A DNA stretch of 64,000 nucleotides. Origin: Zhouia spongiae (lineage in GTDB: Bacteria; Bacteroidota; Bacteroidia; Flavobacteriales; Flavobacteriaceae). The stretch spans positions 2,406,804-2,470,803 of the forward strand of contig NZ_CP094326.1 of assembly GCF_022760175.1 (NCBI RefSeq). The letters are read 5' to 3'. The number at the start of each line of letters is the position of its first letter. Position 1 is the first letter of the stretch. A program made the position numbers and the translations under genes. The notes beneath the pieces were generated by a model. That model had not been told where the DNA came from, did no database searches, and saw only the letters and a list, made by a program, of their open reading frames with translations. Below are positions 1 to 64,000 of this stretch, piece by piece.

Positions 1-654
1 TCGATGTTTAAGGTAAAAGCAGTATTGAGAGGTAGTGAAAAGGATCTCGTTCAAAATTTGGAAAACCACATTTTGGTCAAGCGGCAAAACGAGCAAAAAT
101 TATTAGTTAATAATGCATTAGAATTATTGTTTAAGGCAATTACGGAAGCCAGATCACTGAAAGTTTCTTATGCAGGATTTGGCAAAAATAAATTTATTGA
201 ACGGTTTATAGAGCCGGTAGGTGTATATTATGAACATACCCATTGGTACACGATAGCCTATTGCCAGTTAAGAAAGGATTACAGAAACTTTAGGATAGAC
301 AGGATAAAGGAGATAGAAATAACCAGCCAGCCACGTACTTCAAAACAGATTACCCTAAAGGAATATCAAGAGCTTTACTCGCAGCAGACGAAGCATAAGA
401 ATATTCAGAAAGTGGTTATCAATGTAGAAAAAAAGGCAGTACCTTATATCCGGGAGCATAGATGTTTTTACGGGTTTACCGAAGAAAAGGATCATGGAAA
501 TTTCGTGCAAATGACATTCCTTACCCCCTGGGTAAAAGAAGGTTTTTCAAGATGGTATCTGATGTTTGCCGATCATGCTGAGATTTTAGAGCCTGAATCA
601 TTAAAGAAAGAAGTTAAGGGAACCATAAACAAAATTTTAGAAAAGTTAGGATAG
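1..654 (+). CDS. WYL-domain transcriptional regulator, 5' partial
   Basis: This is the C-terminal part of a YafY-type regulator. The reading frame is open to the first base of the window, so the N-terminal winged-helix DNA-binding domain is outside. A WYL domain is visible (about residues 40-110, with the sequence WYTIAYC standing where the Trp-Tyr-Leu motif sits, followed by the typical YRNFRIDRI strand). A WCX-type C-terminal extension follows (about residues 135-215). WYL domains bind ligands or nucleic-acid-like effectors and control the attached helix-turn-helix. Neither the target genes nor the ligand can be read from this fragment. Confidence 0.85.
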   Translation, partial: SMFKVKAVLRGSEKDLVQNLENHILVKRQNEQKLLVNNALELLFKAITEARSLKVSYAGFGKNKFIERFIEPVGVYYEHTHWYTIAYCQLRKDYRNFRIDRIKEIEITSQPRTSKQITLKEYQELYSQQTKHKNIQKVVINVEKKAVPYIREHRCFYGFTEEKDHGNFVQMTFLTPWVKEGFSRWYLMFADHAEILEPESLKKEVKGTINKILEKLG

Positions 655-792
655 TTATTGTTTAACACGCTAAAGGTAACTTAAAATTGAATTAAAGGAT
701 ATGGTGTTTCGGATTAGATTTACTAATTTGCACCCACTACAAAGGATGATTTCTCTCCGGAAGAAGGAATTGCTAAAGTATCACATTAAAAA

Positions 793-2049
793 ATGAATCA
801 AGTAATGGCAGTAATGGAAAAATTAACCTCTCAAGATGCAATTGCTTTAGAAAATCAGTACGGAGCTCATAATTATCACCCATTACCGGTTGTATTAAGC
901 CGGGGAGAAGGTGTTTTTATGTGGGATGTCGAAGGAAAAAAATATTACGACTTTTTATCTGCATATTCTGCGGTAAACCAAGGGCATTGTAACCCGAGGA
1001 TTGTCGGAGCGATGGTGAAACAGGCTCAAAAATTAACCCTTACTTCAAGAGCTTTTCATAATGACGTGTTGGGAAAATTTGAAAAATATGCTTCTGAATA
1101 CTTCGGATTTGATAAGTTGTTACCGATGAATACAGGGGCAGAAGGTGTAGAGACCGCAATTAAGATTTGTAGAAAATGGGCTTACGAAAAGAAAGGAATT
1201 CCCGAACATGAAGCGAAAATTGTCGTATGTGAAAATAATTTTCACGGAAGAACGACCACAATTATATCTTTTTCTAACGATGAGGATGCCCGCAAAAACT
1301 TTGGACCATACACTCCTGGATTTGTTAAAATACCATATAATGATATTGAAGCGTTAAAAGCCGCATTGGAAAATGAAGATAATATAGCCGGATTCCTGGT
1401 AGAACCTATTCAGGGCGAAGCCGGTGTTAATGTTCCTTCAGAAGGATACTTGACCAGGGCCAAGGAGTTATGTTCAGAAAATGAAGTGTTATTCATAGCC
1501 GACGAGATCCAGACAGGGATAGCCCGTACAGGAAAATTATTGGCAGTAGACCATGAGAATGTGAAACCGGACATGCTCATACTCGGAAAAGCTTTAAGTG
1601 GTGGCGTGTATCCTGTAAGTGCAGTCTTGGCCAATGACGAGATAATGGACGTTATTAAGCCTGGTCAGCATGGAAGTACCTTTGGGGGTAATCCTGTGGC
1701 AGCAGCCGTAGCCATGGAGGCACTTGAGGTCGTTAAAGATGAAAAGTTAGCTGAAAAAGCAGAAAGTTTAGGGAAGCTTTTCAGAGAAGAATTGAACAAG
1801 TATATAGCAGACAGCAATATTGTAAAACTTGTTAGAGGAAAGGGGCTTTTAAATGCGATTATTATTAATGATACACCTGAGAGTTCTACAGCCTGGGATA
1901 TCTGTGTGGCTCTAAAAGAGAATGGATTGCTGGCAAAACCTACCCATGGTAATATCATTAGGTTCGCTCCCCCCTTGGTAATGACTAAAGAAGAACTTCT
2001 GGATTGCGTAAATATTATTACAACAACATTGAAGTCTTTTGAAAAATAA
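793..2049 (+). CDS. rocD: Ornithine aminotransferase (ornithine-oxoacid transaminase)
   Basis: This is a fold-type I, class III PLP aminotransferase of 418 residues, the usual family length. It converts L-ornithine and 2-oxoglutarate to glutamate-5-semialdehyde and glutamate in arginine/proline metabolism in the cytosol. The PLP-binding Asp237 lies in ADEIQTG and the Schiff-base Lys266 in ILGKALSGG. The N-terminal [12 protein letters not shown] block is characteristic of ornithine aminotransferases. Methionines at residues 5 and 8 are alternative starts. It stands alone, with an intrinsic terminator directly behind it. Identity is well supported because this subgroup is distinct from acetylornithine transaminases. 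Confidence 0.93.
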
Positions 2050-2054
2050 GAAAT

Positions 2055-2077
2055 AACCGCTGAAAGGCGGTTTTTTT
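2055..2077 (+). terminator. Intrinsic terminator after rocD
   Basis: The hairpin AACCGC/GCGGTT has a 6-nt loop and is followed by a T tract, six bases after the rocD stop. It overlaps the stop codon of the convergent DUF2752 gene. Confidence 0.85.
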
Positions 2078-2495
2078 ATGGGGCTAAATAACAAAACGGG
2101 ACTGTAGGGATGTTACGGAGTATCCAGAAGGATAAAACAAGAACAAGAACGATCAGAGATAATTTAGAATATTCAAGAATATTGTTTTCGGGTTCCCTGT
2201 TATAAAGTTTCTTAAACAAATAAACGTAACATTTGTAGAGGATTAGGAACACCACAACCGGAACCAGCAGATTGTGTTTAATCCCATCTATGATATTGCC
2301 GTTTAAATAATCGTGTATGGCTCTTTGGGTACCGCAACCCGGACAGTGTAATCCTGTTAGGGCATGAAACGGACATTCAGGGAAAATATCGATTTGTGAA
2401 GTGCCCGGATCTATAAAAAAATATAGGGATAATCCACTTAAGCAGATGATCCCTATAATGCAATATATAAATATTTTAAACCTAGTAGTTGCCAT
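2076..2495 (-). CDS. DUF2752 membrane protein
   Basis: This small membrane protein of 139 residues belongs to the DUF2752 family, whose function is unknown. The signature is CPFHALTGLHCPGCGTQRA, a Cys-rich loop followed by two hydrophobic segments. The conserved cysteines lie just after a first transmembrane helix. I chose the ATG at 2495 because it overlaps the end of the upstream CD225 gene by 14 bases, which implies translational coupling. A start 13 codons further upstream would lie deeper in that gene. It pairs with the dispanin-like gene upstream, and a similar pairing recurs at 6.3-6.9 kb. Confidence 0.8.
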   Translation of the reverse strand: MATTRFKIFIYCIIGIICLSGLSLYFFIDPGTSQIDIFPECPFHALTGLHCPGCGTQRAIHDYLNGNIIDGIKHNLLVPVVVFLILYKCYVYLFKKLYNREPENNILEYSKLSLIVLVLVLSFWILRNIPTVPFCYLAP

Positions 2496-2757
2496 TTGAT
2501 AGTGCAGCAAAGAATGCAAATCCGAATATAGCAATGTATATTATTAAGAAAAGAACGGCTGCCGCAATAGCTACAATAGCCCAGGTTTTAGCATTTTTTG
2601 AAGCTTTTTCTGCACGTTCGTATTCTCCCATTGCATACGCTGAATCTACTTTTGAAGCATAAACAATACTTACAATACCTGCTGGAAGACAGCATAATAC
2701 GGTACTGATAATAGCAAGAACTAAATAATTTTTTGGTTTTTCAGGTTTATTTTCCAT
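2482..2757 (-). CDS. CD225/dispanin family membrane protein
   Basis: This protein of 91 residues has the CD225 layout. There is a polar N-terminus, a first hydrophobic segment containing CCLPAGIVSIVYASKV, an amphipathic loop (GEYERAEKASKNAKTW), and a second transmembrane helix. Eukaryotic relatives are the IFITM antiviral proteins. Bacterial members are mostly uncharacterised. It is the first gene of a two-gene unit with DUF2752, which it overlaps by 14 bases. Family assignment is firm and function is unknown. Confidence 0.8.
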   Translation of the reverse strand: MENKPEKPKNYLVLAIISTVLCCLPAGIVSIVYASKVDSAYAMGEYERAEKASKNAKTWAIVAIAAAVLFLIIYIAIFGFAFFAALSNGNY

Positions 2758-2986
2758 AAAGATAGGTTTGTGTTTGTAAATACTGACGCAATATTAAGAA
2801 TATTATTCCTAATTAAACAGAAGAATGAGCTTTAAAAGTTGGTGTTGCGGAGAATAAAAACCGATAAGTCAAAATACTGCTTATCAGTTAAAAATCAGCC
2901 TGATTTTGAGACAGGTAAATCTTTTCTTTTAAAAATTTCTGTTAGAGCAGAAAAAGCAGTAACTTTTAAACTATAAATAAAAACTT

Positions 2987-3574
2987 ATGAGATTTCTGAT
3001 ACTCTTGCTGATTTTTGTTTCTTCTAATGCTTTTTATGAAGAAAAGGCTTCTTTTGAAGTGGTTCATAGAGGAAAATCTATAGGGGTACTGGAAGCAGTC
3101 AAGGAAGTTGTATATAAAAAAACGGTATATAGGAATCAAACGAATATAGATACCAGGGTTATTACAAAAATAGAGGTCAATTACGGGTATAATGTAACTT
3201 TTGACCGATTGGGACTGGTTGAAGCCTCTGCCCGTATAAAGTTTAACGGTAAACAGCGAACCAATGCCTTTACCGAGCGAAAGGGAGAAGGCTATACTTT
3301 TGTAAGGGATAATGAAAAACCAGAGGAGTTAAACCAGGATATAAAGTACAGTACTGTAAAGCTAATATTTGAAGAACCTAAAAATATTTCAAATGTATAT
3401 GCCGAAGAACATGGTGAATTCCATACCATAAAGCAAATAGCCTCGAATACATACAGGAAGACGAGCCCTGATGGTAAAGAAAATACATATTACTACAAAA
3501 ATGGAATTTTAGAAAAAGCCGAAATTGATGGAGGTGTCATAAAATTTCAGATACAGAGGGTAGACAACGAATAA
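2987..3574 (+). CDS. Secreted protein, DUF6134-like
   Basis: This protein of 195 residues has a short hydrophobic leader (MRFLILLLIFVSSNA), so it is probably periplasmic or outer-membrane associated. The rest is beta-rich and reads like a lipid-binding or LolA-like half-barrel, with repeated alternating strands such as YNVTFDRLGLVEASARIKFNG. This resembles the flavobacterial DUF6134 family, which has no assigned function. It stands as a single gene between divergent neighbours. The family name comes from overall resemblance only, and the secreted beta-rich description is the safer statement. Confidence 0.6.
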   Translation: MRFLILLLIFVSSNAFYEEKASFEVVHRGKSIGVLEAVKEVVYKKTVYRNQTNIDTRVITKIEVNYGYNVTFDRLGLVEASARIKFNGKQRTNAFTERKGEGYTFVRDNEKPEELNQDIKYSTVKLIFEEPKNISNVYAEEHGEFHTIKQIASNTYRKTSPDGKENTYYYKNGILEKAEIDGGVIKFQIQRVDNE

Positions 3575-3820
3575 TCCGGACATGTTTTTAGTACCCTCAC
3601 TGCATGAGATATAAAATGCTTTGCCCCGATAATTTAGGGAAGCATCGAAATTTGTTTTTAGGGTTTTCTGATCAACCTGTGTGTTTCCGGCCAGAACACC
3701 CCTTTATGGGTTGCACTTATCTCAATATCAGTGATTTACGCAACTGGAGCGTTTCTGTAAAATGACAAGAATCCGGTTTCGGAACAGCCCGTTGGCAAGG
3801 ATCAGCATTTTGTTAGGGAT

Positions 3821-5353
3821 TTATTTCATTATTTTTCTCAATTCGAACAGATCGGTTCTGCGGTCTTTTAAATTGCGGACACTACCGAATTGATTGAGCT
3901 CTCTTAACAGGTCAATATCTACATCGGCTATTAAAATCATTTCTGTATTCGGAGTAGCTTCAGCCTTGATACCATTGGTTGGAAAAGCAAAATCACAAGG
4001 TGTAAAAACCATTGATTGTGCAAACTGGATGTCCATATTATGTACATTGGGGAGGTTGCCCACACTTCCGGTTATGGCTACGTAGCATTCATTTTCAATG
4101 GCCCGGGCCTGAGCGCAGTGTCTTACCCTTGAAAAACCGTTTTGAGTATCTGTCAAAAAAGGTATAAAAAGAATATCCATACCATCGTCGGCCAGAATTC
4201 TGCTTAATTCGGGGAATTCTGAATCATAACAAATCAAAATTCCGATTTTGCCACAGTCCGTATCAAATGTTCTTAATTCAGAACCGCCCTGCATCCCCCA
4301 CACTTTTGCTTCATCGGGGGTGACATGTAATTTTTCATACCTTTCAATAGTTCCGTCCCGTTTACACAAATACCCTACATTGTATAATCTTTCATTGTTT
4401 ATTTCAGGCATGCTCCCCGAAATGATATTGATATTATATGTTATGGAGAGTTCCGAAAATTTCTGGATGATGATCTGGGTGTGTTTAGCCAGTTCGCGGA
4501 TAGCGTCAGGTTCCGACAAATGATTATTCTCTGCCATTAACGGTGCGTTAAAGAATTCGGGAAACATAGCAAAATCAGACCTGTATCCTGAAACGGCATC
4601 AATAAAATATTCTGCCTGCTGCATCAGTTCGTCGAGGTTTTTATATGGGCGCATTTGCCATTGTATTAATCCTAACCTGACAACTTTTTTATTGGTTGTG
4701 GCTTTTTTAGACGGCTTTTCATAATAAATATTATCCCATTCCAATAGGACGGCAAATTCACTGGAGGCTTCATCGCCTTCCAGGTAATCTTTTAAAACCT
4801 TGGTAGGATGGAAGTCATTAGATATTTGAAAGTTCAGTACCGGATCGTTGATCTCTTTCCTCTTAACCTTTTCGATATACTCCTTGGGGGTCAATTCTTT
4901 TTGATATTTGTGATAGTTAGGGATTCTTCCTCCGAAAACGATCCCTTTTAAGTTCAGTTTTTCACAAAGTTCTTTTCGATAATCGTAAAGCCTTCTCCCT
5001 AAACGCATCCCTCTGAATTCGGACTTGATAAAGACATCGATCCCATAGAGGATATCACCATCTGCCGTATGTGTGTCGAATGTGTAATTGTGCGTAATCT
5101 CTTTATACGTATGATTGTCTTCCAGCTGATTGGAATCAATAATGATCGATAAGGCGCACCCGGCCAGTTGTCCGTTAATCTTTATAACTACCTGACCTTC
5201 CGGAAATTTGTTTATCAGCGATTGGATGTGATGCTCTTTCCAGTACGAATCGGGCATGGTTTTATATGCTTCGATCATAGCTTCTTTAAGCTCCTGATAA
5301 TCAGAAAGGCTTAAATACTTCAATTCTACATTTTCAATTTCCTGCATTTTCAT
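3821..5353 (-). CDS. GNAT acetyltransferase-carbon-nitrogen hydrolase fusion
   Basis: This is a two-domain protein of 510 residues. Residues about 10-165 are a GNAT N-acetyltransferase, with the acetyl-CoA loop RGMRLGRR at 114-121. Residues about 224-510 are a nitrilase-superfamily amidohydrolase with all three catalytic residues in place: Glu266 in MFPEFF, Lys341 in RYEKLHV and Cys375 in LICYDSEFPEL. Family knowledge suggests a cytosolic acyl-transfer plus amide-hydrolysis role on a small amine or amide, but the substrate is unknown. The architecture is known in Bacteroidota and is not a frameshift artefact, since both halves are intact. The gene is monocistronic. Confidence 0.88.
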   Translation of the reverse strand: MKMQEIENVELKYLSLSDYQELKEAMIEAYKTMPDSYWKEHHIQSLINKFPEGQVVIKINGQLAGCALSIIIDSNQLEDNHTYKEITHNYTFDTHTADGDILYGIDVFIKSEFRGMRLGRRLYDYRKELCEKLNLKGIVFGGRIPNYHKYQKELTPKEYIEKVKRKEINDPVLNFQISNDFHPTKVLKDYLEGDEASSEFAVLLEWDNIYYEKPSKKATTNKKVVRLGLIQWQMRPYKNLDELMQQAEYFIDAVSGYRSDFAMFPEFFNAPLMAENNHLSEPDAIRELAKHTQIIIQKFSELSITYNINIISGSMPEINNERLYNVGYLCKRDGTIERYEKLHVTPDEAKVWGMQGGSELRTFDTDCGKIGILICYDSEFPELSRILADDGMDILFIPFLTDTQNGFSRVRHCAQARAIENECYVAITGSVGNLPNVHNMDIQFAQSMVFTPCDFAFPTNGIKAEATPNTEMILIADVDIDLLRELNQFGSVRNLKDRRTDLFELRKIMK

Positions 5354-5555
5354 ATTTGGTACGATCTAAAATGAGAGTAACTAAAATAAGCAAATTTTAA
5401 TATCTTTTAAGTAAGCGGATATTATTATATAAAGCAAAAACCAACAATAATGGTATAGCCGGCTTTCATTGAGCTGCTCTTCATATCTTTATTAGTAAAT
5501 GTTCCCGGTGAGTAAAATATACCTGCCGATATCTATAATATATAACCGGAATGAT

Positions 5556-6167
5556 TTATTGTGTGTCAATTGTTCTGAATGTGAGGTTTATTCTTGGACG
5601 TAGTTCCTTTTTGGTAGGGGGTAACCTGTGGAGCCAGTTTTTTTGGGTGACATCTTTCATAACCAGTATGCTGCCATGTTCGAGAAGAAGAGAAACCTTT
5701 TCCCCGGAATTTTTATGCTTGAATGAAAATCTTCTTTCTGCACCAAAACTTAAGGAAGCAATTGCGGCATTTTCTTTTAAGTCTCTTTCGTTATCGCTAT
5801 GCCATGCCATCCCTTCATTGCCGTCGTGATAGAGATTTGCCAGGCAGGAATTGTAACGTACCCCGGTTATTAGTTCAGTAAGATTTTTCAATTCCAGTAA
5901 GACATCATTCCATGGTAAAGCCAGTTTAGTGTTTTTGGAATATGTATATTCGTATGCTTTATCGCCGTACCATGCTACTTTTCTTTTAGTTTCTATACGT
6001 TTGCCAAATATGATGGCGATATCCTTTTCCCAACGGACATTGTTCATCAGCCTGGAGTAATATTCATTGGCTTTTTCTAAATGAATACAGACACCATAAT
6101 AGTTCACGGTTCCATCATAGGGTAAGATATTTTCTTCAGGATTTCTGAATGCAGAAAATAAATCCAT
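5556..6167 (-). CDS. alkB: Alpha-ketoglutarate-dependent dioxygenase AlkB family
   Basis: This 203-residue Fe(II)/2-oxoglutarate dioxygenase removes alkyl groups from 1-methyladenine and 3-methylcytosine in nucleic acids by oxidation. Iron ligands are His123 and Asp125 in AWHSDNE and His180 in WLHRLPP. The 2-oxoglutarate-binding RxNxTxR motif is RINLTFR (192-198). Length matches short AlkB/ALKBH2-like bacterial enzymes. It appears monocistronic, and a strong inverted repeat (6211-6261) lies just upstream of its start. Confidence 0.9.
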   Translation of the reverse strand: MDLFSAFRNPEENILPYDGTVNYYGVCIHLEKANEYYSRLMNNVRWEKDIAIIFGKRIETKRKVAWYGDKAYEYTYSKNTKLALPWNDVLLELKNLTELITGVRYNSCLANLYHDGNEGMAWHSDNERDLKENAAIASLSFGAERRFSFKHKNSGEKVSLLLEHGSILVMKDVTQKNWLHRLPPTKKELRPRINLTFRTIDTQ

Positions 6168-6210
6168 GCTTAAATTATATCAGGATATGCAAATGTTACA
6201 AAAGATAAGA

Positions 6211-6261
6211 AACAGGTTGTCTCCTACATTTGCACGCAACAAACATAGGAGACAACCTGTT
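6211..6261. repeat. Perfect 16-bp inverted repeat with 19-nt loop
   Basis: The arms 6211-6226 and 6246-6261 are exact reverse complements (AACAGGTTGTCTCCTA in the left arm). The element lies between the end of the CCC-motif gene and the start of alkB, both on the minus strand. It could terminate the upstream transcript, because the minus strand continues with the T-rich TTTCTTATCTTTT, although there is no uninterrupted T run. It could also act as an operator or leader hairpin for alkB. Confidence 0.75.
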
Positions 6262-6278
6262 GTTATGGTAAAAGTTTA

Positions 6279-6602
6279 TTATTGTAATTGCTCTAATTGC
6301 TCCATATATCTTTCCATCCACTCTTCATATATTCCCGTCGATTTCGCATAAATATATACGGCAATAAGGATAAGACTTAAAACAATTCCGATGATCGACA
6401 AGATCTTTCCGGTTTTCAATTGTCCGTGATTAGAGTAGTTTTCAGGGTTTTTACGATATAATTTTTCATCTTTATTAGCTAGGAACAAGCTGATTCCCCC
6501 AAGAACCAGGCCTGCAAAACCATTGGTACAGCAACAGCCAATAAATGATAAGATACCCAAAACTAGAACGATGGTTGCATTAGGTAATTTTGTTTGTTCC
6601 AT
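6279..6602 (-). CDS. CCC-motif membrane protein
   Basis: This membrane protein of 107 residues has two hydrophobic stretches (about 10-45 and 66-86). A triple cysteine, Cys23-Cys24-Cys25, sits at the turn of the first, which is the hallmark of the flavobacterial CCC-motif family. The loop KDEKLYRKNPENYSN is charged and cytosolic-looking. The overall plan resembles the CD225 protein at 2482-2757. It lies 21 bases downstream of a second DUF2752 gene, so the two are probably co-transcribed. Function is unknown. Confidence 0.7.
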   Translation of the reverse strand: MEQTKLPNATIVLVLGILSFIGCCCTNGFAGLVLGGISLFLANKDEKLYRKNPENYSNHGQLKTGKILSIIGIVLSLILIAVYIYAKSTGIYEEWMERYMEQLEQLQ

Positions 6603-6623
6603 AAAGATAAGTTTAAAAGGTTA

Positions 6624-6923
6624 TTAGATAAATTTTAAGATATAGTTTGTAATTATAATTACAGCATTTATAATTGCCAAAGGAATAATTAATTTAGAAA
6701 AGTCTTTCTTTTTTGTAACGATATCTATTCCGATCAGCAAAAACATTATAATAAGCGTATAAATAGCCGGGTACATCTTGAATGCACCAACCAGATCTCC
6801 GTCCCAAATAAGAGCCACAGACCTTTGAATCCCGCATCCGGGACATTCAATGCCAAAAAGTTTCTTGTTTAAACAAGGTAGCATTAGTTGTTCTGAGACC
6901 AACAAAAAAGCTTTCATCTGCAA
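6624..6923 (-). CDS. DUF2752 membrane protein, short form
   Basis: This protein of 99 residues has the DUF2752 signature ECPGCGIQRSVALIWDGD followed by two transmembrane helices. Compared with the copy at 2076-2495 it lacks most of the N-terminal transmembrane segment. A second methionine at residue 3 is an equally good start. It is the first gene of a pair with the CCC-motif protein. The conserved PGCG and QR residues suggest a metal- or thiol-dependent role, but nothing here shows which. Confidence 0.75.
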   Translation of the reverse strand: MQMKAFLLVSEQLMLPCLNKKLFGIECPGCGIQRSVALIWDGDLVGAFKMYPAIYTLIIMFLLIGIDIVTKKKDFSKLIIPLAIINAVIIITNYILKFI

Positions 6924-7050
6924 TGATAAAGGTGTTTAATCAGGCTAAAGGTACTATTTTAATAAGAAAATAAGACAAAGCAGTTTATTAAATATGATGA
7001 TATGATTAAATTTGTTTCGTTAATTTTTTGAGGAACTTAATTTTTATTTC

Positions 7051-7590
7051 ATGAAGTTTGATGTCGGCGATAAGGTAGAGGTTATTGATGATGCTATAAA
7101 GGGAACTGTACTTTTTGTACAGGGGAATAAAGTAACAATAGAAACAGAGGAAGGTTTCGAAATGAACGTCGATACAGATGAACTGATAAAAATAGCACCG
7201 GATACTTATACAGTTTCAAATATAGAGGCTTACAGGGCGATCAGTGAAAAAGAGTTACCCAAAAAAAGAAAACCAAAAACTGTTAAAAGAGAAAAACAGC
7301 AACCCCCTATGGAAGTCGACCTGCATATTCATCAGTTAATATCTTCAACCAAGGGGTTGACGAACCACGATATGCTCACTTTGCAGGTTGAAACTGCTAA
7401 ACGCCAATTAAACTATGCAATCGGTAAAAGGATACAGCGGGTTGTCTTTATCCACGGAGTAGGTGAAGGGGTGTTACGTACCGAATTAGAATATGTATTC
7501 GGGCGTTATGATAATATTACTTTTTATGACGCCGATTACCAAAAATACGGATTAGGAGCCACTGAAGTTTATATCCGTCAGAATGCTTAA
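7051..7590 (+). CDS. Smr domain protein (MutS2-like C-terminal domain)
   Basis: This is a 179-residue stand-alone Smr protein. The N-terminus (1-50) is a small beta barrel resembling a KOW or SH3 domain (VGDKVEVIDDAIKGTV). A basic linker (70-85) leads to an Smr domain carrying DLHIH at 90-94 and the HGVGEG loop at 135-140. Smr domains nick branched or structured nucleic acids, and some cleave RNA on stalled ribosomes. The true substrate here is unknown. The final four bases overlap the end of the convergent lipoprotein gene, with no room for a conventional terminator. Confidence 0.82.
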   Translation: MKFDVGDKVEVIDDAIKGTVLFVQGNKVTIETEEGFEMNVDTDELIKIAPDTYTVSNIEAYRAISEKELPKKRKPKTVKREKQQPPMEVDLHIHQLISSTKGLTNHDMLTLQVETAKRQLNYAIGKRIQRVVFIHGVGEGVLRTELEYVFGRYDNITFYDADYQKYGLGATEVYIRQNA

Positions 7591-8531
7591 TTGCCAGTTG
7601 TATCAGTGGGATTTTCTTCTGTAGCGTCCGACTCTTCTATAAGTTCCCACGTTCCTCCGAAGGTTCCATAGAGGTAATTGTCCACATCAAATTTAATTTC
7701 CTGATTCTGATTTTCCAGCTTGAAACCATTTACTAGGTTTATCTGGTTGGTATACCTGCGTCTCCAGTTATGTGTTATGCGCTTTGTAGGTTGAATTTCT
7801 TCTGTTGAGGTAGTTGTCAGGTATCTCGCTACTTCCACACCTTCAATAATTACAACATCATTACCGGGATTACCGTCGTCGTTAAGGTCTTCATTTTTGG
7901 TTAGAACACCATCGCCATCATCATCGGGGTCTAAATAGTCAGGAATTCCATCGCCATCAGTATCTCTATAGTTGTCCCCATCCATTACCGCTTCAATTTT
8001 GGTAGGTACATTATCGCCATCATCATCGATATCTTTATAATCGGGAATCCCATCGCCATCTGTGTCGGTTGACAGTTCAGGGTTCGAGGCATCAAACCCT
8101 TCATCTTCAGCACTTATACCGTCTTCATCGTCTTCTTCAAGAGTGTTTTTTATTTGGATGGTTCCTGAAGGGGCTGTCCATTCGTCAACTACTGTAGGTT
8201 CTGTAGGAGGAATGTCATTACAAAAATAGCTCGATCCGGTAACACTGGAATTAAAGACGCGATATACAACCCTGTTCGTGCTGTTGTTGATGTCGAATTC
8301 CTGTACTTTTTCAGTATTGCTTAAGATATCTTCATTGGAACTGATCTCAACAATCAAAGCTTCTTTACTGCTGTTTGCCAGTTGGTAAAATACATAATTA
8401 TTACAAAGTTGGACAGTAGCATCTTCAAAATTCATGTCTTCAGTAATAAAATCACCATCGCTACAGGCTGCTAAATACAGGCCTGAAATGAGTAAAAAGA
8501 TCAACTTTGTTTTCGAAGAACTATAGGTCAT
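7587..8531 (-). CDS. Surface lipoprotein with thrombospondin type 3-like Asp repeats
   Basis: This protein has 314 residues from the ATG at 8531. It carries a lipoprotein signal with lipobox YLAAC, Cys23 and then SDGDF. That resembles the acidic lipoprotein export signal known from Flavobacterium, so surface exposure is likely. The middle contains calcium-binding repeats of the type DTDGDGIPDYxDxDDDGD, occurring twice. The N- and C-terminal parts show no recognised fold. An ATG 14 codons upstream was rejected because it would put an extra hydrophobic stretch before the signal peptide. Role unknown, perhaps structural or adhesive. Confidence 0.75.
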   Translation of the reverse strand: MTYSSSKTKLIFLLISGLYLAACSDGDFITEDMNFEDATVQLCNNYVFYQLANSSKEALIVEISSNEDILSNTEKVQEFDINNSTNRVVYRVFNSSVTGSSYFCNDIPPTEPTVVDEWTAPSGTIQIKNTLEEDDEDGISAEDEGFDASNPELSTDTDGDGIPDYKDIDDDGDNVPTKIEAVMDGDNYRDTDGDGIPDYLDPDDDGDGVLTKNEDLNDDGNPGNDVVIIEGVEVARYLTTTSTEEIQPTKRITHNWRRRYTNQINLVNGFKLENQNQEIKFDVDNYLYGTFGGTWELIEESDATEENPTDTTGN

Positions 8532-8600
8532 AGTAAAAATGTTCAATATTTTCATCTTCAGCAAAAGTAACATTTTAAGGAATATTTATAACGTAATTGG

Positions 8601-8630
8601 TTGCTAATAATTTTGTAATAATTAATTTTG
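8601..8630 (+). promoter_or_regulatory. Candidate promoter of the cysteine desulfurase gene
   Basis: TTG at 8601-8603 and TAATTTTG at 8623-8630 are 19 bases apart and match the Bacteroidota -33/-7 pattern. The -7 box ends only six bases before the ATG, so transcripts from it would be almost leaderless. A second TAATTTTG box at 8608-8615 would give a leader of about 15-20 bases. Confidence 0.5.
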
Positions 8631-8636
8631 GCGACC

Positions 8637-9785
8637 ATGGAAAAGGTATATTTAGATAGTGCAGCAACAACTCAGGTTAGGAATGAGGTGATTGCTAAAA
8701 TACAAGATTGTCTCGTAAATTGTTACGGGAATCCATCTTCGACGCATAGTTTTGGAAGATCGGCTAAAACCCGTATCGAGAAAGCCAGAAAGACTATTGC
8801 AAAACAATTGAACGCTAAACCATCGGAAATTATTTTCACCTCAGGGGGAACAGAAGCCGATAATATGATTCTTCGATGTGCAGTTCGGGATTTGGGGGTA
8901 AAGACATTGATTACTTCTAAAATTGAACATCATGCTGTATTGCATACAGCAGAAGAGCTGGCAGAGGAGTATAGCTTGAATTTGCAGTTTGTCGAACTGG
9001 ATGAAGAAGGGACACCAAGGTTAGAACACCTGGAAGCTTTGTTAAAAGCCGATGACTCCAAGAAACTGGTTAGTCTGATGCATGTGAACAATGAGATCGG
9101 TAATATGATCGATATCGATGCATTTGCCCAGTTATGTAAAGAACACGAGGCTTTGTTTCATTCGGATACAGTACAGTCTGTAGGTCATTGGGAGTGGGAC
9201 GTACAAAAAACCCCGGTTGATTTTCTAACAGCTGCCGCCCATAAGTTTCATGGGCCTAAAGGTGTCGGGTTTGCATATATAAGACAAGATTCCGGATTGA
9301 GACCTCTGATTTTTGGAGGAGGACAAGAGCGCGGATCACGTGCAGGAACTGAGTCTTTGCATAATATTGTAGGGCTTGAGGAAGCGTTTATACTGGCATA
9401 CGAACATCTTGATAAAGAGCGTCGGTATGTATCGGAACTGAAATATTATTTTATAGAAAGATTAAAACAATTGTTTCCTGATGTTAAGTTCAATGGTGCT
9501 TCAGCACTTGAAAACAAAAGTACATACACATTAGTGAATGTTTGTTTGCCTTTTTCAGTTGAAAAGGCACAACTATTGCTATTTCAGTTAGATATCAAGG
9601 GGATTGCCTGTTCTAAGGGAAGTGCTTGTCAAAGTGGGAGCAGTGCCGGGTCGCATGTACTTACCGAAGTTCTTTGTGAAGAAGATTTACAAAAGCCGTC
9701 ACTGCGTTTTTCTTTCTCTATGTACAACACGAAAGAGGAATTAGATTATGTAGTGGATGTTCTTAAAGAATATGCCCTGAGTTAA
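8637..9785 (+). CDS. Cysteine desulfurase (NifS/IscS family)
   Basis: This 382-residue fold-type I PLP enzyme takes sulfur from L-cysteine as a Cys-persulfide for Fe-S cluster or thio-modification pathways. Lys203 in AAAHKFHGPKG binds PLP, and His98-His99 in the IEHHAVL block stacks on it. The catalytic Cys331 lies in SACQSGS. I chose the ATG at 8637, although the frame also offers a TTG at 8628. No iscU, iscR or suf genes are nearby, so the partner scaffold is not identifiable from context. Confidence 0.88.
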   Translation: MEKVYLDSAATTQVRNEVIAKIQDCLVNCYGNPSSTHSFGRSAKTRIEKARKTIAKQLNAKPSEIIFTSGGTEADNMILRCAVRDLGVKTLITSKIEHHAVLHTAEELAEEYSLNLQFVELDEEGTPRLEHLEALLKADDSKKLVSLMHVNNEIGNMIDIDAFAQLCKEHEALFHSDTVQSVGHWEWDVQKTPVDFLTAAAHKFHGPKGVGFAYIRQDSGLRPLIFGGGQERGSRAGTESLHNIVGLEEAFILAYEHLDKERRYVSELKYYFIERLKQLFPDVKFNGASALENKSTYTLVNVCLPFSVEKAQLLLFQLDIKGIACSKGSACQSGSSAGSHVLTEVLCEEDLQKPSLRFSFSMYNTKEELDYVVDVLKEYALS

Positions 9786-9812
9786 ATTTTTAAAAATACT
9801 AAATGAGATAGA

Positions 9813-9836
9813 GCGAGGAGTTTTCCTCGCTTTTTT
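9813..9836 (+). terminator. Intrinsic terminator after the cysteine desulfurase
   Basis: The 7-bp stem GCGAGGA/TCCTCGC has a 4-nt loop and is followed by six T residues. Confidence 0.9.
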
Positions 9837-9840
9837 ATTT

Positions 9841-10150
9841 CCTCAACATTCAGGGTGTCATGGTCAAGCGATTCCGGATGTGGATATAGCACTCCTGATA
9901 TGAGAATGTCTGGATTTGGCGAGGTGTTCATAACAAATATCTTATTAAAGACGTACGGGGGTATTTATTTTAGAGATGACCGGGATTAATATTTCCGAAA
10001 CAGCGGTACAACTATAGGTTATGATCCGTTTTTATATGGTAATCAATTGCCTGTAAAGACTTTCTGTAAAAAAAAATGCTTGGATAGGAATCGGAGCAAG
10101 GGGAAACACTACTAATGCAAGCTATGCACTAATAAAAATAATTTAAAAAT
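9841..10150 (+). pseudogene. Possible decayed coding remnant
   Basis: There is no intact gene in this gap of about 370 bases. Three consecutive short stretches read like protein but sit in different frames with stops between them. They are TPDMRMSGFGEVF with LKTYGGIYFRDDRD (up to about 9989), then RNSGTTIGYDPFLYGNQLP (about 10000-10056), then NAWIGIGARGNTTNASYA (about 10075-10130). The last two are separated by a run of nine A residues, a plausible frameshift site. The original family is not recognisable, and the reading could be chance. Confidence 0.3.
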
Positions 10151-10205
10151 TGATGCTGAAAGGATATATCAGTTCAAAGGCATAAAAAGTACTTTGAAAT
10201 ACCTT

Positions 10206-10841
10206 TTAGTTTTTATCGTACGGGAACTTTCGGGCTGCTTTTTTCATCATGCTTTCGATAATGGCAATCGTATTTTTCCCGGATTTCCGGGTAATGGTGT
10301 TTTCATATTTCCATATGAGTTTCCCCGTAGTTCCGTCACTGATCTTGATTGCTATTTTCCCATAATCCGATTTGCCGGTGATAAAAGACATGAAGTCGTA
10401 CGTGGTTGAAACGCCTTCAGAGATTAAAGCATTGATTCTGAGATTTCCATTGATGATCCCGTCAACCCCCAGTATCTCGGCAAGTTCCTTTGTCGTATAG
10501 ATATCAATATTTTTGTAGGTGATACCGTTTTTTTCTAATATGGCATTGGTGTTTTTTATATTTTGAAATTCGACACTTAATTTTTTCTTCTTTTTACGTT
10601 TCAGAAAGTAAGTTTCCAGGGCATTTTGTACTGCATATGCTTCTTTTTCCCGCAGACCGGCTGTTTCTTCAGCAGATAAATCGTCAAAATCAGCAATATC
10701 TAGAAGCGTATCGAAGGGCAGTATCGCCAAAACCTTGTGATTTTCACTTAAATCGTTAAAAGTAGCACTCTGATAAATAGTTTTCTGGCTGAAAGAGGAT
10801 ACTGAAAATGTGAAGACAAGTAAGTATATGAATCTTTTCAA
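10206..10841 (-). CDS. Secreted CsgG/LpoB-like protein
   Basis: This 211-residue protein has a signal peptide (MKRFIYLLVFTFSVSSFSQ). The body follows the plan of the CsgG/LpoB/TolB-N fold. There is an early strand KVLAILPFDT, an internal helix ending in a very basic KRKKKKK stretch, then ELAEILGVDGIINGNLRI, which matches the usual 'GaDaiv-Gtv' strand of that fold, and later strands with TGKLIWKYE. Such proteins are periplasmic or outer-membrane accessory proteins. Specific function is unknown. It lies 90 bases downstream of the M23 peptidase gene on the same strand, so a shared transcript and a cell-wall role are possible. Confidence 0.55.
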   Translation of the reverse strand: MKRFIYLLVFTFSVSSFSQKTIYQSATFNDLSENHKVLAILPFDTLLDIADFDDLSAEETAGLREKEAYAVQNALETYFLKRKKKKKLSVEFQNIKNTNAILEKNGITYKNIDIYTTKELAEILGVDGIINGNLRINALISEGVSTTYDFMSFITGKSDYGKIAIKISDGTTGKLIWKYENTITRKSGKNTIAIIESMMKKAARKFPYDKN

Positions 10842-10932
10842 GGTTTCTGCTTTTTAAACTGCTGTATTACAGGCAGCGAATCTACTACATCTTTTTATTT
10901 TATCTTGTTAATTCGCTATTAAATTTAGCTCA

Positions 10933-12621
10933 TTATTCTTTTCTGAAAAAAGGAGTCTCCAGGACTGTTGTGTTCCCTGCATTGTCTGTTACTTCAACTT
11001 TGAGCAGGTGTTGGGATCCTTCCAGCTTACGATCACTGAAATCATAAGTAAGCAGGTTTTTTTTATACTCGTATTCCGTTAATATCCATTTTCCGTCAAT
11101 AGTAGCTTTATAACTTTTGATGCCGCTCAGGTCGTCATGAATTTTAATCTTGAGAAAACGGAAATTGGAAAGCCATTGTCCTTCTTTAAAATTATTAGGT
11201 ACTATAACCGGTGCGATAGTATCTCTTAAAACAGTAAAATTTCCCAGGTTTCTTGTTTTTGTACTCAATACATTTCCTTTTCTATAGGTGGTTTGATAAT
11301 TAGGATTTCCCTTTTTATTGAGATTTACAATAATCAAATCACTTTTGTCAGCATCCGGATGGTTGCTGATGTCAAAGCTCAACGTGTAATTTTTTCTAAC
11401 AGGAACCTGATTGTTGTGAATCTGAACGATGCCGTTTTCTTCTTTTAAATCAAGAAAAAAATTATGATAGAAAGTGTTTTGAGGAAAGAAAATCTTTGCG
11501 GTGCCTGTCTCGTATATGTTATCTCTGCCGGAAATTAAATAATGATCCGTCTGATCGTTCCCTGCTTTATCCGTTATTTCCTGGTTTTTACCTTCAACGG
11601 GAATCTTTATAATACTGGTATTGTTTTTAAAATCCTTTACTGATATTTCTATCGTATAATTCATTCCTTCTTCAATGTTAAGGATACCGTCATTTATACT
11701 TTTATTGAAAATACTGAGTTTTGTATAAGGTTTTAAGAAACATTGTTGTACCCTTTGGCTATGAGTTGCATATCTGGCATAGTCTATAAAAGTATTTATA
11801 TAGCGTGTTTCACTAAAAGAGAAAGTCTCAAAGTCATAACCAAAGTAAGAATTTCCGTTTACTTTTACCTCGACGGCAAAAACGCCATTTTGATTATATG
11901 TTTTGTCTTGTCTGTCATACGCATTAAAGCCAAAACCGATTTTGCCCAAGGCAGTTACCTTATCGGCCAAAAAGCTGCCGTCTGCTTGTTCTTTGTAGTT
12001 TAATTGAACAGTTTTGTTAGACTGGTTGATATGGCTTTTGGTATCCAGGTTATAGCCAAACAGACCGAGTATGGTAGGAGGCTGATGGTCTTCGACTTCT
12101 ATTCCGAAATACATGGGATTTATTGGTTTTTGTGAAGCGTCCCTTATTTCGAAATGTAAATGTGGTCCGCCACTACTGCCTGAATTTCCGCTTAATCCTA
12201 TAAGATCCCCTTTTTCTAATTTTAACTCAGAAGGTCTCGGAAATGTTTCAACTTCATAAGACTGTCGGTGATATTGCAGCTTTTTGATATAAGTTTCTAT
12301 TTCGGGAGAAAACTTTTGCAAATGAGCGTATACCGAAGTATACCCGTTCGGGTGTTGGACGTAAATGGCTTTTCCGTATCCGTAATGCTGGATTTTTATT
12401 CTTGAAACATAACCTTCTGCTGTAGCGTGAACGGTTACCCCTTCACGGCCTTGTGTCTTAATGTCCATTCCGGAATGAAAATGGTTGGAACGGAGTTCTC
12501 CGAAGGTGCCGGACAAAAGTAAAGGAATGTCTAGGGGAGACCTGAAATACGTTGAAGGGTATTTGTCCTGAGCCGTAACGATTTGAGTCAGCAAAATGAA
12601 AATGAAAAGTTTAAAACGCAT
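10933..12621 (-). CDS. M23 family metallopeptidase (LytM domain)
   Basis: This 562-residue exported protein (signal MRFKLFIFILLTQIVTAQ) has a LytM/M23 zinc endopeptidase domain at about 30-185. Metal ligands are His49 and Asp53 in HFHSGMD and His156 in PHLHFEIRD. Such domains cut peptidoglycan cross-bridges in the periplasm, or act as activators when degenerate; here the motif is intact. The long C-terminal region (about 190-560) is beta-rich with Ig-like strands, ending in VTDNAGNTTVLETPFF, as in other flavobacterial M23 proteins. It is transcribed divergently from the ZapB/ZapA genes. Confidence 0.88.
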   Translation of the reverse strand: MRFKLFIFILLTQIVTAQDKYPSTYFRSPLDIPLLLSGTFGELRSNHFHSGMDIKTQGREGVTVHATAEGYVSRIKIQHYGYGKAIYVQHPNGYTSVYAHLQKFSPEIETYIKKLQYHRQSYEVETFPRPSELKLEKGDLIGLSGNSGSSGGPHLHFEIRDASQKPINPMYFGIEVEDHQPPTILGLFGYNLDTKSHINQSNKTVQLNYKEQADGSFLADKVTALGKIGFGFNAYDRQDKTYNQNGVFAVEVKVNGNSYFGYDFETFSFSETRYINTFIDYARYATHSQRVQQCFLKPYTKLSIFNKSINDGILNIEEGMNYTIEISVKDFKNNTSIIKIPVEGKNQEITDKAGNDQTDHYLISGRDNIYETGTAKIFFPQNTFYHNFFLDLKEENGIVQIHNNQVPVRKNYTLSFDISNHPDADKSDLIIVNLNKKGNPNYQTTYRKGNVLSTKTRNLGNFTVLRDTIAPVIVPNNFKEGQWLSNFRFLKIKIHDDLSGIKSYKATIDGKWILTEYEYKKNLLTYDFSDRKLEGSQHLLKVEVTDNAGNTTVLETPFFRKE

Positions 12622-12729
12622 AAAATTTGTAATTAGGCAGCTAAAATAAATAAACGGTGTTAATTCGAAAAGACGAACGAGTTAAAACCTCATTTAGTTT
12701 ACAATAGTTAATAAAAATTCCAATTCCTA

Positions 12730-12760
12730 TTGCGAAGTATCAGCAGGTATGTTAACTTTG
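12730..12760 (+). promoter_or_regulatory. Promoter of the zapB-like/zapA operon
   Basis: TTG at 12730-12732 and TAACTTTG at 12753-12760, a perfect TAnnTTTG, are separated by 20 bases. The box is 27 bases before the ATG at 12788. Confidence 0.65.
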
Positions 12761-12787
12761 TAAAGTTGCGTATTGAAATTTGTGTGC

Positions 12788-13078
12788 ATGAGTGAGCTTA
12801 TCGAAATAGTTGATTCTCTTGAAAATAAGGTCAGTAAACTACTTCATAAAATGGAATTTTTGAAGCAGGAAAACCGATTGTTAAAAGACGAATTAGCTTT
12901 GGTAGAACAATCAAAGAACTCCTTAGAGGAAACGATTAAGGTCTGGGAGGAAAAATACGACTCACTTAAATTAGCAAGTTCAATGCTTGGCAGTAATGAA
13001 CATAAAACAGAAACGAAACATAAGATAAATACTCTAATTCGGGAAATAGACCATTGTATAGCCCAGCTTTCCGAATAA
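12788..13078 (+). CDS. ZapB-like coiled-coil protein
   Basis: This 96-residue protein is almost entirely alpha-helical with heptad hydrophobics (IVDSLENKVSKLLHKMEFLK and onward), the layout of ZapB-type division-site coiled coils. It is 13 bases upstream of zapA, and the pair is probably co-transcribed, which supports a role at the Z ring. I chose the ATG at 12788 over an upstream in-frame TTG. Similarity to proteobacterial ZapB is by plan and position, not by strong sequence identity. Confidence 0.65.
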   Translation: MSELIEIVDSLENKVSKLLHKMEFLKQENRLLKDELALVEQSKNSLEETIKVWEEKYDSLKLASSMLGSNEHKTETKHKINTLIREIDHCIAQLSE

Positions 13079-13091
13079 CGTTCAAAGTATA

Positions 13092-13385
13092 ATGAATGAA
13101 AAACTTAAAATTAAGTTGACTATAGCAGACAGGGTTTATCCGCTTACTATTGATGTAGATCAGGAAGAAGGATTAAGAAAGGCTGCAAAACATATAGAAA
13201 GCCTGATTAAAAAGTTTGAAAAGAATTATGCTGTAAGAGATAAGCAAGATGTATTAGCGATGTGCGCATTGCAGTTTGCATCACAGTTAGAGCAACAGAG
13301 TATTGATGAAGATAATGATAATGTTGAAGCTATAGAACGCTTAAAATCGCTAAATCAGGTATTACTTCAGCATTTCAATTCATAA
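13092..13385 (+). CDS. zapA: Cell division protein ZapA
   Basis: This 97-residue protein matches ZapA. There is an N-terminal beta-strand head (LKIKLTIADRVYPLTID), a helix with GLRKAAKHIESLI, and a C-terminal coiled coil (LAMCALQFASQLEQQS). ZapA cross-links FtsZ protofilaments in the cytosol. It follows the ZapB-like gene closely and is followed by a candidate 6S RNA and rny. Confidence 0.88.
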   Translation: MNEKLKIKLTIADRVYPLTIDVDQEEGLRKAAKHIESLIKKFEKNYAVRDKQDVLAMCALQFASQLEQQSIDEDNDNVEAIERLKSLNQVLLQHFNS

Positions 13386-13416
13386 GAATGTTCTTTTAAA
13401 TAAAAGTATTGTTACT

Positions 13417-13587
13417 GCCTACATTGGAGATTAATTTTTTGACAAACTCAACACTATACAATTAAAAGAGGTGAGTTTCTGTTGTAAAAGCATGCCGTCT
13501 TTGTCACGGATCCTTGATCAGCAGGTTAGCCTTAAACCTGTTATACGGGAGTTTGTACCAAAACATTCTGATGTAGGCTTTTTTTTT
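13417..13587 (+). ncRNA. ssrS: Probable 6S RNA
   Basis: This 171-nt segment folds into a long interrupted hairpin. The closing stem is GCCTACAT (13417-13424) with ATGTAGGC (13571-13578). A second stem is ACAAACTC (13442-13449) with GAGTTTGT (13549-13556). An apical hairpin is CAGGTT (13522-13527) with AACCTG (13535-13540). A run of nine T residues follows the closing stem and acts as a terminator. Size, rod shape, open central region and position next to zapA (as in Proteobacteria) fit 6S RNA, which sequesters housekeeping RNA polymerase. The family call rests on structure and synteny, not on a covariance search. Confidence 0.68.
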
Positions 13588-13602
13588 AAAACTAAAATAA
13601 AG

Positions 13603-15168
13603 ATGGATAGCACGTTAACACTCGCAATTATAGGCGTAGTAGCACTAGTATTAGGATTCGCAGTAGCTAAGATGATGGAAAAAAGTAATGCTTCAAAAAC
13701 CTTAAGCAATGCAAGAAGTGAAGCAAAAGCAATAATTAAGGAAGCTACGACAGAGGGAGAGAGTATAAAAAAGGATAAAATACTACAGGCCAAAGAAAAG
13801 TTCCTGGAACTGAAGTCAGAACACGAGAAGGTAATTATTACCAAGGATAAGAAAATAGCAGAAGCTGAAAAAAGAATCAGAGACAAGGAGTCGCAGGTTT
13901 CCAATGAAATCGCCAAGAATAAGAAGTTGACTGATGAATTACAACAAAAGTCGAATGATTATGATTACAGGATAAACCTTCTTGACAAAAGACAGGCGGA
14001 AGTTGAAAAATTGCATAAAAGTCAGGTAGAACAACTGGAAGTGATCTCAGGTTTATCTGCTGAGGATGCCAAGGCACAGCTTATGGAATCTCTTAAGACC
14101 GATGCCAAGAGTGATGCAATGACTTTTATCCAGAATACCATGGAAGAAGCTAAGCTCACTGCCCAGCAAGAGGCAAAGAAGATCATTGTAAATACGATAC
14201 AGCGTGTCGGAACCGAAGAGGCCATTGAAAATTGTGTATCCGTATTCAACCTGGAGTCTGATGACGTTAAAGGTAGGATTATAGGACGTGAGGGAAGAAA
14301 TATCAGGGCTTTAGAATCGGCTACCGGTGTAGAAATTATAGTTGACGATACCCCTGAGGCTATTATTCTTTCATGTTTTGATTCAGTAAGACGCGAGATT
14401 GCAAGATTGTCATTACACAGACTGGTAACTGACGGACGTATTCACCCTGCAAGAATCGAAGAGGTAGTTAATAAAGTAACGAAGCAGATAGAAGAAGAGA
14501 TAATAGAAGTAGGGAAGCGTACTGTTATAGATCTTGGAATTCATGGTTTGCATCCTGAACTGATTAAGGCCGTTGGTAGAATGAGATATCGTTCATCATA
14601 TGGACAAAATTTATTACAGCATTCCAGAGAAGTAGCTAAATTATGTGGTGTGATGGCGGCTGAACTGGGACTGAATCCAAAATTAGCCAAGAGAGCCGGC
14701 TTGCTACATGATATTGGTAAAGTGCCGGAAAATGAAACAGAAGTACCTCACGCTATTTTAGGAATGGAATGGGCCGAAAAATACGGTGAAAAACCGGATG
14801 TTTGTAACGCCATAGGCGCACACCATGATGAAATAGAAATGAAATCATTAATAGCACCGATCGTTCAGGTCTGTGATGCTATAAGCGGAGCCAGACCGGG
14901 TGCCAGACGTCAGATCCTGGATTCATATATCCAGCGATTGAAAGAACTGGAGGATACAGCATTTACGTTTAACGGAGTTAAAAAGGCCTACGCAATTCAG
15001 GCGGGTAGGGAATTGCGTGTAATTGTTGAAAGTGAAAAAGTGTCAGATGACAGAGCATCTCAGTTGTCGTTCGAAATTTCACAAAAAATCCAGACGGATA
15101 TGACTTATCCGGGACAGGTAAAGGTTACTGTTATTAGAGAAACCAGGGCTGTTAATATAGCGAAGTAG
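13603..15168 (+). CDS. rny: Ribonuclease Y
   Basis: This 521-residue membrane-anchored endoribonuclease starts mRNA turnover. In order it has a transmembrane helix (about 5-23), a long charged coiled coil (30-200), a KH domain with [13 protein letters not shown] (224-236), and an HD phosphohydrolase domain with His369-Asp370 in [10 protein letters not shown]. The ATG at 13603 is the correct start. An in-frame ATG at 13471 would add 44 residues that have no counterpart in the family and would run through the 6S-like RNA and its T tract. Confidence 0.95.
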
Positions 15169-15210
15169 TAAGTAGCTACAGCATAGATAAAAACACCGGA
15201 AATAATAAAA

Positions 15211-15237
15211 AAGCATCGATATTATCGATGCTTTTTT
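15211..15237 (+). terminator. Intrinsic terminator after rny
   Basis: The 8-bp stem GCATCGAT/ATCGATGC (15213-15220 and 15224-15231) has a 3-nt loop, is preceded by an A run, and is followed by six T residues. Confidence 0.9.
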
Positions 15238-15263
15238 ATTGGCACCGCCAAAGGGTATAATAC

Positions 15264-15403
15264 CCCGAGGCTTGCCTCGAAATTAAAATTTGTTTCCGAC
15301 CAATGCCTCGTGTGCTTGCACCGAGGTAGTTTACTGCCTGATTTTTTCAGTAAACTACTCCGGAGCTCCTGATAGCTATACGGGATAAATCCCGATTATC
15401 AGG
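15264..15403. repeat. Composite hairpin repeat R1 (modules A and C)
   Basis: This repeat fills most of the gene-free stretch between rny and the sigma factor. Four hairpins follow one another. They are CGAGGC/GCCTCG (15266-15279), module A centred on CTCGTGTGCTTGCACCGAG (within 15301-15334), TAGTTTACTG/CAGTAAACTA (15327-15336 and 15348-15357), and CCTGATA/TATCAGG (15368-15374 and 15397-15403) enclosing CGGGAT/ATCCCG. Module A recurs at 45346-45381 and 52604-52642. Module C (15360-15383) recurs inverted at 45318-45342. Confidence 0.8.
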
Positions 15404-15488
15404 CAGGAACCACTATAAAGGGAAAAGCAAAGAAATTGGTTGTAGAGAGCCCGTTCAGTAGGTTTTTTTAAAAAATTACGTTAAATAA

Positions 15489-15518
15489 TTGTTAAGAAGC
15501 AAGTATTTGGTATATTCG
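15489..15518 (+). promoter_or_regulatory. Candidate promoter of the sigma factor gene
   Basis: TTG at 15489-15491 and TATATTCG at 15511-15518, a near match to TAnnTTTG, are separated by 19 bases and lie 33 bases before the GTG start. Confidence 0.4.
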
Positions 15519-15550
15519 CATAAGCTGTTGTTAGTGCTAATAAGTTTAAT

Positions 15551-16132
15551 GTGAGAAAGAATTTTTTAGACATCAATAACCAATGTTTTATTAATCTGCT
15601 CAGGGAAGGTGATGATGAAGCTCATGAGTTGTTGTATCGTTTGTATTATGATAAACTTCTTTTGGTAGCCAATTCGTACCTTAACAACAAAGAAGATGCG
15701 GAGGAGATAATTCATGATGTTTTTGTGAAATTATGGAGAAAAAAAAATGAGCTCACCATTAAATCTTCTGTAAATTCTTATCTCTATTCGATGACTAAAA
15801 ACTTTTGTCTGGATCATTTGAGAAAAAACAAAAGGAGGCTTTCTGCTACAGATAATATAATACAGTCTGAAGCATATATAAACTTCAAAGCCCTTTCGGA
15901 TGATATTTCTACAAAAATTATAGAAGAAGAGTTAGAGCACCATATTCAGCAGGCAATAGCATCTCTTCCGGAAAAATGCCGTGAGGTATTTACAAAAAGC
16001 AAGGTCTATGGATTAAGGCATAAGGAAATATCTGAAGAATTGGATATATCCATTAAGACTGTCGAAAACCATATGACCAAGGCACTAAAGCATATGCGTC
16101 TGTATTTAAGAGAGTATTTACCGTTTCTTTAA
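15551..16132 (+). CDS. ECF-type RNA polymerase sigma factor
   Basis: This 193-residue sigma-70 family protein has region 2 (about 25-90, with YYDKLLLVANSYLNN and EEIIHDVFVKLW) and region 4 (about 130-185, with LPEKCREVFTKSKVYGLRHKEISEELDISIKTVENH). It belongs to the Bacteroidota expansion of ECF factors that switch on SusC/SusD loci. The next gene encodes its FecR anti-sigma partner and then the receptor, so the likely regulon is local. The start is a GTG, which gives the usual family N-terminus before region 2. Confidence 0.92.
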   Translation: MRKNFLDINNQCFINLLREGDDEAHELLYRLYYDKLLLVANSYLNNKEDAEEIIHDVFVKLWRKKNELTIKSSVNSYLYSMTKNFCLDHLRKNKRRLSATDNIIQSEAYINFKALSDDISTKIIEEELEHHIQQAIASLPEKCREVFTKSKVYGLRHKEISEELDISIKTVENHMTKALKHMRLYLREYLPFL

Positions 16133-16198
16133 AAAAATAAATAAGTAAGTAGGGGGTAATTTTTTTTTATACGTCTTAATAATAAAAGGCGTATAACA

Positions 16199-17164
16199 AT
16201 GCATCGACTTATAGAGAAATATATTAAAGGAACTGTTTCTGACGAAGAACGCAAGAGCGTAATTAAATGGCTTCGTGAACATCCGGAAAACCAACGCGTA
16301 TATAATAGGTTAAAGGCTGCTCATGTATCTTCCCGTATTAAGGATAGTAAAGATATTTCTGATACTGACAGTTATAGTCTGATTGTCAGGAAAAAAATCA
16401 AAAATCAGGAAAAAAAGAAAAGATATAGCTATGGGGCCATTGGGGTTATAGCTCTTCTTATTCCGGTTCTGATCTTATTTTATCAATATGGCAACGATCA
16501 TTTCACAAACAGTTCGTTTGCTTTAATTACAGAGCGAACAAGTATTGGTGAGCAAAAGGAGATAGTGTTGCCTGATGGAACTCAGGTAGTCTTGAATTCT
16601 GGAAGTATATTGAAATATCCCAGTCATTTTAGAGGTGTAAACAGGGAAGTGGTACTAAGAGGAGAAGCTCTTTTTGATGTTACCCATAATGAGGAGAAGC
16701 CTTTTATTGTTAAGGCAAATGAAATCGATATTAGAGTTTTAGGCACTTCATTTAATGTTAAGTCCTATAAAGAAGATGATAATATAGAAACGACATTAAT
16801 AACAGGGAAAGTAGAGATTTTAGAAGACAATAAAAGACCTGTGCTATTAAGGCCTTCTCAAAAAGCAACATTTAATAAGAAATCTACAGAATTGGTCGTC
16901 GATGCAGTTAAATCAGAAGAAATTGTTGCATGGCAAAAAGGAGTGTTGATTTTTAATGAAACTCCAATGAGGCAGATCGTTTTGGATATGGAAAGGAAAT
17001 ATGATGTGAAATTTAATATAGAGTCTAAAGAGTTATTGCACTATAAATACACAGGAACTTTTAATGATCTGACAATAGAAGAGGTAATGAGAATCCTCAA
17101 ATTTTCCTCTCCGATTAACTATAAAATAAAAGGAAAACAAATATCATTATATATGGAGAAATAA
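16199..17164 (+). CDS. FecR family anti-sigma factor
   Basis: This is a 321-residue single-pass inner-membrane protein. The cytosolic N-terminus (1-75) contains the sigma-binding helices (EERKSVIKWLREHPENQRVYN). A transmembrane helix spans about 80-97. The periplasmic part has a FecR beta-sandwich (about 110-215, with LPDGTQVVLNSGSILKYP and GEALFDVTHNEEKPFIV) and a C-terminal DUF4974 domain (about 245-320) that resembles an STN domain. It relays the state of the downstream TonB-dependent receptor to the ECF sigma factor. Confidence 0.92.
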   Translation: MHRLIEKYIKGTVSDEERKSVIKWLREHPENQRVYNRLKAAHVSSRIKDSKDISDTDSYSLIVRKKIKNQEKKKRYSYGAIGVIALLIPVLILFYQYGNDHFTNSSFALITERTSIGEQKEIVLPDGTQVVLNSGSILKYPSHFRGVNREVVLRGEALFDVTHNEEKPFIVKANEIDIRVLGTSFNVKSYKEDDNIETTLITGKVEILEDNKRPVLLRPSQKATFNKKSTELVVDAVKSEEIVAWQKGVLIFNETPMRQIVLDMERKYDVKFNIESKELLHYKYTGTFNDLTIEEVMRILKFSSPINYKIKGKQISLYMEK

Positions 17165-17208
17165 CTTAGTAAGCTAACTTAAAAATCATTAAACTATTAA
17201 ACAAAAAA

Positions 17209-17229
17209 GAGCGTGCTCCACACACGCTC
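17209..17229 (+). terminator. Attenuator-like hairpin between fecR and susC
   Basis: The perfect 7-bp stem GAGCGTG/CACGCTC has a 7-nt loop and is followed by CGCTTTT. It sits 53 bases before the susC-like start. It probably reduces read-through from the regulatory genes into the transporter genes, or stabilises the 5' end of the susCD transcript. Confidence 0.6.
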
Positions 17230-17281
17230 CGCTTTTAACGATTATCTAAAAAAGTTAAAAACCATTAAACTATGTAAAATT

Positions 17282-20200
17282 ATGAAAAAAAACCGTTCTA
17301 TTGGATTTATATCCAAAATCCCAATCATTAGGATTATGAAAATTTATACCGTCCTTCTGTGTTTGACTATGGTGAAAATTTTTGCATTGGATGCTAATGC
17401 TCAAAGTATTTCATTAAATGTGCAAAATGAAGAGTTAAGAAATGTTATAACGGAAATTGAAAGTAAAAGTAATTTCAGCTTTTTTTATAATAATAATTTG
17501 ATAGATGTATCAAAAAAAATATCGATTAAAGCGAGCAATGAAAACATCAAAAATGTTCTAAAAGTGATATTTTCAGGTACTGAAATTGACTTTAGAGTAG
17601 TAAAGAAGCATATTGTTCTGTTTCCAAAAAATGAGAAGTCTGCCTATCTGAAACTAAAGGCCTTTTTAAATGAAGAACAAAGAAGTAAAACAACTATTAT
17701 CGAAACTCCTTCAGCTCGGGAAATAGAAGAAGCAGTAGCTTCTGTAATCCAGGATAATGTTACCGGAACTGTGATTGATGAAGTAGGAATGCCTTTGCCG
17801 GGGGTGTCTGTATTAATAAAAGGAACTACGATAGGTACACAAACAGATTTTGACGGGAACTATTCTATTAAAGCGCAAACAGGAGAAACCCTGGTCTTCT
17901 CATATGTTGGCCAAAAAACTGAAGAAAGAGTGGTGGGAACATCAAAAATTATCGATATACAGATGGTAATTGATGCACAAGATCTTGATGAAGTAATTGT
18001 TGTGGCATACGGAACAGCCAAAAAGGGCGATTATACCGGAGCTGCTACACAAATTAATGCAGAGACAATAGAGAATCGATCCATATCAAATATATCTTCT
18101 GTCATTGAAGGAGCTTCAGCCGGTGTAACAGTCAACTCAGGAAGCGGGCAACCTGGTTCGGGTCAGAGTATAAGGATAAGAGGGTTTGGTTCGGTGAGCG
18201 CATCCAGTGCTCCTTTATATGTTGTTGATGGAGCACCATTTTACGGATCTGTTAATTCTATAAATCCTAATGATATTGAGAGCGTGACAATTTTGAAAGA
18301 TGCAGCTTCGACATCATTATATGGGAATAAAGCGGCAAATGGTGTTGTAATGATAACCACTAAAAGAGGAAAAAATAAAAAAGGGCAGTTATCTCTTAAT
18401 GTATCTTCCAGTATTATTTCAAGATCAATACCGGAGTATGATAGGCTAGGACCGGATACATATTATGAGTTGATGTGGGAATCGATGAGAAACGGCAGGG
18501 CCATACCAGGTGTTGATGATGTGGCCGATGTTAATGATGCTAATGTATATGCTTCCGATAATATTATTGGAGAATTAGGAAATAACCCATATAATGTTGC
18601 TGATGATAATATTGTAGGCCAGGACGGGAAGATTAATCCAAATGCCAGACTGCTTTATCCTGATGATCTTGATTGGACCGATGCAATTATGAGACTAGGG
18701 TTTCGCCAGAACTATAACTTAAGTTACCGGGGAGGCATGGAAAAGGTAGACTATTATGTGTCTATGGGGTATTTGGATGAAGATGGATATATAAATAAAT
18801 CTGATTATAACAGATTTACCGGTAGAGCGAATGTTAACTTTCAGGCAACAAGATGGTTAAAATCAGGGCTTAATATAGCTGCTTCAACGTCTAAAGGAAA
18901 TCAGGCTCAGGCTACCAGTGCACAGTCCAGCTCTTTTGTAAATCCGATTAGGTTTACGAGAAATATGGGACCTATTTATAATATATATCAGCACGACCCT
19001 GTAACCGGCGAATATCTATTAGATGAAAATGGCAACAGAATGTATTATCTAAATGATAACAGGCCAAGTGGAGCTAGTGGCGGAAGGCATATAGTGGCTG
19101 AAATTGATTATAATACAGATTTAGATGAAATTACTTCCTTGAATGCCAAGACCTTTTTTGATATAACCTTTACAGAAGGGTTAGTGTTAACAGTGAATGC
19201 TAATATCGATCAACGCCAGTGGTATACTACCGAATTTGAAAATAAATTGGTTGGTGACGGAGCACCTGGGGGTAGAGCATCAAGAACATATAACAGAAGA
19301 ACTACGGTTGGTTTCAACCAATTATTGAATTATTCCAAATCTTTTGGTAATCATAATATAAAGCTATTGGCTGCTCATGAATCAGTTGAATTGAAGGTGA
19401 ACGATTTTGAAGGAACCAAAACCGAAATCATCGCTGACGGAAATGACGAGCTGGTAAATTTTGTAACAATAACAGATCTTGATTCAGAAACAGACCTTCT
19501 AAGAGACGAAAGTTATTTCGGAAGAGCGAATTATGATTACGACGGAAAGTATTTCCTGAGCGCTTCATATAGAACAGATGGAACTTCCAAGTTTTCAAAA
19601 AATAAGAGATGGGGCGAGTTTTGGTCGCTTGGTGGTGCCTGGCGATTAGATAAGGAAGCGTTTTTAGATATGGATTGGATAAACTTGCTGAAAGTTCGCG
19701 CTTCATATGGAGAAGTTGGTAATAACGTAGGAATAGGATTTTATGCATATCAGGGATTGTATGAATTAGGATATAATAATCAGTCTGAGTCAGGGTATTA
19801 TCAGGATTCTTTGGAGGCTCCGAATTTGTTTTGGGAAACAAGTGCTAGCTATGATATTGCTTTAGAATTTGGTTTGTTTGACAGGTTGAATGGAAGTATA
19901 GAGTACTATGACAGGGAATCTGATAATCTTTTATTTGATGTGCCTTTACCATTGTCAAGCGGTACAGAAGATATTCCAATGAATATAGGGACAATGTTTA
20001 ATAAAGGAATAGAGATCAGCCTGGATTATGATATAGTTAGAAATGAGAATTTTAGTTGGAACCTTGGTGTAGTGGCAGCAACAATTAATAATGAGTTTAC
20101 CAAATTGCCACAGGAAGAAATTATTGATGGTTCTAAAAAATTAATGGTTGGACATTCTATTTATGATTATTGGTTAAAGCAATGGTACGGGGTGGATCCG

Positions 20201-20815
20201 GCAGATGGATCAGCATTATATGTGCCAACCCAGGAAGCCCTGGATAATGATTCTGATATTAGAGAGGTAGACGGCATTTTTTTAACGACTAATCAGGCAA
20301 ATGCCGAGTATCATTATGCCGGAACTGCAATTCCGGACCTTACCGGAGCTTTTACAAATTCATTTAGATATAAGGATTTTGGATTTAATTTTATGTTTAC
20401 CTACCAATTAGGTGGAGAAATATTAGATTATAATTATCGTTCACTGATGAGTTCCGGCGATTACGGAAATGCTTTGCATAGAGATATTTTGAGACGTTGG
20501 CAGGCACCAGGAGATATTACGGACGTTCCCAGAATGGATGCTTCCCAGACTACAAATTTTGATGCGACATCAGATAGGTGGCTAGTTGATGCGGATTACT
20601 TGAATTTAAAACAAGTTAACTTTTCATATAATTTACCTATGGAAGTTAGTGAAAAATTAGGCATTTCTAGTGCTCAGTTATTTTTGAATGCAGAAAACCT
20701 TTTTGCTATAAACAAAAGAAAAGGAATGGATATTCAGCAAAATTTTAACGGGACAACATCAAATGTTTATACACCGTCGAGAATCATCACTATGGGTATT
20801 AACGTTAAATTCTAA
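17282..20815 (+). CDS. SusC/RagA-type TonB-linked outer membrane receptor with STN domain
   Basis: This 1177-residue outer-membrane transporter imports a glycan or other oligomer with its SusD partner, driven by TonB. In order it has a signal peptide (to about DANAQ), an STN domain (about 42-120) that talks to FecR, a carboxypeptidase-regulatory-like beta-sandwich (VTGTVIDEVGMPLPGVSVLI), a TonB box region (DLDEVIVVAYG), a plug with the family motif SIRIRGFGS, and a 22-strand barrel ending in INVKF. I chose the ATG at 17282. The upstream in-frame start would translate the hairpin region. Substrate cannot be told because no degradative enzyme gene is adjacent. Confidence 0.93.
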   Translation: MKKNRSIGFISKIPIIRIMKIYTVLLCLTMVKIFALDANAQSISLNVQNEELRNVITEIESKSNFSFFYNNNLIDVSKKISIKASNENIKNVLKVIFSGTEIDFRVVKKHIVLFPKNEKSAYLKLKAFLNEEQRSKTTIIETPSAREIEEAVASVIQDNVTGTVIDEVGMPLPGVSVLIKGTTIGTQTDFDGNYSIKAQTGETLVFSYVGQKTEERVVGTSKIIDIQMVIDAQDLDEVIVVAYGTAKKGDYTGAATQINAETIENRSISNISSVIEGASAGVTVNSGSGQPGSGQSIRIRGFGSVSASSAPLYVVDGAPFYGSVNSINPNDIESVTILKDAASTSLYGNKAANGVVMITTKRGKNKKGQLSLNVSSSIISRSIPEYDRLGPDTYYELMWESMRNGRAIPGVDDVADVNDANVYASDNIIGELGNNPYNVADDNIVGQDGKINPNARLLYPDDLDWTDAIMRLGFRQNYNLSYRGGMEKVDYYVSMGYLDEDGYINKSDYNRFTGRANVNFQATRWLKSGLNIAASTSKGNQAQATSAQSSSFVNPIRFTRNMGPIYNIYQHDPVTGEYLLDENGNRMYYLNDNRPSGASGGRHIVAEIDYNTDLDEITSLNAKTFFDITFTEGLVLTVNANIDQRQWYTTEFENKLVGDGAPGGRASRTYNRRTTVGFNQLLNYSKSFGNHNIKLLAAHESVELKVNDFEGTKTEIIADGNDELVNFVTITDLDSETDLLRDESYFGRANYDYDGKYFLSASYRTDGTSKFSKNKRWGEFWSLGGAWRLDKEAFLDMDWINLLKVRASYGEVGNNVGIGFYAYQGLYELGYNNQSESGYYQDSLEAPNLFWETSASYDIALEFGLFDRLNGSIEYYDRESDNLLFDVPLPLSSGTEDIPMNIGTMFNKGIEISLDYDIVRNENFSWNLGVVAATINNEFTKLPQEEIIDGSKKLMVGHSIYDYWLKQWYGVDPADGSALYVPTQEALDNDSDIREVDGIFLTTNQANAEYHYAGTAIPDLTGAFTNSFRYKDFGFNFMFTYQLGGEILDYNYRSLMSSGDYGNALHRDILRRWQAPGDITDVPRMDASQTTNFDATSDRWLVDADYLNLKQVNFSYNLPMEVSEKLGISSAQLFLNAENLFAINKRKGMDIQQNFNGTTSNVYTPSRIITMGINVKF

Positions 20816-20820
20816 AGAAA

Positions 20821-22308
20821 ATGAAAAAGTATATAATTATATTGATAGGGGTTTTGTTTCTCAATTCGATATTAACATCATGTGAAAAAGATTATTTAGA
20901 AACATACCCTACAGATAGTGTTTCCTCAGGTACAGTATTGGCTACTACGGGGAATGCGATGACAGCTTTAAATGGAATTCACAGAGCCTTGTATATTAGA
21001 TATGGAAGTCAGGGCCGTGGAGGTTTGGGAGCATTTTATATTCATATTGACGAAGCGGGTGAAGACCATGTATTTAACAGAAGTAACTGGACCTCAAGTT
21101 ACAGATGGTTACCCAATGCAGATCCGACCAATGCCTACAACAGAGAAAATTGGTATATGTTTTATCAGTGGATATCAAATGCTAATGTATTAATTAATGG
21201 TGTTGAGAATGCTGATGGTCCTAACGACGAAAAAGATGTAATCAAAGGACAGGCATTGCTTTACAGGGCTTTTTCTCACTATCAGCTTGTTCAGCTTTAC
21301 GGGGCCAGATATGAGCCTGGCACATCTAATAGTCAACTGGGAATTCCAATAAAACTTGATAATGCTACGGATCCCATAGCTCGTTCAACTGTAGAAGAGG
21401 TCTACATGCAAATCAATAGTGATATTGATGAGGCAATGGTGTTATTGGAAGGGAAGTCCCGCGAAAATAAATCGCATTTAGACGTAAGCGTTGCAAAAGG
21501 ATTAAAAGCACGAGTGGCATTAACTCAGGGTAATTGGAGTATTGCCGTTAATTATGCCAAACAAGCAAGAGCAGGATATGAATTAATGGATCAAGAAACA
21601 TACAGGCAAGGATTCCAAATCTTTTCCCAGGCGAACCCTGAATTTATGTGGGCCAGTCATATTGTAGAAGATCAAACGGACCAATTTGGTAATTATGGGG
21701 CTTATATTTCAAGAAATTTTAGCTCTTCTGCCATTAGAGGTAACCCTCGATCAATCAGTAATCTTCTATATGACGAAATATCTGATACAGATATACGAAA
21801 AACATTGTGGGATCCTACAGGAGAACATGATAATTTACCCGATGGAGTCTCTTTGTTAGATTCTCATAGTAGATTTCCTTATACCAATCAGAAGTTTATT
21901 GCAGTGAGCAATGGCGACAGTAGGGTAGATGTACCGCATATGCGCGCTGCCGAAATGTATTTAATAGAAGCTGAGGCTCTTGCCAGGTCCGGAAATGATG
22001 CTAATGCTGCGCAGGTTTTGTATGAGTTGGTTATTTCAAGAGATTCTGATTATGTGCTTTCTGCTAATACAGGAATGAGCCTTATTGATGAAATAATGGT
22101 CCAAAGGCGAGTAGAGTTGTGGGGCGAAGGCTTTAGATGGTATGATTTGAAGCGTTTAAACCAACCGTTAGACAGAACCGGATCAAATCAGAATTCTACC
22201 TATGCCGGTGGTGTAATGGAGGTTTCTGTTGATGATAACAGATGGGTATGGCCAATTCCGCAAGACGAGATTGATGCCAATCCGTTGATTGTACAGAATC
22301 CAATATAA
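20821..22308 (+). CDS. SusD/RagB-type surface lipoprotein
   Basis: This 495-residue substrate-capturing lid of the SusC channel starts five bases after the susC-like stop. The lipobox is ILTSC with Cys21, and the following EKDYLE is acidic, as in flavobacterial surface lipoprotein export signals. SusD helical TPR-like scaffolding is visible (ALLYRAFSHYQLVQLYG, VAKGLKARVALTQGNW), and the C-terminal RRVELWGEGFRWYDLKRLN and WPIPQDEIDANPLI blocks are diagnostic. It ends the sigma-fecR-susC-susD unit. Confidence 0.94.
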   Translation: MKKYIIILIGVLFLNSILTSCEKDYLETYPTDSVSSGTVLATTGNAMTALNGIHRALYIRYGSQGRGGLGAFYIHIDEAGEDHVFNRSNWTSSYRWLPNADPTNAYNRENWYMFYQWISNANVLINGVENADGPNDEKDVIKGQALLYRAFSHYQLVQLYGARYEPGTSNSQLGIPIKLDNATDPIARSTVEEVYMQINSDIDEAMVLLEGKSRENKSHLDVSVAKGLKARVALTQGNWSIAVNYAKQARAGYELMDQETYRQGFQIFSQANPEFMWASHIVEDQTDQFGNYGAYISRNFSSSAIRGNPRSISNLLYDEISDTDIRKTLWDPTGEHDNLPDGVSLLDSHSRFPYTNQKFIAVSNGDSRVDVPHMRAAEMYLIEAEALARSGNDANAAQVLYELVISRDSDYVLSANTGMSLIDEIMVQRRVELWGEGFRWYDLKRLNQPLDRTGSNQNSTYAGGVMEVSVDDNRWVWPIPQDEIDANPLIVQNPI

Positions 22309-22335
22309 TGATTGTGTATAGATGTTGAATATAAA

Positions 22336-22368
22336 AGCCACCTTTTTTTGAGGTGGCTTTTTTTTTTA
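22336..22368. terminator. Bidirectional terminator between susD and the DUF349 gene
   Basis: The stem AGCCACCT/AGGTGGCT (22336-22343 and 22351-22358) is followed by about ten T residues on the plus strand and flanked by AAAA on the other side. It therefore serves both convergent genes. Confidence 0.88.
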
Positions 22369-22379
22369 TACTTCGTTTT

Positions 22380-24368
22380 TTATTCTTTATCGGAGTCTTC
22401 TTCTGAGGCTTCTGGATTACTACTGTTAGAATCGTCATCTAAATTAATACTTCGTATTTCTTTTAATTTAGCTTTCCAGATATCCAGGGATTCTTTGTGC
22501 TTGTCGATATTATCTACAACATCTTTAACAATAGGGTTCTTTTTATCTGTATTGAAGAAAGCAAGGTTGTTTTCCAGCTGTCTTATTTCAGCTTTGAGCT
22601 CGTCAATTTTTCTTCTGATAAAACGTTTTTCGTCATAGATAAGATTCTCATCATTAGCCTGCTCCAATTGATCTATTTTATTACCATACTTGATAAGCTC
22701 TGCTTCTTGCTTATCGATGTTCAGTTTTCTGAATAAGGCATCAATGATTTTAAAGAATTTGGCCTCAACGCCTCTTTTGTTAAATGGAACTTTTCCAATA
22801 GCATTCCATTCACCGATAAACTCTTTAATGGCGTTAAGATCCTTATCTGAATCGTCGCTTAGTTCAAATGTTTTCAGTTTATCTAAGAACGTTTTTTTCT
22901 TGTCTAGTGCATCAAATTCTACTTTGTTGGCTTTATTCTGATGTGCATGATACCTGTCGAAGTATTTATTACAAGCTGCTTTAAACTCATCCCAGATCTT
23001 ATCAGAATATTTTCTTGGAACGTGTCCGATTTTTTTCCATTCTGCCTGTATCTTTTTCATGACAGGGGTCGTCTCGGTCCAATCTTCACTGTCTTGCAAA
23101 GACTGTGCTGTTTCTACCAGCTTAAGTTTTTTCTCTAAGTTAACGTGTTGTTCTTTTTTCAGCGATTTGTAAAAGGCATTTTTATTCCTGTTAAATCGCC
23201 TGACAGCTTCCTTAAATGCAGACCAGGTCTCTTCGTTATTTTTCTGAGGAACTTTCCCCGCATTAAAAAACGATTCGCGCAGTGCTTCTATTTCTTTGAT
23301 CTTCTTTTGCCACTCTGAATGTGATTTAAAAGATTGCGAGGCGGTCTCGTGGATACCGGCTATAATGTTTCTTTTCTTTTCCAGGTTTTGCTCACTGAGC
23401 TCATCCAGCTTTTTATAGTATTCCTGTCTTCTTTTATGGATTTCTTTTGTGGCTTCGCTGAAGCGATTCCAGATGTCTTCTCTATGTTCCCTGTCAACAG
23501 GCCCTATATCTTCTTTCCAGATTTTATGAAGCATTTGTAGTTCTCTAAATGCTTTTACAACATCCTTTTCGTCTTTTAAGGATTCTGCCTTTTCAACAAG
23601 TTTTTCCTTTTCATCCAGGTTGTGTTTGAAGTCCAGATCTCTTAAATCCCTGTTGAGATCAAGGAAATCATAAAATCTTTCCACATGGTGGTGATATGTA
23701 CGCCATACGTCGTTGTAACTTACACGAGGAACGGGGCCGGCATGCCGCCATATATCCTGGATTTCTTTAAAGCGCTTAAAAGTATCATTGATATTTTCAT
23801 CGACATTAATGAGGCCTTTAAGCTCTTCTATAAGTTGAAGACGTTTTTCGAGATTTCCCTTTAAAGTCTGTTCGAGGTTCTTGTAGTATGCATTCCTTTT
23901 GGAACGATACGCTCCATATATCTCATCGTATTTTTTCTTAATAGGGGAGGTGTATGAAAAATCTATTTCATTACCGCCATCATTGATGAAGTCCTCTTTC
24001 TTTTGTTCAAGCTGCTCCTGATATTTTAATTCGAATTCATACTTAATTCCATCGACATGATTCTTGATTGCCTGAATTTTATGGTGATTCACAAGCTTCT
24101 CAAGTTCATCCACCAACTTTTCCATGGTCAGGGCATGGTAATCGAGCATTGGAATACTATGACGTTGCTGGTTCTCTTCATCTTCTGCATCTTCTGCATT
24201 CGATTTCTCTATCTCGTCAATAGCTTCATCTTCAGTGTTCTGATCTTCAACCTGTCCGTTATCGTCTGAAACTTTTTCTTCTTGTTCCCCGGCATTATTA
24301 ATTTCAACAGTTTCTTCGATCTGTCCGTCTGCATTCTGCAGGTTATCCTTTTTTTCTTCGTCTAACAT
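22380..24368 (-). CDS. DUF349 repeat protein
   Basis: This 662-residue cytosolic, highly charged, helical protein has an acidic N-terminus (1-70) followed by about six DUF349 repeats. Each repeat contains a variant of 'W...GPVPR...DIWxxFxxAxxxFxxxR', for example at DIWRHAGPVPRVSYNDVWR and EWKKIGHVPRKYSDKIWDEF. A C-terminal coiled coil follows. DUF349 proteins lack a well-established function. It is the last gene of a minus-strand run that begins with the OstA-like gene, 115 bases after aroE. Confidence 0.88.
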   Translation of the reverse strand: MLDEEKKDNLQNADGQIEETVEINNAGEQEEKVSDDNGQVEDQNTEDEAIDEIEKSNAEDAEDEENQQRHSIPMLDYHALTMEKLVDELEKLVNHHKIQAIKNHVDGIKYEFELKYQEQLEQKKEDFINDGGNEIDFSYTSPIKKKYDEIYGAYRSKRNAYYKNLEQTLKGNLEKRLQLIEELKGLINVDENINDTFKRFKEIQDIWRHAGPVPRVSYNDVWRTYHHHVERFYDFLDLNRDLRDLDFKHNLDEKEKLVEKAESLKDEKDVVKAFRELQMLHKIWKEDIGPVDREHREDIWNRFSEATKEIHKRRQEYYKKLDELSEQNLEKKRNIIAGIHETASQSFKSHSEWQKKIKEIEALRESFFNAGKVPQKNNEETWSAFKEAVRRFNRNKNAFYKSLKKEQHVNLEKKLKLVETAQSLQDSEDWTETTPVMKKIQAEWKKIGHVPRKYSDKIWDEFKAACNKYFDRYHAHQNKANKVEFDALDKKKTFLDKLKTFELSDDSDKDLNAIKEFIGEWNAIGKVPFNKRGVEAKFFKIIDALFRKLNIDKQEAELIKYGNKIDQLEQANDENLIYDEKRFIRRKIDELKAEIRQLENNLAFFNTDKKNPIVKDVVDNIDKHKESLDIWKAKLKEIRSINLDDDSNSSNPEASEEDSDKE

Positions 24369-24483
24369 TTCAGGAATGTTTAAGGTTCATCACTACTTTA
24401 AAGTCTGAAAGATACTAACAAGTCTTAAAATAGCCAAGTATTTTAGTAAACACCCTTTAAATTAATTGCTTAGCAGTTAATTT

Positions 24484-25242
24484 TTATCCGTTCCATATTT
24501 TCCATGCTTTTTCTGCCTGAAACTCTAACATTTTAAGTCCATTGCAGATGCCGGCTCCTTTTTCTTTTCCTGATTTGAGGAAAGCAGTTTCCCCTGGATT
24601 ATAGATCAGATCGTACAGCAAATGCTTTTTAGTAATGTATTGGTATGGGATGGGCGGTTTTTCACTGATGTTTGGATGGGTCCCTAAGGGCGTGCAATTA
24701 ATAATAATAGAGTGGTCTTCTATGATGTTCCTGGTCAGTATTTTGTAACTGAAATCGGCATTGGCAGAAGATCTTGAAACAAAATTATAATCGATGCCTA
24801 ATTTAGTCAAGGCAAACGCAATAGCTTTAGAAGCACCACCAGTTCCCAGAATAAGCGCTTTGGTATGGTTGGGTTTCAAATGCGGCGTGATTGATTTCTT
24901 AAATCCATAAAAATCAGTATTGTACCCTTTTAGCTTTCCTTTTTTGGTCACTTTAATGGTGTTTACAGCGCCGATGGCCTTTGCATTTTTATTTAAACTA
25001 TCCAAAAAAGGGATCACTGCTTGTTTATACGGAATAGTAACATTCATGCCTTTGACCCGAGGATGTTCTTTTAATATTTTTGAAAAATGCGAGATGTCCT
25101 CAATGTCGAAGTTTACATATGAGTAATCCGTGAGCCCTAGATCACTGAATTTTTTTGAAAAATATCCTCTGGAGAAGGAATAAGAAATATTTCTGCCAAC
25201 AAGTCCAAAAAGACCGGACTTATTTTTTTGTGTGTTTTCCAT
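24484..25242 (-). CDS. aroE: Shikimate dehydrogenase
   Basis: This 252-residue protein reduces 3-dehydroshikimate to shikimate with NADPH in aromatic amino-acid synthesis. Catalytic Lys73 lies in NVTIPYK and Asp110 in GYNTDF, with Asn94 in GAVNTI. The NADP-binding loop is LGTGGASKA (132-140). It is slightly shorter than E. coli AroE, as is typical of Bacteroidota. The start overlaps the preceding DUF368 gene by 23 bases, which implies coupled translation. The frame and motifs are complete. Confidence 0.92.
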   Translation of the reverse strand: MENTQKNKSGLFGLVGRNISYSFSRGYFSKKFSDLGLTDYSYVNFDIEDISHFSKILKEHPRVKGMNVTIPYKQAVIPFLDSLNKNAKAIGAVNTIKVTKKGKLKGYNTDFYGFKKSITPHLKPNHTKALILGTGGASKAIAFALTKLGIDYNFVSRSSANADFSYKILTRNIIEDHSIIINCTPLGTHPNISEKPPIPYQYITKKHLLYDLIYNPGETAFLKSGKEKGAGICNGLKMLEFQAEKAWKIWNG

Positions 25243-26236
25243 ACCAATCTAATGCTAATACAATTAAAATACCAATCAGTACAAACCCCATTGCGATCCA
25301 GGTTTCACTCAATTCAAAGTCGGGTATGTAGCGCTGGTAGTTCAAAATTACTTTTTCTCCTTCACTGTCAAGAAGAAAACCTCCGTTTTCGTTTAATTTA
25401 TATATGGTTTGTTTCCATGGCCAAACGACTCCTAATGAACCGGAAATAAAACCGATAATTACGGCGGTGGTAATGTACTTATAATGTTTCAGAACGTAAT
25501 TTAATAAATGGGAAAGGGTTACCAGACCGGTGGCAGACCCAAGGGTAAATACAGCCAGGATCTTTAGTGTGTGTAACCGTTCGGTATTGTTTATAAAATT
25601 AAAATCCCCTCTGAAAGTTTCCGCCAATGTATTGTACAAAGCATTAACAGAATCAACCAATAATAATACATAATTGCCCAAAAGGATTAAGATGAATGAT
25701 CCGGAGAGACCGGGTAATGTCATTCCCGAAACACTTATGATACCGCAGAGGAAGATGAAAAACAAGTTGTCGTTTTCTCTGGCAGGATTAAGAAAGCTTA
25801 TGGAAATTCCTAAAGCCAACCCTATAGCGGCAGACAAAACGGTATTTCTTTTCCAATGGTGGAAATCTTTTGAAATATAGTAGATTGAACCTACGATCAT
25901 TCCAAAGAAAGTTGCCCAAACGTATAGTTCTTTTCGTTCTAAAAAATAATCAAGAATTTTAGAAACGCTAAAATAGCTTGTCAGCATCCCTAAAATAAGC
26001 AACCCGAGGAATCGGCCATTGATATACCGGTAAAAACTTTTAAAGCCCCTTTTGAATAATAAGGTGAATGCCTTTCCATTGATTCGCTGGAGGGAAAATA
26101 TAAATTCTTCGTAGAAACCGGCAACAAAAGCAACAATCCCCCCTGAAACGCCGGGGACTTTGTTGGCCGCACCCATAGCCAACCCTTTGATAAAAAGGAA
26201 AACCTTGTCTTGGATGGTACGGGTTTTTTGTTGCAT
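25220..26236 (-). CDS. DUF368 polyprenyl-phosphate flippase family protein (copy 1)
   Basis: This 338-residue protein with about nine transmembrane helices has the family signature GLAMGAANKVPGVSGGIVAF near the N-terminus and a repeat-like second motif MTLPGLSGSFILILLGNY. Members of this family (PopT) have been shown to recycle undecaprenyl phosphate across the inner membrane for cell-wall synthesis. That function is inferred here from family membership. It follows another DUF368 gene by three bases and overlaps aroE. Confidence 0.85.
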   Translation of the reverse strand: MQQKTRTIQDKVFLFIKGLAMGAANKVPGVSGGIVAFVAGFYEEFIFSLQRINGKAFTLLFKRGFKSFYRYINGRFLGLLILGMLTSYFSVSKILDYFLERKELYVWATFFGMIVGSIYYISKDFHHWKRNTVLSAAIGLALGISISFLNPARENDNLFFIFLCGIISVSGMTLPGLSGSFILILLGNYVLLLVDSVNALYNTLAETFRGDFNFINNTERLHTLKILAVFTLGSATGLVTLSHLLNYVLKHYKYITTAVIIGFISGSLGVVWPWKQTIYKLNENGGFLLDSEGEKVILNYQRYIPDFELSETWIAMGFVLIGILIVLALDWYGKHTKK

Positions 26237-26239
26237 GTG

Positions 26240-27160
26240 CTAAGCTTTTTTTACGGCTAATTTTTCTAATATATAGATACTGAGAAATCCGCTAATAGCC
26301 AACAGGACTGACCAGGTTAATTGGGGGTCTCCTGCATAATCTCCGGGGAGGATACTTTGTTCCAATAATGGTACTTCATGTCCCTTAGAGTTTGTATACC
26401 AAGTAAGGGTTTCTTTCCAAGGCCATATCTTATTCAGAGAACCTAGTATGAATCCGGTTAAAATAGCCAGGGTGAGACTTTTATAATGATTAAACATCCA
26501 TTTTAATAACCTGGCGAAGCTCAAAAGGCCGAAAACGGCTCCAATCCCCAGGATACCTATAATTTTTATATTTTTCTCATCAATAGCTTCTAGCACTACT
26601 TTATATGCTCCTAGTAAAACAAGAATAAAAGCCCCTGAAATTCCGGGTAGTATCATGGCACAAATGGCAATTGCCCCGGCAAAAAATAAAAACAGGTTAT
26701 TCTCTGTATTCTGCATCGGAGGGATGGTTGTAATATAATACGCAGTAATGGCACCTATGATGAAGAAGAGTACGGTACTTAACTGCCACTTTTTGATTTC
26801 CTTTGCTACAAACAACACGCTTGCCAATACCAAACCAAAAAAGAAGGACCATAAGAGTACCGGTTCGTTTTCTAACAGCCATTTGATTCCTTTCGCAAGC
26901 GATAGCACACTAATGGCAATACCGGTTAATAAGGCCGCAAAGAAATTACCGTTTATTTGTTTCCAGGCTTTGGCAATCCCTTCTTTTCTCAGGGTATTTA
27001 ATGCGGAAAGGTTAATGTTATTTATGGAAGTGATCAACTCTTCGTAAATTCCGGAAATAAAAGCGATGGTGCCTCCGGAAACCCCGGGAACAACATCCGC
27101 AGCTCCCATGGCAATTCCTTTCAGGGTAATAATCAGATAGTCTAAAAATGATCTTCGCAT
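26240..27160 (-). CDS. DUF368 polyprenyl-phosphate flippase family protein (copy 2)
   Basis: This 306-residue multi-pass membrane protein is a paralogue of the next gene downstream. The two conserved motifs are GIAMGAADVVPGVSGGTIAF and MILPGISGAFILVLLGAY, in the same relative places. It has Asp where copy 1 has Asn in the first motif (AADVVPG versus AANKVPG), which may matter for lipid-phosphate or proton handling. It lies 35 bases downstream of the TPR gene. The tandem arrangement suggests a heteromer or subfunctionalised carriers. Confidence 0.85.
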   Translation of the reverse strand: MRRSFLDYLIITLKGIAMGAADVVPGVSGGTIAFISGIYEELITSINNINLSALNTLRKEGIAKAWKQINGNFFAALLTGIAISVLSLAKGIKWLLENEPVLLWSFFFGLVLASVLFVAKEIKKWQLSTVLFFIIGAITAYYITTIPPMQNTENNLFLFFAGAIAICAMILPGISGAFILVLLGAYKVVLEAIDEKNIKIIGILGIGAVFGLLSFARLLKWMFNHYKSLTLAILTGFILGSLNKIWPWKETLTWYTNSKGHEVPLLEQSILPGDYAGDPQLTWSVLLAISGFLSIYILEKLAVKKA

Positions 27161-27195
27161 ACTATGTTCTTAAGCTCGAACAAAAGTATTGAATT

Positions 27196-28596
27196 TTAAT
27201 TTGAGGCCTTTTGAAAATTTGTTATAATATTCTTAACAGTATTTCTGGAAAAAACAGAAGGGAAAGATTCTGTCATATTCTTTAAATGGCGATAGCCGGT
27301 CTTTAAGGCCACCTTTAAATGCTGGCTTCCCTCAATAGCATCTCCAAGCATATAGTATATGGCTGACAGACGGTATTCGAGTACGGCTTCTGACGGATAG
27401 AATTCCAGTGCTTGCTTTAGGCATTGGATGGCGGAGTTGTATTCCCCCAGTTTGATCAAAACATCAGTCCATGCAGTCCAGGTGTCCAGCTCATAATTAC
27501 CAAGCTCAACTGTTTTTTTATAGGCCAGATCGGCTTCTTCATAGAAGTGAAGTTTCAGATGAATGAATGCACTACGTTTCCAGTAATGTACATTTTCAGT
27601 GTCTATATTGATAGCCTTGTTAATGTAGTATAGAGCTTTGCGGTAGTTATCCTGCCGTACATAAAAATCAGTGATTGCAATCCAGCCTTTATCCAGTAAA
27701 GGATCTTCATGAACAGTCTTGTAGAAATACTCTTTGGCAAGGTCGAGATTTCCTAATTTTTCATGGCATTTACCAATGCGTAACAAAGCAAAAGAGGTAG
27801 GGTCTTCCAGCTGAAGGGTGACTTCATAATTCTCTATAGCCTCATTATAGCGTTTTATTTTTTCAAGTACTTTTCCTTTCTCAATATATGCGCCAATAAA
27901 GGTGTCGTCAGAATAGATGGCGAAATCAAAAGCAGCGATAGCTTCTTTATACCTTTTTTCGGTAAAGAACTGTTTCCCTATTTGGTGCCAAGCCACTTCA
28001 CAATAAGGATTTTTATCCAGGTATTTATTTAAAAAATCGATGGCTCCTTGTGTGTCCTCCAGGTTGTCAAAACAATAGATCGCATTATAAAGGGCAGGAT
28101 AATCTTCGGGATCCTGCTCTATACATTTAATAAAATTATCTTTTGCCAGAACGTAATTGTCCAAAAATAAATACTCCATTCCGAGCAAGGAATAGATGTC
28201 CGAACCATCATCTGTATAAGATAGTGCTAGTTTTAGCATTTCGATAGCTGACGAATGATCTTCTTTTTTTGAATATATATTGGCTTTCTGAATGTATACT
28301 TCTTCATTTGTTATTTCTATAGAAGCAATTTCAGAGAGCAATTGTTCAGCGTCATCAAGCCGGTTTTCAAATACCATCACCTCCACTTTCAGGAGTTTAA
28401 GCTCAGATGAGGTCGGATGTTGTTCCAAACCGATATTGATTGCTTTTTTTGCTAAACTAATTTTACCATTATTGAGATAGTGGTGAATAATGTCTTCAAA
28501 GTCTTCTGTGTCAAAGAAATAGACATCGTTGGTTTTTAGCATGGACTCGAATTTTTCGAGTGGGAGGTTTTGTTCATTGTGAGCACTAAATTGCAT
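27196..28596 (-). CDS. Tetratricopeptide repeat protein
   Basis: This 466-residue protein is built of roughly ten to twelve TPR units from about residue 30 to 440 (examples: ALYNAIYCFDNLEDTQGAID, AWHQIGKQFFTEKRYKEAIA, ALLRIGKCHEKLGNLDLAKE). No signal peptide is seen, so it is probably a cytosolic scaffold. It lies between the aminotransferase and the DUF368 pair in a minus-strand run. Binding partner unknown. Confidence 0.85.
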   Translation of the reverse strand: MQFSAHNEQNLPLEKFESMLKTNDVYFFDTEDFEDIIHHYLNNGKISLAKKAINIGLEQHPTSSELKLLKVEVMVFENRLDDAEQLLSEIASIEITNEEVYIQKANIYSKKEDHSSAIEMLKLALSYTDDGSDIYSLLGMEYLFLDNYVLAKDNFIKCIEQDPEDYPALYNAIYCFDNLEDTQGAIDFLNKYLDKNPYCEVAWHQIGKQFFTEKRYKEAIAAFDFAIYSDDTFIGAYIEKGKVLEKIKRYNEAIENYEVTLQLEDPTSFALLRIGKCHEKLGNLDLAKEYFYKTVHEDPLLDKGWIAITDFYVRQDNYRKALYYINKAINIDTENVHYWKRSAFIHLKLHFYEEADLAYKKTVELGNYELDTWTAWTDVLIKLGEYNSAIQCLKQALEFYPSEAVLEYRLSAIYYMLGDAIEGSQHLKVALKTGYRHLKNMTESFPSVFSRNTVKNIITNFQKASN

Positions 28597-28695
28597 AAGC
28601 GATGCTGTTTTAGATTTCTACATTTATAAAGTTAGGGCTTGATAGCTATTCTTTGTGGTAAAACATTGATTGTTATCAACAAATTAGTTAACAGT

Positions 28696-29883
28696 TTAGA
28701 CGCTATACCTGTTCAATACTTTCAAAATGATGTTACATCCTTTTTCTATTTCTTCGTTACTAATGGTTAGAGGAGGTGTTATTCTTACAGCTTTGGTTTC
28801 CACTAACAGCCAGAATAGTATAAGGCCTTCTTTAAGTGATTCCAGAATAATATGGTTTGCAACATTTTCATCTTTCATTATAAGAGCCAGCATCAATCCT
28901 TTCCCCCTGATTTCAGTAATCAGCGGATGAATTAATAACTTTCTGATTAGTTGTTCTTTTTCGAGTGTCTGTCTTTGGAGATCTGTTTCTATGATCTCTT
29001 TTAATGTGGCCAGACTGGCAGCAGCTATTACAGGGTGTCCGCCAAAGGTTGTTATATGACCTTGTTTCGGATTGTCTTTCAGCAGGCTCATCAGGTCGGT
29101 TGAAGCTGTAAAGGCCCCTACGGGCATACCTCCCCCCATGCCTTTGCCCATCACCAGGATATCAGGAACAATATCGTAGTTCATAAAACCGAAAAGTTTT
29201 CCGGTTCTGCCAAAACCAGGTTGAATTTCGTCAAGGATTAAAAGAGTGCCTGTTTCATCGCAACGTTTACGGACTGCTTTTAGGTAATCGTTTTTAGGCT
29301 CTATAAATCCGGCACCACCCTGGATGGTTTCTAAAATAACAGCGGCTGTTTTTTCCGAAATCGTATGGAGATCTTTTTTATTGTTGAATTCAATATGCTT
29401 AGTGCCTGGAATAAGAGGTCTGAAAGCTCTTTTTCGGTTTTCAATACCCATAACGCTCATTGATCCCATCGTGTTCCCATGATAGGCATTTTTGGCTGCA
29501 ATAATTTCCGAGCGTCCAGTAGCTCTCTTAGCAAGCTTTAATGCTCCTTCAATGGCTTCAGTGCCCGAATTTACCAAATAGGTACATTCAAGGGGAGCAG
29601 GGAGTTCTTCGGCCAGTAACCTGGTGAGTTCCACAGCCGGTTGTTGAATATACTCGCCATATACCATTACGTGCATATATTTATCAACTTGGTTTTTTAT
29701 GGCATTCACAAGCCTGGGGTGATTGTGACCGAGTGTATTGGCTGATACCCCTGCAACAAAGTCTAAATAAGCAGTATTTCCGGTGTCGTATATATATGAA
29801 CCATCAGCCCTTGCGATTTCCATAGACAAGGGATGAGGTGATGTTTGTGCCTGATATTTAAAAAAATCGTCTTTCAGAGACAT
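28696..29883 (-). CDS. Class III PLP aminotransferase (acetylornithine-type family)
   Basis: This 395-residue protein has PLP-binding Asp218 in LILDEIQPGFGRTG and Schiff-base Lys247 in VMGKGMGGGMPVG. It belongs to the acetylornithine/4-aminobutyrate aminotransferase group. The exact amino donor is not determinable here, and no arginine-biosynthesis genes are adjacent. I chose the ATG at 29883 (MSLKDDFF), four bases after the OstA-like stop. The frame stays open for 46 more codons upstream, but that extension would be out-of-frame coding sequence of the OstA-like gene. Confidence 0.85.
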   Translation of the reverse strand: MSLKDDFFKYQAQTSPHPLSMEIARADGSYIYDTGNTAYLDFVAGVSANTLGHNHPRLVNAIKNQVDKYMHVMVYGEYIQQPAVELTRLLAEELPAPLECTYLVNSGTEAIEGALKLAKRATGRSEIIAAKNAYHGNTMGSMSVMGIENRKRAFRPLIPGTKHIEFNNKKDLHTISEKTAAVILETIQGGAGFIEPKNDYLKAVRKRCDETGTLLILDEIQPGFGRTGKLFGFMNYDIVPDILVMGKGMGGGMPVGAFTASTDLMSLLKDNPKQGHITTFGGHPVIAAASLATLKEIIETDLQRQTLEKEQLIRKLLIHPLITEIRGKGLMLALIMKDENVANHIILESLKEGLILFWLLVETKAVRITPPLTISNEEIEKGCNIILKVLNRYSV

Positions 29884-29887
29884 GAAA

Positions 29888-31630
29888 TTATTCTTTTTTT
29901 GCAGTTTTTTTTGACTGAATCGTGTCCTTTTGTTTAACGGGGACGGCCTTAGGCTTAGGTGGTGCTTGTTTCGGTTTATGGGGCGGAGGCACGTTTCCGT
30001 TTTCATCTGGCTTAATTTCAATCTGCTCTTCGCCAGGGGCTAGATTCGGGTTGTCAAAATCTATGGGACTTGAAACTCCTTTTATGACCGGCAGAATAAT
30101 ATTGTTGTCGTCTTCGTCAAAAATGTCATCTTTTGTTAAGATCATCTCATCGCCATACCATTTTAACCCTCTTAATTTCCTTCCGTTGGGAGGGAGGTCT
30201 TTATCCGGATATATATTTCCGTCTACCTCATTTCTTGATATAACATCGTCTATTTCATTTTCTGAGAACATAAACTCAATGCTTCCGCATTTTCGTTTGT
30301 CAATTCCTATAAATTCCCTTTCATTCCACAGGTAATAAATTAATTCGGCATTTTTTACAACATCGACCTGTGTCAGTTTATTATCTATAAATTTTCCAAA
30401 CAGATCTTTTCCTTTTATCTGGTTGAAGGCATTATCGCCTAGAGTGTCTTTTTGTACTATAAATGCATTATTAAGCACTTTCAGAGAATCAAGTTTTTCG
30501 GTTTTGAGATCAGAAGTAATTAAAATACTGTCTCCGGTCATTTGAGTTTCCCCACTCCATAGTATCGGATTCCTGATCAATCGTGTAATGCCTGTTTTTT
30601 CATCAGATGTTATAGAGTCGCATTTTCCGCTAAGGTCACTTTTGTAGAATTTGGCATTGTGAAATGCTCTGATGATCCGTTCGGATTCTTTACCTGTTAC
30701 CATGAGGGTATCTCCGTGGATGTACATAGAATCTTTTTCTACCATACTTATGGCAACAGCTCTTTTGGTAACGAACACGGAGTCTCTGGCTTTGTATACT
30801 TCGGCATAATGCCCTTTAACCACTCCATCGCTAACCGTGTCGATGACTTTAATATTATTGGTGGCAGAAGCAAATTCTTTTGCTTTGTCAAAATATACAC
30901 TGTCTCCCCTGATGATCCGGTTATTATAGTGTATCCGAGTGTTTTTAATTCCGTATCCATGCTCTGTCTTGGTGTCATAAAAACCTCTTTCGCAATACAA
31001 TTTGTAGTCGTCCCCGGTAATGGTAGAGGGGCCGTACATGTATGCATTTCTGGAGTTCGTGTAATAATCTAGGCGAGACGATTCGACTATGTAATTCGGG
31101 TTTACGATTTTTACATCACTTTTGAACTCATATTTTTTTATGGTTATATAGTAACGTCCCTTGTTGCTTGTAAGTGTATTGGCACTATCTTTCACTGTTC
31201 CGAAAGTGTCGTAATATGCTTCCTGGATATTTCTGTCGAACCATACTTTCTCTGAAGTTAGCTCCATGGAGTTGTTTCGGAGGTTCACCTCACCTTCGGC
31301 CAGAGCCAGTTTAGTATCCCCGTCATACTCAATCCTTTTACTGTTCATTTTGATGGAATCGCCTTGCTGAAAGAAAACTTCGCCATATGCCTTTATAGTG
31401 TTTTCTTCCTGATAGTATACGGCTACATCGCACCAAAGGTCTACGCCCTCATGTTCAAACTGAACTTGCCTGTCTCCGGCTTTACTGAATATGGCCGCAC
31501 CGGGATATTTAGCTTCATCTTTTGAAAAATCACCTCCGTAAACAATATTAATGCGTTTGCCCTCTTGAGCATAAGAAGAGAGGCTGAAAAAAATAAAAAG
31601 GCAAAAAAGGATATGTATTGTAAACTTCAA
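29888..31630 (-). CDS. OstA-like protein (LptA/LptD-N family, LPS transport)
   Basis: This 580-residue exported protein has a signal peptide (up to SSYAQEG) and tandem OstA/LptA beta-jellyroll segments, seen as repeats of 'G-V-....-D-x-I-....-s-....-r-i-e-Y'. Such proteins bridge lipopolysaccharide from inner to outer membrane in the periplasm. The C-terminal 60 residues are rich in Pro and Lys (PPPHKPKQAPPKPKAVP), which suggests a disordered tail. It appears to start the minus-strand run that continues with the aminotransferase. Confidence 0.8.
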   Translation of the reverse strand: MKFTIHILFCLFIFFSLSSYAQEGKRINIVYGGDFSKDEAKYPGAAIFSKAGDRQVQFEHEGVDLWCDVAVYYQEENTIKAYGEVFFQQGDSIKMNSKRIEYDGDTKLALAEGEVNLRNNSMELTSEKVWFDRNIQEAYYDTFGTVKDSANTLTSNKGRYYITIKKYEFKSDVKIVNPNYIVESSRLDYYTNSRNAYMYGPSTITGDDYKLYCERGFYDTKTEHGYGIKNTRIHYNNRIIRGDSVYFDKAKEFASATNNIKVIDTVSDGVVKGHYAEVYKARDSVFVTKRAVAISMVEKDSMYIHGDTLMVTGKESERIIRAFHNAKFYKSDLSGKCDSITSDEKTGITRLIRNPILWSGETQMTGDSILITSDLKTEKLDSLKVLNNAFIVQKDTLGDNAFNQIKGKDLFGKFIDNKLTQVDVVKNAELIYYLWNEREFIGIDKRKCGSIEFMFSENEIDDVISRNEVDGNIYPDKDLPPNGRKLRGLKWYGDEMILTKDDIFDEDDNNIILPVIKGVSSPIDFDNPNLAPGEEQIEIKPDENGNVPPPHKPKQAPPKPKAVPVKQKDTIQSKKTAKKE

Positions 31631-31799
31631 TTCTCTAAAATTTGTTTTAAAATTAAAAAAAAAATGTGCACTAACTAAGAATTAAAATGCTCTGGTTTTA
31701 GTGTTCAGTTTTTTTGATTTTTATTAAACCTGCTTGTTTCATCCAGACAGTTGTAAAACTTATAAATATATGTTTGGAAGGATGTCTATGGAACTGTAT

Positions 31800-31812
31800 C
31801 GAGGTAGTTTAC
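31800..31812 (+). repeat. Short match to repeat module A (R2)
   Basis: CGAGGTAGTTTAC is identical to the 3' end of module A at 15322-15334 and 45369-45381. Only these 13 bases are shared, so this is either a fragment of the element or coincidence. The rest of the 260-base gap (31631-31892) holds the purA terminator and nothing else recognisable. Confidence 0.4.
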
Positions 31813-31856
31813 GATGTTGATATATAATGTTTTTAACGGAACTTCAGTACAAATAA

Positions 31857-31886
31857 AAACGCTTTGGTTCCGGAACCAAAGCGTTT
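31857..31886 (-). terminator. Terminator of purA, a 30-bp perfect palindrome
   Basis: Positions 31857-31886 are fully self-complementary about 31871/31872 (core GCTTTGGTTCCGGAACCAAAGC, shown here as arms GCTTTGGTT and AACCAAAGC). On the minus strand it is followed by GTTTTTATTT, the expected T tract, just beyond the purA stop. Confidence 0.88.
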
Positions 31887-31892
31887 CTATTT

Positions 31893-33164
31893 TTATAGAT
31901 GTATGGTTTGAGTTCTATCCGGGCCGACCGAAACAATTTTAATAGGTACTTCTAGTTCTTTTTCAAGGAAGCTGATATATTCATGAAGCTCTTTCGGAAA
32001 ATCTTCCGCAGATGAAAGTCCGGTAAGGTCTTTAGACCACCCTTTCATTTCTATATATACCGGTGCTACATTTTCAGGTTCTATATTATAGGGAAGGTGG
32101 TTGATGGTTTCACCATTGTATTTATATCCGGTACAAACCTTTAATGTCTCAAAACCGCTAAGAACGTCGGCTTTCATCATCATTAGCCGTGTAACCCCGT
32201 TTACCTGTACGGCATAGCGTAAAGCAACCAGATCTAACCAACCACAACGTCTTTTTCTGCCTGTAGTGGCTCCGAATTCGTTTCCTACACGACCCAGGGT
32301 TTCCCCATCTTCATCAAACAACTCCGTTGGGAAAGGGCCGCTACCCACACGTGTGGTATAAGCTTTGAAAATTCCCAGGACTTCTTCGATTTTATTCGGG
32401 GCAACTCCAAGTCCTGTACATGCGCCTGCAGCAGTTGTATTGGATGAGGTTACAAATGGGTATGTACCGAAATCGATGTCTAATAAAGAGCCCTGTGCAC
32501 CTTCGGCCAGGATCGTTTTACCTGATTTCATAGCCTGGAAGATATATTCTTCGCTATCGATAAAGGTTAATGCTTTTAAAGCATCGATAGCCTCAAAAAA
32601 TTCTTTTTCCAGTTCTGCCAGATCGTATTGAATATCAACATTAAAGAAATTAATCATTTCTTCATGCTTATTGGCTAATGTTCTGTAGCGTTCTTTCCAG
32701 TCGTCCAACTCCAAATCTCCAACACGGATACCGTTTCTTCCTGTTTTGTCCATATATGTCGGTCCGATGCCTTTTAACGTAGAGCCGATCTTGGCTTTTC
32801 CTTTAGAAGCTTCGGAAGCCGCATCAAGCAAACGGTGTGTCGGTAAGATAAGGTGAGCTTTCCTGGAAATAAGAAGCTTTTCTTTTATATTGATATTGAA
32901 CTGGCTCAGGTTGTCTATTTCTTTTTTGAAGATAACAGGGTCAATCACAACCCCGTTTCCAACAACATTGATAGCATTTTTATGAAAAATTCCGGAAGGA
33001 ATTGTATGTAATACATGTTTGATGCCATCAAACTCTAATGTATGCCCTGCATTTGGTCCGCCCTGAAAACGTGCGATAATGTCGTAATCTTTGGTGAGAA
33101 CGTCAACAATTTTTCCTTTTCCTTCGTCTCCCCATTGTAATCCTAGTAGTAAATCTACCGCCAT
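31893..33164 (-). CDS. purA: Adenylosuccinate synthase
   Basis: This 423-residue protein joins IMP and aspartate with GTP to make adenylosuccinate in AMP synthesis. The P-loop is QWGDEGKGK (about 10-18). The IMP-binding IGSTLKGIGPTYMDK and TTGRKRRCGWLDLVALRYA blocks are present. Length and motifs are normal. It lies 22 bases downstream of the Fur-family gene and ends the operon that starts with the RNA methyltransferase. Confidence 0.96.
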   Translation of the reverse strand: MAVDLLLGLQWGDEGKGKIVDVLTKDYDIIARFQGGPNAGHTLEFDGIKHVLHTIPSGIFHKNAINVVGNGVVIDPVIFKKEIDNLSQFNINIKEKLLISRKAHLILPTHRLLDAASEASKGKAKIGSTLKGIGPTYMDKTGRNGIRVGDLELDDWKERYRTLANKHEEMINFFNVDIQYDLAELEKEFFEAIDALKALTFIDSEEYIFQAMKSGKTILAEGAQGSLLDIDFGTYPFVTSSNTTAAGACTGLGVAPNKIEEVLGIFKAYTTRVGSGPFPTELFDEDGETLGRVGNEFGATTGRKRRCGWLDLVALRYAVQVNGVTRLMMMKADVLSGFETLKVCTGYKYNGETINHLPYNIEPENVAPVYIEMKGWSKDLTGLSSAEDFPKELHEYISFLEKELEVPIKIVSVGPDRTQTIHL

Positions 33165-33186
33165 TGTGTTATTTATGTGTAGTTAA

Positions 33187-33630
33187 TTAATTGTCTTTAT
33201 TTTTTGTGCCGTAAAAATACAACGAATGGTTTTGAATTTTAATATCAAAAACCTCTTCAATTGTTTTTTTGATAGTCTGAATGCGCGGATCGCAGAATTC
33301 CAATACTTCTCCAGTATCTGTTAAAATAACATGATCATGTTGTTTGTCGAAGAATGACTTTTCGTAATGAGCCTGATTTTGTCCGAATTGGTGTTTCCGT
33401 ACCAAACTGCACTCCAGTAATAACTCGATGGTGTTGTAGAGGGTGGCACGGCTCACACGATAATTTTTGTTTTTCATTTTGATATACAGGCTTTCTATAT
33501 CGAAATGCTCGTCGTTATCGTAGATTTCCTGAAGGATGGCATATCTTTCAGGGGTTTTTCGGTGTCCGTTGTCTTCTAAAAACTTAGTAAAAACTGTTTT
33601 TACAATCTCTTGATTTTTATTACCACTCAT
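33187..33630 (-). CDS. Fur family transcriptional regulator
   Basis: This 147-residue regulator has a winged-helix N-terminus (about 10-85, with [16 protein letters not shown] and [17 protein letters not shown]). The dimerisation half retains the metal-ligand region [22 protein letters not shown], but the C-terminal CxxC structural zinc pairs of many Fur proteins are absent. It could therefore be an iron (Fur) or peroxide (PerR) sensor. Its position between the RelA/SpoT gene and purA suggests co-expression with stringent-response and purine genes. Confidence 0.88.
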
Positions 33631-33671
33631 TATCGAAAATTCAAAATCAGCTACAAATGTACGGTTAAATA

Positions 33672-35876
33672 TTAAATTCGGGTTACTTTATCTATCCCGT
33701 TAACTTTTTTTAGGTTTTCTATTAGTTTTTTAAGGATGATGTTGTTTTTTACTTCTAAGGTTATATTTCCGGAGAATACACCATCGTTTGTATCGAATTT
33801 GATGTTCTTCATGTTCACATGCATATTATTGGAGATGATTTTGGTTACATTACTCACCAATCCCATTTTATCGATTCCGGTTAACCTGATATTTGCAGTA
33901 AAGTTTTGTTGTGTAGAATCTACCCATTTGGCCTGAATGATGCGATAGGCAAAGTTAGACTGTAACGCCAGGGCATTAGGACAGTCTTTTTTATGAATTT
34001 TAATACCTTCGTTTACGGTTACAAACCCGAAAACATCATCGCCCGGTATCGGGTTACAGCAATTCGCTATCTTATAATCCAACTTTTCTTCTTCCTTTCC
34101 AAAGACTAAAAGATCGTATTTGTTTGTAATTTCATCTTTGTGGATCTCTTCTGCAGAAGAACCCTTTCTCATTCTGTTTTTAAAGAAATTGATGAATGTG
34201 TTGTTACGAGATGCCGCAAAATCTTTGAGCATCTGGTTATCTATTTTACCAATGCCAACCCTGTAGAAAAGATCCAGGCTTGTTTTGAGTTTAAAGTAAA
34301 CAACAAGCTGGTTTACGGTTTTTTCATTTAATGTTATTTTGAGTTGCTTGAGTTTACGCCTGAGAATTTCTTTACCATCTTCGGCAATATCTTTTTTCTC
34401 CTCCCGAAGTGCTGATTTAATTTTTGAACGTGCCCTGGCCGTGGTGGCGTAATCTAGCCAGTTGGCATTAGGCTTTGAACTGTCGGAAGTAATGACCTCT
34501 ACCTGATCGCCGCTTTTTAACTGATGACTTAGAGGTACCAGCTTTCCGTTTACTTTGGCTCCTCTCGTGTGTAAACCGACCTCTGTATGGATGCTGAAAG
34601 CAAAATCAAGTGGGGTGGCGTCTTTCGGTAATGATTTTAAATCGCCCTTGGGAGTAAAGACGAAGATTTCTTTTGCGTAAAGGTTTAGTTTAAACTCTTC
34701 TACAAAATCAACAGCATTCATCTCCGGGTTTTCCAGAGCTTCCTGTAATCTGTTAAGCCAGACTTCGATTCCCTGTTCCTGCTGGTTTCCATGTTTATAC
34801 TTAAAGTGAGCAGCGTATCCTTTTTCGGCAATTTCATGCATACGTTCACTTCTTATTTGTACTTCCACCCATTTTCCTTTAGGTCCCATTACAGTAATAT
34901 GCAATGCTTCATATCCGGTTGATTTTGGGGAGGAGATCCAGTCGCGTAGGCGTACAGGGTTAGGTCTGAAGTGATCGGTTACGATCGAATATATTTTCCA
35001 GGCCAAAAATTTTTCATTGGCATAATCACTTTTATAAATAATCCGGATTGCAAATTTGTCATAGACTTCATCGAAGCTTACATTTTGAGCAAGCATCTTG
35101 CGCCGGATGGAATATATGGACTTTGGCCTGCCTTTTATAGTATAGTTAAGCCCTTCATTATCCAGGGCTTCTTTAATGACATTGCTAAAAGTTTCTATAT
35201 ATTCGTTCTGCTCTTCCTTACTTTCTTCAATCTTACTTAAGATATCATTATAAACATCGGATTCGGTATATTTTAATCCGAGATCTTCAAGTTCGGTCTT
35301 AATGTTATATAAGCCGATGCGATGGGCAAGGGGAGCATATATATATAGTGTTTCCGATGCAATCTTAACCTGTTTGTGTTCAGGCATGGACTCCATGGTC
35401 TGCATATTGTGTAAGCGATCGGCAATCTTTATCAGGATAACACGTACATCATCATTAAGTGTTAATAGCATTTTACGAAAGTTCTCCGCTTGTAATGATA
35501 TATCCTGCTCTGAACTGATCATGGATATTTTAGTAAGGCCGTCTACAATTTTAGCAATGGTCTCACCGAAGAGCCGTTCAATATCCTCAAGGGTATATGC
35601 TGTGTCTTCAACCACGTCGTGGAGTAGCGCCGCTGCAATAGCAGTTGCATCCAATCCGATCTCACGTGCAACAATTTTTGCGACAGCAATCGGGTGAAAA
35701 ATATATGCTTCCCCACTTTTACGACGTTGCTCCTTATGGGCATCAACAGCCGTATCAAAAGCCTTTCTGATCAGTTTTTTATCATCGTCAGAAAGGGCCT
35801 GATAGCTTATGCGCAACAGCTCTTTATACTGCTTGGCAATTTGCTTGTTCTCTAATTCCGTATCAATTACAGCCAT
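33672..35876 (-). CDS. Bifunctional (p)ppGpp synthetase/hydrolase, RelA/SpoT family
   Basis: This 734-residue enzyme makes and degrades the alarmone (p)ppGpp. The hydrolase HD domain (about 40-190) keeps His61 and the HDVVED block (86-91). The synthetase domain (about 235-350) has [20 protein letters not shown] and [18 protein letters not shown] domain (about 390-450, with [26 protein letters not shown] shortened here to [20 protein letters not shown]), a helical linker and a C-terminal ACT domain complete the standard long-RSH plan. Both catalytic halves look intact. Confidence 0.95.
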
Positions 35877-35917
35877 ATATTAAAATTAACACAATCTTTA
35901 TTATTTAACAACAAAAT

Positions 35918-37150
35918 CTATGCCTTTAGTGCTCTTATCCTTTGTAAAAGGGTAGGATGGGAGTAGTGGACGAAAACATAAGCAGGGTGGGGTGTCAGGT
36001 TGCTCAGATTGTTTTTTGAAAGTTTCTTCAGAGATGTTATTAACGGTGCTGCATCGAAAGTCTTTTTGGCATAATCGTCTGCCTGATATTCGAATTTTCT
36101 TGATATATAGTTCATTATGAGTCCGGTAAGTTCCGATATCGGGGTGTAGAGGATCCCGAATGTTATGAGTCCGGCATGAAAACTTGGTTGATCCACGCCA
36201 ATAGCCATTGAAAATTCCGGGATATTGATAAAGAGGGACAGTAGATATAAGGTAACGCCTGTAAGGAGGATCGAAGCGCTTAAATTAAAAATAATGTGTT
36301 TGTGTTTGTAATGACCGACCTCATGGGCTAATACTGCCAAAATTTCATCCTCGTCCAAGTCGTTTATGAGCGTATCGTAAAGCGTTACTTGTTTTTGACT
36401 GCCGAATCCGGAAAAATAAGCATTCGCTTTTGTTGATCTTTTAGATCCGTCAATAACAAAAATATTTTCGAGATTGAATCCTGCTTTTGCTGCATAAGTT
36501 TCAATTTTGGTTTTTAAAGAACCTTCCTCCAGAGGACTTTGTTTGTTGAATATGGGAACAATCAGTTTTGTGTAGAACATATTCATAAATATGGTAAATA
36601 CAGCTACAAAACCCCATGCATAGAGCCAAAAATGTTTGCCTGTAATCTGATAGAACCAGATGATCAATGCAAGGATACCTCCACCGAGGATGACAGACAT
36701 CACCCAGCCTTTGATTTTATCAGTAAAGAAGGTCTTTTTGGTAGTTTTATTGAAACCAAACTCTTCCTCGATCACAAAAGTGTGGTAATAAGAGAACGGG
36801 GTACTGAGAATATCAGAAGCAAACATGATGATCCCAAAGAAGATAAGTGCAATTATGATATTATTATCTGAAAGTTGTCTTGCAATATTGTCTACATACT
36901 CAAACCCGTCTAAAAAGAAAAAAGTCAGGGTTGCTATGATGGAAATGCCTGAAGTTAGTGTTGAGAATTTATAGTTGGTTTTTTTATACTGTTGAGATTT
37001 TAGATATTCTTTCTCATCGTAAACATCTATTAGCTCATCGGGAACAGGATCATTAAAATGTTTGGCATTGAAACGATCGAGCACTTTATCGAAAATAAAG
37101 TCGACGATTAAGATGCTTATGATAATATAGAAGAGTGTGTTTGGATTCAT
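35918..37150 (-). CDS. M48 family (Ste24/CAAX protease-like) membrane metallopeptidase
   Basis: This 410-residue multi-pass inner-membrane zinc protease has zinc-binding HEVGH (276-280), a third ligand Glu354 in FEYQADDYA, and an N-terminal Ste24-type helical region (1-200). Bacterial relatives degrade damaged or misfolded membrane proteins. It lies between the RNA methyltransferase and the RelA/SpoT gene with gaps of about 40 bases on each side, so it is part of the same operon. Confidence 0.92.
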   Translation of the reverse strand: MNPNTLFYIIISILIVDFIFDKVLDRFNAKHFNDPVPDELIDVYDEKEYLKSQQYKKTNYKFSTLTSGISIIATLTFFFLDGFEYVDNIARQLSDNNIIIALIFFGIIMFASDILSTPFSYYHTFVIEEEFGFNKTTKKTFFTDKIKGWVMSVILGGGILALIIWFYQITGKHFWLYAWGFVAVFTIFMNMFYTKLIVPIFNKQSPLEEGSLKTKIETYAAKAGFNLENIFVIDGSKRSTKANAYFSGFGSQKQVTLYDTLINDLDEDEILAVLAHEVGHYKHKHIIFNLSASILLTGVTLYLLSLFINIPEFSMAIGVDQPSFHAGLITFGILYTPISELTGLIMNYISRKFEYQADDYAKKTFDAAPLITSLKKLSKNNLSNLTPHPAYVFVHYSHPTLLQRIRALKA

Positions 37151-37190
37151 TTAATAAAAAATTAAACTTTAGAAAAAAAATAAAGAATCA

Positions 37191-37994
37191 TCAGTCAAAA
37201 GAACGTTGTCTTTTTGCTTCATAAATAATAATTGCGGCTGATACAGAAACGTTCATAGAATCGATTTCGCCTTGCATTGGAATAATAATGTTTTGGGTTG
37301 AATTACGAAGCCAATCATTGCTCAGTCCGGTAGCTTCGGTGCCTACTACAATCGCTGTGGGTTTTTTATAATCTACTTTATGATAGTTAACGGAAGCAGT
37401 CAGCGCTGCACAGTTAATTTTAATGCCATTAGCTTTTAAAAAAACAATAATGTCTTCTGTAGAACCTGTAGCTATATTATTCGTGAAAACACATCCGACG
37501 CTGGAGCGTATAATATTTGGATTGTACATATCTGTTTTCGGGTTTGCTATAATCACTGCATCCAGGCCGGCGGCATCTGCGGTTCTTAATAGTGCTCCAA
37601 TATTTCCAGGTTTTTCAGGTGCTTCTGCTATAAGTATCAGCGGGTTCACACGTTTGAAATTCAGGGAGCTCAGTGTATGCTCCTTGGCGGCGGCTATAGC
37701 CAGTATACCTTCAGTTGTTTCTCGGTAGGCAACTTTATGATAAACCTCTTTTGAGATTTCGATAAGTTCAGGGTCGATATCGTTTACTGAGGTTAATTCG
37801 TTAATGTCAGCAGCTGTAATGATCCCGCTGTAAAACAAGAGGGTTTTTATTTTGTATCCTCCTTTGACGGCGAGCTGTATTTCGCGTTGCCCTTCAATAA
37901 TAAAATTGCCGGTTTTTTTTCGTTCTCTTGACTTTTCTTTTAAGAGGACAATTTGTTTTACAAGCGTGTTTTGTGTACTCGTTATGTTTTTCAA
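37191..37994 (-). CDS. TrmH/SpoU family RNA 2'-O-methyltransferase
   Basis: This 267-residue SPOUT methyltransferase has an N-terminal L30e-like substrate-binding domain (1-95) and a knotted catalytic domain with the three SpoU motifs: EAPEKPGNIGALLRTADAAG, VVGTEATGLSN and PMQGEIDSMNVSVSAAI. It uses S-adenosylmethionine to methylate a ribose in rRNA or tRNA. It resembles RlmB/TsnR-type rRNA enzymes, but the target nucleotide cannot be read from sequence. First gene of the operon that runs to purA. Confidence 0.88.
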   Translation of the reverse strand: MKNITSTQNTLVKQIVLLKEKSRERKKTGNFIIEGQREIQLAVKGGYKIKTLLFYSGIITAADINELTSVNDIDPELIEISKEVYHKVAYRETTEGILAIAAAKEHTLSSLNFKRVNPLILIAEAPEKPGNIGALLRTADAAGLDAVIIANPKTDMYNPNIIRSSVGCVFTNNIATGSTEDIIVFLKANGIKINCAALTASVNYHKVDYKKPTAIVVGTEATGLSNDWLRNSTQNIIIPMQGEIDSMNVSVSAAIIIYEAKRQRSFD

Positions 37995-38020
37995 GCTTTG
38001 GAATTTTAAGCAAAATTAAA

Positions 38021-38048
38021 TAAAAAAGCGCGCCTTTTGGCGCGCTTT
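38021..38048 (-). terminator. Terminator of the amidohydrolase unit
   Basis: The GC-rich 7-bp stem GCGCGCC/GGCGCGC (38028-38034 and 38039-38045) has a TTTT loop. On the minus strand it is followed by six T residues. It separates the two amidohydrolase genes from the RNA methyltransferase operon. Confidence 0.88.
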
Positions 38049-38152
38049 CCGGCTTATATTTTTAGGATCCCCCGATAATTAAAATACTCTGGCACATGCG
38101 TCGAAATATTTTCCAGGTTTTCTTCCTGAATATTTTATGAACCGGCTCCGGT

Positions 38153-39457
38153 TTATTTACCGTTGATCTTTTTGTTGTAACGTTCGTACAGTTCCGTATG
38201 ATGGCTTTTAAGGTTGATGTCCCTTCCTTGTATGTAAGCTTTAGAGATTACATTGGTTCTCATATCCAGCGCATCACCTTCGCTAATAAACAGGGTAGCA
38301 TCCTTGCCTACTTCCAGAGAGCCGGTAAATTTATCGATTCCTAATATTTTTGCAGCATTGACAGTTAAAAGCGATACGGCCTTTTCTTTATCTAAACCAT
38401 ATGCGGCAAAAGTACCTGCATAGAATGGTAAGTTTCTGGTATTCATACGTTCCATATCCCCGCTGGGGTCTATGCTGACTAAAACGCCCTTGCTGTCGAG
38501 TAGCCCGGCTAATTTATATGGTTGTTTAACATTGGTATCTTCGCCTGAAGGCAGGCTGTGGGGACGTCCAACCAGCACAGGAACCTTATTGACGGCTAAC
38601 AGATCGGCAACCTTATAGGCGTCGCGGCCTCCGACAATAACGATATCAATATTGTTTTTCTTTGAAAAATTGACAGCATCAGTTATTTCTTTTTCCCCAT
38701 CAACATGTATATACAGTTTTTGTGAGCCGTCGAACAAACCGGCCAGGGCTTCGTAAGGTAAGTTTCTTGGTTTTTGATCTCCATTTAAGTAGGCTTTGGC
38801 CTCTTTGATAAATGAAATCACATCATCAATATCTTCAGGATATTTTTTATTAGGTTTCATTCCGGGATCTTCTCCCATCCACCAACGCCCTCTCGTAAAA
38901 CTATTGGGCCAATTCAGGTGAATGGCATCATCAACTTTAATTGCAGCATCTTCCCAGTTCCAGGCATCTAGTTGGACTATCGAAGAGGTTCCCGAAATTC
39001 TCCCCCCGCGGGGAGTTATCTGAGCCAATAAGACTCCATTAGGTCTCATCGATTCTACAATCTGAGATTCTGCATTGTATGCAATCAAACTACGGATATT
39101 CGGTATCATGCCTCCGATCTCGTCTTCATCGTCTGTAGCCCGCACCGCATCGATCTCAACTAATCCCAGGGTAGAATTGCAAGCAATAAACCCTGGGTAT
39201 ACTTGCTTTCCGTTAGCATCGACGATAACATCATACGCATTGTCGTCTATTTTACTTGTTGTGGCATCGGCTACCAAAGTAAGTTTACCGTCTTTAAATC
39301 CGATAAGGCTGTTTTCAATAACTTTTCCATTACCAATATGAGCTGTTGCATTGGTAATGAGTATTGACCGGGTTTGTTTAGATGCCGGTGTTTGTTGAGC
39401 TGTTACAGAAGAAACAGCAAAAACACAAAGGCTTATATATGATATTATTTTTTTCAT
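38153..39457 (-). CDS. Amidohydrolase-fold protein, exported, metal site degenerate
   Basis: This 434-residue protein has a signal peptide (MKKIISYISLCVFAVSSVTAQ). The fold is imidazolonepropionase/DHOase-like, with the N-terminal composite beta-sandwich (LITNATAHIGNGKVIENSLIGF) and the C-terminal VSLLTVNAAKILGIDKFTGSLEVGKDATLF, both typical. The HxH metal-binding motif expected after 'yPGfId' is replaced by ACNSTLG, so normal metal-dependent hydrolysis is doubtful. It follows a 999-residue relative by 104 bases and probably forms a complex with it. Confidence 0.82.
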   Translation of the reverse strand: MKKIISYISLCVFAVSSVTAQQTPASKQTRSILITNATAHIGNGKVIENSLIGFKDGKLTLVADATTSKIDDNAYDVIVDANGKQVYPGFIACNSTLGLVEIDAVRATDDEDEIGGMIPNIRSLIAYNAESQIVESMRPNGVLLAQITPRGGRISGTSSIVQLDAWNWEDAAIKVDDAIHLNWPNSFTRGRWWMGEDPGMKPNKKYPEDIDDVISFIKEAKAYLNGDQKPRNLPYEALAGLFDGSQKLYIHVDGEKEITDAVNFSKKNNIDIVIVGGRDAYKVADLLAVNKVPVLVGRPHSLPSGEDTNVKQPYKLAGLLDSKGVLVSIDPSGDMERMNTRNLPFYAGTFAAYGLDKEKAVSLLTVNAAKILGIDKFTGSLEVGKDATLFISEGDALDMRTNVISKAYIQGRDINLKSHHTELYERYNKKINGK

Positions 39458-39561
39458 CTGTTTATTTTTCTATATTATTTAATTGGTCAGATGGAATTCA
39501 CCATTAATGATACCGGTTGCAGTCAACCTTATTATTATGGTTCATTTCATGTTCTGTCTTT

Positions 39562-42561
39562 TTATAATGAATCACAATGAAAATGTTTTTCTTCTTTCTT
39601 TGTCGGCGCTTGTGTTTTCATCCCGTTGTTTTTGGCAGAAATCATCATGTTTATCAGTTCGTTTCGTTCGTTATTGATGCTTTCCTGCATATGCTGCATG
39701 GTCTCATAATCATAGTAGATAACACCTTCGATCATGGTCTTTTCTGCAACCGCGTAAATAGAGAGCGGATGATCACTCCAGAGCACCAGATCAGCATCCT
39801 TTCCTGCCTTAATACTACCTGTCTTATCGTCTAAATGAAGTAGCCTGGCCGGATTCAATGTTACGAATTTCCATGCATCTTCTTCTGAAACACCACCATA
39901 TTTAATGGTTTTAGCAGCTTCCTGATTGAGTCTTCTCGACATTTCGGCATCATCGGAATTAATAGCTACTGTGACCCCGGCATCATGCATAATTGCAGCA
40001 TTGTACGGAATAGCATCTTTAACCTCATATTTATATGCCCACCAGTCGGAAAATGTTGAGCCTCCAGCACCATGTTCAACCATCTTATCAGCAAGTTTGT
40101 AACCTTCGAGAATGTGGGTAAAAGTGTTAACATTAAAATTAAACTCGTCGGCTACCTTCATAAGCATGTTAATTTCGCTTTGAACATATGAATGACAGGA
40201 AATAAAACGTTCCTTGTTTATGATTTCTGAAATGGTTTCCATCTCCACATCATATCTTGGAGCTTTTGAATTGGATTTTGCTCTTTTGGAAAGTCCGTTA
40301 TACTTATCCCATGCTTCCTGGTATTCTTTAGCTCTCTGGAAATAATCGGTAAATACTTGTTCAACTCCCATTCTGGTTTGAGGGAACCTTATGGTCTGCG
40401 TACTTCCCCAGTTTGATTGTTTTACATTTTCACCTAAAGCGAATTTGATAAACTTAGGGGCCTTATCGATTAACATATCTTCAGCATTTCTTCCCCATTT
40501 TAGCTTGATCAATGCTGAACGACCACCAATAGGATTGGCAGAACCGTGTAAGATCTGAATCGTAGTAACACCTCCGGACAAATTTCTATAGATATTGATA
40601 TCGTCAGGATTCACAACATCGCTGATGGAAACTTCTGCTGAGGAGTTATGGCCTGATTCATTGATAGCATCAGCTGCAATGTGAGAGTGCTCGTCAATGA
40701 TACCGGTAGTTAAATGTTTCCCGGTGGCATCGACGACTGTAGCTCCATTTGCCGACAAACCACTTCCGATTTGAGCAATTTTGCCATTTCGAACCAAAAC
40801 ATCAGTGTTTTTTAATATTCCACTATCTTCGTTTGTCCATACGGTAGCATTTTTGAACAGAACAGTTTGTTGTGATGGGACATTAGAGAAGCCGTAAGCT
40901 TTGTTAGGAAAAGTGACCGGAAATACTTTAGGAGTGTCTTCATCTTTTTCTTTCCCGTTCTTTTCTTTAAAATCTGATGTCCTGGTAGCGGTCCAGTCGA
41001 TAGAAGTACCATTGGTTAAAGTGCCCGTACCATTCAGGTTGTTACTTTCTGTAACCCTGGCAGTTAATCTGTTATAAGATTTGCTTCCGTCTGTTTTGGG
41101 AGCAAAGAACAGGTTTATCCAGCCATTGCTGTAATCTAATTTTGAAGCGATTTTAAGCGTATCTTGCTTTAATTCTATAGACGGTTTTTCAATTTTACCT
41201 TTAATACTAAGATTGTATTTAGTTCCGGATACAGACAGGTCATAGTCGCCACGAATATCTTTAATATTCATATCATTGATTATGTTTTTATGGCCTTGAG
41301 TCCAGTTTTCATAAAGCGTGGTAGCTTTATCGAATATGGGTCCGGAGGTAATTAAAAAGTTGGCATAAGCTCCTTTTTTCAGGGTTCCGATTTTATCGCT
41401 TTTACCGAGGAGTTTTGCAGGTACCGTTGTTAAGGCTGCCAATGCGACTTCGGGATTCAGACCGTATTGTATGGCCTTTCTTAAGTGGTCGCTGAATTCA
41501 GAAATATTTTTATTGGCGGAGGCAGTCAGGGCAAAAGAAATTCCGCTGTTTGATAATGTAGCCAGATTAGCCGGTGCCTGATTCCAATGACGCATGTCCG
41601 ACAGCGATACTTTTGAGGCCTGATACGGGTCAGTTACATCATATGCATCTGGAAAATCCAGAGGAATGATCAAAGAAGCATTGATCTTTTTTATTTCATC
41701 AATGTGTTCGTATTCGTATCCGCTTCCTTTAATAATGTAATTAACACCGAACTCATTACCGACATTATAGGCCCTGAGTACATTTAATTTATTATTTCCG
41801 GCATCAAAAATTTGAGGGAGCTTATTGTTTTTCAACAGGGCTTCAATAGCCATATCTTTATTGTCTGCATTTCCTTTGGCATACCAGTCCGCATCGTAAT
41901 ATAATTGTCTCAACAGGGCCATAGCCCCCATCAGCGAAGTAGGATATGCCTGAAGGGATACGGCACTTTTATCGAATGAGAAGAATTGGGCAGACCGCTG
42001 TTCTATGATTCTTTCGCTATTGTTTCCTTCCGGATTTAATGCTACGAGCATTCCCGTTCCCCTCACGATTCCGTCGGCTATATGGGTATTTACCAGACCA
42101 AATCCATTTTTAATAAGGTCATTGGCTTTGCTGTTATCGAATTTAAATTTATTTATGGCTTCCTGATCCGGTATGATATGGTCGTTCCAATAGTACCCTT
42201 CACGAGAAGCATCGTATTGGGGGCCGGATCCCCGGTTGTTCCCTTGTCTTTTCGGCTTTTCAATACCGAATTCAGAATAGATATCGATAAAAGAAGGGTA
42301 GATATATTTGCCGGCCAAATCTATTATTCTTGTGTTGGCGGGGATTTGAACAGAGGTTCCGGTAGCTACAACTTTTCCGTTTTGAATCAGGAGGGTAGCA
42401 TTATCGGACACTTCAGTAGGGGTCAGGTAAATTTTTGCATTGGTAAACGCCGTGTAACTATTCTTAATGGTCTTTACACCATCATTTTTCGGGAAATATT
42501 CTTGGGAAAAGACCGAAAAACTCATCCATAGCATACAGAACGATAGTAGTTTTATTTTCAT
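39562..42561 (-). CDS. Double-module amidohydrolase, exported
   Basis: This 999-residue protein has a signal peptide (to SVFSQ) and two amidohydrolase modules. Module 1 (about 30-430) has PSFIDIYSEFG where the HxH motif should be, so it is probably catalytically dead. Module 2 (about 565-965) keeps His625 and His627 in IIDEHSHIAAD. It also has the later NSDDAEMSRRLN strand, with the catalytic Asp, and the usual ending SIKAGKDADLVLWSDHPLS. It is probably a periplasmic peptidase or deacetylase-like enzyme of unknown substrate. The fused and adjacent degenerate modules suggest a multimeric assembly with one kind of active site. Confidence 0.85.
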   Translation of the reverse strand: MKIKLLSFCMLWMSFSVFSQEYFPKNDGVKTIKNSYTAFTNAKIYLTPTEVSDNATLLIQNGKVVATGTSVQIPANTRIIDLAGKYIYPSFIDIYSEFGIEKPKRQGNNRGSGPQYDASREGYYWNDHIIPDQEAINKFKFDNSKANDLIKNGFGLVNTHIADGIVRGTGMLVALNPEGNNSERIIEQRSAQFFSFDKSAVSLQAYPTSLMGAMALLRQLYYDADWYAKGNADNKDMAIEALLKNNKLPQIFDAGNNKLNVLRAYNVGNEFGVNYIIKGSGYEYEHIDEIKKINASLIIPLDFPDAYDVTDPYQASKVSLSDMRHWNQAPANLATLSNSGISFALTASANKNISEFSDHLRKAIQYGLNPEVALAALTTVPAKLLGKSDKIGTLKKGAYANFLITSGPIFDKATTLYENWTQGHKNIINDMNIKDIRGDYDLSVSGTKYNLSIKGKIEKPSIELKQDTLKIASKLDYSNGWINLFFAPKTDGSKSYNRLTARVTESNNLNGTGTLTNGTSIDWTATRTSDFKEKNGKEKDEDTPKVFPVTFPNKAYGFSNVPSQQTVLFKNATVWTNEDSGILKNTDVLVRNGKIAQIGSGLSANGATVVDATGKHLTTGIIDEHSHIAADAINESGHNSSAEVSISDVVNPDDINIYRNLSGGVTTIQILHGSANPIGGRSALIKLKWGRNAEDMLIDKAPKFIKFALGENVKQSNWGSTQTIRFPQTRMGVEQVFTDYFQRAKEYQEAWDKYNGLSKRAKSNSKAPRYDVEMETISEIINKERFISCHSYVQSEINMLMKVADEFNFNVNTFTHILEGYKLADKMVEHGAGGSTFSDWWAYKYEVKDAIPYNAAIMHDAGVTVAINSDDAEMSRRLNQEAAKTIKYGGVSEEDAWKFVTLNPARLLHLDDKTGSIKAGKDADLVLWSDHPLSIYAVAEKTMIEGVIYYDYETMQHMQESINNERNELINMMISAKNNGMKTQAPTKKEEKHFHCDSL

Positions 42562-42641
42562 TTATGAATTAATTTAAATTAGCTTTTTAAAAATATAACA
42601 ACTTTGAGAAGAAGCCGGAGTGTTAAGTTTTTTTTAACGTT

Positions 42642-43709
42642 TTAAAAGGGGTTGATTTTATAATAGTTTATGAGCAAAGCAACCACATAGCTATATGTTT
42701 TTATACCGTCTTTTTGGTTGTTGGCTTTAAGAAAAGTATTGAAGGTTTGTTTAAAGGCCGGTTCGGCCTTGGTTTTATGTTTTCTCCAAAAATTGGCGAC
42801 TTCCAGATAGTTCTTGATAATTCCCGGATTGATCCTGGCATTGTATGCTTCAAATAATTCAGGGTCATTTCTTTTTATTTCGCCCAGAAAGTAGCGCATC
42901 ACATATAAATAACCGGAGTATTGAAAGTAAATGTCTTCATTGTGGACCGCAGCCAGATAACCGACAAAATTAGCTTCATTTTCTGCTGAGTATCCTATTT
43001 GATGGGCTTCTTCGTGGCAACTCACGGTAGGGTATTTAAAATCGAGCTGAAGTCCGTTTACCTGCGCTTCATTGGTAAAAGGGTTTAAATAGCCGCTATA
43101 TCCCATATATGTAAGGGCTGTGCTATACATGGAGGTTTTTATACTGCCGGGGCTATACTCCAATTCGGGTATTTTTTTTGCCAGGTTTCTATAACCATTA
43201 CCGGTCATATTGTAAATTTCCCGTTTGGTATATGGTATTTTTACCATAACGGTGTCGTTTCCCGTAATTTTTAAGTGGAGGTTATTGCACCTGTCTACCA
43301 GTTTATCCGTAAATGAAATAAGCTCCTCGTAGGTGTATTCGTTAGCGATGTTTAACGATTGATGAATAGGTTGCCTGTAGTAATTCATTCCCCAAAAAAG
43401 ATGGAAAGTGAAATACAGAAAAGAGATTAAAATGAACATTTCCCTGAAAAAGCTCCGGGTCTGTGCAAAAAACATTTTGCCTTTTAAGATCAGGAACCGA
43501 ATAATCAGGATGGTGGTAATAGTATAAAAAATATCACCCATTGAAAAAGGGATCCATCCGAAAGCATATCGTAATGACTTCGACAACAGGGGATAAAAGC
43601 CATTACTGTAATAAGTCTCTATCCAATCAGGATGATTTCCCAGCCATTTCACGATTATGATCTGCGGGAAGATAGACAGGGCAAGAATTGTTTTTAATCT
43701 TTTAGACAT
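42642..43709 (-). CDS. DUF3810 membrane protein with HExxH motif
   Basis: This 355-residue protein has three N-terminal transmembrane helices (about 8-110) and an extracytoplasmic domain. That domain carries HEEAHQIGY, a zinc-metallopeptidase-type HExxH, followed by ENEANFVGYLA with a possible third ligand. The DUF3810 family is uncharacterised, and a membrane-anchored protease role is an inference from the motif. I chose the ATG at 43709 (MSKRLKT). The longer frame would overlap the promoter and start of the divergent pepD. Confidence 0.8.
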   Translation of the reverse strand: MSKRLKTILALSIFPQIIIVKWLGNHPDWIETYYSNGFYPLLSKSLRYAFGWIPFSMGDIFYTITTILIIRFLILKGKMFFAQTRSFFREMFILISFLYFTFHLFWGMNYYRQPIHQSLNIANEYTYEELISFTDKLVDRCNNLHLKITGNDTVMVKIPYTKREIYNMTGNGYRNLAKKIPELEYSPGSIKTSMYSTALTYMGYSGYLNPFTNEAQVNGLQLDFKYPTVSCHEEAHQIGYSAENEANFVGYLAAVHNEDIYFQYSGYLYVMRYFLGEIKRNDPELFEAYNARINPGIIKNYLEVANFWRKHKTKAEPAFKQTFNTFLKANNQKDGIKTYSYVVALLINYYKINPF

Positions 43710-43753
43710 GTATTCAAATTTAACCAAATTAATGACATTCTTGATAAGATGGT

Positions 43754-43761
43754 TACTTTTG
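43754..43761 (+). promoter_or_regulatory. -7 promoter box of pepD
   Basis: TACTTTTG is a perfect TAnnTTTG, 22 bases before the ATG. No convincing TTG lies at the right distance upstream. Confidence 0.5.
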
Positions 43762-43783
43762 TAGTTTAAAAAACACTGAAAAC

Positions 43784-45247
43784 ATGAGTAAAGAAATACG
43801 GGCATTAGAGCCACAGTCTGTCTGGAACAGTTTTGCTGATTTAAACGCAGTGCCTAGAGCCTCCAAAAAAGAAGAGCAGGTTATTGCTTTCATGATGGAT
43901 TTCGGCAATAATTTAGGTTTAGAAACTATAAAAGATGAGGTAGGAAATGTAATTATCCGGAAGCCTGCCACCAAAGGTATGGAAAGCAGAACACCTATTG
44001 TGATGCAATCGCATCTAGATATGGTTCATCAAAAAAACGGTGATACAGATTTTGATTTTGCTACTCAGGGAATCGAGATGTTCATTGACGGTGAGTGGGT
44101 AAAAGCCAAAGGAACGACCCTGGGTGCAGACAACGGTATGGGAGTCGCTGCTATTATGGCAATTCTTCAGAGCCATGAAATTGCTCATCCTGCGCTCGAA
44201 GCTTTGTTTACGATTGATGAAGAAACGGGAATGACAGGTGCCATGGGGTTAAAAGGTGGATTGTTAAAAGGAGAAATCCTGTTAAACCTCGATACGGAAG
44301 AGGATGATGAGATTGATATAGGATGTGCCGGGGGAGTTGATGTAACTGCAAGCAGAACCTATAACGAAGAGGAAACACCGGAAGAAACCGTAGCATATAA
44401 AATTTTCGTGAAAGGCCTTCAAGGGGGGCATAGCGGAATGGATATCGATAAAGGATTGGGAAATGCAAACAAGATTATGAACAGGCTGTTGTTTGGAAGT
44501 TTTGAGAATTTTGGGTTAAGAATAGCGGAAATTGACGGAGGGGGACTAAGAAATGCGATTCCGAGAGAAAGCACAGCTGTTGTAGTAATAGATAAAGTAC
44601 ATGAGGGTGCTTTTGATTTTGAATTTGAAGCTTTGGTTGAGATCATTAAAACTGAGTTGAAAACGATGGAGCCGGAGTTATATATCAATAAGGAAGAAGT
44701 TGATTCGCCTGCCAGGGTGATGTCGTTAGGAGTTCAGGAGGGAGTCATAAAAGCTATTTATGCAGCGCATAACGGTGTTTACAGAATGAGTGCTGATATG
44801 GAAGACCTTGTAGAAACTTCTAATAATATAGCCAGGGTGACTATAAAAGACGGAAATGCCGAGGTAATGTGTCTGACGAGGTCGTCGGTTGAGTCTTCAA
44901 AAAATGATTTGGCCAATGCCTTGAGAGCCACTTTTGAGTTGGCCGGGTTTGATGTAGAATTGAGCGGGTCATATCCGGGATGGACACCAAATGTAAATTC
45001 CCCGATTCTTGAAGTTCTGAAGTCAAAGTATGAGGAGTTATTTCAGGAACAACCTGAGGTAGTTGCCTGTCATGCAGGATTGGAATGCGGGATTCTGGGG
45101 CAGAATTATCCTGAAATGGATATGATAAGTTTTGGTCCAACGATAAGAGGAGCCCACTCACCGGACGAACGCGTGAATATTGCATCCGTTCAGAAATTCT
45201 GGAAGTATACGTTGGAAATACTTAAAAATATTCCGAAACAAAAATAG
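43784..45247 (+). CDS. pepD: Aminoacyl-histidine dipeptidase (M20 family, PepD)
   Basis: This 487-residue cytosolic di-zinc dipeptidase (carnosinase-like) hydrolyses Xaa-His and other dipeptides. Metal and catalytic residues are His77 and Asp79 in QSHLDM, Asp116 in GADNGMG, Glu146-Glu147 in DEETGM, Asp170 in NLDTEE and the C-terminal His in GAHSPDERV. A lid/dimerisation domain is inserted at about 200-390. Length and order match PepD. It is a single gene, divergent from the DUF3810 gene. Confidence 0.93.
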   Translation: MSKEIRALEPQSVWNSFADLNAVPRASKKEEQVIAFMMDFGNNLGLETIKDEVGNVIIRKPATKGMESRTPIVMQSHLDMVHQKNGDTDFDFATQGIEMFIDGEWVKAKGTTLGADNGMGVAAIMAILQSHEIAHPALEALFTIDEETGMTGAMGLKGGLLKGEILLNLDTEEDDEIDIGCAGGVDVTASRTYNEEETPEETVAYKIFVKGLQGGHSGMDIDKGLGNANKIMNRLLFGSFENFGLRIAEIDGGGLRNAIPRESTAVVVIDKVHEGAFDFEFEALVEIIKTELKTMEPELYINKEEVDSPARVMSLGVQEGVIKAIYAAHNGVYRMSADMEDLVETSNNIARVTIKDGNAEVMCLTRSSVESSKNDLANALRATFELAGFDVELSGSYPGWTPNVNSPILEVLKSKYEELFQEQPEVVACHAGLECGILGQNYPEMDMISFGPTIRGAHSPDERVNIASVQKFWKYTLEILKNIPKQK

Positions 45248-45251
45248 CTAT

Positions 45252-45283
45252 AAAAAAACCTCGCTTTTAGCGAGGTTTTTTTA
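45252..45283. terminator. Bidirectional terminator between pepD and the PPIase gene
   Basis: The stem CCTCGCT/AGCGAGG (45259-45265 and 45269-45275) has a 3-nt loop and is flanked by an A run on the left and a T run on the right. Confidence 0.9.
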
Positions 45284-45317
45284 TAGGATAAATATTTCTC
45301 GAAAACCGAAATCTATA

Positions 45318-45381
45318 CCGTATAGCTTATCGGGAGCTCCGGCATTTGGCCTTCTCGTGGGCTTGCCCCGAGGTAGTTTAC
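45318..45381. repeat. Composite hairpin repeat R3 (module C inverted, then module A)
   Basis: 45318-45342 is the reverse complement of module C at 15360-15383, with few differences. 45346-45381 is module A, containing the hairpin CTCGTGGGCTTGCCCCGAG. Its last bases (GTTTAC) supply the TAA stop codon of the PPIase gene on the minus strand, so the repeat overlaps that coding sequence by four bases. Confidence 0.8.
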
Positions 45382-46529
45382 TCTTGTGGTTTGCTGATTT
45401 GCAAGTCGAAAACCAGGTCGGTATCCGGAGGAATAGGCCCTGAACCTGTAGAACCATACCCTAGATGAGAAGGAATGAACAAACGTACTTTGGCTCCATA
45501 GTTTAATAAAAATAACCCTTCCTTGAACCCGGGAACCAATTGTGCATCCAGGCTAAGTGCCGTAGGGAATGGTTGGTATCCGTTGCGTCTTACTTTGCTT
45601 TGCTGAACAGCATTCATTTTTTCGGCAACATCTAACCAGCTTGTGTCAAAAAGAAGGCCGTCTGTGAAATAACCTGCATAGTTAACTAATACTGTTTCTC
45701 CTTCTTTAGGTTTGTCGTCATTCCCTTTTTCTAAAATCAGATATTTTAATCCGGATTCGGTTTCGGATGCTTTGGCTTTTTGTTCTTCAAATTCTTTAGC
45801 CAGATCTTCAGCAGCTTTTCTGGCATCTTCAGCTTTTTTATTGGCTTCTTCAAAATAGTTGCTAAACACCTTAACAGCGTCGAAGTTCTTGGCTTCTTTT
45901 CCGTTTCTGATGATCTTTATATTGTTCATAATCACATCTTCAAGCGGTCTGTCCTGCGGGTTGGTTTCGGTAGCAGCAATTGAATCAACAACTTCCAGGC
46001 CTTTAACTACTTCGCCAAAAACTGCATGACAACTAACTCTTGGATTTTCGCAAGGTTTAAGGTTTCCATTTTGATCGTATGCATCCAGGAATTTTGTTGC
46101 TTTATGTGTAATGAAGAATTGACTTCCGTTAGTCCCAAATCCTGCATTAGCCATTGATAGGATCCCTTTTTTATCATGAGAGAGGTTCTTGTCGAATTCG
46201 TCTTTAAATTTATACCCGGGATTGCCGTTACCTTGTCCTGTAGGGTCTCCTGATTGTATCATGAAGTCTTCGATTACACGATGAAAGATAACACCGTCAT
46301 AATACTTTTTGCCTTTTATAGAATCTGTTACAAATGGATTACTCCCCTCAGCCAGCGTTACAAAGTTTGCAACAGTAATAGGAGTTTTGTCGTAAGCAAG
46401 CTTAACTATGATTTCGCCTTTAGAGGTTTGAATATCTGCAAACAAGCCATCGCCAAGTTCACTGTATTTAGAAGAACAGCCGGCAGCAAGAAATCCAAGC
46501 ATTAAAACAAATAGATTGATTTTTTTCAT
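45378..46529 (-). CDS. Cyclophilin-FKBP fusion peptidyl-prolyl isomerase lipoprotein
   Basis: This 383-residue lipoprotein (lipobox FLAAGC, Cys18) has two isomerase domains. The cyclophilin spans about 30-215 ([20 protein letters not shown] and [14 protein letters not shown]). A charged helical linker follows (about 218-255), then an FKBP domain (about 260-382, with [35 protein letters not shown] and IPSHLGYG). It catalyses proline cis-trans isomerisation during folding of exported proteins. It lies 27 bases downstream of gldI. Its stop codon comes from the adjacent repeat, so the extreme C-terminus may have been altered. Confidence 0.92.
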
Positions 46530-46556
46530 GTTGTTAAATGTATTTATCGGTATGAT

Positions 46557-47120
46557 TTAGTTCTCGTTATTTAATGAATCTTTAGCTATTTCGATTATAT
46601 CTATGAGTTTGATAGTACTGATGAGTGGTTGGTTGGTTCCGATTTTATGATCATCGCCATGGTAACCATACCCCATCACGGAAGGAAATAAGAATGTGAT
46701 CTCTTCTCCTTTTTTCATCAGTTTAATACCGGTTCTCAATCCTGGAAAATAATCTTCTTTATCGACCTTGAATTTTATGTTACCAATCTCTTCATTAGTA
46801 TATATAGTGTCATTTTCCAGTGTTCGGATGTTGTAATTAATCATCACTACATCATCTGTTTTGGGTGTATATGATGAAAGGGTGTTTTTTACATTGTAAT
46901 AATACCAGTATCCGTTTGAAGAATTTAAATACGTATGCGTGGTATCTTTGTCAATAATACTTTTAATAGAAGTCTCTTCTTTTCTTAACAGGTCTTTATT
47001 CCTTTCAATGGATTCCCGTAAAAACGAGCCTGTTTTACGAGAAACAGGTTTTCTGGGTTCGGGTTCATTGCAGGATACTGCAAGGATAGTTAAGAATAAA
47101 ATTAATAAGATGCGTTTCAT
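46557..47120 (-). CDS. gldI: Gliding motility-associated FKBP-type PPIase lipoprotein GldI
   Basis: This 187-residue lipoprotein (lipobox LAVSC, Cys17) has an FKBP domain at about 80-180 (MINYNIRTLENDTIYTN, FPGLRTGIKLMKKGEEITFL, PSVMGYGYHG). GldI is needed for gliding in Flavobacterium, probably by helping periplasmic Gld or type IX secretion proteins to fold. The nrnA stop codon abuts its ATG directly (TAA then ATG), so translation is coupled. The FKBP active site is partly divergent, as in other GldI proteins. Confidence 0.85.
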   Translation of the reverse strand: MKRILLILFLTILAVSCNEPEPRKPVSRKTGSFLRESIERNKDLLRKEETSIKSIIDKDTTHTYLNSSNGYWYYYNVKNTLSSYTPKTDDVVMINYNIRTLENDTIYTNEEIGNIKFKVDKEDYFPGLRTGIKLMKKGEEITFLFPSVMGYGYHGDDHKIGTNQPLISTIKLIDIIEIAKDSLNNEN

Positions 47121-48134
47121 TTATTGTAAATCGTTTTTATACGATGGCAATATAGCTTCTAGCTTTTTTATAGTGTCAGACATATTTGCATCACTTCTTC
47201 CGCCTGCCGCATTTATATGCCCTCCGCCGTTAAAGTGTGTTCTGGCCATTTCATTAACCGAAAAGGAACCTTTGGAACGAAGCGATATTTTAATATAGTC
47301 TCCATCATTATTTTCGATAAATATAATAGAAAGTTTTACACCTTCAATAGAGAGACCATAGTTAACAAAGCCTTCGGTATCTCCTTTTTTAAAGTTATAT
47401 TTATCAAGTTCTGTCTTTGTAAGGGTTATGTAAACCGTATTGTATTCTTTAAGGAATACAAGGTTGTTTAAGGCAACACCCAGTAAATGTAATTTATCAA
47501 TAGAGTTACTATCGTAAATTGCATTGTGTATTTCTGTGTTTTTTGCGCCTCTCTCAATTAAATCTGCAATGATCCGATGGGTGGTGCTGGTAGTAGATGA
47601 GAACCGAAAAGAGCCTGTATCGGTCATAATTCCGGCATAAAGACATGTAGCAATATCCGCATCAATTTTATCAGTACCATCTAAGAATGAGATAAAATGA
47701 TATATCATTTCACAAGTGGCGCTCATCGATACGTCAGAATACATATATTTGGCATATTCGTCAGGTTGTTGATGATGATCTATCATGGCAAAATCAACAT
47801 CCAGATTTTCAAGAAAGGGTTTCATTTCCTCAATTCTGTTTAAAGAATTAAAGTCAAGTGTAAAGATAAGATCGGATTCCCGGAGTATTTTTTTTGCTAA
47901 TTCTTCCTGGTAATCAAACTTAATGACTTCATCATTCCCGGGCATCCATTTTAAAAAGTTAGGATATTCATTGGGGGATATCACGCGAACAGAATGCTGC
48001 CCCTTTTTGAGGTAATGCATTAGCCCGAGTGATGATCCTATGGCATCACCGTCCGGGTTTTTATGTGGAATTATAGAAATTTTTTTAGGACTGGATAAAA
48101 ACTTTTTAATGTCTTTAATTTGCTTCTCTTTCAT
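47121..48134 (-). CDS. nrnA: Bifunctional oligoribonuclease/pAp phosphatase NrnA (DHH family)
   Basis: This 337-residue cytosolic phosphoesterase finishes RNA decay by degrading nano-RNAs and hydrolyses 3'-phosphoadenosine 5'-phosphate. DHH motifs are HKNPDGDAIGSSLG, FTLDFN and MIDHHQQPD. The C-terminal DHHA1 domain has FNGGGHINAAGGRSD. It is the first gene of the nrnA-gldI-PPIase operon. The coupling of an exoribonuclease to gliding chaperones is conserved context in Flavobacteriia rather than a functional link that can be proved here. Confidence 0.9.
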   Translation of the reverse strand: MKEKQIKDIKKFLSSPKKISIIPHKNPDGDAIGSSLGLMHYLKKGQHSVRVISPNEYPNFLKWMPGNDEVIKFDYQEELAKKILRESDLIFTLDFNSLNRIEEMKPFLENLDVDFAMIDHHQQPDEYAKYMYSDVSMSATCEMIYHFISFLDGTDKIDADIATCLYAGIMTDTGSFRFSSTTSTTHRIIADLIERGAKNTEIHNAIYDSNSIDKLHLLGVALNNLVFLKEYNTVYITLTKTELDKYNFKKGDTEGFVNYGLSIEGVKLSIIFIENNDGDYIKISLRSKGSFSVNEMARTHFNGGGHINAAGGRSDANMSDTIKKLEAILPSYKNDLQ

Positions 48135-48183
48135 GGGGCGCTAAGATACAATTTAATAATATAGCAATTTTAAAAAGGAATAT

Positions 48184-48191
48184 TACTTTTG
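48184..48191 (+). promoter_or_regulatory. -7 promoter box of the phosphatase gene
   Basis: TACTTTTG is a perfect TAnnTTTG, 21 bases before the ATG at 48213. It lies in the divergent gap with nrnA. Confidence 0.5.
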
Positions 48192-48212
48192 TAGCTGATC
48201 AATTACGTGTTT

Positions 48213-49241
48213 ATGCTCAAACAGATTTGTGTCCTGGTTTTAATAAGTTTAATGCTGGGGTGTGGTACGGCCAAACAGAAAAATTCTAAAGTAAAGTTCG
48301 ATAAAGAACTGGTCATTGCTTTTGGCTCTTGCGATAACCAGAAAATAGAAAACCTTTTATGGGATGATGTTTTAAAAAACAATCCTGATATCTGGATTTG
48401 GGGAGGAGATAATATTTATTCAGATCCTTATAACAAGTATAAAATGATCGGGGATTATGATATTCAGTCCCGCGGAGAGGATTATCGACAACTTATGAAA
48501 TCGACAGATATATTAGGTGTCTGGGATGACCATGATTATGGATTAAATGACGGGGGAGAAGAATTTGAATTTAAAGATGAAGCTGAACAATTGTTTTATG
48601 ATTTTTTAAACGAACCCAAGAACAGTGTTTTACGAAAAAGAAAGGGAACATATAATTCGAAAACCTACTTTAGCAGTGTTGGTTCGGTAAAAATTATATT
48701 GTTGGATACCCGCTATTTCAGGAGTCCGCTCACCAAAGATTTTGGTTCTTCAAAGCGATATATGCCAAACGCTTATGGAGATGGTACGTTATTAGGTGCC
48801 GAACAATGGAAATGGCTGGAATCTGAACTCATTAACAGTAAGGCCGACTTTAACATTATAGTAAGCAGCATTCAGATATTATCTAACAAGCATGGTTTTG
48901 AAATGTGGGGAAACTTCCCGCATGAAGTAGACAAATTGTTTAACTTGATAACTACGAGCCGGGCCAAAGGAGTGATTTTATTATCAGGAGACAGGCATAT
49001 CTCTGAATTTTCAAAAATAAATATTAACGGCTTGGGATACCCTGTTTATGATTTTACTTCGAGCGGACTGACTCATAGCTACGAAGAATTTAATGGTGAA
49101 GAAAACCCATTCAGAGAGGGTGAAGTGATTAAAGAAAGGAGTTTTGGGGTATTAAGATTAAACCTTGAAACCAAAAAAGCAACCATGCAAATGATCGGGG
49201 ATGGTAATATTTTGCTTCAAGAAGTAGATCAGGTGTATTAA
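48213..49241 (+). CDS. PhoD-like metallophosphatase lipoprotein
   Basis: This 342-residue lipoprotein (lipobox LMLGC, followed by GTAKQ) has the PhoD-type metallophosphoesterase core. It shows AFGSCDNQ, WIWGGDNIYSD with metal-binding Asp and Asn, GVWDDHDYGLND, and LLSGDRHISEF with metal-binding His. PhoD enzymes are phosphodiesterases or alkaline phosphatases that act on extracellular phosphoesters. I chose the ATG at 48213, since it gives a clean lipoprotein signal, over a GTG two codons upstream. It lies upstream of ndk, with a separate promoter between them. Confidence 0.85.
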   Translation: MLKQICVLVLISLMLGCGTAKQKNSKVKFDKELVIAFGSCDNQKIENLLWDDVLKNNPDIWIWGGDNIYSDPYNKYKMIGDYDIQSRGEDYRQLMKSTDILGVWDDHDYGLNDGGEEFEFKDEAEQLFYDFLNEPKNSVLRKRKGTYNSKTYFSSVGSVKIILLDTRYFRSPLTKDFGSSKRYMPNAYGDGTLLGAEQWKWLESELINSKADFNIIVSSIQILSNKHGFEMWGNFPHEVDKLFNLITTSRAKGVILLSGDRHISEFSKININGLGYPVYDFTSSGLTHSYEEFNGEENPFREGEVIKERSFGVLRLNLETKKATMQMIGDGNILLQEVDQVY

Positions 49242-49245
49242 CTGC

Positions 49246-49275
49246 TTGTCAGAATAATTAAAAGCATTACTTTTG
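49246..49275 (+). promoter_or_regulatory. Promoter of ndk
   Basis: TTG at 49246-49248 and TACTTTTG at 49268-49275 are 19 bases apart. This is one of the best Bacteroidota promoter matches in the window, 20 bases before the ATG. Confidence 0.65.
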
Positions 49276-49295
49276 CACCCAAATTTAAAAAACGA

Positions 49296-49715
49296 ATGGC
49301 AACAAACAGAACATTTACAATGATTAAGCCTGATGCTGTTGAAAACGGACACATCGGCGCTATCTTAGAAAAAATTACAGCTGCAGGGTTTAAAATTGTA
49401 GCGATGAAGTATACTCAGTTAAGCAAGCGTGATGCTGAAGAATTCTATGCGATTCATAGTGAGCGTCCATTTTTCGGGGAGTTGGTTGAATTTATGACCA
49501 GAGGACCGATAGTTGCGGCTATTTTAGAGAAAGGTAATGCAGTTGAAGATTTCAGGACTTTAATCGGTGCTACAAACCCGGAAGAAGCTGCAGAAGGAAC
49601 TATTCGTAAATTATATGCTACTTCAATCGGAGAAAATGCAGTTCATGGTTCAGATAGTGATGAAAATGCAGTTATTGAAGGTGCTTTCCATTTTTCAGGA
49701 AGAGAGATTTTTTAA
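49296..49715 (+). CDS. ndk: Nucleoside diphosphate kinase
   Basis: This 139-residue enzyme transfers the gamma-phosphate from ATP to nucleoside diphosphates through a phospho-histidine. The active-site His117 is in NAVHGSDS, and the N-terminal [13 protein letters not shown] and [15 protein letters not shown] blocks are canonical. Normal length. Monocistronic with its own promoter and terminator. Confidence 0.97.
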
Positions 49716-49736
49716 CGATATCTATCCAAAATTTTA

Positions 49737-49763
49737 AAAGCCCCAAGCATTGGGGCTTTTTTT
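49737..49763. terminator. Terminator between ndk and the 74-residue protein gene
   Basis: The stem GCCCCAA/TTGGGGC (49740-49746 and 49750-49756) has a 3-nt loop, seven T residues on the right, and AAAA on the left. Confidence 0.9.
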
Positions 49764-49767
49764 ATAT

Positions 49768-49992
49768 TCAATCTATAAGTTCTTCACAATAAAACCCGGC
49801 TTGAAGCAGCGGATGAATAATCTCTTCAGGTTTAATTGATTCTGATTCAATTCTAAGGATATTGTCCTGGTCTTCAAGGTCAAAGTTCCAGGAACGGGGA
49901 TTGTCGGTTATTTCATTTAAAAGCTTCTTAATCCTATTTTTAATAGTTTTTTTGTTTTGGACGGATGTTTTAAAGACTAAAACAGTTTTCAT
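49768..49992 (-). CDS. Small protein, ferredoxin-like plan, unknown function
   Basis: This 74-residue protein reads as beta-alpha-beta-beta-alpha-beta (MKTVLVFKTSV, helix KKTIKNRIKKLLNEI, NILRIESESI, PEEIIHPLLQAGFYCEEL). That is the layout of heavy-metal-associated domains, but the metal-binding CxxC is missing. I chose the ATG at 49992. It lies ten bases downstream of the DinB gene and is likely co-transcribed. No function assigned. Confidence 0.65.
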   Translation of the reverse strand: MKTVLVFKTSVQNKKTIKNRIKKLLNEITDNPRSWNFDLEDQDNILRIESESIKPEEIIHPLLQAGFYCEELID

Positions 49993-50002
49993 GGGTATGA
50001 AT

Positions 50003-50500
50003 TTAATTCCTGTCCCAGAACATAGGCGGTTCAATACCTAAGAATCTCAGGTATACATAGCCTTGTCCGCGATGATGAATTTCATTGTCTATAAAATAGA
50101 GTATGGTAGATTGTATGGTCCCATCGTACTGGCCAAAAGCAACAATTTCTTTCTGAAACTCGCTTTCTGAAATCCCATTCCAAAGTGTGTCTATTTTTAC
50201 AGTGGTTTCATCCCATAATTTTAAGATATCCTCTTTAGTGCTTAATTTTAGATCTTCGTTAAACTCTTGCCATTTTTCAGTAACGATTCCTTCAATTCCC
50301 GGGCCTGCAATAGCAAGTAGTTCTTTTATCATTGTAGCAAACGGACGCATGCCACCGATGGTATAGTTGAAAAAATCTTTTTCGGGAAAAACCTCAATGG
50401 TTCTTCTGGTCAGGCTTCTATGGCCTTGCCAATGTGCTAACAGTTGTTCTGGGGTAATGATCTTACCGGAAGTGTTCGTCTGTTTGGTTTCAGTGCTCAT
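50003..50500 (-). CDS. DinB family protein
   Basis: This 165-residue protein is a four-helix-bundle DinB/YfiT-type putative metal-dependent enzyme. The expected metal-site histidines are visible in HWQGHRSLTRRTI near the N-terminus and in FIDNEIHHRGQGYVYLRFLG near the C-terminus, which is the family hallmark. Some relatives are thiol transferases for bacillithiol or mycothiol. The actual reaction is unknown. I chose the ATG at 50500, so that the protein begins MSTETK. Confidence 0.85.
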   Translation of the reverse strand: MSTETKQTNTSGKIITPEQLLAHWQGHRSLTRRTIEVFPEKDFFNYTIGGMRPFATMIKELLAIAGPGIEGIVTEKWQEFNEDLKLSTKEDILKLWDETTVKIDTLWNGISESEFQKEIVAFGQYDGTIQSTILYFIDNEIHHRGQGYVYLRFLGIEPPMFWDRN

Positions 50501-50658
50501 AATGTAAATTTTAAAATGACTTTTTGTTATGAGCAAATTTAGAGAGGGCTAGTGACAGCCTTATGTCAGTAGGAAATAAAAAAACAAATTTCGTAGGGCA
50601 GGTGCTGAAGATCCGGTGTTTTGGAGTGCATTTCTATCGAATCATCTTCTTTTAAAAA

Positions 50659-50803
50659 CTACAGGTCGCGCAGTCGGTCCCGGTACAGTTCAACACCGTT
50701 TTTATCCTGAAGACGTTTGAGTGTAATAGCCAGGTTCTTGTATAGGATAAAGGGTAGCTGTATGAGACAGAGCGGCCGAATGTTTTTGACCCGGTGCCGG
50801 TCT
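50659..50803 (-). pseudogene. Possible 3' remnant of a coding sequence
   Basis: On the minus strand a stretch of about 50 codons, ending at a TAG (50659-50661), reads like a natural helical C-terminus: LPFILYKNLAITLKRLQD then NGVELYRDRLRDL. Upstream it runs into repeat R4 and a stop, so no intact gene exists. A decayed gene interrupted by the repeat is one reading. Chance is another. The rest of the 660-base gap between DinB and nhaA holds R4 and no gene. Confidence 0.3.
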
Positions 50804-50970
50804 TTACTCGATAACCGAGTTTAATCCGTAAGAATACCGGGGACTCCGGGGCTTGTCCCTGTGAAATACTCCTGACGGAAAAGTTCACAGGGTTTGTCCC
50901 TATGAAATAGTCCTGACGGAATTTCATAGGACTTGCGTTGAAGTGTTTTGCCCATGTGCGAGCCGGCTCC
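50804..50970 (+). repeat. Composite hairpin repeat R4 (two module B units), inverted partner of R5
   Basis: This 167-bp copy runs from TTACTCGATAACCGAG to CCGGCTCC. It contains two module B hairpins, CCTGTGAA/TTCACAGG and CCTATGAAAT/ATTTCATAGG, each with TCCTGACGGA near its tip. The sequence matches the reverse complement of R5 (52676-52824) over nearly its whole length. One long block from GTGTTTTGCC back to TATGAAATAGTCC shows only isolated differences. Confidence 0.85.
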
Positions 50971-51163
50971 GGGATAATTAACAGCATCATATGTTTAAAC
51001 CGACGTGGCGATGCTATCCGTCTGCCGAGGTAACGGCAACATCTTTTCCGTAGGCGATAATTAATTCAAAGACCAAGAGGTTTACCATAAAGGTTTAGAG
51101 TCCGGTCGATGTCAAAAACTTTCAGATGTACATGCCTGATTCTGGTCTGGTATCTTGTATTTG

Positions 51164-52477
51164 TCACTCATCGTTTTTCAGGTTGGGTTTGCTTGTAATC
51201 CTTAGAACGATGTATCCCAGGATAGCAGATAACATGGAGCCGGTCAGGATTCCTATTTTAGCTGAATCTATGTAAACAGGACTATCGGCAAAAGCCAGAC
51301 TGGCTACAAAAATAGCCATTGTAAAACCGATTCCAGCCAGGCATGCTACGCCCAGTATCTGTCCGTTATTAATATCTTCCGGTACTTCGATAATGCCCAG
51401 TTTTTTTGATAATAAAACAAGAGTGCTTATACCGATACTGTTACCGAAAATGAGGCATAGCGTAATATTAACGGCCAGAGCAGTATCGATACCTGAACCG
51501 CTGCTTAGTGAAACACCTGCATTTGCCAATGCAAAAATAGGGATGATAAAGTATGCAACCCAATCGTGTAGTTTATGCTCCAGGTGTTGAAGCGGAGACT
51601 GAAATTTATCGGTCCACTCTTCCAGGTTGTCTATTTCCGCAATTTGCTCTTTTGATAAGATGGGTTCGGATTTAATAACTCCTTGTTGTATTTTTTCGGT
51701 AATGCTGCCAAGATTCGAAACAAAGGTGCCTGTGTCTATGCGTTGTCTGATCGGTACCGCAAAGGCTAACAAGATGCCTGCTATTGTAGGGTGCACCCCT
51801 GATTTTAAAAATAATACCCAAACAATCACCCCGACCCCAAAAAGAAGGTATTTTGAGTAAAACCCTTTATAAGACAGGTAGTATAGTAATGCAAGCAAAG
51901 CAGTTGCAATCAAGATCATGTCGACTGCAATATTATGAGTGTAGAATATAGCAATAACAAGTACAGCCCCGATATCATCAACAATGGCAAAAGCAGTCAG
52001 AAAGATTTTCAGGCTTAATGGAATCCTGTTCCCCAGTAATTTAAGTACGGCCAGAGAAAAAGCAATATCCGTAGCCATCGGAATTCCCCAGCCGTTAGCA
52101 GTTTCAGGGTTTTTATTTAAAATGATAAAAACTGTCATAGGGATGAGCATACCCCCCAAGGCTGCCACGAAAGGAAAAGCCATTTTTTTTACCGAATTTA
52201 ATTCGCCTATCAGGAGTTCCCGTTTTATTTCTAATCCGATCAGGAAGAAAAAAACAGCCATAAATCCGTCATTTACCCATAACAAAAGTGGTTTTTGGAG
52301 GGAAAATTTTTCAGAACTGATACCAATTTTATAATTCCACAGGTCTGCATAACTCTCTGAAAAAGGCGAGTTTGCCCAAATGATGGCAATTACTGCAGCA
52401 CAGAATAATAGAATACCACTGAGGCTTTCTATTTTAACGAATCTTTGAAAGGGACTAATAAAAACTTTTTGGATCAT
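51164..52477 (-). CDS. nhaA: Na+/H+ antiporter NhaA
   Basis: This 437-residue inner-membrane antiporter exports Na+ in exchange for H+ for pH and salt homeostasis. It has twelve predicted helices. The ion-binding Asp167-Asp168 are in FAIVDDIGAV, and Asp137 in PMATDIAF corresponds to the third conserved Asp. A longer cytosolic loop at about 250-295 separates the halves, as in other Bacteroidota NhaA proteins. The gene is alone and is bracketed by the inverted repeats R4 and R5. Confidence 0.95.
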   Translation of the reverse strand: MIQKVFISPFQRFVKIESLSGILLFCAAVIAIIWANSPFSESYADLWNYKIGISSEKFSLQKPLLLWVNDGFMAVFFFLIGLEIKRELLIGELNSVKKMAFPFVAALGGMLIPMTVFIILNKNPETANGWGIPMATDIAFSLAVLKLLGNRIPLSLKIFLTAFAIVDDIGAVLVIAIFYTHNIAVDMILIATALLALLYYLSYKGFYSKYLLFGVGVIVWVLFLKSGVHPTIAGILLAFAVPIRQRIDTGTFVSNLGSITEKIQQGVIKSEPILSKEQIAEIDNLEEWTDKFQSPLQHLEHKLHDWVAYFIIPIFALANAGVSLSSGSGIDTALAVNITLCLIFGNSIGISTLVLLSKKLGIIEVPEDINNGQILGVACLAGIGFTMAIFVASLAFADSPVYIDSAKIGILTGSMLSAILGYIVLRITSKPNLKNDE

Positions 52478-52603
52478 AATCTGGTATAAATGCGGTTTAT
52501 TCAGTTGAGAATATGAAAAGCACAGTGATTCGCAAACCGATTTAAAAACCTAATTTTTGCCGAATATATTAAAATCTGCTGAAATTTAAGAGGTGGTTAT
52601 TAA

Positions 52604-52642
52604 GTAAACTATCTCGGGGCAAGCCCACGAGAGGGCCAAGCG
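52604..52642 (-). repeat. Repeat module A copy (part of R5 region)
   Basis: On the minus strand this reads TTGGCC, CTCTCGTGGGCTTGCCCCGAG, then TAGTTTAC, nearly identical to 45346-45381 (quoted in pieces). It forms the same CTCG/CGAG hairpin around GGGCTTGCCC. It lies 127 bases upstream of nhaA and is joined to module B copies through a short spacer. Confidence 0.8.
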
Positions 52643-52647
52643 TAAAG

Positions 52648-52669
52648 AAAAGGTCTGGTAGACCTTTTT
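52648..52669. terminator. Terminator-like hairpin inside the repeat cluster
   Basis: The stem AAAAGGTC/GACCTTTT has a 5-nt loop, with a T run on the plus side. No gene ends here, so it is more likely part of the repeat than a working terminator. It could insulate nhaA from transcription on the other strand. Confidence 0.5.
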
Positions 52670-52675
52670 AGCGAT

Positions 52676-52824
52676 GGAGCCAGCTGGCGCATGGCAAAAC
52701 ACTTCAACGTAAGTCCTATGAAATTCCGTCAGGACTATTTCACAAGGGCAAGCCCAATGAAATTCCGTCAGGACTATTTCATAAGGGCAAGCGTCGGAGC
52801 ATTTAAATCTCGATTATCGAGTAA
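52676..52824 (-). repeat. Composite hairpin repeat R5 (two module B units), inverted partner of R4
   Basis: This 149-bp copy is the reverse complement of R4 and lies on the other side of nhaA. It carries two module B units (TCCGTCAGGACTATTTCA twice on the plus strand). It ends in CTCGATTATCGAG, a small hairpin that corresponds to CTCGATAACCGAG in R4. Together with module A it fills most of the 427-base gap between nhaA and sucC. Confidence 0.85.
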
Positions 52825-52869
52825 CAAAAGCTTAATCAAATATTTTTAGTTTAATTAATTGAGGTTTGT

Positions 52870-52877
52870 TACTTTTG
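52870..52877 (+). promoter_or_regulatory. -7 promoter box of sucC
   Basis: TACTTTTG is a perfect TAnnTTTG, 27 bases before the ATG and just downstream of the repeat cluster. The -33 element is not clear. Confidence 0.5.
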
Positions 52878-52904
52878 CCTAGCTAAAATATACAACTGCT
52901 CATT

Positions 52905-54098
52905 ATGAATTTACACGAATATCAAGGAAAAGAAATATTAGCAAGTTTTGGTGTAAAAGTTCAGCGTGGTATTGTAGCACACAATGCGCAAGAAGCTGTA
53001 GCTGGTGCCAAGCAATTAACTGAAGATACCGGAACCGGATGGCATGTTATTAAAGCCCAAATTCACGCAGGCGGCCGCGGAAAAGGTGGAGGAGTAAAGC
53101 TTGCTAAAAATCTTAAGGAAGTAGAAGAAATAGCAGATCAGATTATAGGTATGGATCTCGTAACTCCTCAAACTCCTAAAGAAGGAAAGCGAGTACATCA
53201 GGTATTAGTAGCTGAGGATGTCTATTATCCCGGTCCTAGCGAAACCTCTGAGTTTTATATGTCTGTACTTTTAGACAGAAGTAAAGGGCGTAATATGATT
53301 ATGTACTCTACAGAGGGAGGAATGGATATAGAAGAAGTTGCTGAAACGACACCTCATTTGATTTTTACGGAAGAAATTGATCCTGCGATAGGCTTGATGC
53401 CTTTTCAGGCCAGGAGAGTGGCTTTTAACTTAGGGCTTTCGGGGAATGCTTTCAAGGAGATGGTGAAGTTTGTCAGTTCTCTGTACAATGCTTACGTGAA
53501 GTCAGATGCTTCGTTATTTGAAATCAACCCGGTTTTAAAGACTTCTGATGATAAGATTTTAGCAGTTGATGCTAAAGTTACTATCGACGACAATGCTTTA
53601 TACCGTCATCCTGACTATGCTGAAATGAGAGACCTTCGTGAGGAAGACCCGATCGAGGTAGAAGCAAAAGCTGCCGGATTGAACTTTGTCAACCTTGATG
53701 GTAATGTAGGATGTATGGTAAACGGAGCCGGTTTGGCAATGGCTACCATGGATTTGATTAAAATGGCCGGCGGAGCACCTGCAAACTTTTTGGATGTTGG
53801 TGGTACTGCTGATGCCAAACGTGTTGAAACGGCTTTTCGCATCATCTTAAAAGATACAAATGTAAAAGCAATCCTGGTAAACATCTTTGGTGGTATTGTA
53901 CGTTGTGACAGGGTAGCACAAGGTATTGTAGATGCATATAAGAATATGGGCGATGCTATTAATGTCCCTATCATTGTTCGTTTACAGGGAACAAATGCAG
54001 AGATTGCCAAGGAACTTATTGATAATTCAGGATTGGCTGTTCATTCAGCAATTGAATTCCAGGAGGCAGCAGATAAAGTTCAGGAGGTATTAAAATAA
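52905..54098 (+). CDS. sucC: Succinate-CoA ligase (ADP-forming) beta subunit
   Basis: This 397-residue TCA-cycle enzyme subunit works with SucD to interconvert succinyl-CoA and succinate with ATP formation. The N-terminal ATP-grasp fold begins MNLHEYQGKEILASFGV and contains KAQIHAGGRGKGGGVK. The C-terminal CoA-ligase domain has NIFGGIVRCD and FLDVGGTAD. Length is normal. The partner sucD is not adjacent, since a terminator follows directly, which is common in Flavobacteriia. Confidence 0.95.
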   Translation: MNLHEYQGKEILASFGVKVQRGIVAHNAQEAVAGAKQLTEDTGTGWHVIKAQIHAGGRGKGGGVKLAKNLKEVEEIADQIIGMDLVTPQTPKEGKRVHQVLVAEDVYYPGPSETSEFYMSVLLDRSKGRNMIMYSTEGGMDIEEVAETTPHLIFTEEIDPAIGLMPFQARRVAFNLGLSGNAFKEMVKFVSSLYNAYVKSDASLFEINPVLKTSDDKILAVDAKVTIDDNALYRHPDYAEMRDLREEDPIEVEAKAAGLNFVNLDGNVGCMVNGAGLAMATMDLIKMAGGAPANFLDVGGTADAKRVETAFRIILKDTNVKAILVNIFGGIVRCDRVAQGIVDAYKNMGDAINVPIIVRLQGTNAEIAKELIDNSGLAVHSAIEFQEAADKVQEVLK

Positions 54099-54125
54099 CA
54101 CTGTCAAATATAATGTATATGTCAA

Positions 54126-54152
54126 AGTCCGGCTTTTATGCCGGACTTTTTT
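54126..54152 (+). terminator. Intrinsic terminator after sucC
   Basis: The stem AGTCCGGC/GCCGGACT (54126-54133 and 54140-54147) has a 6-nt loop and is followed by a T run. Confidence 0.9.
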
Positions 54153-54159
54153 GTTATTG

Positions 54160-54500
54160 GTATGTGAACAATATCCCTTTTGACACTTCGAATGTAAATC
54201 TATTGTTATCCGGGATGCTTGTTTAATATATCTTAATAATTGATGATCGTTGTTGATGATTAATTGTTTATTTGAACTTACTTTTGAATGTATTTCAGGC
54301 TTTTTAAGTTTTTGATGATAATGTCATTTTTTGATCTTTTTATGCGTTTTTACTGTAATTGACCGATGAGGGTTGAAGCTGCCTGAACCAGACAGGTTTT
54401 ATTCTTTTAAGAGGATTGACGATACGTTTTTCATGTTTTTTAGTTTAATGTAAATTTTTTTAAATGTAGGTTAAGGATGACAGAAAAGGTGTGGGGTTAG
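54160..54500. other. Gene-free AT-rich stretch with a possible small transcript
   Basis: No protein-coding frame is convincing here. A perfect -7 box TACTTTTG lies at 54279-54286, and a weak hairpin CCTG/CAGG followed by TTTTATTCTTTT lies at 54382-54404. A small RNA of about 100 nt is conceivable but unproven. Confidence 0.3.
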
Positions 54501-54512
54501 GGTGTTGTGACG

Positions 54513-54520
54513 TAAATTTG
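54513..54520 (+). promoter_or_regulatory. -7 promoter box of the 113-residue secreted protein gene
   Basis: TAAATTTG is a perfect TAnnTTTG, 30 bases before the ATG at 54551. Confidence 0.45.
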
Positions 54521-54550
54521 TATCGAAATCAAAAAACAACACAAAAAACG

Positions 54551-54892
54551 ATGAAAACATTAAAAAGAATTATTGTATTGACTGTTTTAGCTTTAACTGC
54601 TAACATAGCAACAGCGAATGTCGATCCGGAACCTTCTGTAAATGAGGTAACCAGGGAGTTGACCAGCTTATTGGGCAAGCCGGGGAATGTATTTAACGGA
54701 CACGTCCTTACTGCCACAGTGTATTTTATGATCAACAAGTCAAATGAAATTGTCGTATCTGATGTGGAAGCAGATAACGAGCTTGTAGAATACTACATTA
54801 AGAGCAGGTTAAATTATAAAAAAGTGGAAACAGATAAGTTGGTCAAAGGGAAAAATTACAAAGTATCAGTTACAGTTAAAGGAGATAAGTAG
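54551..54892 (+). CDS. Small secreted protein of unknown function
   Basis: This 113-residue protein has a signal peptide (MKTLKRIIVLTVLALTANIATA). The mature part of about 90 residues has a helix (VNEVTRELTSLLGKP), beta strands (LTATVYFMINKSNEIVVSDV) and another helix (NELVEYYIKSRLNY). That pattern is similar to short TonB C-terminal-like or exported flavobacterial proteins, in which the 'v-f-i-n-e-G-i' strand precedes a conserved 'v-...-l-n-y' end. I do not recognise a specific family. It is monocistronic with its own promoter box and terminator, so it may be abundant. Confidence 0.7.
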   Translation: MKTLKRIIVLTVLALTANIATANVDPEPSVNEVTRELTSLLGKPGNVFNGHVLTATVYFMINKSNEIVVSDVEADNELVEYYIKSRLNYKKVETDKLVKGKNYKVSVTVKGDK

Positions 54893-54916
54893 CGAATTAA
54901 ATCGCTTCATTGTTTT

Positions 54917-54948
54917 AAAAGACCTGTACCGATGCAGGTCTTTTATTT
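54917..54948. terminator. Bidirectional terminator
   Basis: The stem AAAAGACCTG/CAGGTCTTTT has an 8-nt loop and lies between the convergent small secreted protein and esterase genes. Confidence 0.88.
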
Positions 54949-55752
54949 TTAATAACAGTCCTTTAGAAGCCATTTATAAGCCTTGGTAAACTCTTTTCCC
55001 CAGAAGGATTCATTGTGTTTCTGATTCTTTACAATATAATGTTTGATATTTTTTGATGGTAATTTTTTTTTCAATAGCAATGAGACCATTTTCTCCTGAT
55101 CGGGTACCATGTTTTCACCTTCGTCTGCTCCTGTTGCAAGGTAGATCTTTACATCGGGTAGTGTTTTCAGGTTTTCGACCATCAAAAAAATTTTATCTGA
55201 ATACCAAAAACTCGGAGAAAATACCCCCGCTTGTCCAAATGTATTGTTATATTCGAAAAGGGCATAAAAGGAAATAAGTCCGCCCAAAGAGCTGCCAAAG
55301 ATAGTGGTATGTTTCCTGTCTGGAAGCGTTCTGAAAGCAAGATCGATATGGGGTTTTACGGTTTCTACGATAAAATCCAGGTAATCCTTGCCTTTCCCTC
55401 CTTTGTAATCAGGATGCTCGAAAGGTGTAAGCTCGTCTATCCTTTTTTTGTTACCGTGTTCGATACCAACAACGATAACCTCGGCATTTAGTTCGTCCAG
55501 GCTCTCGTCTATGTGCCATTCTCCAGCGTAAGAAGTATTGATGTCAAACAGGTTTTGTGCATCATGCATGTAAATAACAGGATATCTTTTATTTGAGTTC
55601 TTATAACTTTTAGGCAGATATATCCAAATCCTTTTACTCGTTTTTAGTTGGGGAGCTTCTATAATAAAAGTAGAAACCTGGACAGAAGCAGTTGTCTGTG
55701 CGTGAATTTGGACGAGAAATAATAATATAAAACCAAGAAAAAATAAACGCAT
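54949..55752 (-). CDS. Secreted esterase-type alpha/beta hydrolase (IroE/Fes-like)
   Basis: This 267-residue exported protein (signal to IHAQ) has an esterase D-like alpha/beta-hydrolase fold. There is YPVIYMHDAQNLFD with the oxyanion region, the nucleophile Ser155 in GSSLGG, a likely acid around TGADEGEN, and a His in NQKHNESFW. Relatives hydrolyse siderophore esters or acyl or feruloyl esters in the periplasm. No siderophore genes are nearby, so substrate is open. Single gene on the minus strand. Confidence 0.82.
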   Translation of the reverse strand: MRLFFLGFILLFLVQIHAQTTASVQVSTFIIEAPQLKTSKRIWIYLPKSYKNSNKRYPVIYMHDAQNLFDINTSYAGEWHIDESLDELNAEVIVVGIEHGNKKRIDELTPFEHPDYKGGKGKDYLDFIVETVKPHIDLAFRTLPDRKHTTIFGSSLGGLISFYALFEYNNTFGQAGVFSPSFWYSDKIFLMVENLKTLPDVKIYLATGADEGENMVPDQEKMVSLLLKKKLPSKNIKHYIVKNQKHNESFWGKEFTKAYKWLLKDCY

Positions 55753-55793
55753 CTTGAAACTTTTTATATTTTTAGTTACTAAATATAAGAAAT

Positions 55794-56195
55794 ATGAGTA
55801 ACCATTCAGAAAAATTAAGTTTGTTATCCGATTTAGTCGCGCTTATTAAAGCCGATCATCAAATAACAGATAAAGAAATGGGGTTTTTACGAATGATCGC
55901 AGCCAGATTAGACGTGAATGATAACGATCTGAATAAGTTATTTAATTCTGATGTTCCGTTTACACCTCCCTCATCTGAAGCGCAGCGAATACTTCAATTT
56001 CATCGAATGGTATTACTGATGAATGTAGATCAAGATGAGCACCCTGACGAATTAAACAAGATCAGGGAGTTGGGGGTTCGGCTTGGGCTGAATCCGTTTG
56101 CTATAAACCAGGTGTTGAAGGTAATGGACCAGTTTGATGGCAAGGTTGTGCCTCCGGATGTCCTCATTAATATATTTAAGACGCAATACAATTAG
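55794..56195 (+). CDS. TerB-like protein
   Basis: This all-helical protein of 133 residues follows the TerB/DjlA-N plan. It has LLSDLVALIKADHQITDKEMGFL with conserved acidic residues, a middle helix QRILQFHRMVLLMNVDQDEHPDEL, and a final GVRLGLNPFAINQVLKVMDQ. TerB domains bind metal and sit in stress-related systems. It lies near uvrB (opposite strand, about 1.2 kb away). It has no similarity to UvrB despite names sometimes transferred to such proteins in this phylum. Confidence 0.7.
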   Translation: MSNHSEKLSLLSDLVALIKADHQITDKEMGFLRMIAARLDVNDNDLNKLFNSDVPFTPPSSEAQRILQFHRMVLLMNVDQDEHPDELNKIRELGVRLGLNPFAINQVLKVMDQFDGKVVPPDVLINIFKTQYN

Positions 56196-56711
56196 ACTTA
56201 ATTGTTTTTCAGGTCATTATTCAGTTTGCATCATATTGTTTTGCTGATTACGAAAAGAGTAGTTGATTAGTTTATGAAGATTGTGTTTGTTGAAAGGTGT
56301 CTGTCCTTTTTGTGGGCATAATGGTTTGTTTTTATCAGTCATGGAATAGCCGGTAGTTTAAGTTACCCTATTTGCTACAGGCCAGGTAATGTATTGAACA
56401 AAATTCTAAAAGATGTTGTATTAAGATTATTGCAAGCGTTTTTTAGTGTTTTTTAAATGTTTCTTATGTTTGAAAAAAACAGAGATGTAAGCTTTTAAAA
56501 AGCCATATACTCTTCCGGACAGATATTAAAAAGTCCGTTCACCCTATATAGATGCTCCATATATTCTCTATGTGTTCTCCTATCATGCTGGTATTATGAG
56601 GTGTGTTTTTTTATGATTATGCCGAAACTTTATACCTTTTTTAAAGCTCAAACCTGCAATTCAATTCCTTATAATGTTTTATTCTATTGTTAAGAGTGTA
56701 AATGCGAATGA
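56196..56711. other. Gene-free stretch upstream of hsp20
   Basis: No coding frame, hairpin with T tract, or repeat of the A/B/C family was found in these roughly 500 bases. It is AT-rich and starts directly after the TerB-like gene, for which no terminator is visible. Confidence 0.5.
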
Positions 56712-56756
56712 TGTCATTTTGGCGTAAGTCGCCTTTAGTTTTGCGCCATAATGTCA
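56712..56756 (+). promoter_or_regulatory. Inverted repeat around the hsp20 promoter box
   Basis: TGTCATTTTGGCG (56712-56724) and CGCCATAATGTCA (56744-56756) are complementary at 11 of 13 positions. They enclose the -7 box TAGTTTTG (56736-56743). A smaller GGCG/CGCC hairpin sits inside. The arrangement fits a heat- or stress-responsive operator, although it is not the canonical CIRCE sequence. Confidence 0.45.
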
Positions 56757-56832
56757 CCAAATGATGTTTGGAATCAAATTTGACTATTACATTCTGAATT
56801 TTTAAAAGAAGTTGAATCAAAAAGCTATAGAA

Positions 56833-57267
56833 ATGAACTTAGTAAAAAGAAACCCGAATGTGTTATTTCCATCTTTTATCGATGAATTGTTCAACAATGA
56901 TTGGTACGGAGGGAAAGAGGTAAGGAACTTTAATGCCCCGGCTGTTAATATCAAAGAAAATGACGATAGTTATTCTTTAGAACTGGCAGCACCCGGATTA
57001 AAGAAGGAGGACATAAATGTTTCGGTAGACGAAAACATTTTATCAATTTCATCGGAGGTAAAAACAGAAAAAGAGGAAACGCAGGAAGGAGGCAGGTATA
57101 CCCGAAAAGAATTTAATTATTCTTCTTTCAGAAGGTCTTTCACTTTGCCCGAAACCGCAAATGAGGATCAGATTGACGCATCCTATGCCGATGGTGTTTT
57201 AAAGGTAACAATACCTAAAAAAGAAGAAGCATTACCGAAGCAGAAAAGAATGATTTCAATTTCTTAA
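56833..57267 (+). CDS. Small heat shock protein (Hsp20/alpha-crystallin family)
   Basis: This 144-residue ATP-independent holdase prevents aggregation of unfolding proteins in the cytosol. The alpha-crystallin domain spans about 38-130, with APGLKKEDINVSVDENILSI and ending in DGVLKVTIPKKE. A C-terminal extension has the weak IxI-like MISIS. I chose the ATG at 56833 over an in-frame TTG at 56812. It is a single gene with its own terminator. Confidence 0.93.
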   Translation: MNLVKRNPNVLFPSFIDELFNNDWYGGKEVRNFNAPAVNIKENDDSYSLELAAPGLKKEDINVSVDENILSISSEVKTEKEETQEGGRYTRKEFNYSSFRRSFTLPETANEDQIDASYADGVLKVTIPKKEEALPKQKRMISIS

Positions 57268-57321
57268 TAAGAAGTAGTGTAGTTTTTTCATAATTAGATT
57301 TATTTGGTTAGTTAGTTGAGG

Positions 57322-57347
57322 AAGCGCCCTTTTTACGGGCGCTTTTT
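57322..57347 (+). terminator. Intrinsic terminator after hsp20
   Basis: The stem GCGCCC/GGGCGC (57324-57329 and 57337-57342) is extended by AA/TT and followed by a T run. Confidence 0.88.
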
Positions 57348-57415
57348 ATATAATAAATCCGGCTCTTTCGATACTACTTTCTGTTGGGGCGGTTCAGATA
57401 TTTTTTCAGAGCGGT

Positions 57416-59413
57416 TTAGGAAGTCTTGCTTTCTTCCTGAAGTTTTTTAATCTCATCCCTAAGTTTAGCAGCCTGAATAAAATCAAGTTCTTTAGCCGCT
57501 TTTTCCATTTCCTTTCGTTTATTTCTTATAAGTTTATCAATATCATCCTTGGACATATAAGCAGTATCCGGTTCTGCCGCTGCCATTAGACTATGATTCA
57601 TTTCGTAGTCCGAAGTTTTAGATTTAATAAGAATACTTTCAAGGCTTTTCTTTAAAGCAGTGGGGGTAATATTGTTCTCTGTGTTGTATCTAACCTGCTT
57701 TTCTCTTCTGTAGTTTGTCTCATCAATAGTCTTTTGCATGCTGTTCGTTATTTTATCAGCATACATTATAGCTTTCCCATTTAAATTCCGGGCAGCTCTG
57801 CCGACTGTCTGGGTCAGCGATCTGGCACTGCGTAAAAAACCTTCCTTATCGGCATCAAGAATGGCGACCAGAGAAACTTCAGGCAGATCAAGGCCTTCCC
57901 TTAGTAAATTAACCCCAACCAGTACATCGAAGAGCCCTTTTCTTAAATCCTGCATTATCTCCACCCTTTCAAGGGTGTCAATATCTGAGTGTATATAGCG
58001 GCATCTGATACCGGTTCTGGTCAGGTATTTTGTCAGCTCTTCTGCCATTCGCTTTGTCAGCGTGGTTACCAAAACACGTTCGTCTTTTTCAACCCGTAAC
58101 TGTATTTCCTCCATGAGGTCATCAATCTGGTTTTCACTTGGTCTCACTTCAATTTCGGGATCCAGAAGACCTGTAGGACGGATAACCTGTTCAACATAAA
58201 CCCCTCCACTTAGTCCGAGTTCATAATCAGCCGGTGTAGCAGATACGTATATTACCTGGTTTTGCAAAGCTTCAAATTCTTCAAATTTTAACGGGCGGTT
58301 ATCCATAGCGGCAGGAAGGCGAAAACCATAGTCCACTAGGGTTTCTTTACGGCTTCTGTCCCCGCCATACATGGCGTGTACCTGAGGTATGGTTACATGG
58401 CTTTCATCGACAACCATAAGGTAGTCGTCCGGAAAATAGTCCAGTAGGCAGAAAGGTCTGGTTCCGGGTTCGCGACCGTCCAGGTATCTTGAATAATTTT
58501 CAATTCCAGAACAATAGCCCAGTTCCCGTATCATTTCCAGGTCAAAATTTGTACGTTCTTCGAGCCGTTTTGCTTCCAGGTGTTTTCCTGTTTCCTTAAA
58601 ATAGTCAATTTGCCTGACCAGATCATCCTGAATATCCCTGATGGCATTTTGCAGGACATCGGGTGAAGTAACGAACATATTGGCCGGATAAATATTCAAC
58701 CTGTCATATTTTTCAATAATAGCATTGTTTGCCGGGTCGAAAGCTTCAATTTCTTCTATTTCATCACCGAAGAAATGGATTCGGTATGCATGATCGGCAT
58801 AGCTGGGAAAAACATCTACCACATCTCCCTTAACCCTGAAATTTCCGTTCATAAATTCGGCCGTTGTCCTGGAATATAAACTTTGTACCAGTTGGTGAAG
58901 GAACTTGGTTCTGGATATTACCTGGTCCCTTTCGATCTTTATTACATTTTTTTGAAATTCCACCGGATTTCCGATACCATATAAACAAGATACGGATGCT
59001 ACCACTAATACGTCCCTGCGTCCGGATAACAAAGCCGAAGTAGCACTCAGTCTTAATTTTTCTATTTCATCATTAATAGAAAGATCTTTTTCGATATATG
59101 TTCCCGTAACGGGAAGGTAAGCTTCAGGTTGGTAATAATCGTAATATGATACGAAGTATTCCACCGCGTTATCAGGAAAGAATTGTTTGAATTCAGAGTA
59201 AAGTTGGGCAGCAAGAGTTTTGTTATGTGCCAATACCAATGTCGGTCTTTGTACTTCTTGCACGACATTCGCCACGGTAAAGGTTTTGCCCGAACCGGTT
59301 ACCCCCAGTAATGTTTGATACCTTTCATCTGTTTCAATACCGGAGGCCAGTTGTTTAATTGCTTCCGGTTGATCTCCGGTAGGTTTGTATTCTGATTCGA
59401 TTTTAAATTTCAT
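57416..59413 (-). CDS. uvrB: Excinuclease ABC subunit UvrB
   Basis: This 665-residue helicase-like protein verifies DNA damage with UvrA and recruits UvrC in nucleotide excision repair. The Walker A is GVTGSGKTF (about 38-46). The beta-hairpin region has YYDYYQPEAYLP. Motif II is DESH, and motifs V-VI are GVNLLREGLDLPEV and QTVGRAARN. A C-terminal UVR domain (KEMEKAAKELDFIQAAKLRD) contacts UvrC. All motifs are complete. No other uvr gene is adjacent. Confidence 0.97.
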   Translation of the reverse strand: MKFKIESEYKPTGDQPEAIKQLASGIETDERYQTLLGVTGSGKTFTVANVVQEVQRPTLVLAHNKTLAAQLYSEFKQFFPDNAVEYFVSYYDYYQPEAYLPVTGTYIEKDLSINDEIEKLRLSATSALLSGRRDVLVVASVSCLYGIGNPVEFQKNVIKIERDQVISRTKFLHQLVQSLYSRTTAEFMNGNFRVKGDVVDVFPSYADHAYRIHFFGDEIEEIEAFDPANNAIIEKYDRLNIYPANMFVTSPDVLQNAIRDIQDDLVRQIDYFKETGKHLEAKRLEERTNFDLEMIRELGYCSGIENYSRYLDGREPGTRPFCLLDYFPDDYLMVVDESHVTIPQVHAMYGGDRSRKETLVDYGFRLPAAMDNRPLKFEEFEALQNQVIYVSATPADYELGLSGGVYVEQVIRPTGLLDPEIEVRPSENQIDDLMEEIQLRVEKDERVLVTTLTKRMAEELTKYLTRTGIRCRYIHSDIDTLERVEIMQDLRKGLFDVLVGVNLLREGLDLPEVSLVAILDADKEGFLRSARSLTQTVGRAARNLNGKAIMYADKITNSMQKTIDETNYRREKQVRYNTENNITPTALKKSLESILIKSKTSDYEMNHSLMAAAEPDTAYMSKDDIDKLIRNKRKEMEKAAKELDFIQAAKLRDEIKKLQEESKTS

Positions 59414-59491
59414 AACGGCTAATAAGAATACAAAGCTAACAAACTAAACAAGAACTTCCATAGGCAAATTGATTACGAAAGCGTAAACAGC

Positions 59492-60322
59492 TTACAGATC
59501 TCTTCTTTTTAAAAGAACATACGACCAGTATACAAATATTGCCGTCCAGGCCAAAACAATCAATACTTCGTACCAGTGTACTCCAAAATCATAAGACACG
59601 TCTTCGCCTATTTGTTTTGCTACCGATTGTACGGCACCGAGTCTCGTGAAGGGTTCCTTAATAAGATTGCTCATGGCATTAAGCGGTAAAAAGGAAAGTA
59701 CATTCGAAGCAAAATGTTCGTCGATTTTCCAGCGTAGGATCAGGTAGATCATCCCTTCGATAAATTGCCAGAGAATAAGAAACCCTAATGCAAAGGCCGA
59801 CCGTTTTACCAACATTCCCAGGAACAGACAAAAGGCAAAGAAACCGATGAGTTTAATAAAAAAGGCCAGGAGAAATTCAAGGTCCGAAAAAATAATAGAA
59901 AGCTCATTGAAGTCTGAATAAGTGAGACCCAGAATCAGGGATACTACAAATATAAAAGCCGTTGATATGGCCGAAAAACCAATAACTGTCAGGAATTTGG
60001 ACAATACAAACTCTTTTTTACTCAAGCCGTCAATGAGATTTTGTTTTATGGTTTTGTTGCTGTACTCATTAGCCATCATCGATACAATTACGATAGCTAA
60101 AAAGAGTTTGAAGAATGCGGCAATAAAGGTATTAAAATGCCAGATGTACGGGAAATTAAAGATGCCTTCTTTGGCCAGGTGGAATTTTATAGGTCCGATA
60201 TCGAACTTTATAGCGGCAATTAATGCAATTGAGGTCAGCAATACGAAATAAGCTATAATTAAAAACTTGCTTACCCTGCTATTCCAAAGTTTTATAAATT
60301 CTATTTCTAAAAGACGTAACAT
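59492..60322 (-). CDS. ABC transporter permease (ABC-2 type)
   Basis: This 276-residue protein has six transmembrane helices in the ABC-2/DrrB-type arrangement: MLRLLEIEFIKLWNSRVSKF at the start, a first helix at about 18-38, and the remaining five helices from about residue 60 to 272. It lies 19 bases downstream of its ATPase. Such pairs export peptides, lipids or drugs. The substrate is not indicated. The name 'gliding' ABC (GldA/GldF) does not apply, because the sequence lacks those features and gldG is absent. Confidence 0.85.
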   Translation of the reverse strand: MLRLLEIEFIKLWNSRVSKFLIIAYFVLLTSIALIAAIKFDIGPIKFHLAKEGIFNFPYIWHFNTFIAAFFKLFLAIVIVSMMANEYSNKTIKQNLIDGLSKKEFVLSKFLTVIGFSAISTAFIFVVSLILGLTYSDFNELSIIFSDLEFLLAFFIKLIGFFAFCLFLGMLVKRSAFALGFLILWQFIEGMIYLILRWKIDEHFASNVLSFLPLNAMSNLIKEPFTRLGAVQSVAKQIGEDVSYDFGVHWYEVLIVLAWTAIFVYWSYVLLKRRDL

Positions 60323-60341
60323 AAATTTCGATTGATGATGA

Positions 60342-61244
60342 TTAATTTGATTGATTGTTGGTAAGTGCCAGAAATTGTTCCTCTAAGCTTTCTTTTCTTT
60401 TTACCAGATGAGATAAGACAAACCCTTCTTTAAACATGCATTCATTAAATGTAGCGGCATCCATAGGTTCATTAAGAAAAGCAGTGACAGTACCATTTTT
60501 AGCAATCACATCTTTAAAAGCTGTATGGTTTTTCAGAAAAGCGATAAGGTTTTCGTTATTATTTGCTTTTAATTCGAAGAAGCCGTGGCTGGCAATCATT
60601 TCATCTACCCGGCCTGAATATAATTTAACACCCTTTCTGAGTACAACGACATGGCTACATACTTTTTCAACTTCATCTAATAAATGGGAAGCCAATAGTA
60701 TGGTGGTGCCTTTGCCCGCGATCCTGGTAATCAGTTCCCGGATTTGATGAATACCCTGGGGGTCCAGACCATTTGTAGGTTCGTCCAGAATAAGTATTTC
60801 CGGATCGTTGAGTAATGCGGAAGCTATTGCCAGACGTTGTTTCATACCCAGCGAATAGGTGCTGAACTTACTGTCTTTTCTGTCCCAAAGTCCAACCAGT
60901 TCAAGTTTTTCTCTAATGTTATGGGAGCTGACACCTTTAATTTTACATACGAGCTTTAGGTTTTTTTCGGCACTCATATATGGGTAAAAATTGGGGCGCT
61001 CTATAATGGCTCCGACTTTTTTCAATGCTTCATGGGTGCTTGTTTTTCCATCAAACCAACTAAAGTCGCCACTCGTTTTATTAACTACGTTTAATACAAT
61101 TCCAAGCGTTGTGGATTTACCGCTCCCGTTGGGGCCTAAAAGTCCGTATACGTTGCCTTTTTCGATAGTAAAAGAAAGATCGTTGACCGCGGTAAGTGCC
61201 CCGAATTTTTTAGTAAGGTTGTTTATTCTGAGTATAGTATTCAA
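60342..61244 (-). CDS. ABC transporter ATP-binding protein
   Basis: This 300-residue ATPase energises the adjacent permease. Walker A is GLLGPNGSGKST (about 34-45). The Q-loop is near GAIIERPNF, the signature is YSLGMKQRLAIA, Walker B is ILILDEPTNGLDPQG, and the H-loop His is in LASHLL. A C-terminal extension of about 80 residues is typical of ABC-2 drug/bacitracin-type exporters. First gene of a two-gene operon. Confidence 0.92.
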   Translation of the reverse strand: MNTILRINNLTKKFGALTAVNDLSFTIEKGNVYGLLGPNGSGKSTTLGIVLNVVNKTSGDFSWFDGKTSTHEALKKVGAIIERPNFYPYMSAEKNLKLVCKIKGVSSHNIREKLELVGLWDRKDSKFSTYSLGMKQRLAIASALLNDPEILILDEPTNGLDPQGIHQIRELITRIAGKGTTILLASHLLDEVEKVCSHVVVLRKGVKLYSGRVDEMIASHGFFELKANNNENLIAFLKNHTAFKDVIAKNGTVTAFLNEPMDAATFNECMFKEGFVLSHLVKRKESLEEQFLALTNNQSN

Positions 61245-61308
61245 AAGAAAAATGTTTTTTGATTGTATTTACTTGACGAACCAAGATACGTTTTGTTACA
61301 ATATAATG

Positions 61309-61316
61309 TAAATTTG
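61309..61316 (+). promoter_or_regulatory. -7 promoter box of the kinase-like gene
   Basis: TAAATTTG is a perfect TAnnTTTG, 16 bases before the ATG at 61333 and in the divergent gap with the ABC operon. Confidence 0.4.
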
Positions 61317-61332
61317 ATGAAAATGATTTTAG

Positions 61333-62415
61333 ATGAGTGAGAAATTAATGTCCAGAAAGAAGCCTGCATTTCCGATTTCTGATAAGTTGCATGAATATTT
61401 GAATGAATACAGCAGAAATACGAAAATACCCATCTTCTATGAAGATCTGTTAAGGTTTGCAGGATCGACAGTACTTTACGATAATAATGACGAAGACACT
61501 TTGTGGATCCGGGTTTTTTATAATGAGTTTGACAGGCAGGAAATAGACCTGAGCTTAAAGCGGGTATATTCGAGCTTGCACTCCGATGGTAGTGACCGGA
61601 TACTTCAATTTTTGAACGTCGACGCCATTGATTTCTGTACGTTTGGAAACTCGCAGCCTTTTAGAGTGAAGGTACGGAATATCCTAAACGATAACTATAC
61701 ATATTTCTATGTGAAGAAAGCAGATGCATCCAGAATTTATGGTTTGGAGCTGGAGCATATGTTATCGCCTTACAACCTTAACTTTCTGGTTTATAAAGAT
61801 ACACTGATAGAAGAACATATATCGGGTATACCGGGTGATGTATTTATAAAAGAAATGCTGCCGGAATGTACAGAACCTGAAAAAGCGCAAATCGCCAAGG
61901 AATTTGTAAAATTCAACGAACGTTGCATGATACGTTTGTTGGGAGACATGCGGTCTTATAATTATGTGATTGTACCGACACATGATTTCGACCATGTAGT
62001 ATATAGAATCCGGGCTATTGATTTTGATCAACAGTGCTTCGAAGGAAAGTTTAAGGTCTACAGGCCGCAATTTTTTAAGGAGAACAGGATTATGGTCGAT
62101 ATGGTGAGGGATAAGTTGCAACGGAGTTCCGTCGATCAGTACAAGATAGAAGAACGATCTATAGTAGCCAAAAGGCTGATAGGGTATCATGAGCGGATTG
62201 AAGAACTTTTGGATTGCGCTAAATCGGATACCATATCGTATGAAGAAAATGTTGAAAATCTGAAAATGGAACTTTTAGAGTTTGTACAGGATATAGAGTT
62301 TAAAAAGGCCGGAAATATGGGAGAAGTGCTGGAAGCTGCCCTCGATTTTGTGAAACGCAATTATGAAGACGTAAGTATGAAACGTTTATTGCATGGCCCT
62401 AATAAAGGTTTGTGA
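61333..62415 (+). CDS. Uncharacterised protein with protein-kinase-like fold signature
   Basis: This 360-residue protein is cytosolic, with no signal or membrane segment. I recognise no named family, but the order of motifs fits a kinase-like (aminoglycoside phosphotransferase/HipA-type) fold. There is a beta-3 Lys region YFYVKKAD (125-131), then ELEHML as a possible helix C, a hinge-like EEHISGIPGDVF (160-171), a catalytic loop Asp205-x4-Asn210 in LLGDMRSYNYV, and a metal-binding Asp230 in AIDFDQQ. The C-terminal 100 residues are helical. It is convergent with the nucleoid-associated gene. Kinase activity is an inference. Confidence 0.6.
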   Translation: MSEKLMSRKKPAFPISDKLHEYLNEYSRNTKIPIFYEDLLRFAGSTVLYDNNDEDTLWIRVFYNEFDRQEIDLSLKRVYSSLHSDGSDRILQFLNVDAIDFCTFGNSQPFRVKVRNILNDNYTYFYVKKADASRIYGLELEHMLSPYNLNFLVYKDTLIEEHISGIPGDVFIKEMLPECTEPEKAQIAKEFVKFNERCMIRLLGDMRSYNYVIVPTHDFDHVVYRIRAIDFDQQCFEGKFKVYRPQFFKENRIMVDMVRDKLQRSSVDQYKIEERSIVAKRLIGYHERIEELLDCAKSDTISYEENVENLKMELLEFVQDIEFKKAGNMGEVLEAALDFVKRNYEDVSMKRLLHGPNKGL

Positions 62416-62450
62416 AATTATAGCAAGCGCAAGGAGTACTGATATAAAAA

Positions 62451-62476
62451 AAAACCGGACTGAAAGGCCCGGTTTT
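62451..62476. terminator. Bidirectional terminator
   Basis: The stem AAAACCGG/CCGGTTTT (62451-62458 and 62469-62476) is preceded by a further run of A residues. It serves the kinase-like gene and, more strongly, the minus-strand nucleoid-associated gene. Confidence 0.85.
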
Positions 62477-62488
62477 ATATGAAGAAGG

Positions 62489-63547
62489 TTAACTTTTCTG
62501 TTCTTTATTGAAATATACCAGATAATAATACATCTGTTTTTCTTCATCCCAACCTTTCTCAACAAATTTTTCAGCGGATTCCGGATTAATAAAATCCATT
62601 TTGATCTGGATGTTTGTATCGAGCTGGATCAAATTCTTCACCTTTTTTCTTGCATCGGAAACGGCTTTATTGGCGATCGGGAAGTTTGAAACGTCTTCAA
62701 TACTGTATTTAGGTCCCTTTTCTACTTTATAATGTTTGAATTCAGGGATCAGATCCGGGTTGTCGATAACCTCGTTCAGGAAGTTGGTTTCTTCAAAATC
62801 ATCATTTTTTGCAAAGTAGTTCATCGATCTGTTCATAAACATCACCTCTTCTTTTTTGTCTTCTGCAGGCAGAACCACATCTTTGGCAAAGTCCTGGCAG
62901 AATTTCAGGTATTTTTTTGTGAAGAAGTTCTCATCGGCAAGAACATCCACTCCTAAAAAGTTCTCCAGCCAGTATTTGGTGTCGTATTTATTGCTGTCTA
63001 CCGACAGAATCTTATAACCTTCTTCTTTCTTGACATTAAAGATCATACATCCTTTATCCAGCTTGTTGATATTGATCCCCTGCTGGATTAGGATGTCCAG
63101 GTTGCTGCCTTTTTCTTCAAATTGCAGGAAGTCGTGTTTTAATTCCGATTTAAAGATCCCTACGGCATCTACTTTTTCATTGTCCAGCATTACATTAGAT
63201 AAGTATGCAACATACAGCTCTCCGCTTTTAATATGGGGGTGACTGCTTTGGTCGAACAGGTGGGTGGCAATTCTTTTTGAATTGGCATGCACGGATGAAG
63301 GGTCTGAAAAGATGTCAGAAACAATTTTATATAGTTCGTTGAACTCTACGTCTACTTCATTATGAAAACGGTAATAGCTTTCTTCTTTTTCCCTGAAAGG
63401 CTTAAAAAAGTACTCTTTTAAAATGGCTGTGATTTCATCATTGAGTTTATAGGGCTCTTCAGATAAAAAAGCTCCTTCATTCTTACTTTTATTACCTACA
63501 CGGTGTATGGAGAGGCTATCTAATTGTGTTGGATATAAATTGATCAT
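62489..63547 (-). CDS. Nucleoid-associated protein, NdpA/YejK family
   Basis: This 352-residue protein matches the 37-kDa nucleoid-associated family. It begins with a beta-strand IHRVGNKSKNEGAFLSEEPY, and has the conserved GELYVAYLSNVML with DAVGIFKSE and then INKLDKGCMIFNVKKEEGYK blocks. It ends with a helical C-terminus. It probably binds DNA or nucleoid components in the cytosol, and its precise role is unknown. It appears monocistronic. Confidence 0.85.
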   Translation of the reverse strand: MINLYPTQLDSLSIHRVGNKSKNEGAFLSEEPYKLNDEITAILKEYFFKPFREKEESYYRFHNEVDVEFNELYKIVSDIFSDPSSVHANSKRIATHLFDQSSHPHIKSGELYVAYLSNVMLDNEKVDAVGIFKSELKHDFLQFEEKGSNLDILIQQGININKLDKGCMIFNVKKEEGYKILSVDSNKYDTKYWLENFLGVDVLADENFFTKKYLKFCQDFAKDVVLPAEDKKEEVMFMNRSMNYFAKNDDFEETNFLNEVIDNPDLIPEFKHYKVEKGPKYSIEDVSNFPIANKAVSDARKKVKNLIQLDTNIQIKMDFINPESAEKFVEKGWDEEKQMYYYLVYFNKEQKS

Positions 63548-63663
63548 TTTTTGTGAGTTCTATAGTTGAGGTTTGTAAAATAAAGAAGGTTAGATGTTTA
63601 GTGTCTGTTTTGTACAGGGATACTTTGTGATCTTAACCTTATGCGATTCACTTTGCACTTCGT

Positions 63664-64000
63664 TTAATTCCAATTTTCATCAAAATCCAGGTCGTCCAAA
63701 TCTTCGATATCAAGACCAAAATCATCAGGGTCATTGTCAAATGTTTCCCCTTCAAATTCTTTTTCAGGCGGGGCATCCGGCAGCTGACCATGTGCAAAAA
63801 GGAGGTTAGGATATATTCTGGCTTCTTCCTTTCCTGCAATTTCTGCAAGTTCCACAAAAAAGGTCCACATACTCAAAAAGTCATATATATAGATAAGCTT
63901 GGTATTGTTCTCATCGAGGATGCTGTCGAGGGATGTTTCATTCATTAATCTTACATCAGAACTTCCGTCACTCATATCGAATAACGATATTTCTTCTCCC
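63664..64000 (-). CDS. Plasmid pRiA4b ORF-3 family protein, 5' partial
   Basis: This is the C-terminal 112 residues of a protein whose frame stays open to the window edge (GEEISLFDMSDGSS), so the start is outside. The sequence LIYIYDFLSMWTFFVELAEI followed by PNLLFAHGQLPDAPPE and a strongly acidic tail (DDFGLDIEDLDDLDFDENW) fits the pRiA4b ORF-3/IS1096 passenger family. These are found on chromosomes and mobile elements and have no clear function. No transposase is seen on this side. Confidence 0.7.
   Translation of the reverse strand, partial: GEEISLFDMSDGSSDVRLMNETSLDSILDENNTKLIYIYDFLSMWTFFVELAEIAGKEEARIYPNLLFAHGQLPDAPPEKEFEGETFDNDPDDFGLDIEDLDDLDFDENWN

Follow-up and report, generated by a model that had tools for sequence, protein, structure and literature searches.

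The Na+/H+ antiporter gene nhaA of Zhouia spongiae (51164-52477, minus strand; TIGR00773, 404.2 bits) lies between two inverted repeats, R4 and R5, raising the question of whether gene and repeats form a unit that inverts or moves, or whether the repeats reached this locus separately. Coordinates refer to the window, i.e., the complete 64,000-nucleotide stretch of DNA that was analysed. An initial annotation had described R4 and R5 as near-complementary copies flanking nhaA, each containing two B hairpins, and this description was borne out by an inverted-repeat search and by a search for the B core (TTCCGTCAGGACTATTTCA). Allowing up to three mismatches, the latter located the core twice in R4 (one of these matches having a mismatch), twice in R5 and nowhere else in the window, when 0.03 matches would be expected on the basis of 100 shuffles. 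The longest R4/R5 inverted arms measure 72 nt at 89% identity (50881-50952 and 52693-52764). The outer ends are also paired (19 nt at 89%; 50804-50822 and 52806-52824), as are the B units with each other.

The positions first assigned to the two repeats held, except that the R5 start at 52676 missed the left third of the element. R5 actually spans 52608-52824 on the plus strand (217 bp, including the left end and the T/C module) and is a composite element with a body running from ACTATC to CGAGTAA, as read from its sequence, from other long copies sharing 86-92% identity and from the right junction in the genome of a congener. The target tetranucleotide GTAA (52604-52607, plus strand) immediately abuts the R5 5' end, and the right flank at the same place in the congener reads GCGTAA/CAAAAGC, with the slash marking the junction. 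Proceeding along the plus strand, R5 comprises hairpin1 of end A (CTCGGGGCAAGCCCACGAG, with a bulged A; 52613-52631), recognised by folding and covariation; a T/C module (52632-52696), consisting of a terminator-like hairpin (AAAAGGTCTGGTAGACCTTTTT) and GGAGCCAGCTGGCGCATGG, that replaces the GCATT..GGAAA spacer; two 39-bp B hairpin units found by both the repeat and B-core searches (52711-52749, within the hairpin2 loop, and 52750-52788); and a type I tail hairpin (CTCGATTATCGAG; 52809-52821) followed by TAA. The single-stranded fold of R5 is far more stable than those of shuffled versions (z -5.44, DNA parameters).

R4 (50804-50972, the end being approximate; minus strand) is, according to its sequence, the repeat search and alignment, a truncated copy that retains the C part, two B hairpins, an insert and the tail, without end A and the T hairpin. 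Its B cores are found at 50903-50921 (exact) and 50862-50880 (one mismatch), both on the minus strand. R4 aligns with R5 at 84% identity over 127 nt, R4 being the more diverged of the two, and its single-stranded fold is weaker relative to shuffles (z -3.28). Apart from this very place, none of the loci compared contains a relative of the R4 flanking sequence (50560-51165) outside R4. A pair of 13-nt inverted arms (50778-50790 and 51111-51123) encloses R4. Sequence comparison revealed further members of the same family in the window, namely a clean type II unit of 99 bp with no B (15236-15334, minus strand) and a 37-nt end-A remnant that is 95% complementary to the R5 left end (45346-45382, minus strand). 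What is likely a diverged type I unit follows the type II unit, at about 15350-15405.

If nhaA were a mobilised cassette, that is, a composite transposon delimited by R4 and R5, then inverted copies bracketing the gene would be expected. In the same vein, among 13 nhaA loci in other genomes (three of them cut by contig ends), that of the congener is the only one with matches to sucC, dinB and ndk in its flanks. The congener genome is, however, collinear with window positions 42869-59833, presenting the identical ndk-dinB-nhaA-sucC order and the same nhaA orientation. There, an nhaA orthologue (87% protein identity) lies between dinB and sucC, with ndk beyond, and both R4 and R5 are absent. The spacers flanking nhaA are 592 and 342 bp in the window, as compared to 117 and 124 bp in the congener. 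Because nhaA occupies the same place in the congener without the repeats, the proposal of a mobilised cassette is contradicted; given that R4 also lacks end A, the chance that this proposal is right is close to nil. Judging from this comparison of two genomes, nhaA most likely predates the repeats and is not carried in a cassette. The nhaA-dinB spacer (50573-51163) exceeds that of the congener by 475 bp, of which R4 accounts for only some 170 bp.

The congener still contains related repeats, in that two scored matches to the T/C part were obtained. A search for end A with up to three mismatches returned no sites in that genome, and the B core was matched only four times, in each case with three mismatches.

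To appreciate how unusual the R4-R5 arrangement is, repeat copies were sought throughout the closed host genome (4,040,482 bp), of which the window occupies positions 2,406,804-2,470,803; pattern searches revealed 60 B sites, 101 tail sites (up to three mismatches) and 60 end-A sites. When these sites (100 of the 101 tail sites being used) were pooled with 40 copies scored out of 134 BLAST candidates and with the R4 tail, added by hand, 136 clusters were obtained, or about 134 once one split element was joined. Inverted neighbours within 2.5 kb are not enriched, with three being found and 5.4 expected at random. Two of these three correspond to a single element holding an inverted B, leaving nhaA as the only true pair. 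The repeats are not peculiar to nhaA, copies of this element occurring throughout the genome. In one tandem case, coordinates indicate that a single GTAA is common to two elements (tail at 1205414, end A at 1205432).

Recombination between R4 and R5 could nonetheless flip the nhaA segment, altering the context of the promoter, given that the two repeats form inverted arms. R5 is, moreover, the closest copy to R4 among the loci compared (85%, as opposed to 84% for the next), and one base, the C in GCAAAACACTTC, is exclusive to R4 and R5 among 56 listed copies, as limited exchange might produce. Yet bases common to just two copies were seen in 27 of the 1081 pairs of a 47-copy alignment, R4-R5 among them, such that the shared base represents weak evidence of local exchange between these two sequences. 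Viewed from R5, R4 ranks merely 21st of 46 copies in terms of identity across an 87-nt core (85%), the best being L013 (95%). The longest arm extends over just the 72 nt described above, no recombinase was spotted by eye among the ORFs of the 47-57 kb region, and nhaA is oriented identically in the window assembly and in the congener. These comparisons hence lend no support to an invertible segment, which is considered very improbable. Instead, the third option initially raised, namely that a REP-like element inserted twice independently, is supported by the approximately 134 scattered clusters, by the lack of an excess of inverted neighbours and by the absence of R4 and R5 from the syntenic locus of the congener, with the pairing of R4 and R5 around nhaA probably being incidental. 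The designation 'REP-like' can be refined, the element being better described as a PATE-like relative of IS200/IS605 transposons bearing inserted hairpins, as follows.

The frame of the element is a unit of mostly about 100 bp, ordered as GTAA, ACTAC, hairpin1, spacer, hairpin2, tail hairpin and TAA, with the sequence plan GTAA/ACTACCTCGGNGCAAGCNCACGAGGCATT...GGAAA...TTTCGAGGCAAGCCTCGG...tail. In the host genome, the 40 copies with both ends measure 70-264 bp including the target, too short to encode a transposase. Upon inspection, the two ends are unlike (GTAA/ACTACC as opposed to CGAGTAA or CCAATAA), with no terminal inverted repeats, and folding, covariation and the units read all place palindromes near both ends. 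Searching contigs with the end-A pattern yielded 109 stretches, 80 of which were listed with names from at least 12 named genera; the matches listed include Galbibacter, Salegentibacter, Maribacter, Zunongwangia, Cellulophaga, Aquimarina, Sinomicrobium, Leeuwenhoekiella, Zobellia, Arenibacter, Tenacibaculum (MAGs) and Snuella, together with unclassified MAGs. The same contig search with the T/C-module pattern gave no match. Across all 109 stretches, a rough script classified the tails at 110 sites as type II (54), type I (34), type III (5) or other (17), and GTAA was the 5' tetranucleotide in 95 of 110 copies. R5 was matched in 99 of 299 genomes of the family, with the matches listed outside the host genome corresponding to single modules only. 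The T/C module also occurs alone, separate from the rest of the element, in other genomes of the family. A search of plasmids and phages with the L172 type I unit gave no match. In a further genome of the family, G271, one repeat copy (L192) and its flanks look identical to those in a record of Salegentibacter maritimus (L223), which is likewise a member of the Flavobacteriaceae.

Compensatory changes are seen in hairpin1. In a hand-chosen set of 15 distinct forms with a four-base loop, read by eye, 95.8% of cells pair and five of the eight pairs change on both sides; the covariation score of this chosen set is 0.463, as compared to 0.126 for shuffles and at most 0.190 for slid versions. Left out of the set were forms with longer loops (L343, L344, L348, L350, L351, L354 and L355), an unbulged form (L340), an odd form (L357) and duplicates (L353, L356 and L361). 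The variable hairpin1 pair was also scored in 110 copies taken without selection; it is standard in 100 (88 G-C, 5 G-T, 4 A-T and 3 T-A), whereas the two bases do not pair in the other 10, six of these being A-C. A T/C-type hairpin with compensatory stem changes of its own (AATGTCT/AGACATT) was noted by eye at L094 (G216:C1:2524568-2524626), adjoining a tRNA-like gene in an apparent rRNA operon spacer.

Such an organisation recalls the palindrome-associated transposable elements (PATEs) of Haloquadratum walsbyi (PMC3119063), which leave no room for a transposase, lack terminal inverted repeats, carry near-terminal palindromes and generate no target duplication. PATEs are numerous, have ends related to IS605-type transposons and show strain-specific insertions despite intact tnpA being scarce or missing (PMC3119063). 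The element studied here shares with PATEs its short length, palindromes near the ends, the lack of terminal inverted repeats and of target duplication, IS605-type-related ends and high numbers. It differs in being bacterial (Flavobacteriaceae), in its xTAA target, in having three tail types and a T/C module that replaces the spacer, and in that no tnpA was found in the host. A second parallel is offered by the BOX elements of Streptococcus pneumoniae, which are likewise modular, with two end modules, a variable number of central units, more than 100 copies and a structure if transcribed; they present, however, terminal inverted repeats and target duplications (PMC3049150), neither of which is seen here, and the likeness noted is one of organisation.

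The mode of insertion was addressed by seeking the flanks of host copies in the congener, where 18 of 24 were located and six were not found. Sixteen of the 18 alignments span the junction and two do not. By eye, two of the 16 are gap-free around the junction (L028, GTAA; L137, GTTT) and four have gaps of 1-4 nt beside it (L065, ATAA; L005, ATAA; L020, GTAA; L022), with the remaining 10 lying in spacers too diverged for the junction to be placed. The left flank of R5 could not be aligned. At the readable sites, i.e., the two gap-free junctions, the four with small gaps and the right flank of R5, no second copy of the target was detected, within the limits set by the divergence of the congener. 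These alignments point to insertion at xTAA without target duplication.

The target sometimes doubles as a stop codon. Its TAA closes a reading frame of no fewer than 100 codons at 11 of the 102 contig-stretch sites, as compared to 92 of 8124 GTAA controls, and at six of 40 copies in the host genome. Together with the covariation of hairpin1 and the stable fold of R5 as calculated with DNA parameters, this excess might be taken to mean that the element is a structured RNA retained for regulation downstream of genes. The excess can, however, also be explained by the loss of insertions inside genes, and the element has its hairpins in common with IS200 transposons. Moreover, a search against Rfam returned nothing at the elements, and the congener has no end-A match. 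As such, retention as a regulatory RNA is judged highly improbable. The Rfam search did identify a 6S-Flavo RNA (RF01685, 105.6 bits) at window positions 13446-13554 and, in locus L165 (1-111, minus strand), a SAM riboswitch (RF00162, 71.2 bits) located upstream of one copy of the type II unit.

The origin of the ends was pursued by searching 25 genomes for the Y1 transposase domain (PF01797). Genes were found in 13, including only four of the 11 genomes carrying end A. The seven end-A genomes with no PF01797 match are G000, the host genome itself, as well as G167, G251, G095, G194, G115 and G250. In G159, one of the genomes with a match, a Y1 gene is flanked by an end-A-like hairpin and hairpin2. 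The encoded TnpA scored 128.6 bits against the IS200 model (NF033573; cut-off, 55) and 27.3 bits against the REP model (cut-off, 80), and relatives at an E-value of 1e-30 or better were found in 18 of 397 genomes of the family. Of 24 tnpA loci examined by eye, some of them cut or decayed, about 21 present hairpin1 of this form and about 23 present hairpin2 with GGGGAATT or a closely similar sequence after it. The four tnpA elements measured are 538-584 bp long.

The short elements and the IS200-type transposons of the family (L310/L335, L341, L343, L353, L361 and L346) have in common the same form of hairpin1, in which one base is mostly bulged, and a hairpin2 after which GGGG(A/T)ATT or a similar sequence is found. 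The transposons differ in carrying tnpA and in usually having ATGA 5' of the element and GATTAA at the end; most tnpA-bearing relatives thus have ATGA in place of GTAA, along with a different tail. L346 comes closest to the short units, sharing GTAA and GGGGCATT with them and continuing with CGAGGGAAGCCTCGGGGTATT and AATAA, its tnpA being interrupted by two stops. No direct parent of the short element was found among the tnpA elements examined. Since the copies are too short for TnpA and the host has no PF01797 match, they are not IS200/IS605 transposons proper, and the frame is best read, from its sequence, as a PATE-like, non-autonomous relative of the TnpA-only IS200/IS605 elements. The lack of PF01797 matches in seven of the 11 end-A genomes and the ATGA and differing tail of most tnpA-bearing relatives count against this reading.

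High copy number, hairpins and a mainly intergenic location are equally features of REP/REPIN sequences moved by RAYT (TnpA-REP) proteins, and GTAG is found beside the foot of hairpin1 on the opposite strand. Such an origin is nevertheless improbable, given that the host lacks PF01797, that the two ends of the unit are unlike, that the related TnpA fits the IS200 and not the REP model, and that a different repeat flanks both RAYT-like genes of the congener. The RAYT-like genes of the congener (L105 and L106) have their own flanking repeat, CTACCGCACGAATCC and its relatives, distinct from the element studied here.

Copy orientation divides the host genome, with 13 plus- and 35 minus-strand copies at 1.53-3.03 Mb and 60 plus- and 27 minus-strand copies elsewhere; none of 400 permutations was as extreme. 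GC skew, calculated from 211 kb of loci and the window, changes sign twice, from negative to positive at about 1.1 Mb and back to negative at about 3.0 Mb, with a near-zero stretch at 3.5 Mb. When orientation was compared to the skew boundaries, p values of 0.0001-0.0015 were obtained; the bias is clear for end-A clusters (0.0006) but not for tail clusters (0.23), the strand reading from end A to the tail tending to be the G-poorer one. IS200/IS605 elements target the lagging-strand template, such that a strand bias is expected (PMC6006769). Co-orientation with genes may also contribute; in the window, 27 of 40 genes lie on the minus strand, though the plus-strand skew is positive.

The B hairpins represent a second layer. 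The type II unit shared by loci L050 and L165 includes a 39-bp B in its hairpin2 loop in L050 but not in L165, with GCAAGC found on both sides of B. By fuzzy matching, the 40 host copies with both ends hold no (7 copies), one (26) or two (7) forward B units, and 32 of the 40 include the T/C module; two of the 'tail II' labels in this set probably correspond to diverged type I tails. B is inverted in L128, and other hairpins occupy the same hairpin2 loop in some other genomes (L204, L227 and L228). A precedent is provided by the SMR-A small mobile repeats, which insert into PATE palindromes (PMC3119063). B resembles SMR-A in that a hairpin unit resides within a palindrome of a PATE-like element. 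SMR-A is, however, about 110 bp long and has terminal inverted repeats, whereas the 39-bp B is bordered by GCAAGC at either side and may occur in tandem. It is conceivable, albeit unlikely, that B is a self-propagating hairpin parasite that enters the extruded hairpin2 loop in either orientation, with GCAAGC on both sides, and that the resulting composites kept spreading without a recognisable Y1 transposase, in which case an enzyme that is not recognised may mobilise them.

Taken together, R4 and R5 very probably arose when a non-coding mobile element of high copy number, PATE-like and related to IS200-type transposons but devoid of a transposase, inserted twice independently at a locus where nhaA was present first and where no cassette exists. 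A Y1 transposase since lost from the genome or not recognised in it would have mobilised the element in trans, in the form of single-stranded DNA, and B would have spread as a secondary hairpin insertion. Lying in the divergent nhaA-sucC spacer, R5 would have at most a local effect on nhaA and might insulate both promoters, and its T hairpin could serve as a candidate terminator of transcription in both directions.

The repeat near nhaA belongs to a PATE-like family that is widespread in Flavobacteriaceae and of which no description was found in the open-licence literature searched, with the nhaA arrangement itself being ordinary. For the host, this would mean an IS200-type passenger present in high copy number although the genome has no recognisable transposase and, in the B units, a clear case of one hairpin element residing within another.
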